NCBI GenBank assembly: GCA_021413765.1
Contig: JAIOPT010000028.1
Coordinates: 1-33,260 of the forward strand
Reading direction: 5' to 3'
DNA length: 33,260 nucleotides
DNA from: Betaproteobacteria bacterium
Lineage (GTDB): Bacteria > Pseudomonadota > Gammaproteobacteria > Burkholderiales > Gallionellaceae
Shown: positions 1 to 33,260 of the stretch, in pieces
Layout of the letters: each line of letters opens with the position of its first letter
Position numbering within the stretch: position 1 is the stretch's first letter
Notes under the pieces: generated by a model
Told to the model about the DNA's origin: nothing
The model's database searches: none
Seen by the model: the letters and a program-made list of their open reading frames with translations, nothing else
Made by a program: the position numbers and the translations under genes

Positions 1-105
1 GGCCTTGAACTAGCCAGTAAAAATCTTGCGCTTCGTCTCACTCATAACCTGCTCCTTTTTACAGCAGGCTACCATCTTAATTTACTGTCTGAAAATTGGG
101 GTCCA
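1..105 (-). mobile_element. IS3-family element, 5' terminus remnant
   Basis: Read on the minus strand, an AGGAG ribosome site precedes an ATG at 45-43 that opens MSETKRKIFTG, the typical start of an IS3-family OrfA. Codon 12 is TAG (12-10), where a Glu or similar residue is expected before FKA, so this copy is interrupted very early. The terminal inverted repeat appears to be 88-105 (TGGACCCCAATTTTCAGA on the minus strand), with the TG end usual for IS3 elements. The rest of the element lies outside the window. The family is assigned from the OrfA N-terminus and the TG terminus; the exact group is not determined. Confidence 0.7.
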
Positions 106-1192
106 CTATAAGTTGCGCACAGCTGCAACTGGTTCAAACCCCACATTTTTTTTAAACCTTCTAGACAATGATGCAATAATCTCCAGATTCAGCAATGGTG
201 GCAGTATTCCACTTGGAATTGCCATAACACGTGACTATTTAGAACCTAGGCATGACTCGTATTTCGCTGTTTCTTTACGAGATGGGTTTCCTCCTACTTT
301 CCAAAATGAAATTTGGGTAGACAAATGTGATGTTCCATATATACCTTTAGGAAAGGTGAATGGTTTAGAATTTCCCATTGAAATTACATTGACTTCTTTC
401 TATGGTTGTATTGCAGGCTTACCACCACCACACCCGATACCTAACTTTGTAGCATCCTACAGCGCCCCATCAATTGTGACTATCGCTGACGGAAATCAGA
501 TTGAAAGTGTAAAAATTTCGGTTACTGCAGATAGCTTGCCGTGGGCAGAGTTTGATTTTGGATACAGAATAGGACTAATTATAATAGCAGAAGCACCTAA
601 AACTATCCCTATTTTTTCAGTTACGGAGCTGAACATTTTAACTCTACCGCCGCCAGCCATTGAAGGAAGTGCTGTTGAATACAACAACACCATAGACTTC
701 CCTTCAGCACCGGGCGGACATTTTTTTTACTCCAGCGATGCAGCCGAGCAAAGCTATATCGATAGCGGACAGGCTGGCCATTTTCAACGCACAGGACGTA
801 GTTTTAATACAGGTGGATATGTTCCGGTATGCCGATTTTATGGTAGCCAAACGCCAGGACCCAACTCGCATTTTTTTAGTGCCGATCAAAATGAATGCTC
901 TGGTCTGAAAGCGGTGCAAAAATCACCCGTTCCCATCGATGTACCGCAATGGAACAGCGAAGGCAGTGGCTTTTATGCAGTGGCTATTGTAGTCGACGCT
1001 AGCGGCAATCGTACCTGCTTGAAAGGAACTGTGCCGGTATACAGAGCTTATAACAATGCTTATGCCCAAACGGGAAAACGCAACTCCTGGGATTCTAATC
1101 ATCGTTTTTCGACCAGCCATGCCGAGATCGATCAGATGATTATCAACTATGGCTGGAGTGACGAAGGCATTACGTTTTGCGCACCCGCTTGA
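26..1192 (+). CDS. 5'-truncated DUF5648-type secreted/repeat protein, disrupted by IS3
   Basis: This open frame encodes about 388 residues, but its first ~27 codons lie inside the IS3 terminus and the only upstream start is a TTG within the IS. No in-frame ATG appears until near the C-terminus. The true N-terminus was therefore probably lost when the IS inserted at about 105/106. The C-terminal ~165 residues resemble DUF5648: HFFYSSDAAEQ, VCRFYG, NSHFFSADQNEC, a W-x-SEGSGFYA segment, then a second half with VYRAYN and HRFSTSHAEIDQM. That domain is common in secreted or surface proteins of Proteobacteria and has no known activity. The N-terminal ~200 residues (Pro- and beta-rich) are not recognised. 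It is best treated as a partial gene. It could still be expressed from a promoter in the IS, but nothing shows this. Confidence 0.6.
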   Translation: MRFVSLITCSFLQQATILIYCLKIGVHYKLRTAATGSNPTFFLNLLDNDAIISRFSNGGSIPLGIAITRDYLEPRHDSYFAVSLRDGFPPTFQNEIWVDKCDVPYIPLGKVNGLEFPIEITLTSFYGCIAGLPPPHPIPNFVASYSAPSIVTIADGNQIESVKISVTADSLPWAEFDFGYRIGLIIIAEAPKTIPIFSVTELNILTLPPPAIEGSAVEYNNTIDFPSAPGGHFFYSSDAAEQSYIDSGQAGHFQRTGRSFNTGGYVPVCRFYGSQTPGPNSHFFSADQNECSGLKAVQKSPVPIDVPQWNSEGSGFYAVAIVVDASGNRTCLKGTVPVYRAYNNAYAQTGKRNSWDSNHRFSTSHAEIDQMIINYGWSDEGITFCAPA

Positions 1193-1286
1193 AACATTGA
1201 GTTTCGTGCGTTGGTGAGAATTTTCACGTTAAATTTATTTCCGATAACGGGGTTCACCTGTGTGTATTCCGTATGATGAAACATTT

Positions 1287-1325
1287 ACCCTGAGATTGTC
1301 GAAGGATGGTTCGGCAAGCTCACCA
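1287..1325. repeat. Dispersed hairpin repeat (TGTCGAAGG-type)
   Basis: TGAGATTGTCGAA and TTCGGCAAGCTCA form an imperfect inverted repeat around a GGATGG centre. It matches the widespread intergenic CTTGTCGAAGG/CAAGCTCA repeat seen in many proteobacterial genomes. It lies between two convergent genes, so it may also serve as a weak bidirectional terminator. Confidence 0.55.
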
Positions 1326-1403
1326 CGAGCAGTGAGTCACCAGGGACGGCATGTCATCATGAGTAGTGTTTGCGGTGTTTTATGTTCAAAAATTGAATCG
1401 TAA

Positions 1404-2219
1404 TCATTTTACAGCCATCAAAGCTATCAGCTCGTTTTCACTAAATCCCGCTGCCCGTCGGGCTTCAATATTAAAAGGCCCGCGCAGTGTCGGTGCCTGG
1501 TAAATTTTTGCAAGCGAGGCATAGGTCGAGACAGGTTCGAGTCCACGTGTTTCGCAAACCCAGTTATACCAACGATTGCCGATCAATACGTGGCCAATCT
1601 CATCTGCAAGAATAATATCTATAATTTCAGCTGCCGCAATATCTCCTGCTTGCGCAAGCTTGGCTCGCAGAGGAGGGGAGGCATCAAGGCCGCGCGCTTC
1701 CATAGTGCGCGGAACCAGTGCCATGCGGGCGAGGATATCATCCGTGGTTTTTTCGACCATATCCCAAAGACCGTTGTGCGCTGCAAAGTCACCGTAGGCA
1801 TAACCTTTCGTAAGCAGATGGGCAGAAAGCAGAGAGAAGTGTCGAGCTTCTTCAGCTGCGACCTTTAGCCAGTTAATATAATATTCTCGGGGCATTTCCG
1901 GAAAACGCCAGATAGCATCCAGGGCCAAGTTGATAGCATTAAATTCGATATGTGTCAGCGCATGAATCAGCGCAGCACGGCCTTCTTCAGTACGCATAGA
2001 CCTGCGTGGCACTGACAGGTGTGAAACCAGCTCAGGACGCAGCGGGTGACCGGGGATGGGTTGCAGCGCTGTCAGGGATGCATCGACCTCCAGACCAATT
2101 TCGCCTTTCTTCCATGCTTGAGCCAGGGCGATTACTCCAGCGGATTTCAGAACAGGATCCGGCTCTGCCAGCCAATGAAGCGCTGCCAAACGCAGTTCTT
2201 TAGGAACATCAAGAAGCAT
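1404..2219 (-). CDS. DUF455 family ferritin-like protein
   Basis: This 271-residue protein matches the DUF455 group of ferritin-like, mostly helical proteins. Candidate diiron ligands are visible: E92 in THIEFNAINLALDA, the E123/E124 and H127 set in AAEEARHF, and a later DEIGHVLIGNRW segment. The reaction is unknown, and a metal-dependent oxidase or hydroxylase role is only inferred from the fold. It starts 5 bases after the rlmD stop, so the two are probably cotranscribed at the end of the exonuclease-VanZ-rlmD cluster. No signal peptide or membrane segment is seen, so it is probably cytoplasmic. The length is normal for the family. Confidence 0.85.
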   Translation of the reverse strand: MLLDVPKELRLAALHWLAEPDPVLKSAGVIALAQAWKKGEIGLEVDASLTALQPIPGHPLRPELVSHLSVPRRSMRTEEGRAALIHALTHIEFNAINLALDAIWRFPEMPREYYINWLKVAAEEARHFSLLSAHLLTKGYAYGDFAAHNGLWDMVEKTTDDILARMALVPRTMEARGLDASPPLRAKLAQAGDIAAAEIIDIILADEIGHVLIGNRWYNWVCETRGLEPVSTYASLAKIYQAPTLRGPFNIEARRAAGFSENELIALMAVK

Positions 2220-2224
2220 GTGTG

Positions 2225-3550
2225 TTATGCCTGCGTCTTTTCAAATAGCGCGATGGATTCGACATGAGAGGTGTGCGGAAACATGTTCATCACGCCTGCC
2301 GCCTTGAGTACATACCCCTTCTGATGCACTAATATCTCGGCATCACGTGCCAGCGTTGCCGGGTTGCATGAGACATACACGATGCGACCCGGCGCATCAG
2401 TACCCAGCGCCTTGACCAGTTCAAACGCGCCGTCGCGTGGCGGGTCAATTAAAATTTTGTCGAAATGACCTAACTGCACTAATGCCGCTTCGTCTATCTC
2501 AAACAAATTCATCGCGCTGAATTGAGTGTTGCCCGACAAATCATTAAACGCGGCATTCTGCACGGCACGCTGCACCAGCGCCGCGCTGCCTTCGATGCCC
2601 ACTGCCTGAGCGCCACTGCGCGCTATGGGTAGTGTGAAGTTGCCCAGCCCGCAAAATAAATCAGCGATACGTTCATTGGGCTGAGGATTAAGTAAACGCA
2701 TGGCACGGCTTACCATGACGCGATTCATATCCGCATTGACTTGGGTAAACTCAGTCGGTGCAAATGGCATGGTAATCCCGAACTCTGGCAGGCTGTATGT
2801 CAGCGGCGGTGCGTCCAGCGGGTAAAATGGCACTGCAGTTTCCGGCCCTTTTGTTTGCAGCCAAAACTGTACCGCATGGGTATCGGCGAACTGTTTGATG
2901 GCCTCTTCATCAGCCGGCGAAAGCGCCTGTAAAATGCGCAGCACCAATACTTCCACATGCTCGCCGACTGCCACTTCGATTTGAGGCAACGCATCGCGAG
3001 TTGTAAAGCATTCATTCAACTGCCCCAACAGCGGCAATAGCTTGGCAATTTTAGGTGTCAGGATTTCACAATGCTGCATGTCGGCCACATAGCCGCCACG
3101 CTTTTCTCGAAAGCCTACCAGCGTCTTGCCCTTCTTCAATACATGACGCACCGAAAGCCGCGCTCGCTGTCGGTAGCCCCACGACTGCCCGTAGATCGGC
3201 AGCAAAATATTCTGGGCCTTGACCTTGCCGATGTGCCACAGGTTGTCTTCCAGAATGCGCTGCTTGGCGGCAACCTGTGCACGTGCATCCATGTGCTGCA
3301 TGGAACACCCTCCGCACACGCCGAAATGCTTACATTTCGGCTGGACGCGCATGAAAGTTTGCTTGATAACCTGGCCGAGTTGCGCTATCTCGAAGCTGGT
3401 TTTTTTACGATAGGATGAATAGGTGACGCGTTCACCTGTCAGCGCACCTTCGATAAAAATTACTTTGCCATCTGCATGCGCAATGCCGCGACCTTCGTAG
3501 TCAAGCGATTCAACAACAACGCTGTTTGCGTGTACGGATTTATCAGTCAT
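2225..3550 (-). CDS. rlmD: 23S rRNA (uracil-1939-C5)-methyltransferase RlmD
   Basis: RlmD methylates U1939 of 23S rRNA using S-adenosylmethionine and carries a 4Fe-4S cluster. The 441-residue protein begins with a TRAM-type domain ([15 protein letters not shown]...[11 protein letters not shown]). It then has the cluster cysteines in [14 protein letters not shown] plus a later MQHCEIL cysteine. The SAM-binding motif is [14 protein letters not shown], followed by DPPRDGA and the catalytic-cysteine motif [11 protein letters not shown] near the C-terminus. The reading frame extends 15 codons upstream, but [10 protein letters not shown] at 3550 is preferred because it fits the family N-terminus and has GAGTGAG just upstream. 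It starts 2 bases after the VanZ-like stop, which suggests translational coupling. Confidence 0.95.
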
Positions 3551-3551
3551 C

Positions 3552-3938
3552 TCACTCTGCAATTTTAAAAAATTTAGTTTCCAGCATAACGCCAATCCGC
3601 CCCATGCCCATGCTTATAAAAATCACGCTCAATACCACACCCGCACCATTTGCCAGCATGTCGGCATAATCAAAAAACCGGTAAGCGGTCATGCGCTGCA
3701 AATATTCTATTCCGACACCCAAGGCGACCAGCAGACCCGCTACAAGAATACGGGGCGCCCGTTGTTGATAGACCTGACAGAACCATAGCATCAGAAAACC
3801 ATATGCCAGTGCGTGCTCCAGCTTGTCCGCATATAGAAAATCCATCGGTTCAGGTGGGTGAGGCATGAGAGAAAGATACATGACCGTGACCACCCAACCC
3901 GCCCCCAGCGCAAGCCAGATCCGACGAAGCTTGACCAT
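3552..3938 (-). CDS. VanZ-like family membrane protein
   Basis: This small integral membrane protein (about 128 residues) has the VanZ-like pattern: a first segment [20 protein letters not shown], the conserved [16 protein letters not shown] stretch, and two more hydrophobic segments with IEYLQ...[11 protein letters not shown] between them. VanZ-like proteins are widespread; most outside vancomycin-resistance clusters have no proven role. ATG at 3938 is preferred, 2 bases after the upstream exonuclease stop. A TTG at 3962 would overlap that gene and add eight residues. It is sandwiched tightly between the exonuclease and rlmD in one transcription unit. Nothing points to glycopeptide resistance here. 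Confidence 0.85.
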
Positions 3939-3940
3939 GG

Positions 3941-4726
3941 TTATGCTTTTACGATTGGCCAAGCAGCGAGATATTCCGTCCAGTGCGATTCGGGGGATTT
4001 GCTCAAGGTACTGCGCACCAATTCACATTCCTGCTCGTAACGAGTATGTGTGAATTGACCGCGCATCAACTGGAAGCGCGCATAGACCAAATAAGTATTT
4101 ACCACATCGGTCTCACAGTAATTACGGATTTCATTCAGCTTGCCCTGCTGATAAGCACCCCACACCTTGCTACCGTCCATACCCAGTTTGCCGGGAAAAC
4201 CAATTAGCTTGGCCAGATCGTCCAACGGAGCGTTGGCACGGCCTGTATACAATGCAAGCAAATCCATCAAATCAAGATGCCTAGAATGATAACGGCTGAT
4301 GTAGTTATTCCATTTAAAATCTTTGTCATCCTCTCCCATATCCCAATAGCATGAGCACTGAACACCGTGAATCAGGCCACGATAGTGCAGCACCGGCAGG
4401 TCAAAGCCACCTCCATTCCATGACACTAATTGCGGGGTATATTTATCGATGCCGTCAAAAAAACGTTGAATGAGGGCGCTCTCGTCGTCTTCTAGCCCAC
4501 CCAGCGACCACACGCGGAAATTGTCGCCCTCACGCAACGCGCACGAAATGGCAACCACGCGATGCAGATGATGTTGCAAGAAATCACTGCCTGTCTTCTG
4601 GAGACGCATCTGAAAGGCCATCTCCGCCACATCCCCATCGCTCACCTGTGCATCAAGTCCATACAGGGTACGAAGCCCGGCAACGTCGGGAATGGTTTCG
4701 ATATCAAAAACAAGAACAGGGGTCAT
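3941..4726 (-). CDS. Predicted 3'-5' exonuclease, PolB-related (DNA_pol_B_exo2)
   Basis: About 261 residues with a DEDD-type exonuclease layout. Motif I is LVFDIETIPD at the N-terminus, motif II includes LVSWNGGGFDLPVL, and motif III is near NYCETDVVNTYLVYAR. The segment HLDLMDLLALYTGRANAPLDDLA is characteristic of the family related to the exonuclease domain of B-family polymerases. There is no polymerase domain, so it is a stand-alone nuclease, presumably acting on DNA or RNA 3' ends; the substrate is unknown. ATG at 4726 gives MTPVLVFDIE; a GTG at 4732 would add two residues. It is the first gene of a four-gene minus-strand cluster ending with DUF455. Confidence 0.85.
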   Translation of the reverse strand: MTPVLVFDIETIPDVAGLRTLYGLDAQVSDGDVAEMAFQMRLQKTGSDFLQHHLHRVVAISCALREGDNFRVWSLGGLEDDESALIQRFFDGIDKYTPQLVSWNGGGFDLPVLHYRGLIHGVQCSCYWDMGEDDKDFKWNNYISRYHSRHLDLMDLLALYTGRANAPLDDLAKLIGFPGKLGMDGSKVWGAYQQGKLNEIRNYCETDVVNTYLVYARFQLMRGQFTHTRYEQECELVRSTLSKSPESHWTEYLAAWPIVKA

Positions 4727-4841
4727 CAACACCGATGGAATCGTAAAGTTGGAATAAATGAAAACATTAAAAAGCTCCTGGAATTATAAAATAAGCGAGT
4801 ATTTACGAGGCCAATTGTCTTCCCAATTGCTCATCCTAGTG

Positions 4842-4882
4842 AGTGACGGAACTATCAGTTTCGCTAGCTCATGACCGTCACT
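4842..4882. repeat. Inverted repeat over the ydbL stop codon
   Basis: AGTGACGG (4842-4849) and CCGTCACT (4875-4882) form a perfect 8-bp stem with a 25-base loop that includes the ydbL stop codon, and a T run follows on the plus strand. In the plus direction it looks like a terminator, but no plus-strand gene precedes it. For the minus-strand operon it may act as a 3' stabilising hairpin. Confidence 0.4.
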
Positions 4883-5294
4883 TTTTTGACCAACCGCCGC
4901 CGCTCTGTACCCACCAACCCGCTTGGGCACGCTGTATCCAGCGTTGCGCGAATGTATTGCGGATGTCACCTTCCCACTCAGGATGTGCGTTAGCGTGCGC
5001 AATCTCGGCATACAACGCCTTACGGTCTTGATTCTCCGCTGCAACCAGCCCATTGACCTTCTGACGTGCGGCTAGTGGGACTGCATTGGCATCGCGTAAG
5101 GCAACCATACCGTCAGAAGTCAGGCCGACCGCACCACTGGCATAAAACTCTGCCAACTGTGTATGGCGCGTCTGCATTGACTGCTTCAAAGCAACAACGC
5201 CAGGAGTATTAATTTCGATGTTTACCTGTGCCGATGCAGTCGCAGAAACACACAGTACAAACAGCGCAAAACAAAACTTGATTAAGTTATTCAT
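4878..5294 (-). CDS. ydbL: YdbL family DUF1318 periplasmic protein
   Basis: A 138-residue protein with a clear Sec signal peptide (LIKFCFALFVLCVSATASA, cleavage near residue 22) and a DUF1318 mature part. The body contains ALKQSMQTRHTQLAEFYASGAVG and ends in WWVQSGGGWSKK. In E. coli YdbL is encoded with YdbH and YnbE, where it supports the YdbH-YnbE envelope bridge; its exact role is less clear. Here the gene overlaps the end of ynbE by four bases (ATGA), and an AAGGAG site lies upstream, so translation is probably coupled. The order ydbH-ynbE-ydbL is the same as in enterobacteria. Confidence 0.88.
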   Translation of the reverse strand: MNNLIKFCFALFVLCVSATASAQVNIEINTPGVVALKQSMQTRHTQLAEFYASGAVGLTSDGMVALRDANAVPLAARQKVNGLVAAENQDRKALYAEIAHANAHPEWEGDIRNTFAQRWIQRAQAGWWVQSGGGWSKK

Positions 5295-5500
5295 ATTGCT
5301 TTCTCCTTTTTAATTTCAGGTGCAACAGACGGGGATTTACCAGATTTTGGGGCCGTAACTGATTTCTCGGTTTGCCAAACTTCGTCGATTATCTTGTCAG
5401 CTGCCTTTTCTGCTGCTGCGGCGGGAAAATAAATATTGATGGTGACGCAGGCGCTCAGTGCCATGCTTGCCAAAGGTAGTACGGTCCAAATTTTTTTCAT
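5291..5500 (-). CDS. ynbE: YnbE-like outer-membrane lipoprotein
   Basis: A 69-residue lipoprotein precursor. A short hydrophobic signal ends in the lipobox LSAC (cysteine 18), followed by VTINIYFPAAAAEKAADKIIDEVW, a signature of the YnbE family. In E. coli YnbE is anchored in the outer membrane and contacts the C-terminal end of YdbH to complete a lipid conduit between the membranes. A strong GGAGGGG ribosome site precedes the ATG. The C-terminal tail is Lys/Pro/Ser-rich and longer than the E. coli form, so part of it may be a disordered periplasmic extension. Confidence 0.88.
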   Translation of the reverse strand: MKKIWTVLPLASMALSACVTINIYFPAAAAEKAADKIIDEVWQTEKSVTAPKSGKSPSVAPEIKKEKAI

Positions 5501-5512
5501 CGTGCCCCTCCT

Positions 5513-7528
5513 TTATTTGATCACTGCCTTATTGTCCTGCGATACCCGTTTCAAGCGGGTTATTAGTTCACTCCAGCCAACTTTGCGATTGTAGCCGATC
5601 ACAGTGATGGCTGGAATGCCGCCACCTTTTACTATCGTATATGCGTTGCCATTGTCTTCCACTCCCGCCATTGTGCATATGTCATTGCGCAGCGCACAAC
5701 TCAGCCCGATGCGTTCATAACCGAAGGTCTCAAAGATGCGCAGAAAACTGCGCTGCAGGGCAGCGACCCCGCCTGCTCCGCCCAGCGAAGAAATATTTTC
5801 TACTGCCTTTTGGCTGATTCTCTTGCGATATTTGCCAGGACTGCTCGCCAGCTTGGCATCAAAACGCACCGGAAGCCAGCTCACCAGTTCGAGATTGTTC
5901 ACTCCCAGGTCAATACGCCCCTGAATATTGCCGAAAGAAAAAGTACGAGTAAGCAAGTCAAGATCCAGTTCACGCATGTCCAAATTACCCGACAGGCGAG
6001 GTGCGCGTCCGAATGGATCAAGCAGCTCCAAGTGATTTGCCAGCACCGTGCCATCAAACACGCGAAACAACAAGGTGCCATCCACCTTGAGCAATTTGTC
6101 CTGATAACTCACCTTCGGGATAGAACCAGATAGCGAGCCGTGCATCTCAGGCCAATGCAATGCAGCACTGAGCTTCTGCATGGAAATCGATGTCAACGTG
6201 CTGGAAAAATTCCATTGCCACATATCATTCACGCTATGCATACGGAAATCGCTCACTTCCAACTTGCCGTCAAGTATGGGAAGAGTGGCTGTTGGCAAAA
6301 TGAAATCCTGCCCGCGCATCTGCATTTGCCATTGCGTCGCACCCAAGGGTAATCCCATCAGTTCGCCGTCGGCAAAAGCCACATGCGCTACACTCTGCAC
6401 TTGGGCATGCCACGGAATGTCCGCATTAATACCGTGCAGGGCAAAGCGTTTCTCGCCATCCACTATAGCTACATCACGCAGCTTAACCAATAATGCCTGG
6501 GTGGCTCCATTAAGATATTGCCAATCCACATCAGCGAGCCCTGTCAGCTCTGTCGCCGACAAAGCGCTTTTTTCCAGAAATGGTTTGGCGTAATCAGTAA
6601 AGCCTTTAGCCAGCGTCAGATTCTTTCCAACCAAACGGCCTTCCAATAAGTTGCTCTTCTTAACATCCCACAATGCGTTCAGCTCAACCTTACCTACCCC
6701 GGGCAAATTAGCCACAGCCTGCGTCACTTTTAGTTGTGCACCATCCCACTGACCAGAGGCCAGAAGCGTATGCCCGCCGCGCAAATACAATGGTTGCCAG
6801 AACAGTTCGCCACCTTGCCAATCGAGTGCACCACGCCAATCCCATTTTTGGCCTGTGCGAGCAGCATCTACATGCAGTGTGCCTGTCAATTTTTCGGCAG
6901 CATGCAAACCGCTGGCATCTGCTGCAGCCACATCGGCCAGCTGCAGATCAGCATTGATTTGACTTACCCCCGTTTTATCACCATGTACCATTAAGGTGCC
7001 ATTCAGGGCACCCTGTGTAGGCAATGGCCAATCCGGTGAAAGCAAATCTGCCAGGCGCTTACTTTGTGCATTGCGTAGCAATATTGTGGCGCGCCACGGC
7101 TGAGCGCGGAAATCAGCGCTTACCTGCCACAATTCATTAGCTTTAGCGGCAAACCGCAGCTCCAACCGTTGTGAGGCAAACTCGTAACTAAACGTGAATG
7201 GCAAGTCTGGAATCGCATCTAGCTTACCTTTATCGCATGTCACGCGAGTTGAACTAAGCAAAAATTCCGAACAGTGCACGTGTACCTTGCGCCATGTTTG
7301 TCCCGCCAAATGCAATTCGTCTATGTTAAATTCCGCAGAACCTTCTTGCGCCAATACTACTTTAATTCCGCGTGCGGTAAAGCTCGGTGCGGCAACGTCT
7401 GCCACGTTTAATGTAATTTGCACGGCATAGAGCGGCGCAGACAAAAATAACAGACAAAAACTCAACAAGCCGGATAGGCAGAAATTTAGCAGTCGGATTA
7501 TGGTATAAATAATTGTCTTGTTTAACAT
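5513..7528 (-). CDS. ydbH: YdbH-like AsmA-superfamily intermembrane lipid-transport protein
   Basis: A 671-residue protein with one N-terminal membrane segment (IIRLLNFCLSGLLSFCLLFLSAPLYA) and a long, beta-rich periplasmic body. The C-terminal region carries the YdbH/DctA-like domain, including SFLRIFETFGYERIGLSCALRNDICTM and the closing GYNRKVGWSELITRLKR. In E. coli YdbH is one of three partly redundant AsmA-like proteins (with TamB and YhdP) that move phospholipid toward the outer membrane, with YnbE as its partner. This version is clearly shorter than the roughly 880-residue E. coli protein, so its rod should be shorter. The ATG at 7528 lacks a strong ribosome site. It is the first gene of the ydbH-ynbE-ydbL operon. 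Confidence 0.85.
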   Translation of the reverse strand: MLNKTIIYTIIRLLNFCLSGLLSFCLLFLSAPLYAVQITLNVADVAAPSFTARGIKVVLAQEGSAEFNIDELHLAGQTWRKVHVHCSEFLLSSTRVTCDKGKLDAIPDLPFTFSYEFASQRLELRFAAKANELWQVSADFRAQPWRATILLRNAQSKRLADLLSPDWPLPTQGALNGTLMVHGDKTGVSQINADLQLADVAAADASGLHAAEKLTGTLHVDAARTGQKWDWRGALDWQGGELFWQPLYLRGGHTLLASGQWDGAQLKVTQAVANLPGVGKVELNALWDVKKSNLLEGRLVGKNLTLAKGFTDYAKPFLEKSALSATELTGLADVDWQYLNGATQALLVKLRDVAIVDGEKRFALHGINADIPWHAQVQSVAHVAFADGELMGLPLGATQWQMQMRGQDFILPTATLPILDGKLEVSDFRMHSVNDMWQWNFSSTLTSISMQKLSAALHWPEMHGSLSGSIPKVSYQDKLLKVDGTLLFRVFDGTVLANHLELLDPFGRAPRLSGNLDMRELDLDLLTRTFSFGNIQGRIDLGVNNLELVSWLPVRFDAKLASSPGKYRKRISQKAVENISSLGGAGGVAALQRSFLRIFETFGYERIGLSCALRNDICTMAGVEDNGNAYTIVKGGGIPAITVIGYNRKVGWSELITRLKRVSQDNKAVIK

Positions 7529-7590
7529 ATGGCAGCTTAATTCCGTGATATCAAACTATGCTTCATTTCTGCTGAGCTGGTTTTAATAAT

Positions 7591-7596
7591 TATAAT
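7591..7596 (+). promoter_or_regulatory. Candidate -10 box (TATAAT), possibly leaderless
   Basis: A perfect TATAAT ends only six bases before the ATG of the DUF192 gene at 7603, and no ribosome site lies between them. If it is used, transcription would begin at or next to the start codon, giving a leaderless or nearly leaderless mRNA. No convincing -35 box is seen at the expected distance, so this is a tentative call. Confidence 0.35.
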
Positions 7597-7602
7597 TCCG
7601 TC

Positions 7603-8034
7603 ATGAGATTTATTTCCTCGTTATCCCTGTTCTGTTTGTTTGCCCTACAGCCCGCCTGGGGTGAAAATATTTCACTAAAGATTGGCAATTACAGTATTCA
7701 TGCCGAAATCGCCAACACCCCACAAAGCCGCGAACAGGGACTTATGCGGCGCGGTCTTCTATGCCCTAATTGCGGCATGTTATTTATCTTTGATAAAGCT
7801 GACAGGTATAGCTTCTGGATGAAGAATACGCCACTACCTTTAAGCATCGCCTTCATCGCTGCCGATGGCTCCATTCTCAATATTGAGGAAATGCAGCCTA
7901 ACACCACAGATATGCACAGCGCCCAAAGCGATGCATTGTATGCGCTTGAGATGAATAGCGGCTGGTTTACCCGGAATGTCATTAAGCGAGGAATGATAGT
8001 TCAAGGATTAAGTCAGGCTCCCACAGGGCATTAA
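7603..8034 (+). CDS. DUF192 family exported protein
   Basis: A 143-residue protein with an N-terminal signal peptide (FISSLSLFCLFALQPAWG) and a DUF192 domain. Family hallmarks are visible: TPQSREQGLMRR, GMLFIFDKADRYSFWMKNT, LPLSIAFIAADGSILNIEEM, and the Tyr-Ala-Leu-Glu segment before the C-terminal NVIKRGMIV. The fold is a small beta barrel and the function is unknown. An extra C-P-N-C motif in the middle may bind metal or form a disulfide. It is divergent from ydbH and convergent with sodB. The start is fixed by the signal peptide; no ribosome site is visible. Confidence 0.88.
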   Translation: MRFISSLSLFCLFALQPAWGENISLKIGNYSIHAEIANTPQSREQGLMRRGLLCPNCGMLFIFDKADRYSFWMKNTPLPLSIAFIAADGSILNIEEMQPNTTDMHSAQSDALYALEMNSGWFTRNVIKRGMIVQGLSQAPTGH

Positions 8035-8051
8035 CCATTCTGAATGGCCAT

Positions 8052-8083
8052 AAAAAAATCCCGGCGAGTCCCGGGATTTTTTA
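8052..8083. terminator. Bidirectional rho-independent terminator
   Basis: TCCCGG and CCGGGA form a GC stem around CGAGTC, flanked by an A run on the left and a T run on the right, so it works in both directions. It sits between the convergent DUF192 gene and sodB and should end both transcripts. Confidence 0.9.
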
Positions 8084-8103
8084 TTTAACTCAAGCTTTAA
8101 AAA

Positions 8104-8682
8104 TTACGCGTAGTTCTTCGCTGCGAAATCCCAGTTCACCAAGCCCCAGAAGGTTTCTACATACTTGGCGCGGGCGTTGCGGTAATCAATATAGTAGGCG
8201 TGTTCCCACACGTCACAGGTCAATAACGGCTTGTCAGCGCCGGACAACGGTGTGGCGGCATTGCTGGTGTTAACGATGTCCAGCGAGCCATCGGCCTTCT
8301 TCACCAGCCATGTCCAGCCAGAACCAAAGTTACTCACGCAAGAAGCCGAAAATGCCTTTTTAAAATCTTCGAAACTACCCCATTTTTTATTAATACCATC
8401 CACCAGAGCTCCAGTCGGTGCACCACCACCGTTAGGTTTCATGCCATTCCAGTAAAAGGTATGGTTCCACACTTGGGCGGCATTATTGAAAATGCCTCCG
8501 CTGGATTTCTTGACAATCTCTTCCAGCGTGGCGTTCTCAAATTCAGTGCCTTTAATCAAATTGTTAAGATTAGTTACATAGGTTTGGTGATGTTTGCCAT
8601 AGTGATACTCCAACGTTTCCTTGGAAATGTGCGGCGCAAGTGCATCCATCGCATAAGGTAGTGCAGGTAAAATATGTTCCAT
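8104..8682 (-). CDS. sodB: Superoxide dismutase, iron type
   Basis: This enzyme dismutates superoxide to oxygen and hydrogen peroxide in the cytoplasm. The 192-residue protein has the four metal ligands at H27, H74, D157 and H161 (motifs [17 protein letters not shown] and DVWEHAYY). Gln70 in AAQVWNH and the overall pattern (FGSGWTWLV) fit the iron-using class rather than the manganese class. A GAGGAG ribosome site precedes the ATG at good spacing. It is apparently monocistronic, with the bidirectional terminator directly downstream. The length is standard. Confidence 0.96.
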
Positions 8683-8734
8683 TTAGTTCTCCTCAATTTA
8701 TGTTTCAAGTGGTTCAAAATTACAGCCGAATAAC

Positions 8735-8747
8735 AGCCCTTGGGGCT
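8735..8747 (-). terminator. Small hairpin downstream of ettA
   Basis: AGCCC and GGGCT pair around a three-base loop, 60 bases past the ettA stop and before the sodB start. Only a short GTTATT tract follows on the minus strand, so this would be a weak terminator. It lies in the sodB leader or promoter region and could equally be part of that. Confidence 0.35.
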
Positions 8748-8806
8748 AAACAATCGATATTACAATAAAAGGCTAGTTGGGATTCACCCACTTCAGCCAA
8801 CAAAAC

Positions 8807-10471
8807 TCAACGACTAATCGGTTTATATCGAATTCGCTTCGGCTTCGCACCTTCTTCACCCAAACGCTTCCTTTTGTCCGTTTCGTATTCCTGATAATTG
8901 CCATCGAAAAAGGTGACCTGCGAGTTGCCTTCAAAGGCAAGGATATGAGTCGCAATGCGATCCAAGAACCAGCGATCATGCGAGATAACCAGCACACAAC
9001 CTGCAAATTCAAGCAGGGCGTCTTCAAGCGCACGCAGGGTCTCCACGTCGAGGTCGTTGGAGGGCTCATCCAGCAGCAGGACATTGCCGCCCGAAATAAG
9101 GGTTTTTGCCATGTGCAGACGTCCGCGTTCGCCACCTGAAAGATTACCAACCAGCTTCTGCTGATCTGCGCCCTTGAAATTAAAACGACCGATGTAGGCT
9201 CGCGATGGCGTTTCAAACTTGCCCACGGTGAGGATGTCATTACCGCCGGAAATCACATCGAACACAGTCTTATCGCTTTCCAGTGCATCGCGCGATTGAT
9301 CAACATGCGATATTTTGACTGTTGATCCAATTTTAATTTCGCCAGAATCCGGTTTTTCTATTCCAGTCAGCATGCGGAACAGCGTCGACTTACCTGCACC
9401 GTTGGGTCCAATGATTCCGACGATAGCGCCGGGCGGAATCTTGAGACTGAGATTGTCAATAAGCAGTCGGTCTGCATATGCTTTGGAAACATTGTTGAAC
9501 TCTATAACTTCATTACCCAGCCTGTCGGCAACGGGAATAAAGATTTCCTGGGTCTCATTGCGCTTCTGATACTCCTGCGAATTTAATTCTTCAAAACGGG
9601 CGATACGCGCCTTTGATTTTGCCTGCCGTCCCTTGGGATTCTGACGCACCCATTCCAGCTCCTTGCTCAGCGCCTTCTGGCGCGCGGACTCAGAGGACTC
9701 TTCTTGTTTGAGCCTGGCTCCTTTCTGTTCCAGCCAACTTGAATAGTTTCCCTTCCACGGAATGCCGTGGCCACGATCGAGTTCCAAAATCCACTCGGCT
9801 GCATTGTCAAGGAAGTAGCGATCATGCGTCACTGCCACCACGGTGCCAGGAAAGCGCAAAAGAAATTGCTCCAGCCATTCTACCGACTCAGCATCCAAAT
9901 GGTTAGTCGGCTCATCCAGCAGCAACATATCCGGCTTGGACAGCAACAACTTGCACAACGCAACGCGACGCTTCTCTCCACCAGAGAGATTCTTGATCAC
10001 GGCATCCCATTCGGGCAGGCGCAATGCATCGGCTGCAATTTCCATTTGTTGATCCGCATTTCCGTCACTAGCCGCGATGATCGCTTCGAGTCGCGCCTGC
10101 TCGGCGGCCAACGCATCAAAGTCGGCATCAGGATCGGCGTAGGCGGTATACACCTCGTCCAATTTTTTCTGCGCGCTGAACACCCCGCCCAGCCCTTCCT
10201 GTACTGCTTCACGTACGGTCTGCTCCGGATTGAGTTGTGGTTCTTGCGGCAGATAGCCGATATTCAAATTCGGCATCGGAATGGCTTCGCCTTCGAAATC
10301 CTTGTCCACCCCAGCCATGATCTTCAGTACAGTGGATTTGCCCGAGCCATTTAGTCCAAGCAGGCCAATCTTGGCGCCAGGGAAGAAGCTGAGGGAAATA
10401 TCCTTGAGAATTTGGCGCTTGGGCGGAACGATCTTGCCTACGCGATTCATGGTAAATACATATTGGGCCAT
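8807..10471 (-). CDS. ettA: Energy-dependent translational throttle protein EttA (ABC-F ATPase)
   Basis: A 554-residue ABC-F protein without membrane segments; the family acts on ribosomes. Domain one has Walker A GLNGSGKST, signature LSGGEKRRV and Walker B LLLDEPTNHLD. A charged linker follows (WLEQKGARLKQEE...GRQAKSKARIARFEEL). Domain two has GPNGAGKST, LSGGERGRL and LLLDEPSNDLD. The N-terminus MAQYVFTMNRVGKIVPPKR and the length match EttA, which in E. coli senses the ADP/ATP ratio and gates the first peptide bond by binding the ribosomal E site. It appears monocistronic. The ATG at 10471 has no strong ribosome site. Confidence 0.95.
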   Translation of the reverse strand: MAQYVFTMNRVGKIVPPKRQILKDISLSFFPGAKIGLLGLNGSGKSTVLKIMAGVDKDFEGEAIPMPNLNIGYLPQEPQLNPEQTVREAVQEGLGGVFSAQKKLDEVYTAYADPDADFDALAAEQARLEAIIAASDGNADQQMEIAADALRLPEWDAVIKNLSGGEKRRVALCKLLLSKPDMLLLDEPTNHLDAESVEWLEQFLLRFPGTVVAVTHDRYFLDNAAEWILELDRGHGIPWKGNYSSWLEQKGARLKQEESSESARQKALSKELEWVRQNPKGRQAKSKARIARFEELNSQEYQKRNETQEIFIPVADRLGNEVIEFNNVSKAYADRLLIDNLSLKIPPGAIVGIIGPNGAGKSTLFRMLTGIEKPDSGEIKIGSTVKISHVDQSRDALESDKTVFDVISGGNDILTVGKFETPSRAYIGRFNFKGADQQKLVGNLSGGERGRLHMAKTLISGGNVLLLDEPSNDLDVETLRALEDALLEFAGCVLVISHDRWFLDRIATHILAFEGNSQVTFFDGNYQEYETDKRKRLGEEGAKPKRIRYKPISR

Positions 10472-10809
10472 AGTGTCTGTTTTGTATTGAATTAATAATT
10501 AGGAGTGCAAGCTTACCCGAAGGCATCAAATTTTGGGAGTATGTAATGCGACTAAAAGGTAAAGGCGAGTATTTTGATTAACTCTCAGACTCTTACCACA
10601 TTGGGCAAGGCTGAATTTTGCCAGCAGATTCAATTGATAGTATGATAATAAAATATAAGTGATTCAAAAGCTGTAATAAGTATCGCTAGGATATAGCGCA
10701 TTGGGATGAAGCAGAAATGCACATTCTATAAAAATATATAAGTGTTTTAATGGCTTGGGAGCACCCTTTTGGTGGTGTGCAGCTGGCTGTTGGACAGCTT
10801 TAAAGAATT
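10472..10809. other. Intergenic region between divergent ettA and ffs
   Basis: About 340 bases without a supportable protein gene. It is AT-rich in the middle and must hold the divergent promoters of ettA (minus) and the SRP RNA (plus). Small dyads are visible: CGCTA/TAGCG at 10684-10698, GCACC/GGTG near 10762-10775 and AGCTG/CAGCT near 10781-10798. No promoter hexamers stand out enough to call. Confidence 0.5.
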
Positions 10810-10907
10810 GGCGGGCCTCCCCGCATTGTAAGGTGGTGAACCTGGTCAGGTCCGGAAGGAAGCAGCCATATCCATTTACTGCAAGTGCCGGGGGCAAGGC
10901 TCGCCTC
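10810..10907 (+). ncRNA. ffs: Bacterial signal recognition particle RNA (4.5S)
   Basis: The universally conserved SRP domain IV core is present: the GGTCAGGTCCGGAAGGAAGC block runs from about 10844 to 10863 and is followed by AGCC. The flanks GGCGGGCCTCC (5') and GGCTCGCCTCC (3') pair to close the rod, with GTGCCGGGGGC on the distal arm, giving a small type of about 98 nt. The RNA binds Ffh and directs membrane-protein synthesis to the inner membrane. The exact ends are estimated from base pairing. It lies immediately upstream of pagL and dnaX; an ffs-dnaX neighbourhood is common in bacteria. Confidence 0.93.
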
Positions 10908-10936
10908 CCTATTCGAAATTCGAAACTGGAGTGGCA

Positions 10937-11467
10937 ATGAAAAAGATCTGTGTACTGATCGGTGCGATATTGTTGAATGGGAATGTGTGGGCCATAGATG
11001 GTGTTTCCGCTGAGATTGGCAGTGGCGATAAAACCAATATGGCGCGTATTGGCGCCCAATGGGATTGGGGAAAAAAGTGGTTTACCGACGGCAACTGGTT
11101 GGTGACTGGCTATTGGGAAGCTTCAGCTGGAAGTTGGAACGGCCCAAATAATGCGGGTAACAAATACAACATTACTGATGTCGGTTTTACGCCAGTATTT
11201 CGTTTGCAACAGAAAAATTTTTCCAGCTTGGCACCCTATCTGGAAGCAGGCATTGGAGTTCATCTGATTTCGGATGTACAAATCAATGCCGACCGTAGAT
11301 TTAGCACCGCCTTTCAATTCGGCGATCATCTCGGCACTGGCCTGCGTTTCGGTGATCGGCAGCAATATGATCTGGGTTATCGTTTTCAGCATCTATCCAA
11401 TGGTTCAATCAAGCATCCGAACCCAGGCATTAATTTTAGCCAAATCCGCCTTGCCTACCATTTTTGA
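10937..11467 (+). CDS. pagL: PagL-like lipid A 3-O-deacylase / acyloxyacyl hydrolase family
   Basis: A 176-residue outer-membrane beta-barrel protein with a signal peptide (KKICVLIGAILLNGNVWA). PagL removes the 3-O-linked acyl chain from lipid A at the outer leaflet. The family C-terminus is clear: YRFQHLSNGSIKHPNPG, containing the active-site His and Ser, and an aromatic terminal residue in LAYHF typical of outer-membrane barrels. The third triad position (Glu in the Pseudomonas enzyme, twelve residues after the Ser) is Asn in GINF, so activity is uncertain. ATG at 10937 is preferred (GGAG upstream); a GTG lies two codons earlier. It sits between ffs and dnaX. Confidence 0.85.
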   Translation: MKKICVLIGAILLNGNVWAIDGVSAEIGSGDKTNMARIGAQWDWGKKWFTDGNWLVTGYWEASAGSWNGPNNAGNKYNITDVGFTPVFRLQQKNFSSLAPYLEAGIGVHLISDVQINADRRFSTAFQFGDHLGTGLRFGDRQQYDLGYRFQHLSNGSIKHPNPGINFSQIRLAYHF

Positions 11468-11480
11468 GGCAGCGTAAACT

Positions 11481-13118
11481 TTGTCAGCAACTTCCGTTCT
11501 AGCGCGTAAATGGCGGCCTAAGAACTTCGCGCAATTAGCGGGGCAGAAGCATGTTGTGCAGGCATTGAGCAATGCACTGACACAAAACCGTTTGCATCAC
11601 GCCTATTTATTCACTGGCACGCGCGGCGTGGGCAAAACCACCATTGCGCGCATTTTTGCAAAATCCTTGAATTGCGTCAGTGGCATTACCGCTACACCGT
11701 GTGGAATTTGTAGCGCTTGCACGGAAATCGACAGTGGGCGTTTTGTTGATCTCATTGAATTGGATGCGGCGTCTAATACAGGCATTGATAATATGCGTGA
11801 AGTACTGGATAACGCGCAATATCTGCCAACTTTGGGACGTTACAAAGTCTATTTGATTGACGAAGTTCATATGCTTTCCAAGGCAGCTTTTAACTCGATG
11901 TTAAAAACATTGGAAGAGCCGCCTGCACACGTCAAATTTATTCTTGCCACCACTGACCCGCAAAAAATCCCCGTTACGGTGTTGTCGCGCTGTTTGCAGT
12001 TCAATCTGAAACAGTTGCCGCCTGCGTTAATCGTCACACACTTGGAGTATGTGCTGGGACAGGAAGACATAATATTTGAAATCGCTGCGCTGACATTACT
12101 GGCGCGTGCGGCACAAGGCAGTATGCGTGATGCGCTAAGCCTGCTCGATCAAGCCATTGCCTATTCCGATTCCAGAGTCGATGAGGCAACGGTTCGCAAT
12201 ATGTTGGGCGCGATTGACCAGAGTTATCTGTATGACGTGTTGCAAACTTTGCTGGCGCGGGATGGAGTTGGTTTGCTGCGTGTTGCTGACGATATGCTAA
12301 GTCGCAGCTTGGCGTTTGATGCTGCTTTGCAGGATTTGGCGACTTTGTTGCACCGTGTTGCTCTGGCGCAGACGGTGCCGCAAGCCATCTCAGAAGATGA
12401 GCCGGAGCGAGTGCGTTTGCTGGAACTGGCGCAGAGTTTTAGCGCGGACGAAATTCAGTTGTATTATCAGATTGCCATACACGGGCGTAATGAAATTGAT
12501 CTTGCGCCCGATGAATATGCTGGTTTCACCATGACGTTGTTGCGCATGTTGGCATTTAGGCCAGCTGGTGCCAAGGCGGCGTCTGAACAGCTCACAGCTG
12601 AAGTGACAGTTGCACCGCTAATGGCTCCTGCTACTTCGCTACCTGTGCCGCCGCAGCCGCAGCCGCAGCCGAAGCAGCAATTGCAACCTGTTCAGGCTAT
12701 CTCACAGCCAGTTTATCTGGAAGCAACTGCTTCCTTGTCGCTAGATTGGAGCGCATTACTTGCGCAACTGAATGTGCAAGGTATGGCGCGCGAATTGGCG
12801 AAACATTGCACGCTGGAAAATTATGTTGATGGGCGATTAACTTTAAATTTGGCGCCGCAGCACAAACATTTGTTGTCCAATAAATTGGCCCAGGAAAAGT
12901 TGCAGTCGGCCCTTGCCGACTATTTCGTCCAGCCAGTGCGATTGGTGGTTATGGTAGGTGTAAATAATGTAGCCACCCCAGCCGCAGTCGAGCAGCACGT
13001 AAAACAGACACGTCAGCAACAGGCGGTTGAGGCCATCACGCAAGACCCATTCGTGCGTGAAGCCCAGGCACAATTAGGCGCACAGATACTTGAAGAATCT
13101 ATTAAATCAATACAGTAA
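11481..13118 (+). CDS. dnaX: DNA polymerase III subunits gamma and tau
   Basis: This is the ATPase of the clamp loader, which opens the sliding clamp and organises the replisome. The 545-residue product has SVLARKWRPKNFAQLAGQ, Walker A GTRGVGKTT, a zinc-binding set of four Cys (LNCVSG...CGICSAC), Walker B LIDEVHML, and the SRC motif LSRCLQFNL. After a Pro/Gln linker encoded by a CCGCAG-type run near 12650-12700, a tau-like C-terminal domain ends in QLGAQILEESIKSIQ. It is somewhat shorter than E. coli tau. No A-AAA-AAG slippery site is visible, so a frameshifted gamma form is not supported. The start is TTG, fixed by homology. Confidence 0.95.
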   Translation: MSATSVLARKWRPKNFAQLAGQKHVVQALSNALTQNRLHHAYLFTGTRGVGKTTIARIFAKSLNCVSGITATPCGICSACTEIDSGRFVDLIELDAASNTGIDNMREVLDNAQYLPTLGRYKVYLIDEVHMLSKAAFNSMLKTLEEPPAHVKFILATTDPQKIPVTVLSRCLQFNLKQLPPALIVTHLEYVLGQEDIIFEIAALTLLARAAQGSMRDALSLLDQAIAYSDSRVDEATVRNMLGAIDQSYLYDVLQTLLARDGVGLLRVADDMLSRSLAFDAALQDLATLLHRVALAQTVPQAISEDEPERVRLLELAQSFSADEIQLYYQIAIHGRNEIDLAPDEYAGFTMTLLRMLAFRPAGAKAASEQLTAEVTVAPLMAPATSLPVPPQPQPQPKQQLQPVQAISQPVYLEATASLSLDWSALLAQLNVQGMARELAKHCTLENYVDGRLTLNLAPQHKHLLSNKLAQEKLQSALADYFVQPVRLVVMVGVNNVATPAAVEQHVKQTRQQQAVEAITQDPFVREAQAQLGAQILEESIKSIQ

Positions 13119-13136
13119 GTTAAGGAGGGTAGGCAC

Positions 13137-13463
13137 ATGATGAAGGGCGGATTGGCCGGGATGATGAAACAAGCCCAGCAGATGCAACAGAACATGAAGA
13201 AGGCGCAGGACGAGCTTGCTACAGTCGAGGTGGAAGGCCAAGCTGGTTCCGGCATGGTGAAAGTAGTTATGACCTGTGCGCATGATGTGCGTCGCGTGAT
13301 GTTGGATAACAGCCTGTTATCAGACGATAAGGAAATGCTGGAAGATTTGATCGTGGCTGCAATGAATGATGCAATGAAACAGGTTGCTGCTGTGACCCAA
13401 CAAAAAATGGGTGGGTTCACAGCGGGCATGAATTTACCGCCCGGTTTAAGTTTGCCGTTCTGA
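13137..13463 (+). CDS. ybaB: YbaB/EbfC family nucleoid-associated protein
   Basis: A 108-residue DNA-binding protein of the YbaB/EbfC family. It begins [27 protein letters not shown], a helical coiled segment, and ends [17 protein letters not shown], both characteristic. Homologues bind DNA as dimers and are thought to shape the nucleoid. The gene has a strong AAGGAGGGT ribosome site and starts with two consecutive ATG codons, either of which could be used. It lies 18 bases after dnaX and 25 before recR, the conserved dnaX-ybaB-recR arrangement. Confidence 0.95.
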
Positions 13464-13488
13464 ATGCCTTAATGTTTTTGGTACTTGG

Positions 13489-14088
13489 ATGAACACGCCT
13501 TCCAGTCTGGATGAAATGATAGCCGCTTTGCGCTGCCTGCCCGGTGTTGGACCGAAATCTGCGCAGCGTATGGCATACCACTTGTTGCAACGCGACAAAC
13601 CAGGCGCAGTGCGGCTGGCGAAAGCGCTTGGCCATGCTGTGGAAAGTATCCATCATTGTGCTAAGTGTAATAATTTTTCCGAAGAAGAAATTTGCGCCTT
13701 ATGCCGTTCGTCCAAGCGTGATACTAGCCTGCTGTGTGTGGTGGAAATGCCTGCAGACTTGCTAATGATGGAGCAGGCACAGTGCTATCGCGGTATGTAT
13801 TTCGTGCTGATGGGACGACTTTCTCCACTGGATGGCATCGGCCCGCGTGAATTGCACCTGGATCGGCTGGTTAGGCGGGCACAGGAAAATACATGTGAAG
13901 TAATACTCGCCACTAATTTCACCGTAGAAGGTGATGCCACTGCACACTACATTACAATCTTGCTATGTGCGCAGGGCATCAAAGTGTCGCGCATTGCGCG
14001 TGGGCTGCCAGTAGGTGGTGAACTGGAGCATGTGGATAGTGGTACGCTGGCACAAGCCGTGTTGGAAAGGCGAGAGGTTACGGGATGA
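13489..14088 (+). CDS. recR: Recombination mediator protein RecR
   Basis: RecR works with RecF and RecO to load RecA on single-stranded gaps. The 199-residue protein shows the N-terminal helix-hairpin-helix ([21 protein letters not shown]), a four-cysteine zinc finger ([16 protein letters not shown]), a Toprim domain starting [15 protein letters not shown], and the closing [20 protein letters not shown] typical of the family. It overlaps the rluB start by four bases (ATGA), so the two are translationally coupled. The length is normal. Confidence 0.96.
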
Positions 14089-15035
14089 ACGAGCAAGCAA
14101 AGCAACCAGAACAACAAGGCGAGCGCTTGCAGAAGGTATTGGCGCAGGTCGGCTTGGGTTCCCGTCGTACTATGGAAGAATGGATTTCCGCTGGGCGCGT
14201 AACGGTGAATGGAGAAGTGGCGACGCTGGGTATGCGTGTGACCGAGGTCGATATAGTACGTGCCGATAAGCGCCTTGTTAACATTAGAACAAGTAACAAT
14301 AATTTGCCGCGTGTATTGTTGTATCACAAGCAAGAAGGCGAGATTGTTAGTCGCGATGATCCGGAAAAGCGTGCAAACGTATTCGACAAATTACCCAAAT
14401 TGCGGGGCATGAAATGGATTGCCATTGGACGGCTCGATTTCAATACCAGTGGACTGTTGATTTTTACTACCTCTGGCGATCTAGCTAATCGACTAATGCA
14501 CCCGCGCTTTGAAGTGGAACGCGAATACGCTGTGCGCGTGCAGGGCAGCATGACCGATGAGCAGATGGAGCAGATGGTGAAGGAAGGAATCACCTTGGAG
14601 GACGGTCCGGTAAAGTTCGAGAGGCTTACCGACGAAGGAGGTGAGGGCTACAACCATTGGTATCGCCTGATGTTGAAGGAAGGTCGAAATCGAATTGTGC
14701 GTCGTACTTTTGAGGCATTAGGTTTACCCATTAGCCGTTTAATTCGTGTGCGTTTCGGCATTGTTAATCTGCCGCCTCGCTTGAAGCGAGGCACGTTAGC
14801 AGAACTTGGCACAGGAGAGGTAAGCCAAATTCTTGACTGGGTGGGTATGGAATCAAAACCTGTCACGGAGAAAGCCGCTGAATCGACTGGAAGCAAGGCT
14901 GGACAACTTGATAATAAAAAAACGGATGCAGGGTATAAAATCAGAAAACTAGGCACGGGCATGAGTACCGCTCCACATGGCAAGACTGATGCACGCCGCA
15001 GCGCAACGCAGTTTAAAAATAAAGTGCGTTCCTGA
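14085..15035 (+). CDS. rluB: 23S rRNA pseudouridine(2605) synthase RluB
   Basis: This enzyme isomerises a uridine in domain V of 23S rRNA to pseudouridine. The 316-residue protein has an S4 RNA-binding domain near residues 13-60 ([16 protein letters not shown]...GRVTVNG) and a RsuA/RluB-type catalytic domain with the catalytic Asp at about residue 118 in [14 protein letters not shown]. The [24 protein letters not shown] motif is also present. The last ~60 residues are Lys/Thr/Ser-rich and low in complexity, a common disordered tail in RluB. RluB is preferred over RluE/RluF from length and the tail. It overlaps recR by four bases. Confidence 0.9.
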
Positions 15036-15093
15036 AATAGCCGCCAAGCTCTGATTATTCATTCCGGATATTTCAAGCTGCCAGGAAGTAACC

Positions 15094-15510
15094 ATGCAAC
15101 GGCAATTTAATCTTCAGCCTTCCATTTATTTTACGATCACGTTAGTTGCTTCGCATGGCGTAGCGCTTGCGGTTCTGGTTCCACTGGCTTTGCCATTATG
15201 GGCGAGGATACTACTGGCCTTGCTTGTGATAATCAGCTTGTTGTATCACGTGTGGCACGATGCCTGGTTGATAGCGCTATCCTCCAACAAAACGCTGCAG
15301 CTAGATGGAGATATGATCCTGTTGGTTGCGCGCAATGGGGATCAAGTGACTGCGCGGGTATTGGCCGATAGTCTGGTTACGCCCTATATAACAGTACTGA
15401 ATGTGTTGCCGCAAGGGTCTTACTTAGCGCGTAGCGTCATAATCCTGCCAGACAGCCTGGATACTGAATCTTTCCGTCAGCTTCGAGTGTGGCTCAGGTG
15501 GGGTAATTAG
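15094..15510 (+). CDS. YgfX/CptA-like membrane protein
   Basis: A 138-residue protein with two closely spaced N-terminal membrane segments (ITLVASHGVALAVLVPLAL and ARILLALLVIISLLYHVW) and a soluble C-terminal part ending SFRQLRVWLRWG. This topology and the R-x-W-L-R-W ending fit the YgfX family. In E. coli YgfX pairs with the flavinylation factor SdhE and has been described as a membrane toxin affecting cell shape; here no sdhE-like gene is adjacent. The identification is by pattern and is moderate. It lies 58 bases after rluB and may be in the same transcript. Confidence 0.65.
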   Translation: MQRQFNLQPSIYFTITLVASHGVALAVLVPLALPLWARILLALLVIISLLYHVWHDAWLIALSSNKTLQLDGDMILLVARNGDQVTARVLADSLVTPYITVLNVLPQGSYLARSVIILPDSLDTESFRQLRVWLRWGN

Positions 15511-15692
15511 TGTTTAACCCTTCATATTTGCAAGTTCACCGAATTCTCTGAATTTCCGCAGCGTTTCTCAATACACAGATCCTGCTTGATCCTTTGGATA
15601 AACAATACCACTCACAAGCAACGTTACAATCGAGGATGCAGTTCGACTTCCGTGAGGTTATTAAGGAAATTAATTTGAATCCGTGTATTTAG

Positions 15693-15719
15693 TTGTAAGA
15701 AAGTTTGGCTTTCTCCGAC
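15693..15719 (+). promoter_or_regulatory. Candidate ECF-type promoter upstream of bufA
   Basis: GTAAGA (about 15695-15700) and CCGAC (about 15716-15720) are arranged like an ECF sigma -35/-10 pair. Several bufferin operons in other proteobacteria are driven by ECF sigma factors recognising GTAAC-type -35 boxes. The spacer contains a perfect AGAAAG/CTTTCT dyad around TTTGG. No ECF sigma gene is present in the window, and this call rests on pattern only. Confidence 0.25.
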
Positions 15720-15775
15720 CAACGATCCAGGAGACAGAATCTCCCGGATTATCCACCAACAAAAGGAGTTTTACT

Positions 15776-16039
15776 TTGAACAATCATCAAATTTTATCAG
15801 CAGCAATCGGTAGCTTGTTAGCTCTTGGACTGGTCAGCAATGCCAGTGCTGCAGCCAAAAAAACTGACATGGAACAATGTTTTGGTATCGCCAAGGCGGG
15901 CAAGAATGATTGTTCCAGCAACAAGAGCGCGCATTCTTGTGCGGGCCAAGGCACTAAAAACAATGATGCTCAGGACTTCGTCGCCGTACCCAAAGGCACG
16001 TGTGACAAGATTGCTGGTGGCACTCTGAAAATGATGTAA
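15776..16039 (+). CDS. bufA: Bufferin-type RiPP precursor (DUF2282)
   Basis: An 87-residue precursor with a Sec signal peptide ([20 protein letters not shown]) and a mature DUF2282 core holding four conserved cysteines: [21 protein letters not shown] and [10 protein letters not shown]. Bufferins are recently described copper-binding ribosomal peptides in which the central cysteines are converted by a DUF692 (MNIO) enzyme. The mature peptide is exported through Sec and buffers copper in the periplasm. The start is TTG at 15776 with an excellent AAGGAG site; an upstream in-frame extension exists but breaks the signal-peptide pattern. Its stop overlaps the next ATG (TAATG), so it is the first gene of a coupled operon. 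Confidence 0.9.
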
Positions 16040-16914
16040 TGGGAAAGCCCGCAAACGATTCTTTGCCGTTCACCGCCGGTATCGGGTTGCGGGCACCTCA
16101 CTATTGTGAGGTGCTGGAGAAACTACCCAAGCTCGGCTGGGTGGAAGTGCATAACGAGAATTTTTTCGGAGGGGGTGCGTCCCTGCATACCTTGCTCAAG
16201 GTGCGCGAGCATTATCCCGTCAGCCTGCATGGCGTTGGGATGGGGCTGGCTTCAACTGCGCCGCTGGATCAGGCGCACTTATCTGCTTTGTATCGTCTTT
16301 GTGACGCGGTGCAACCCGCTGCCGTGTCGGAACATTTGTGCTGGAATTCTTTGCCAGACGTAACTATTAACGGTTCCATGGTCATAAACGACTTGGTCAT
16401 CAACGACTTGCTTCCGTTTCCCTATACCCAAGAGGCTCTTTCCCATGTGGCAAGACGTGTTGATCAAGTGCAGGAAAAACTTGCTCGCCGACTGCTGGTG
16501 GAAAACCTATCCAGTTACTTGTCTTTCACGAGCAGTGAAATGAGCGAGGGTGAATTTTTGTCTGAATTATCACTGCGCACTGGTTGTGCCATCCTGTTCG
16601 ATATCAACAACCTGTATGTAAATGCTCGAAACCTGGGTGTGGATGCCAAGGCATTTATACAAGCACTTCCGGCTGAAGCGGTGGCGGAATACCACCTTGC
16701 TGGACATAGCATAAGGGATGGCTGCCTGGTAGACACGCATAGTTCTCAAGTATGCGCCGAGGTGTGGGAGTTGTATGAGTTTGCCTTGCAACACATCGGG
16801 CCTCGCCCAACGTTGATCGAATGGGATAGCGATATACCCGAGTTGGCAGTATTGAAGGGTGAAGCAGAAAAAGCGCAGCAACGGATGGAGAAATACCATG
16901 CTTGTGTTAAATGA
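16039..16914 (+). CDS. bufB: DUF692 multinuclear iron-dependent oxidase (MNIO), bufferin maturase
   Basis: A 291-residue TIM-barrel-type protein of the DUF692/MNIO family. These enzymes use a cluster of iron ions and oxygen to rearrange cysteine residues of a precursor peptide. Metal-site motifs are visible in order: EVHNENFF, SLHGVGMG, SEHLCWN, LLVENLSSYLSF, LFDINNLYVNARN, EYHLAGHS, VDTHS and LIEWDSDIPE. Overlap with bufA (TAATG) and bufC fits the BufB role, installing thiooxazole-type modifications on BufA together with BufC. No signal peptide is seen, so it should act in the cytoplasm before export. The length is standard. Confidence 0.93.
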   Translation: MGKPANDSLPFTAGIGLRAPHYCEVLEKLPKLGWVEVHNENFFGGGASLHTLLKVREHYPVSLHGVGMGLASTAPLDQAHLSALYRLCDAVQPAAVSEHLCWNSLPDVTINGSMVINDLVINDLLPFPYTQEALSHVARRVDQVQEKLARRLLVENLSSYLSFTSSEMSEGEFLSELSLRTGCAILFDINNLYVNARNLGVDAKAFIQALPAEAVAEYHLAGHSIRDGCLVDTHSSQVCAEVWELYEFALQHIGPRPTLIEWDSDIPELAVLKGEAEKAQQRMEKYHACVK

Positions 16915-17680
16915 CGACCTGTCCGATTTTGCCCGTGCCATCGTGCGTAGCGAGGAGCCGTCGTCGCGGATCGACACGAGTTACCAGAATTATTCTGTCG
17001 CCATCGCCATAGAAGTTTATCGCAACAACTATCGCGGCAATCTGCATGACACACTTGCAGGCGCGTATCCGGTCATCGAGCAACTCGTGGGCAAGGATTT
17101 TTTCCGGCTGCTGACACGGCAATTCATCGGGCAACATTTTTCACGCAGCGGCAACCTGCATCACTATGGCGAGGGAATGGCAGGCTTTGTCGCGGCCTTC
17201 GAACCTGCGCAAGGACTGCCTTACTTGCCGGATGTCGCGGCGCTGGAATGGGCCTGCCACTGTGCCTATTTCGCAGACGATGCCGCCACACTGGACATCG
17301 GCAAGCTGGCGCAAATACCACCCGAGCAATATCCAGATCTGATCCTGCACGTCCACTCGGCATGTCATCTGGTGCGCTCCCGCTATCCGATCGCCGCCAT
17401 CTGGCATGCCCATCAACCCGGTGCGTCCGGTGACTTTAAGATTGACTTGGATAGTGGCTCCAGCAACGCTCTGGTTAGCCGCAAAAATGATGTTGCCTTG
17501 GTCAGCGAACTGACAGAAGCCGATGCAGCATGGCTGCAAAGTATACAAGTTGGAACTAAGTTGGAAGATGCAACTGCCGCCACGCTGGCGAACTATCCGG
17601 ATTTCGATTTACAAGCCGCGCTGCTGAATCTGGTTGCGCAAAACGTTCTTGCAAATTTTAACCTGGAAGCAGCTCCATGA
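16898..17680 (+). CDS. bufC: DUF2063 bufferin biosynthesis partner protein
   Basis: A 260-residue protein with an N-terminal DUF2063 (putative DNA-binding type) domain: LSDFARAIVRSEE...VEVYRNNYRGNLHDTLAGAYPVIEQLVG, followed by FRLLTRQFIGQHFSRSGNLHHYGEGMAGFV. In bufferin clusters this protein is thought to dock the precursor onto the MNIO enzyme; the old DNA-binding label is probably misleading. The middle region contains LPYLPDVAALEWACHCAYF, also typical. ATG at 16898, preceded by GGAG, is chosen over a longer in-frame start inside bufB. It overlaps bufB by 17 bases and doxX by four. Confidence 0.9.
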   Translation: MLVLNDDLSDFARAIVRSEEPSSRIDTSYQNYSVAIAIEVYRNNYRGNLHDTLAGAYPVIEQLVGKDFFRLLTRQFIGQHFSRSGNLHHYGEGMAGFVAAFEPAQGLPYLPDVAALEWACHCAYFADDAATLDIGKLAQIPPEQYPDLILHVHSACHLVRSRYPIAAIWHAHQPGASGDFKIDLDSGSSNALVSRKNDVALVSELTEADAAWLQSIQVGTKLEDATAATLANYPDFDLQAALLNLVAQNVLANFNLEAAP

Positions 17681-18120
17681 ACCTGTTATCACGCTTGGCA
17701 AGGTGTTACTACAAAGCATCTCACATGCCGGAATATCTGGCGCCTCTGATTGATCTGGGGCTGAGGTTGTATCTTGCGAATATTTTCTTCAAATCCGGTC
17801 TGACCAAGGTGCTAAGTTGGGACAGTACGTTGTACTTGTTCAGTGATGTCTATAATGTGCCGCTACTGCCACCTGAGGTGGCGGCATCAATGGCCGCCGG
17901 TGCAGAGCTAGGGCTATCTGCGCTGCTTGTATTGGGGCTGTTCGGACGGTTTGCCGCTGCTGGGTTGTTCATCCTCAATGTGGTCGCAGTCATTTCTTAT
18001 GCTGACCTAAGCGATGCAGGTATCAATCAACACTTATCTTGGGGCATTCTGCTCGGCGTATTGTTGATACTGAGTCGCGGCAACTGGTCGGTTGATGCTT
18101 GGTTGGAAAAACGATTATGA
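17677..18120 (+). CDS. DoxX family membrane protein of the bufferin operon
   Basis: A 147-residue protein with about four membrane segments: LIDLGLRLYLANIFFKSGLTK, AAGAELGLSALLVLGLFGRF, AGLFILNVVAVISY and LSWGILLGVLLILSRG. DoxX-family proteins are often encoded beside DUF2282/DUF692/DUF2063 genes, as here. Their exact role there is not proven; quinone-linked redox chemistry or export support are possibilities. The ATG overlaps the bufC stop by four bases, so the whole bufA-B-C-doxX set is translationally linked. Confidence 0.88.
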   Translation: MNLLSRLARCYYKASHMPEYLAPLIDLGLRLYLANIFFKSGLTKVLSWDSTLYLFSDVYNVPLLPPEVAASMAAGAELGLSALLVLGLFGRFAAAGLFILNVVAVISYADLSDAGINQHLSWGILLGVLLILSRGNWSVDAWLEKRL

Positions 18121-18159
18121 TAATTTATCTTTAAGTACCCTGAGTAAATCAAAGATTAT

Positions 18160-18165
18160 TATAAT
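18160..18165 (+). promoter_or_regulatory. Candidate -10 box for the haloperoxidase-like gene
   Basis: A perfect TATAAT lies 72 bases before the ATG at 18238, in the spacer after doxX. A GCACA/TGTGC dyad (18174-18191) sits directly downstream, where it could bind a repressor or fold in the leader. No good -35 hexamer is seen. Confidence 0.35.
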
Positions 18166-18237
18166 GCCAATCTGCACATGCTGAAGTGTGCGGAGAAAAA
18201 TGGCCATCATTTTTAATATCGATAGGAACTTAACATT

Positions 18238-19665
18238 ATGAAATTAATAAAAACAACAACTTATGCATCGGCAATAGTTTTGTTTGCGGTTACCCAATCA
18301 GCATTTTCAGCGGGTAATACTGTAGTAACAAAATGGAATGATGCCGCGCTGGAAGCCATACGAATTACCCATCCTGGCCCACCGATCGTTGCCAGATCAT
18401 TGGCAATCACCAATACCTGCATGTACGATGCTTGGGCAGCTTATGACAATAAAGCCAAAGGCACACGCCTTGGCAATAACTTGCGCCGCCCCAATGGTGA
18501 GCGTACTGCTACCAATAAAGAAAAGGCAGTTAGTTATGCAGCTTACAAATGTTTGTCCGATCTTTTCCCTACCGAAGTGGCAAGTTTTAATGCAGTAATG
18601 GCGACCTTGGGTTATAACGCTAACGATAATAGTGTTAACGTTGCAACAGCTGCTGGCATAGGTAACGTCGCTGCCAAAGCGGTGTTGGATTTCCGCCACC
18701 ACGACGGCTCTAATCAATTGGGCGATTTGAATCCTGGCGCATATTCAGATTACACTGGCTATACACCAGTCAATACACCGACAACGATTAATGATCCCAA
18801 CCGTTGGCAGCCATTGCAAATAGGTGCCAACGTACAAAAATTTATTGCGCCGCATTGGGGTAATGTAACTCCTTACGCCTTAAAATCCGGTAGCCAATTC
18901 CGCAAAACCTTGCCGAAACCCGCTGATTTTAACACTGAGCCAGCCCGGTATGATCTTCAAGCGCTGCAGGTTTTGGAATACAGTGCTCATCTAACTGATG
19001 AGAAAAAAGTTATCGCTGAATATTGGGCTGATGGTCCATCGTCTGAACTTCCTCCTGGACATTGGGTATTGTTTGCCGAGTTTGTGTCTGAACGCGACCA
19101 TAATTCGGTAGACAAAGATGTCAAAATGTTCTTCGCCATGACCAATGCGGTTCTTGATGCCAGCATTGCGAGTTGGGATGCTAAGCGGTTTTTTGATTAT
19201 GTAAGACCTGTCACCGCAATTCATCTGCTTTTTGCAGGTCAAACCGTACAGTCTTGGCAGGGTTCAATTGATGGTGCAAACTGGAAACCTTATCAAGCAG
19301 CCGATGTAGTAACGCCACCATTCTCAGAATACATTTCTGGACACAGCGTGTTTAGTGCCGCAGCTGCTGAATCATTGAAACTATTTACCAAAAGTGATAG
19401 TTTTGGTGGCAGCGTTACGATTCCGGCTGGGTCATCACGCGTTGAGCCAGGTTTGGTACCAGCAAAGGATACTGTCTTGTACTGGGCAACATTTAGTGAT
19501 GCGGCTGATGAAGCAGGTATTTCCAGACGTTTCGGTGGAATTCACTTTATAGATGGCGATTTGGAATCCCGTAAAGTAGGGCGTGTAATTGGTCAGCTAG
19601 CTTGGAAAAAATCGCAGAAGCTTTTCGGTGAAGAAGAGCATGAGCATGGACATTCTGATGACTAA
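18238..19665 (+). CDS. Secreted vanadium-dependent haloperoxidase-like protein (PAP2 superfamily)
   Basis: A 475-residue protein with a signal peptide (IKTTTYASAIVLFAVTQSAFSAG) and a vanadium haloperoxidase/acid-phosphatase-type fold. Active-site segments are in order: RPVTAIHLL near residue 325, EYISGHSVFSAAAAESL with the central histidine, and the C-terminal RRFGGIHFIDGD. Classical enzymes use peroxide to oxidise halides with vanadate; this clade is uncharacterised and could instead be a phosphatase. The C-terminus is rich in Glu and His (GEEEHEHGHSDD), a possible metal-binding tail. It is probably periplasmic or secreted. The gene stands alone, ended by a strong terminator. Confidence 0.85.
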   Translation: MKLIKTTTYASAIVLFAVTQSAFSAGNTVVTKWNDAALEAIRITHPGPPIVARSLAITNTCMYDAWAAYDNKAKGTRLGNNLRRPNGERTATNKEKAVSYAAYKCLSDLFPTEVASFNAVMATLGYNANDNSVNVATAAGIGNVAAKAVLDFRHHDGSNQLGDLNPGAYSDYTGYTPVNTPTTINDPNRWQPLQIGANVQKFIAPHWGNVTPYALKSGSQFRKTLPKPADFNTEPARYDLQALQVLEYSAHLTDEKKVIAEYWADGPSSELPPGHWVLFAEFVSERDHNSVDKDVKMFFAMTNAVLDASIASWDAKRFFDYVRPVTAIHLLFAGQTVQSWQGSIDGANWKPYQAADVVTPPFSEYISGHSVFSAAAAESLKLFTKSDSFGGSVTIPAGSSRVEPGLVPAKDTVLYWATFSDAADEAGISRRFGGIHFIDGDLESRKVGRVIGQLAWKKSQKLFGEEEHEHGHSDD

Positions 19666-19709
19666 AATTTCTTAGCAGTCGGCCAAGAATATTGGTTTAC
19701 GGTAGTTTA

Positions 19710-19745
19710 GGGGGCCACTAGCAATGGCCCCCTTACTTTTTTTAA
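19710..19745 (+). terminator. Rho-independent terminator
   Basis: GGGGGCC and GGCCCCC form a seven-base-pair stem around ACTAGCAAT, followed by a T-rich tract, 45 bases after the stop of the haloperoxidase-like gene. Confidence 0.9.
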
Positions 19746-19814
19746 ATTTATAGCGTGACTAATTTGTATTGTAAATACTTTGGGTGAATTTTTTACCATG
19801 GGGATGTATAAATA

Positions 19815-20039
19815 ATGCGTATAGGCTCCCGCAACATGTTCACCTCGACTGACAATACGGTGAGCTTGCCGGGCTACACCAGATTAGATGGGGCGTTATA
19901 TGCCAAACTTGATAAAAGTCTGCGCTTACAGTTGAATGTTGAGAATCTACTTAATAGATACTATTTCTTATCTGCCAACAACAACATCTCACCCGGTTCG
20001 CCTATAGCAGCTCGTGTATCGATAATCGGTGTTTTTTAG
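19815..20039 (+). pseudogene. TonB-dependent siderophore receptor, C-terminal remnant
   Basis: The 74-residue frame matches only the last strands of a TonB-dependent receptor: RIGSRN...NTVSLPGYTRLDGALYAKLDKSLRLQLNVENLLNRYY, then NNNISPGSPIAARVSIIGVF, with the terminal Phe typical of outer-membrane barrels. The family is usually about 700 residues, so roughly 90 percent is missing. No signal peptide or plug domain is present, and upstream there is only about 70 bases of AT-rich DNA after the terminator. It is best seen as a deletion remnant marking a former receptor gene. An ATG happens to lie at the break, but a functional product is unlikely. Confidence 0.8.
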
Positions 20040-20050
20040 ATGTGCCTAGT

Positions 20051-20080
20051 GTAAAAAGCATGCATCTGGCACCTTTTTAC
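20051..20080. terminator. Hairpin between the TonB remnant and the response regulator
   Basis: GTAAAAAG and CTTTTTAC form a perfect eight-base-pair stem, with GTGCC/GGCAC also able to pair nearby. It is located between two convergent genes and could terminate either, but the stem is AT-rich and so weak. Confidence 0.4.
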
Positions 20081-20106
20081 AATAAACAGCTCCGTAATAA
20101 TTAGCG

Positions 20107-21510
20107 TCAGTCAGCAAATGATGCGCTATTTATCTTGTGTTTCTCCATACGGTATCGAAGCGTATCTCGGCTAATTCCAAGTAGCACTGCCGCTTTTGAC
20201 ACATTACCTTTTGTTTCAATAAGCGCATTATTCAGCAATTTGCGTTCCATTTGATCTAGTGAAGATTCACCAAAATATTCAGGATTTTTAACACCGCTTT
20301 TATGTAATAAAGACTCGTTTTGAGTTTCGCTGGTTGGGTGAATCAGTAGGTCATTCGGCCCAATATTTAAAACATCGGCTAATAAGACAGCCTGCTCAAC
20401 AACATTACGTAGTTCGCGTACATTCCCTGGCCATGAGTGTAAAACGATAGACCTTTCAGCCTCGTCAGAAAATTTTAGTGATGTTTTCCGGTAGCGGTGT
20501 GAAAAAATATCTAGGAAATGTCGTGCCAACAATAGAGCATCACCTTCTCGCTCTCGCAATGGCGGCGCAGAAATCTGTAATACGCGCAACCTAAAATAAA
20601 GGTCGGCACGAAATAGTCCCTGACTAATCCGCATCTCTAAGTTCTGATTTGTCGCGGTGATAATTTGAAGATTAACATGTCGTTCCTGAACTGAGCCTAA
20701 TCGACGAAAACGGCCATCCTCAATGACCCTAAGCAACTTTGCCTGTAAAGATTGGGGCATTTCACCAATCTCATCCAGGAAGAGAGTGCCTCCATCGGCG
20801 GCCTCGAAAAGACCAATTTTTCGCTCTTTGGCATCCGTAAATGCGCCACGTTCATGGCCTAGTAACTCTGATTCAAGGAGGTTTTCAGGAATCGATGCGC
20901 AGTTCACTTCAATGAAAGGCTTCTCACTTCGACTGCTACAAAAATGACATGAACGCGCGATGAGCTCTTTGCCAGTGCCAGTTTCACCTATGATCAGCAC
21001 GGGAGGTAAGTTATCTCCCGTATTAATTCCGGCGATTTTAGATATTGTCTTTTTAAGGTTTAGAATTGCTTGACTGCTACCTACTATCTCATTAAGGCTG
21101 CCAAGACTTTGTTCTCTGGCTTCGTAGTATTTCAAGCGAGCGCTTTCAAGCTGGCGCTGAGATAGCTGGTTAATACGTTCACGCAAATCACCTAAGGCAA
21201 TAGGCTTAGTCATCAGGTCATTTGCGCCAGCTTTAATTGCATTAACTGCTAGCGTTATGCTGCCGTGCCCTGTAATCATAATAATGGGAATATCAGCATT
21301 CAATTCACGAATTTGTGAAATGACTGCTAGACCGTCCATATCTGGCAACTTGTAATCAAGAACGACAATGTCTGGTGGAGATGCTTTAATAGCTTCTATT
21401 CCATCTGCTGCTGTGCCTGCTGTCATGACGTTGTGATTACTCTTATCAAGAAATTTTGCCGCATTCTTGGCAAAAACAAGTTCGTCATCGATGATTAGTA
21501 TAGATGCCAT
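20107..21510 (-). CDS. Sigma54-dependent response regulator (NtrC family)
   Basis: A 467-residue activator with three domains. The receiver domain has acidic residues D8/D9 and phosphoacceptor D52 in VVLDYKLPD, with K102 in TKP. The AAA+ domain has Walker A GETGTGKE at 175-182, the sigma54-contact loop as GAFTDA (222-227, instead of GAFTGA), Walker B GGTLFLDEIGEM, and FRADLYFRL. The C-terminal Fis-type helix-turn-helix is KGNVSKAAVLLGISRDTLRYRMEKH. Phosphorylation by the adjacent kinase should allow it to open sigma54 promoters. It lies four bases after the kinase. The obvious target is the sigma54 promoter at 23067. The GAFTDA variant occurs in other active family members. Confidence 0.93.
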   Translation of the reverse strand: MASILIIDDELVFAKNAAKFLDKSNHNVMTAGTAADGIEAIKASPPDIVVLDYKLPDMDGLAVISQIRELNADIPIIMITGHGSITLAVNAIKAGANDLMTKPIALGDLRERINQLSQRQLESARLKYYEAREQSLGSLNEIVGSSQAILNLKKTISKIAGINTGDNLPPVLIIGETGTGKELIARSCHFCSSRSEKPFIEVNCASIPENLLESELLGHERGAFTDAKERKIGLFEAADGGTLFLDEIGEMPQSLQAKLLRVIEDGRFRRLGSVQERHVNLQIITATNQNLEMRISQGLFRADLYFRLRVLQISAPPLREREGDALLLARHFLDIFSHRYRKTSLKFSDEAERSIVLHSWPGNVRELRNVVEQAVLLADVLNIGPNDLLIHPTSETQNESLLHKSGVKNPEYFGESSLDQMERKLLNNALIETKGNVSKAAVLLGISRDTLRYRMEKHKINSASFAD

Positions 21511-21514
21511 AGTT

Positions 21515-22873
21515 TTAACCTCTAGGTAAAACTATCTTCACAATCGTACCATTTCCGGGATTATCACGGAGCTCAATCGTGCCATTGAATCGCTCAATAA
21601 TTTTAAGTGCTAATGGCAGGCCAAGACCAAGACCTTTGGGTTTTGTTGTAAAAAATGGGCGGAAAATTTTGCTCTTAACCTCAGGTGTTACTCCGCAACC
21701 AGTATCAGCAATTTCAATACATACAGAATGACTTCCTTCATCCATTAATTTCACCGTACAGCGTCCTCCACTTCTCATGGCTTCAGCTGCATTTGAAAGA
21801 ACACAGTGAAAAACTTGCTGCAAGAGCACATCGTCGGCTAGAACAGAAGGATGACTGGCTGTCGAAGATAATTCTAGAGTGAGCTGCTTTTGTTCAAATG
21901 AATGAAGGTGATGGGAAATACAGTGATCTAATGTGGCTTTAAGATCAATAGAGGTAGCCTGCTTGGTATCTTCAACTGAGAAATTGAGAAGTTCAGAAAT
22001 TTGCCGACCAATTCGATCTACTTCAAGGATAATATCTTTTGCCTGCTCGGAGCAGTTTTCCTTGGGTGACTCAAGTGCCAATTCGGCAGCAGAGCGAATA
22101 GAAGACAAGGGGTTTCTAATATTGTGGGCAATAGATGCAGCAAGCTCCCCTACTACTGCCAAGGTCTCAGTCTCAATTAAGCGTGAATGCTGACGTTTGA
22201 TTACTTTATCAGCACGACGAACAATCCAAAACAGCGACCAAAATAGTATTAGAGCGCTGGCAATGGCAGCTAACCAAACCTGGTTCCGCCCCTCTTTAAT
22301 GGCCTTTGTTAGCTCAATTGGAGCTCTATAGAACTCGACTACCCCAATGATCTTACCCGTTACAGGTTGAATTATGGGTATGTAGCACTCAACAAAATAT
22401 TCTATCGCTGGACTTATGCCAATATGCTCCTTTTTTTCCAAAGTCAATTTGGAAATATGTGCAGGGTGGATAACAAGCTCGCCTTTCAATGCGTCTTCGA
22501 GCTCGTCATTATCTTTAGGAAATCGCTGCCCAATCATTTTAGGGTCACTCGACCAGAGAATTAACCCGTCTGGCTTGTAGATATTAGCTCGCAACAGGTC
22601 ATGCATATTATTATTGTGCTCATCAGTATTACTGAATTTGGCCGCTAGGTCTTGATCGTCTGGGTCAGCTAGGTAATTTAAGGAACCGTCTGCAACTAAA
22701 ATATTTCTAATGAAATCTTGGCTCAGCTCTCCCTCTCGTTGGAAAATATGAGAGCTAAGGAAAGTTGATATTAGAAGTGCTTGGGCGATTGCAATTCCTG
22801 CAATCACGGTCAAGCTCAGCCACCCAAACCAGTGAAGTAATTTGAATGGATTGCCTTGGTTATTTTTTAGCAT
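21515..22873 (-). CDS. Membrane sensor histidine kinase
   Basis: A 452-residue kinase with two membrane segments (WFGWLSLTVIAGIAIAQALLI and VWLAAIASALILFWSLFWIV) flanking a periplasmic sensor region of about 160 residues. The region resembles a Cache-type ligand domain (ends YIPIIQPVTGKIIGVVEFYRAP). The phosphoacceptor His is in ASIAHNIRNPLSSIRSA (about residue 250). The ATPase has N-box SNAAEAMRSGG, then IADTGCGV and FFTTKPKGLGLGLPL. It should phosphorylate the neighbouring sigma54 regulator; the signal is unknown. An ATG at 22909 would add 12 residues but sits right after a TATAAT, while 22873 has GGAG upstream and is preferred. Confidence 0.9.
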   Translation of the reverse strand: MLKNNQGNPFKLLHWFGWLSLTVIAGIAIAQALLISTFLSSHIFQREGELSQDFIRNILVADGSLNYLADPDDQDLAAKFSNTDEHNNNMHDLLRANIYKPDGLILWSSDPKMIGQRFPKDNDELEDALKGELVIHPAHISKLTLEKKEHIGISPAIEYFVECYIPIIQPVTGKIIGVVEFYRAPIELTKAIKEGRNQVWLAAIASALILFWSLFWIVRRADKVIKRQHSRLIETETLAVVGELAASIAHNIRNPLSSIRSAAELALESPKENCSEQAKDIILEVDRIGRQISELLNFSVEDTKQATSIDLKATLDHCISHHLHSFEQKQLTLELSSTASHPSVLADDVLLQQVFHCVLSNAAEAMRSGGRCTVKLMDEGSHSVCIEIADTGCGVTPEVKSKIFRPFFTTKPKGLGLGLPLALKIIERFNGTIELRDNPGNGTIVKIVLPRG

Positions 22874-22911
22874 TGCCGTACTCCGCTTAATTGTTCTAAC
22901 GTCTTGCATGC

Positions 22912-22917
22912 ATTATA
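22912..22917 (-). promoter_or_regulatory. Candidate -10 box for the kinase-regulator operon
   Basis: On the minus strand a perfect TATAAT lies two bases before an ATG at 22909. If used, the transcript would begin a few bases inside that reading frame, supporting the downstream start at 22873. The -35 region is AT-rich without a clear match. Confidence 0.4.
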
Positions 22918-22967
22918 AAAGTACGGTGTTAAAAAAGTTTTTTACTCGCATAGAATACTCTAAAACT

Positions 22968-23004
22968 GGGGATATTCACCATTTATAGGTGGGTCAAATG
23001 CCCC
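22968..23004. promoter_or_regulatory. Candidate enhancer (activator-binding) dyads
   Basis: GGGG...CACC (22968-22980) and GGTG...CCCC (22988-23004) form a nested, roughly symmetric dyad, and TTGGCTGACCAA (23017-23028) is a second small palindrome. Relative to a predicted start near 23093 the first dyad lies at about -90 to -125, the usual position of sigma54-activator binding sites. The link to the neighbouring regulator is inferred. Confidence 0.4.
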
Positions 23005-23031
23005 ATTTTCCCTAGTTGGCTGACCAAGGTA

Positions 23032-23061
23032 ATTATTAACCAATTGATAATCATTAATAAT
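23032..23061. repeat. AT-rich inverted repeat next to the sigma54 promoter
   Basis: ATTATTAA (23032-23039) and TTAATAAT (23054-23061) are perfect inverted copies with a 14-base centre, directly upstream of the -24 element. It could bind an AT-preferring protein such as IHF or H-NS, or simply ease bending between enhancer and promoter. Confidence 0.45.
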
Positions 23062-23066
23062 TTATA

Positions 23067-23082
23067 TGGCATGATATTTGCT
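23067..23082 (+). promoter_or_regulatory. Sigma54 (-24/-12) promoter
   Basis: TGGCATGATATTTGCT matches the sigma54 consensus TGGCACG-N4-TTGCW at every specified position except one (T for C), with exactly ten bases between the GG and GC pairs. Transcription should start near 23093, giving a leader of about 60 bases to the ATG at 23157. The adjacent divergent gene pair encodes a sigma54-activating two-component system. Confidence 0.85.
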
Positions 23083-23156
23083 TCAATAAAGGTGGCGTCA
23101 TTAAGGAGTTTCGCATGGCACTCGTTATTGATTTATTTCAAATTTGGAGAAACATC

Positions 23157-24695
23157 ATGAAAAAATACAAGCATGATTCAAAATCAAGGACCATCAAGCA
23201 TGCCTGCGGCGCAGTCCTGACATTGTCCCTGTTCGCGGCGGCATCAGCGGCTAACGCCGTGGTCGCTCTAATTGGGGGGCTCGGTAATTTTGATGCAGCT
23301 AACTATGAGGGACAGAATGCTTACGGCTTCGAAATTAAGATTGAGGGCCTTCAAGCTAGCGATTTATCGCAGTCATGGACTGGTAACAAATTTGGCAACC
23401 CTCTCATCGAAAATTATGCGACAGGGGTTTATGTGCGCTACCAGAGTGCTTATGACCCAGTTGCTTTGAAGTTCGTTTCGGCCACAGTCCCAAGGGCAGG
23501 CTCAAGCTTGACATCTTTTGCAGGAGCTTGTTACATGGGGTATCCATCCTACAACAATGCAGGATGTGACCATTTTGGCGTTCATATAAATTATGCTGCC
23601 CTGTCGAAAGTTACAAATACTTCATATCGTTGGATGTTCGAGGATTCTGCCAATCCTGGACACTTGGTTGGTTCGACCACTACCATAATGGTTCCGACTC
23701 CGACTTATTCCTTCCCTGATCCAGCCACTCAAGAAATCGCAGCAACAATCGAATTGCCACCGACACCACCGGCGCCTATACCGCAATATGGCGATGCGAC
23801 TTGGGTAAAGGTATTCAAAACAGAACTCACGCGCGCAGTCAAACTAGACGAATTGGTCGATACAAACGCGATTGTCCCTCAGGATGCTACTCAGCTTGAG
23901 ACAGATTATAAATTGATGCAGGCTAGCCCACCACCCGAATCGGGTGGCAACCACAAGCAAAACGGCAAGCTGGTTAACCAAGGTTCACCGAATAGTGGCT
24001 CTAAGGCAGTCATTCGCCGCTATGAGTCCTATGAGTACACTGGCGCCTATGACGCAATCACCCATGAGGCCCTTTGTGCTGATCCCACATGCAGCGTTCC
24101 TATATCTACTGAAATTGGTAACATACTTGCCGCACAAATGGCCGCCGTGAACATCAATGTTCCGTCGTTGACGGTCACTAAAGTCGGCACTGGCAACGTC
24201 GCTTCTGCAGACAAAATTATCAGTTGTGGCAGCAAATGCACCTCACCTTATGCGCTGGGCACAGTTATTGCCCTAACCGCCCAAGCTGCCAGTAATAATA
24301 CCTTTGCTGGATGGGCCGGGGTCGGGGCTGAGCTTTGCACAGGCACTACGCTTACCTGTAACGTCACTATCAGCGATGCTATGAATATCTCAGCGACATT
24401 TAACGCTGTAGTGGCAACTGGTGGTGGCGGCGGCGGTGGTGGTGGTGGCGGTAGTACAGCCGCAACTCTGACAGTAAAAACATCGGGTGGCAAAGGAACT
24501 ATCACCAGCAACCCAGCAGGTATCTTGTGTGGAAATATCTGTTCGATGAGTCTGAGCGGCAAAGTCATTGCGCTTACCGCAACACCTGATGCTGGATTCC
24601 ACTTTGTAAACTGGTCAGGGGCATGTACGGGTACCTCATGTACAGTAGTGGGGAATACCAGTTTGTCAGTACAGGCAAACTTCGCAAAAAATTAG
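23157..24695 (+). CDS. Secreted protein with two Cys-containing bacterial repeat domains and poly-Gly linker
   Basis: A 512-residue exported protein. The signal peptide is KHACGAVLTLSLFAAASAANA. Mature residues up to ~325 form an unrecognised region (NFDAANYEGQNAYGFEIKIEGLQASDL early, then a Pro-rich stretch and RRYESYEYTGAYDAITHEALC). Two divergent InlB-type repeats follow: SLTVTKVGTGNV...CGSKC...LTAQA...FAGWAG, and TLTVKTSGGKGTI...CGNIC...LTATPDAGFHFVNWSGAC. A run of 11 glycines links them. Paired cysteines suggest disulfides outside the cytoplasm. No PEP-CTERM, LPXTG or barrel anchor is seen. ATG at 23157 has GGAG upstream; an in-frame ATG at 23115, also with GGAG, would put 14 extra residues before the signal peptide. 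Function unknown; probably sigma54-controlled. Confidence 0.8.
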   Translation: MKKYKHDSKSRTIKHACGAVLTLSLFAAASAANAVVALIGGLGNFDAANYEGQNAYGFEIKIEGLQASDLSQSWTGNKFGNPLIENYATGVYVRYQSAYDPVALKFVSATVPRAGSSLTSFAGACYMGYPSYNNAGCDHFGVHINYAALSKVTNTSYRWMFEDSANPGHLVGSTTTIMVPTPTYSFPDPATQEIAATIELPPTPPAPIPQYGDATWVKVFKTELTRAVKLDELVDTNAIVPQDATQLETDYKLMQASPPPESGGNHKQNGKLVNQGSPNSGSKAVIRRYESYEYTGAYDAITHEALCADPTCSVPISTEIGNILAAQMAAVNINVPSLTVTKVGTGNVASADKIISCGSKCTSPYALGTVIALTAQAASNNTFAGWAGVGAELCTGTTLTCNVTISDAMNISATFNAVVATGGGGGGGGGGGSTAATLTVKTSGGKGTITSNPAGILCGNICSMSLSGKVIALTATPDAGFHFVNWSGACTGTSCTVVGNTSLSVQANFAKN

Positions 24696-24809
24696 AATAT
24701 TTTTTGCGTAATAAACTTTGAATTTTTTGGATCAACATTGGCTTCAGTGTAACTGCTGGAGTCTTTGTCCATCGTGGGCCGTGTTGGGCTAACTATTAAT
24801 TCGGCCAGC

Positions 24810-24843
24810 CACCCGGTATTCCGGGTGAGCTTTATTTTAATTT
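24810..24843 (+). terminator. Terminator or attenuator hairpin between the two secreted-protein genes
   Basis: CACCCGG and CCGGGTG form a perfect seven-base-pair stem with a TATT loop, followed by AGCTTTATTTTAATTTT. It ends 20 bases before the next ATG, so it may terminate the first gene or act as an attenuator giving less of the second product. Confidence 0.75.
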
Positions 24844-24863
24844 TATAATTTTGGAGATCTATT

Positions 24864-25307
24864 ATGTTTAATTTAAAAAAGCTTTTAATTGCATCCTTCA
24901 CTGTAGTTGGCATTTCCAGTTCGTTGATGGCAAATGCTGCTTCTGACGATGCCTTGGCATGCAGCGTGGCGGTGAACTTTACTTCAAGCTCAGGAAGTTT
25001 AACCTATGCGAAGGTTTTTGAGGTTAGTCCCACGGCTCCATTTTCTGACGACTTTTCGACTCTGATACGTTTCAAATTTTTCGATGCATCGATGACCGTT
25101 GAGTCCGGCATTCCGGTAGTTAAAATTAATTTCGATGCCGATGTCAGTGTATTCAATGCAGTCGGCTTTGAAGCTTCGTTAAAAGTGCGCGATGCAAGTA
25201 ACGGAGAAACCATTTCGGGTAACAATGCTTTTTATAGCTCAGTACCAGGTGGAGGCGGTGCCAACGTGACTAAATATACGTTGGCCTGCAAGCGCGCAAA
25301 AATCTGA
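24864..25307 (+). CDS. Small secreted protein, unknown function
   Basis: A 147-residue protein with a typical signal peptide (KKLLIASFTVVGISSSLMANA, cleavage near residue 25). The mature ~122 residues are beta-rich and Ser/Val/Phe-rich and hold two cysteines, one near each end (DALACSV and TLACKRAKI), which could pair. A short GGGG turn (VPGGGGANV) lies near the C-terminus. No family is recognised. TTGGAG gives a good ribosome site for the ATG. It follows the larger secreted protein, separated by a hairpin, and may be made in a lower or separate amount from the same promoter. A weak sigma54-like TGG-N11-GC element is seen at 24775-24790. Confidence 0.75.
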   Translation: MFNLKKLLIASFTVVGISSSLMANAASDDALACSVAVNFTSSSGSLTYAKVFEVSPTAPFSDDFSTLIRFKFFDASMTVESGIPVVKINFDADVSVFNAVGFEASLKVRDASNGETISGNNAFYSSVPGGGGANVTKYTLACKRAKI

Positions 25308-25768
25308 TTGCCGCATTTACAACACGCGGTATTTGTGTGAGTTTTGCATCTACCGCTGTTAGAACGTGCAGGCACCATATATAAATCCAGGGTGGATTAA
25401 AGTGGTGCTGAGTGTCGGTAAAACAGCGGCAGTTGCTGTGGGCACTGGGCAGCAATTTTTAATATGACCAGTGTAGAAAATAATTCGCTTTCAACACCGC
25501 ACAATTCCCGCTAGAGAAATGGCAGCATAATGATCGACAAAAGGTAATTTTCCTGCTGCCACTTGCAGACAATATGGGGGCTTAGCAAACTTATTATCAG
25601 GGTATTATGCTAGACATGTTTGCGGCGAAAGCGTCCTGCCAATTCAATCTTAGCGAGATTTTCCTACAGCCAGTGAGTGTAATCATCTCACCTATGTAAT
25701 TTTTACCGATGGCGTAGATGCGCTACATCAAGCCAACACTCCTTGTTGCACTTCGAAATTGAATCCGC
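25308..25768. other. Non-coding stretch between secreted-protein gene and lysS
   Basis: About 460 bases without a supportable gene on either strand. It holds the GCACCA/TGGTGC nested hairpin (25372-25408), a GTAG/CTAC dyad near 25708-25729, and a 26-base segment next to the lysS stop (25744-25769) that resembles the terminus of an IS30-type element. It is probably decayed intergenic or mobile DNA. Confidence 0.5.
25372..25408. repeat. Nested perfect hairpin
   Basis: The outer arms GCACCA (25372-25377) and TGGTGC (25403-25408) enclose inner arms AATCCA (25384-25389) and TGGATT (25393-25398) around GGG. Both stems are perfect. It is not followed by a T tract, so it is not a standard terminator; it may be a dispersed repeat or a structured RNA piece. 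Confidence 0.5.
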
Positions 25769-27274
25769 CTATCTTTCGGGGCGCATTTGCGGAAACAAGA
25801 TTACATCGCGGATGCTGGGGCTATTGGTGAGCAGCATTACCAGACGGTCTATTCCGATTCCTTCTCCGGCGGTAGGCGGCAAGCCATATTCCAGCGCACG
25901 AATGTAATCGCTGTCCTTGAACATTGCTTCTTCGTCACCTGCCTCCCTAGCCTTTACCTGTGCATCAAAGCGCGCTTCCTGGTCTTCTGGGTCATTCAAC
26001 TCGGAGAAGCCATTGGCGATTTCGCGTCCAACCATAAACAATTCAAACCGCTCGGTAATTTCCGGGCGCGTATCGCTACGCCGCGCAAGTGGTGATGCTT
26101 CTGCTGGGTAGTCAATGATGAAAGTTGGTTCGAATAGCTGATGCTCGGCCAGCTCTTCAAACAGCGAAAGTTGCAGTCCGCCCACGCCATCCGCTGCCCT
26201 GTATTTGGCCTTCAGGTCTTGTAATTCGTTGACTAGAAAATTGCGGTCGTTCAACTGCTCGTCAGAAAACTGCGGATGATATTTTTGGATTGCCTGTGCC
26301 ATGGTCAGGCGATGGAACGGTTGTCCCAAGTCGAGCTCTCGTCCCTGATAAGAGAGCACAGTGGTGCCCAGCACCTTGCGCGCCACTTCGCTAAACAGCT
26401 TTTCAGTAAAGTCCATCAGGTAACGATAATCCCGGTAGGCTTCATAAAACTCGATCATGGTGAACTCCGGGTTATGCCGCGTAGAAAGCCCCTCGTTGCG
26501 AAAGTTACGGTTGATTTCGAATACCTTCTCAAAGCCGCCTACCACCAGCCGCTTGAGATATAACTCCGGCGCAATGCGCAGATACAGCTGCATGTCCAAA
26601 GCATTGTGATGCGTGGTAAAGGGTTTGGCCGATGCGCCGCCCGGAATGGAATGCATCATAGGTGTCTCGACTTCGAGGTAATCGTGGCGTATGAAAAATT
26701 CCCGGATAGCCTGGATTACCTTGGAGCGGATAATAAATGTATTGCGTGTGTCCTCATTGGTGATGAGATCTACATGCCGCTGGCGGTATTTTTGTTCCTG
26801 ATCGCTCAGACCGTGAAACTTTTCCGGTAGCGGGCGTAGTGCTTTAGTCAACAGACGCAGCCCGGTAACACGCACAGAAAGTTCACCGGTCTTGGTTTTA
26901 AACAGTACACCTGTTGCTCCAAGAATGTCACCCAGATCATGGTGCTTGAATGCATCATGCGCTACTTCGCCGGTATCGTTATTGTTAATGAATAGCTGGA
27001 TGCGTCCGCTCATGTCATGCACAGTGGCAAAGCTGGCTTTGCCCATAACGCGCTTTAACATCATGCGCCCGGCTACAGCCACGCTAACTTGTGCTGCTTC
27101 CAGTTCGTCGTGACTCATTGCTCCGTAAGCAGCATGTAAATCACCGGCCAGATTTTTGCGCTCAAAATCATTCGGGAAAGCGATGCCGTCTTGGCGAAGT
27201 GCAGTGAGCTTGGCGCGGCGCTCGGTGATGATTTGATTTTCGTCTTGCTGAGGTATCGTTGGTTCGGTAGTCAT
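25769..27274 (-). CDS. lysS: Lysine--tRNA ligase, class II
   Basis: This enzyme charges tRNA-Lys with lysine. The 501-residue protein has an N-terminal OB-fold anticodon-binding domain ([29 protein letters not shown]), the class II motif 2 region [23 protein letters not shown], and motif 3 [11 protein letters not shown] near the C-terminus, ending FPQMRPE. ATG at 27274 gives [13 protein letters not shown], the family-like start; the frame extends 21 codons further without support. No ribosome site is obvious. It is the last gene of the conserved recJ-prfB-lysS order on the minus strand. Confidence 0.95.
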
Positions 27275-27460
27275 GATGTTCGGATAAATTATGATCAAGA
27301 ATTCAGGAGTGCTTTCACAGGCGCGGGATTGTGTCACAAATGCCGCATTACGCGCAATTTAACAGCGACGCTTCTATGCGTTGAGGTAAGTTAATTAACT
27401 GTCCGGCGTGCGAGTCTGCCAGTAGTAGAAATGGTTACGAGTCCACTTGAAGGCTACTGT

Positions 27461-27778
27461 TCAGGGCAATATTTGATAGGGCTCCATCGTTACTGACTCG
27501 ACCTTGTCACCAAGTAAGACCAGTTGGCCTTCAAGCCTGGTGTTACCAGTTTCGCTGAATAAGAAACGATAGGTACGTCGCAATACCCTTCGCCCAGTCT
27601 TGTCGCGAGCCAGAGCAATTCCGATGTTGGCAACTGTGTCGTCGAGGAATTGCAAATTCTCATTGCTGCAGATATGTTTTCCCATTTTTCGGGCGACCTC
27701 AAGGGCGCGAAGACTGTCGAACCAGAACCACCCCAGCGCGGCTATCAACAGCAAGAAAAATAAACTTATCGTATCCAT
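27461..27778 (-). CDS. DUF3301 family membrane-anchored protein
   Basis: A 105-residue protein with one N-terminal membrane segment (ISLFFLLLIAALGWFWF) and a cytoplasmic or periplasmic part with the DUF3301 pattern: ALEVARKMGKHICSNENLQFLDDTVANIGI, RRVLRRTYRFLFSETGNTRLEGQLVLLGDKVESV. The function is unknown. It lies 17 bases after prfB and before lysS, so it is probably cotranscribed with them. Confidence 0.85.
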   Translation of the reverse strand: MDTISLFFLLLIAALGWFWFDSLRALEVARKMGKHICSNENLQFLDDTVANIGIALARDKTGRRVLRRTYRFLFSETGNTRLEGQLVLLGDKVESVTMEPYQILP

Positions 27779-27795
27779 TGTTTGGAAAATATTGA

Positions 27796-28900
27796 TTACA
27801 CCCCTTGCTTCAAACTGGCACTAATGAATTCATCCAGGTCGCCATCCAGCACACCCTGAGTGTTGCCTATTTCCACATTAGTGCGAAGATCCTTGATGCG
27901 CGATTGGTCCAAAACATAAGAGCGGATTTGATGTCCCCAGCCGATGTCGGTTTTTCCATCTTCCATTTCCTTTTTTTCGGCATTGCGTTTGCGCAGTTCG
28001 GCTTCATACATGCGTGACTTCAGCATTGCCATCGCTTCGGCGCGGTTACGGTGTTGCGAGCGGTCGTTCTGGCATTGCACCACAATGCCGGTGGGTACGT
28101 GGGTGATGCGTACCGCTGAATCGGTCTTATTGATGTGCTGTCCGCCCGCACCGCTTGCGCGATAGGTATCTACGCGCAGGTCTGCGGGGTTGATATCGAT
28201 TTCGATGGATTCATCCACCTCAGGATAGACAAATACGCTTGAAAAAGAGGTGTGGCGTCGGTTTCCGGAGTCGAATGGAGACTTGCGCACCAGTCGGTGT
28301 ACGCCAGTTTCGGTGCGCAAATGACCATGAGCATATTCGCCAGTCACCTTGAGTACGGCACCTTTGACACCGGCAACTTCGCCATCGGATTGCTCCAGCA
28401 CTTCCACCTGAAAACCTTTTTTTTCGCAATAGCGCAGGTACATGCGCAGCAGCATCGAGGCCCAGTCTTGTGCCTCAGTACCACCTGAGCCTGCCTGGAT
28501 GTCAAGGAAGCAGTTGTTGGAATCCATTGGTTTGGAAAACATGCGGCGGAATTCCATGTCCGCCACTTTCTTTTCCATTTTTTGAACATCTTGCACGATG
28601 CTGTTGAGGCTGGCATCGTCATTTTCCGCCAGCGCCATTTCAAATAGCTCGGCTGTATCATCAAGATCTTGATTAAGCTGATTCAAGGTGAGAACGATGC
28701 CTTCAAGCATCTTACGCTCACGCCCCAGTTCTTGAGAGCGCTTGTTGTCCTGCCAGATGGCTGGATCTTCGGCGAGGATTATGACTTCGGCCAGTCGCTC
28801 TTGTTTGCCATCGAAGTCAAAGATACCTCCGTAATTCAGCGATACGAACACGGAGGTCCTGTAACTGGTGGGTGAGGGCGTTGAGTTGTTCGGCTTCCAT
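27796..28900 (-). CDS. prfB: Peptide chain release factor 2, with programmed +1 frameshift
   Basis: RF2 ends translation at UGA and UAA codons. The complete gene starts at ATG 28900 ([27 protein letters not shown]), reads 27 codons to an in-frame TGA at 28819-28817, then shifts +1 and continues to 27796, giving about 367 residues. The SPF stop-recognition tripeptide is at about 207-209 and the GGQ catalytic motif at about 252-254 ([16 protein letters not shown]). Low RF2 makes the ribosome shift, so the protein controls its own level. The genomic reading frame is therefore split by design and is not a pseudogene. It lies between a MgtC-like gene and DUF3301. Confidence 0.96.
28816..28831 (-). 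promoter_or_regulatory. prfB programmed +1 frameshift site
   Basis: On the minus strand the site reads CGGAGGTATCTTTGAC: an internal Shine-Dalgarno-like GGAGG, the slippery CTT codon, the in-frame TGA, then C. This is the canonical RF2 recoding signal with the usual spacing. Confidence 0.95.
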
Positions 28901-29052
28901 TAATATTGTCGAGTGCGGAAAAGGGGGCGATTATAGCTGAAAGCTCAGCTCTGAGTTAAAGGAGGCAGCTATTGAGACAGGAGCATGTTCTGCGGGCGAT
29001 TATCTGCTAGCAGTCGCTCATGCAAGTCATTTTGTTAATTCATTTAAACCAG

Positions 29053-29142
29053 CCTCCCCCTTTGAAAAAGGGGGATTGAGGGGGGTTTTTGTATCCCCGC
29101 AACACTTAAATACCCCCTAGCCCCACTTTTGTAAAGGGGGGA
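29053..29142. repeat. C/G-rich double-hairpin intergenic repeat
   Basis: Two hairpin units lie back to back: CCTCCCCCTTT pairing with AAAGGGGGA, followed by TTGAGGGGGGTTTTT, and then TACCCCCTAGCCCC pairing with the GGGGGG tract ahead of GAATGC. Together they look like the widespread CCCCCTTT/AAAGGGGG-type dispersed element. It lies just past the stop of the MgtC/DUF4010 gene and upstream of prfB, and it may stabilise or terminate the upstream transcript. Confidence 0.6.
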
Positions 29143-29173
29143 ATGCGTTGTCATCGCGCAAATCATGTATGGG

Positions 29174-30436
29174 TTAAAACATAAACAGGCCAAGCGCAAC
29201 ACCGACTCCCATCGCCAAAAAACCTGCTGCGACATGTTTTGCCAAGGTCATGCCGCCGATAAATACCACCAGTCCAAATTTGAATACCATGTTGGACAGG
29301 AAAGCGATGGCGATGGCTGTTACTGCCTGATCATCGGTCAGCTTATCCAAATCAAATAAACGCAGGCTAGAGAGTGTGATGGCATCCACGTCGGTGAGTC
29401 CGGAGATCAAGGCGACCACATACAGGCCGCCGCTACCGGCAATATCCGAAAGCCAAGCAGAAAAAAACAGTACTACTGCGTAGAGCAGGCCGAAGCTCAG
29501 AGCGGCAGGGATCTCGGTCGGGTTGGCAGTTTTGGGCATGGGTAAATCTGAAGAGGTAAGCAATTTGCGCCAGTCGAGAAGGGTAACGACCAGTCCAAAC
29601 AAGAGGCCGAGCCCCATCACCGGCAATAGTTTGGCGAGCAAGCCGGGCGACACTACTGCACTTACCACTGTCAAGCGCATCAGTACGACTAGGCTGGAAA
29701 GCAGGATAACCACAGCAGACAGGCGCGCCATGATTTCACTTGTTTTGCCGTGGCGCGCGTAAACCAATGTGGTTGCGGTGCTGGATACCAGTCCGCCGAG
29801 CAAGCCGAGCAGTGCTGCGCCATAACGATGGCCAGTCCAGTGTAGAGCGACATAACCAGCCAGACTTAGCCCGGAAATCAGCACTACCATCATCCATGTC
29901 TGATGCGGATTGAATGCGTCATAAGGGCCGAAGTTCTGGTTAGGCAGGACAGGAAGGATTACGAAAGTTAGCACCAAAAATTGCAGGATGGAAACCAGGT
30001 CGCGGCGCGTCAACCGTTTCGTCATGCCGCTTAGTTCGGGTTTGAAATAGAGCAGGGTAGTGGTGATTATGGCTAGCATGACGGCCAATTTTGTTTGTTC
30101 ATACCAGATTAGTGCGCCGAGCGCATAACATAGCAGCAAAGCGGCAACCGTGGTGGTGCCTGGATCGTTTTCTTCGGTGGGGCTGGTGAGATAGGCAGCT
30201 ATGATCATGACGCCCACAATGCAGAAGCCTGCAACCAACAGCCAGGGAGAGCCAATTTTGCTTGAGAGCATGGCGGTGAGAGTGCCAATTAGCGCAACCA
30301 GCGCAAAGGTTCTCAGTCCGGCTTTGGACGCAGCTCTGCGCTCACGTTCCAGGCCAATCAGCAGGCCGATCGCGAGGCTAGCGAGGAACTGTGGCAGGAA
30401 TTCAACGCCATTGTTTTGCCAGATTTGATGATTCAT
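29174..30436 (-). CDS. MgtC/DUF4010 family integral membrane protein
   Basis: A 420-residue inner-membrane protein. The N-terminal ~140 residues match the MgtC/SapB domain (FLASLAIGLLIGLERERRAASKAGLRTFALVALIGTL, the arginine-rich loop being typical). The remaining part is a DUF4010 domain with several membrane segments (e.g. LLGLLGGLVSSTATTLVYAR and LYVVALISGLTDVDAITLSSLRL). About 11-12 membrane segments are expected. MgtC proteins affect magnesium homeostasis and ATP synthase in some pathogens; the fused form is uncharacterised. It sits between recJ and prfB, breaking a pair that is adjacent in E. coli. Confidence 0.88.
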   Translation of the reverse strand: MNHQIWQNNGVEFLPQFLASLAIGLLIGLERERRAASKAGLRTFALVALIGTLTAMLSSKIGSPWLLVAGFCIVGVMIIAAYLTSPTEENDPGTTTVAALLLCYALGALIWYEQTKLAVMLAIITTTLLYFKPELSGMTKRLTRRDLVSILQFLVLTFVILPVLPNQNFGPYDAFNPHQTWMMVVLISGLSLAGYVALHWTGHRYGAALLGLLGGLVSSTATTLVYARHGKTSEIMARLSAVVILLSSLVVLMRLTVVSAVVSPGLLAKLLPVMGLGLLFGLVVTLLDWRKLLTSSDLPMPKTANPTEIPAALSFGLLYAVVLFFSAWLSDIAGSGGLYVVALISGLTDVDAITLSSLRLFDLDKLTDDQAVTAIAIAFLSNMVFKFGLVVFIGGMTLAKHVAAGFLAMGVGVALGLFMF

Positions 30437-30520
30437 CGCTTGGCCGCCTTGAAATAAGTTAAACGAAGATAATGTAAAAAAATTGGACTATATTTTTTTG
30501 GCTTGGTGTTCCTTACGGCT

Positions 30521-32218
30521 TCATATATCTGATTTTTGCCAGTGCCGGACGATAAGTTGCAAATTGACGCTGCCATTGTATTCGTTGATAGCCAGATTGA
30601 AAACTGCACGAATGCAGGCTGGCATGGGGTCGACGCAAAAAAAGTGAATGGCATCATATGCTGCGCTTGCAGTAGAGAGTTTCAGTTTGAGATGTTTTTC
30701 GCCAACCACGCGCTGGCTTTTTACGGTGAACTCGCCTTCAAAAAATGGCTGCGGGAAACCTTGTCCCCAAACCTGCTGTTCCAGGCTGCGCGCAATGCCT
30801 AATGTGAATTCGGATGGTGCCAGTAGACCATCTGTTTCAATAATCTTGGTCAGATCGGCTGGGGAAAGCAGGCTTTGTGCTACGGCTTCAAAGGCAATCT
30901 TGAATTCATCGAAATGCTCCTCGCGCAGGCTAAGGCCAGCCGCCATGGCATGACCGCCGAATTTTTGTATCAGATGCGGATGGCGTTTGGACACAAGATC
31001 AAGTGCATCGCGCAAATGCAGAGCGTGGATGCTGCGTCCAGAGCCTTTTATTTCACCATTTAGTGATCGTGCAAAAGCGATGACGGGACGATGGTAGCGG
31101 TCTTTTAGACGCGAAGCGAGAATGCCGATAACACCTTGATGCCAAGTTTCATCGAACAGCGCGAGGCTGTAGCTGTCAGTCGGAGTGATGTTTTCTAGCG
31201 TGGCCAGGGCCGCTTGCTGCATGTCAGCCTCTATGTTGCGCCGAGTATGGTTTAGTGTATCAAGTTGCGCCGCAATTTTGGCTGCTTCAGTGACATCATC
31301 GCTAATCAAACATGTGATACCCAGGCTCATATCTTCCAGCCGTCCAGCTGCATTCAGCCTTGGCCCCACGACAAAGCCCAATTCATAACTTGAGGCCTGT
31401 TCATAATTTTTACTGGCTACCTGCAACAATGCGTTGATGCCGCAACAAGCGCGCATGGAGCGGATGCGCTGTAGTCCTTGTTGTACCAGAATACGATTGT
31501 TTTCATCCAGCTTTACAACATCTGCAACTGTTCCCAAGGCGACCAGATCAAGTAGCTTACCTAGATTGGGTTCCGCTTGCTCTGAATATGCGCCGCGAGC
31601 CCGCAGTTCGGCGCGTAACGCGAGTAGCACATAGAACATGACGCCAACCCCCGCCAGGTTTTTGCTGGGAAAATCGCAGCCCGGTTGGTTTGGATTGACA
31701 ATGCAAAGTGCGTCCGGCAAAGCATCACCAGGAAGATGGTGGTCGGTAACTAACACCTGCATGCCCAATCGGTTGGCCTCGGCTACACCTTCCACGCTAG
31801 CGATGCCGTTATCCACGGTGATCAATATGTCGGGTGCGGATTGCGCCGCCAGGCGCACGATCTCCGGCGTTAAACCATAACCATATTCGAATCGGTTCGG
31901 CACGATGAAATCCACTTGTGCACCCAACATATGCAAGCCGCGCAGCCCTACAGCACAGGCGGTTGCGCCGTCGGCATCATAATCTGCCACGATCAGCAGC
32001 TTGCGTTGTTCGGCGATGGCATCCGCCAATAAGCATGCCATTTTTTGTGCGTTTTTTAGTTGCGTGAAGGGCAACAGATATTGCAGGCCGGTGTCCAACT
32101 GCGTTACATTAGAAATGCCGCGCGCCGCATAAACACGTGCTAAAAGCGGTGCAATACCAGTGTCGATAAGCTGTTGTGCAGCATCAGTTGGGTAGGAACG
32201 TTCGCTTATTTGTATCAT
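30521..32218 (-). CDS. recJ: Single-stranded-DNA-specific exonuclease RecJ
   Basis: RecJ degrades single-stranded DNA 5' to 3' in recombination and mismatch repair. The 565-residue protein has the DHH-family motifs: VADYDADGATACAVG (motif I), ITVDNGIASVEGV, VTDHHLPGDALPDALCIVNP (motif III) and NLAGVGVMFYVLLAL. The DHHA1 motif GGHAMAAGLSL follows at about residue 410, and a C-terminal OB-type domain ends ...LQLIVRHWQK. The length is close to E. coli RecJ. The ATG at 32218 has no clear ribosome site. It heads the recJ, MgtC/DUF4010, prfB, DUF3301, lysS series on the minus strand, though an 84-base gap follows it. Confidence 0.95.
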   Translation of the reverse strand: MIQISERSYPTDAAQQLIDTGIAPLLARVYAARGISNVTQLDTGLQYLLPFTQLKNAQKMACLLADAIAEQRKLLIVADYDADGATACAVGLRGLHMLGAQVDFIVPNRFEYGYGLTPEIVRLAAQSAPDILITVDNGIASVEGVAEANRLGMQVLVTDHHLPGDALPDALCIVNPNQPGCDFPSKNLAGVGVMFYVLLALRAELRARGAYSEQAEPNLGKLLDLVALGTVADVVKLDENNRILVQQGLQRIRSMRACCGINALLQVASKNYEQASSYELGFVVGPRLNAAGRLEDMSLGITCLISDDVTEAAKIAAQLDTLNHTRRNIEADMQQAALATLENITPTDSYSLALFDETWHQGVIGILASRLKDRYHRPVIAFARSLNGEIKGSGRSIHALHLRDALDLVSKRHPHLIQKFGGHAMAAGLSLREEHFDEFKIAFEAVAQSLLSPADLTKIIETDGLLAPSEFTLGIARSLEQQVWGQGFPQPFFEGEFTVKSQRVVGEKHLKLKLSTASAAYDAIHFFCVDPMPACIRAVFNLAINEYNGSVNLQLIVRHWQKSDI

Positions 32219-32333
32219 GCAGTTTAATGGCGTTTGGATTAGATAAGATAAGTTTAGCAGAGACAGGATGCATTCCCAGCTTGTGGAATGAGAGGAGAGG
32301 CAATATAGTCGAACTGGTTAATAGGGGGGGCCT

Positions 32334-32345
32334 TTAAGCGCTTAA
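32334..32345. repeat. 12-base perfect palindrome upstream of recJ
   Basis: TTAAGCGCTTAA is a perfect palindrome about 115 bases upstream of the recJ start, after a run of seven G. It could be an operator, or a scar from the nearby IS decay. The rest of the recJ-to-IS spacer (32219-32469) shows no gene. Confidence 0.35.
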
Positions 32346-32469
32346 CTATTGAGAACCTAACCTGTTTTTGAAATGCAGCTAGGACAATTCTAAGATTCTG
32401 AATCTGTTGTCCCAGCGTAGCGCTCTAATTCTAAAATTAACGATATATTTCTGACATGGAGTGTAGTGG

Positions 32470-33260
<791 letters not shown>

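Follow-up and report, generated by a model that had tools for sequence, protein, structure and literature searches.

The locus described here raises the question whether its kinase-regulator pair controls the secreted proteins encoded divergently next to it. It lies in a 33,260-nt stretch of DNA (the window) from a 2.5-Mb MAG. A first-pass annotation had placed here, on the minus strand, genes for a membrane-bound histidine kinase (HK) and a regulator of the NtrC type (RR), divergent from two secreted-protein genes (P1 and P2) on the plus strand, and both the gene positions and the domains were confirmed. The features are listed in Table 1.

Table 1. Features of the locus, in window coordinates. 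Open reading frames are mechanical calls by a script, and some gene names were read from the translations.
Feature	Position	Strand	Remarks
Lineage-specific block	19788..25768, approximate ends	.	TonB-receptor remnant, RR, HK, P1, P2
TonB-dependent receptor gene, probable 3' remnant	19818..20039	+	left block edge; translation, PF00593 E 5.9e-4
RR, NtrC-type sigma54 activator	20107..21510	-	receiver, AAA+, Fis HTH; GAFTDA loop
HK, membrane histidine kinase	21515..22909	-	PF00512 (HisKA), PF02518 (HATPase); kinase motifs
Perfect AT-rich dyad TAAAAAAGTTTTTTA	22930		in HK-P1 gap
Candidate enhancer dyad TGGGTCAAATGCCCCA	22990..23005	.	6/8 paired; ~60 nt upstream of promoter
Second small dyad TTGGCTGACCAA (TTGG-CTGA-CCAA)	23016..23027	.	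found by eye
AT-rich arms	23031-23062		close to promoter
Sigma54 -24/-12 promoter TGGCATGATATTTGC	23067..23082	+	predicted transcription start ~23093, from spacing
P1, secreted protein with signal peptide	23157..24695	+	alternative start 23115
P1 N region	~23265-24164	+	no Pfam match; larger than repeat part
P1 InlB B-repeats, two	~24168-24407 and ~24483-24692	+	PF18998 E 4.1e-13
Terminator-like hairpin, T-rich tail	24810..24827	+	between P1 and P2
P2, small secreted orphan protein	24864..25307	+	no Pfam or NCBIfam match

A block absent from the same site in relatives

The RR, HK, P1 and P2 genes are jointly absent from the same spot in relatives, and this supports the earlier description of the locus as a self-contained island. 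One related genome has an empty site, where window positions 19787 and 25774 are joined with ~380 unrelated nt between them (G101, locus L215). In another, position 18116 is joined to 25769 with 96 nt between (G111, locus L210), and this larger missing stretch means that a haloperoxidase-like gene is absent there as well. None of the 12 same-genus regions compared contained a match to the block, one of these regions (L214) extending <1 kb past lysS. We infer that the block, ~6,000 bases in size, was gained rather than lost. The annotated TonB-receptor remnant at its edge is probable, with a PF00593 match of 20.3 bits that is below the Pfam cut-off of 27. A mobile element with its own machinery was rejected, as the window yielded no tRNA, the scanned proteins no integrase-like match, and the region 18000-25900 a single direct repeat, which is 22 nt long and imperfect. 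The G+C content of the block is 44.1%, versus 49.4% and 50.1% in the flanks. The haloperoxidase-like gene, which lies outside the block, likewise has a G+C content of 44%.

The kinase-regulator pair and the sigma54 promoter

RR contains the receiver, sigma54 AAA+ and Fis-type HTH domains of an NtrC-type activator, with all Pfam matches above their cut-offs (PF00158, E 1.1e-64; PF00072, E 8e-29; PF02954, E 1e-13). Its GAFTDA loop is a variant, probably a working one, of the canonical GAFTGA, and is also found in the related regulators of G033 and G523, while the three other full sigma54 activators of the MAG have GAFTGA. The hydropathy profile of HK shows two hydrophobic segments, and the stretch between them has no Pfam match. 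The MAG contains rpoN and four genes with a full sigma54-activator domain, including this RR. Another of them is NtrC (706 bits versus a cut-off of 558), one matches the GlrR model best (612 bits versus 763), and one we take to be PilR-like, judged from its neighbour genes. RR is the only one of the four without a housekeeping guess. Two more partial activator matches, C58 and C126, pass the cut-off.

When the ten best HK and RR candidates of each family genome were scored, HK matches at E 1e-30 were found in five family genomes besides its own. G033 contains a related pair (43% identity for RR, 32% for HK) that adjoins two genes for exported proteins, whose -24/-12-like sites are weak, scoring 10.5 and 10.7, a strength of which ~0.2 sites are expected per 400 bp. 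The 783-aa exported protein of G033 was ruled out as a P1 relative (hhalign probability 0.1). The pair in G523 (45% for RR, 39% for HK) has three good sigma54 sites, of which one follows the RR gene at a distance of 260 bp and two lie 8-9 kb off.

The near-perfect -24/-12 promoter annotated ahead of the secreted genes is indeed present at 23067, where TGGCATGATATTTGC (23067-23081) differs from TGGCACG-N4-TTGC by one mismatch. The window contains five such one-mismatch matches, so that a match of this kind is not rare by itself, but the other four lie inside ORFs, and nowhere else in the window is the weighted score of 12.5 reached. In the MAG, TGGCANG-N4-TTGC occurs 18 times versus 2 times for the reversed pattern; 15 of these 18 sites are located inside ORFs >150 aa, and TGGCATGATATTTGC is one of the three outside. 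By our arithmetic, based on 9 forward matches in 2.53 Mb with TGGCATGATATTTGC counted in, the chance of finding such a site on the plus strand of the 205-bp gap shared by HK and P1 is ~7e-4. For P1, we judge the start at 23157 to be more likely than that at 23115; both have a ribosome-site-like sequence.

The first-pass annotation had this one promoter drive both secreted genes, which is doubtful because of the terminator-like hairpin between P1 and P2, and a P1-P2 operon is doubtful as well. The hairpin has a minimum energy of -21.5 kcal/mol (z -2.6), which was equalled by 2 of 200 shuffles, and the region 19600-25800 contains 11 terminator-like sites versus 5.6 in shuffles. The dyads reported at enhancer distance are present in the gap, but they are candidates only, and the cross-genome comparison was negative. 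The best segment shared by the window and G033, GGGTCAAATGCCCCA versus GGCTCAAATGTCCCA, had a score that was reached by 18 of 60 shuffles, so a conserved enhancer is not supported. In this comparison the 15-mer in G033 that resembles the candidate was not above shuffles, and the proposed recurrence of the dyads upstream of homologues is not supported.

Comparison with described systems

The annotation knew of no described system with such a layout. However, ZraPSR of E. coli and Salmonella does. According to passages of PMC8249747 and PMC4987338, ZraR binds the spacer between zraSR and zraP, and acts on the divergent sigma54 promoters of zraSR and of zraP, the gene of a periplasmic protein. 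In both systems, as far as these passages describe ZraPSR, a membrane kinase, first in its operon, and an NtrC-type regulator are divergent from an exported-protein gene under sigma54 control, and at our locus the sigma54 promoter of this gene likewise lies in the shared spacer. The proteins differ, since RR scores 312.2 of 760 bits on the ZraR model and HK 156.4 of 479 on the ZraS model, both far under the cut-offs, and the Pfam and NCBIfam searches with P1 and P2 turned up nothing like ZraP, the zinc-binding target of ZraPSR. In addition, no good sigma54 site was found in the ~300 bp scanned on the kinase side (best score 9.6 of 13.2). Thus the layout is already known, here with an undescribed cargo.

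PrsK/PrsR, the regulators of the exosortase system, also combine sigma54, an NtrC-type regulator, a membrane kinase and secreted targets. In the part of PMC1569441 that describes it, the PrsK/PrsR upstream site lies on average ~63 nt before the promoter, comparable to the candidate dyad of our locus, and motif 1 of Haft is a 17-nt sequence upstream of the sigma54 site that ends in TTTACA. Neither TTTACA nor TGT-N11-ACA is present in 22910-23066. Moreover, RR reaches 378.4 bits versus a cut-off of 502.6 (TIGR02915) and HK 89.7 versus 300 (TIGR02916), and neither P1 nor P2 has a PEP-CTERM signal, as the annotation had noted and as both the C termini and the Pfam and NCBIfam searches indicate. 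Membership of the PrsK/PrsR group was rejected on these grounds. AtoS/AtoC and other NtrC-family pairs have the same domain architecture, and RR scores 377 bits on the AtoC model, level with PrsR, which is below the AtoC cut-off of 714. The role of AtoC is metabolic, whereas the genes adjoining RR and HK encode exported proteins.

P1 relatives and the regulation of P1

P1 had been annotated as a secreted Cys-rich repeat protein. It is secreted, and its repeat part consists of two InlB B-repeats (PF18998, 49.6 bits versus a curated cut-off of 23.6) behind the larger N region. This N region is predicted to be mostly strand, and its AlphaFold2 model has a pLDDT of 85.6 with 63 sequences. A sequence search of the PDB gave no relatives at E 1, and Foldseek none at 0.001 (best E 5e-3, TM 0.14). 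A plasmid search with P1 returned 2 records, neither covering 80% of P1 in one place. P2, confirmed as a second, small secreted protein, is found in 1 of 158 family genomes, that of the window, with no relatives in the 157 others, viral contigs, plasmids or the 84 P1 loci described below. Its best PDB match has E 0.18, and its structure model (pLDDT 40) was set aside.

The P1 N region has relatives in 308 matched stretches from several phyla, which makes it a widespread secreted family without a Pfam entry. We examined 84 loci, comprising the best 80 of the 308, which are not a random draw and have E-values relative to the candidates alone, and four more; they form 85 rows since L046 duplicates L003, and their lineage grouping is our judgement. 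Response-regulator genes were present within 2.5 kb of the P1 relative in 16 of these 84 loci and within 1 kb in 11, the latter compared to a mean of 2.6 and a maximum of 6 in 500 for random anchors in the same loci. In the loci examined, the family is therefore unusually often located beside sensor systems, and this offers a handle on its role, either as a sensor accessory or as a regulated output. The check proposed with the annotation, co-occurrence in other genomes, thus came out in two ways: other two-component systems adjoin P1 relatives well above background, but the same genes do not recur, as neither a P2 relative nor a complete regulator of the NtrC type, for which the best match has 56 bits, is present in the 84 loci. 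The regulators that could be typed are OmpR-like, NarL-like or hybrid, none NtrC, and no two-component genes are near the closest relatives among the loci examined (L060 and L061, which share 59% identity with P1 in the N region). A conserved sigma54 promoter across P1 relatives was not found, since sigma54-like sites are not enriched upstream in the 85 rows, with p<0.05 in 2 of 85 and none reaching 11.5 (window 12.5).

We lean towards an accessory two-component circuit of small size that depends on sigma54, travels as a single block and is aimed at P1; the best reading is a ZraPSR-like circuit with an output from a secreted family that is repeatedly paired with two-component systems. HK would sense something in the periplasm and phosphorylate RR, which may then bind the shared intergenic region and activate sigma54-RNA polymerase at 23067. 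This would switch on P1 and perhaps also P2, the latter if the terminator is leaky or if P2 has its own promoter. Exported P1 could act at the cell surface as effector or as feedback partner of the kinase, as ZraP does for ZraSR. In favour of this reading are the strong site in the HK-P1 gap, the presence of rpoN, the position of RR as the one full activator without a housekeeping guess, the joint absence of the four genes in relatives, the G033 pair and the two-component genes near P1 relatives. The surroundings of the closest P1 relatives, the lack of sigma54-site enrichment, the types of the neighbouring regulators, the distant sites in G523 and the enhancer comparison speak against it.

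The promoter might also be real but used by another activator, either the GlrR-like or PilR-like one or a PrsR that the MAG, which is 86% complete, does not include, with HK-RR controlling genes elsewhere. The four full activators all score below the cut-off for PrsR, yet a Prs-like circuit is probably present, since a near-perfect intergenic site (G000:C62:1194) with a TTTACA-ended 17-mer lies upstream of a PEP-CTERM-type gene, and the MAG has an exosortase locus. We nevertheless regard this explanation as unlikely, as the TTTACA end is missing upstream of P1 and activator genes commonly adjoin their targets. It is less probable still that HK-RR and P1-P2 lack any regulatory connection, having been acquired jointly by accident. 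The four-gene set was met once in the searched data, at this locus, and the receptor remnant hints at unrelated debris within the block; against this stand the improbability of a site of TGGCATGATATTTGC quality in the shared gap and the repeated presence of two-component genes near P1 relatives.

P1 could, finally, be cargo of the exosortase regulon that lost its sorting tag, in line with the XrtA type of the exosortase locus and with PEP-CTERM-like tails in 31 of the 85 rows, as counted with a rough regex that gave an apparent false positive (L088) and a miss (L136). We consider this very improbable, because the InlB-repeat tail recurs in 27 of the 85 rows, across several phyla, and thus resembles a long-standing alternative tail more than a recent loss.

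Compared to the P1-directed circuit, a broader proposal is more tentative. The N region may found an undescribed secreted family, probably a tandem beta-sandwich, whose members would be dedicated extracytoplasmic partners of two-component systems, for ligand binding or as output. Independent couplings would have joined it to systems of PmrA/QseB-like, MtrA/PhoB-like, NarL-like, hybrid and, at our locus, NtrC/sigma54 type, sometimes with cytochrome b561 and a dihaem cytochrome c, and its C-terminal module would be swapped between PEP-CTERM, dockerin and InlB repeat. We recognised no description of the family in the titles and abstract beginnings returned by a literature search, and PMC3684757 (EmbRS), judged from the portion available, concerns another matter. 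The P1-family scan matches include Methylomonas and Roseateles, genera with named strains.

Gene order and the sigma54 promoter

The first-pass annotation described a membrane histidine kinase (HK) and an NtrC-type regulator (RR) on the minus strand, divergent from two secreted proteins, P1 and then P2, on the plus strand, and both the gene order and the Pfam domains agree with this description. RR combines receiver, AAA+ and Fis domains; it shows a DYKLPD motif, and its loop reads GAFTDA. HK has hydrophobic segments at approximately residues 24-56 and 209-233, followed by HisKA and HATPase, and the stretch between these segments matched no Pfam family. P1 opens with a signal peptide, continues with an N region that no Pfam family matches, and has two InlB B-repeats. 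P2 gave no credible match in Pfam, NCBIfam, the family genomes, viral contigs, plasmids or the PDB.

Coordinates of the genes discussed (window positions)
Feature	Position	Strand	Description
HK	21515-22909	minus	histidine kinase, first of the minus-strand pair
RR	20107-21510	minus	regulator, after HK
P1	23157 (probable start)	plus	secreted protein
Haloperoxidase-like gene	18238-19665		vanadium-haloperoxidase-like protein (DUF6851, VCPO_2nd)
RiPP enzyme gene	16039-16914		MbnB/TglH/ChrH-type RiPP modification enzyme (PF05114, E 2.6e-98)

The promoter of the secreted genes had been called near-perfect, which holds for the weighted score: using a simple weighting, the -24/-12 site at 23067 scored 12.5 of 13.2, reached nowhere else in the window. 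By plain mismatch count the site is less special, as there are five one-mismatch matches to TGGCACG-N4-TTGC in the window, the other four within ORFs, and the 21 matches with at most two mismatches are not far from the average of 15.2 in shuffled sequence. On the kinase side there was no good sigma54 site (best score 9.6).

The source is a 2.5-Mb metagenome-assembled genome (MAG), 86% complete, whose contig C8 is the window and in which rpoN was found. TGGCANG-N4-TTGC occurs 18 times in the MAG (9 per strand), versus 2 for the reversed control, and three of these sites lie outside ORFs of >150 aa. They are the 23067 site, a second one that no clear gene follows, and a third, near-perfect one at L151 (G000:C62:1194-1208). 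This third -24/-12 site, accompanied by a 17-mer of the form TGT-N11-ACA, precedes a PEP-CTERM-type gene that a stop codon breaks; a similar second copy of the gene comes after it. A full sigma54-activator domain is present in four MAG genes, and two further partial matches exceed the cut-off. Of the other three full activators, one is NtrC by model cut-off, one is nearest GlrR yet under its cut-off, and one we take to be PilR-like from its neighbour genes; all four, RR included, score under the PrsR cut-off. RR is therefore the natural candidate activator for the 23067 site, with the reservation that about a seventh of the genome is missing.

Known systems and relatives of the kinase-regulator pair

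The view that no described system has this layout does not stand: in ZraPSR too (PMC8249747, PMC4987338), an NtrC-type pair lies divergent to the gene of an exported protein, with sigma54 control. The noted likeness to PrsK/PrsR without a PEP-CTERM signal on the targets was borne out for the machinery, and the spacing is similar too (PMC1569441). Membership of PrsK/PrsR was rejected because RR and HK stay under the model cut-offs, motif 1 is absent and the targets lack the tag. In Aquincola, expression of a PEP-CTERM gene depends on RpoN, as has been shown (PMC9850573). We regard the circuit as real, accessory and probably functional; it is of a known kind, its output is uncharacterised, and the family of this output is the more interesting lead.

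HK was matched at E 1e-30 in 6 of the 158 family genomes (own MAG included) and RR at E 1e-105 in 2, G033 being the only family genome matching both. The HK sensor region was found at E 1e-8 or better in 18/369 genomes of a class-wide sample, own included, with G523 best. RR identity is 43% in G033 and 45% in G523, compared to 35-37% for the other activators of the MAG. The G033 pair adjoins two exported proteins, the 783-aa one showing no relationship to P1. The G523 piece has good -24/-12-like sites at three places, once at 260 bp behind the RR gene and twice at a distance of 8-9 kb; it also holds what by eye we take to be c-type cytochrome and ECF-sigma-like genes. A related kinase in G311 is partnered with a NarL-like regulator, also judged by eye.

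A lineage-specific block

Regions beside lysS were compared for 12 genomes of the same genus; eleven span ~20 kb and one spans 2.6 kb. Each matched lysS, and none gave a blastn match of >150 bp to 19788-25724. G101 keeps the haloperoxidase-like gene up to 19787, followed by ~380 nt to lysS. In G111, positions 1388-18116 are syntenic (91-93% identity) and lysS follows 96 nt on, so the haloperoxidase-like gene is missing from this place as well. Absence from these relatives favours gain of the block, which would have occurred in this lineage, over the alternative of losses. Block G+C is 44.1% versus ~50% in the far flanks, and the adjoining haloperoxidase-like gene, outside the block, likewise has 44%. 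The TonB-receptor remnant reported beside the circuit corresponds to sequence at the left block edge, and is a probable remnant only. The RiPP modification enzyme gene also lies in the window.

The P1 family and its neighbours

Among the 158 family genomes, 22 have a P1 match, mostly through the repeat tail alone, and the N region was matched in one other genome (G105, 33% identity). In 11 of 18 same-genus genomes and on contig C153 of the MAG, a 728-746 aa open frame with InlB-type repeats (L002, L005-L008, L010-L016) matches chiefly the P1 tail. A scan of named genomes gave 308 matched stretches; the best 80 carry the record titles Acidobacteria, Planctomycetes, Methylococcaceae, Burkholderiales, Alphaproteobacteria, Corallococcus, Nitrospiraceae, actinobacteria and others, the closest relatives among these 80 being MAGs labelled uncultured Methylococcaceae.

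Of 63 aligned members, 62 had no Pfam match at 0.01, and the remaining one had a single weak match to a herpesvirus model (E 0.0056), surely by chance. AlphaFold2 with these members gave a mostly-strand model of the N region (pLDDT 85.6). Foldseek found nothing at E 0.001 or better, and because the weak matches are largely Ig- and fibronectin-like proteins, our guess is that the modelled region may form two beta-sandwiches. By a rough regular expression and a repeat search, the tails are PEP-CTERM-like in 31/85 rows, InlB repeats in 27 and other in 27. Dockerin-like tails occur on relatives titled Methylococcaceae and Methylobacter (L103 by Pfam; L104 and L108 with similar tails).

Neighbours were compared across distance bins at the 84 best-scoring P1-family loci. 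The four-gene neighbourhood did not recur, with a full NtrC-type regulator and P2 each at 0/84 loci, but other response regulators crowd near P1: 14 genes up to 1 kb away (160.6 kb of sequence), 6 between 1 and 2.5 kb (217.6 kb) and 3 between 2.5 and 8 kb (641.3 kb; binomial test on the gene counts, ~1e-6; ~9e-4 after collapse to lineages). They occur within 1 kb at 11/84 loci and within 2.5 kb at 16/84, and the response-regulator loci represent 12 lineages by our own grouping. Eight such regulators were typed, all under model cut-offs; seven were nearest the PmrA, QseB and MtrA models, which we take as OmpR-family names, and one was nearest MctR and UvrY, presumably NarL-type. Across L060-L139, L003 and L043-L045, genes for response regulators and kinases are over-represented next to the family, and the two-component types are non-orthologous. 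At 7/84 loci (L098, L102, L109, L110, L116, L119, L127), a cytochrome b561 gene stands no more than 2.5 kb from the P1 relative, accompanied by a dihaem cytochrome c in L109, L110 and L116; no such gene lies farther out.
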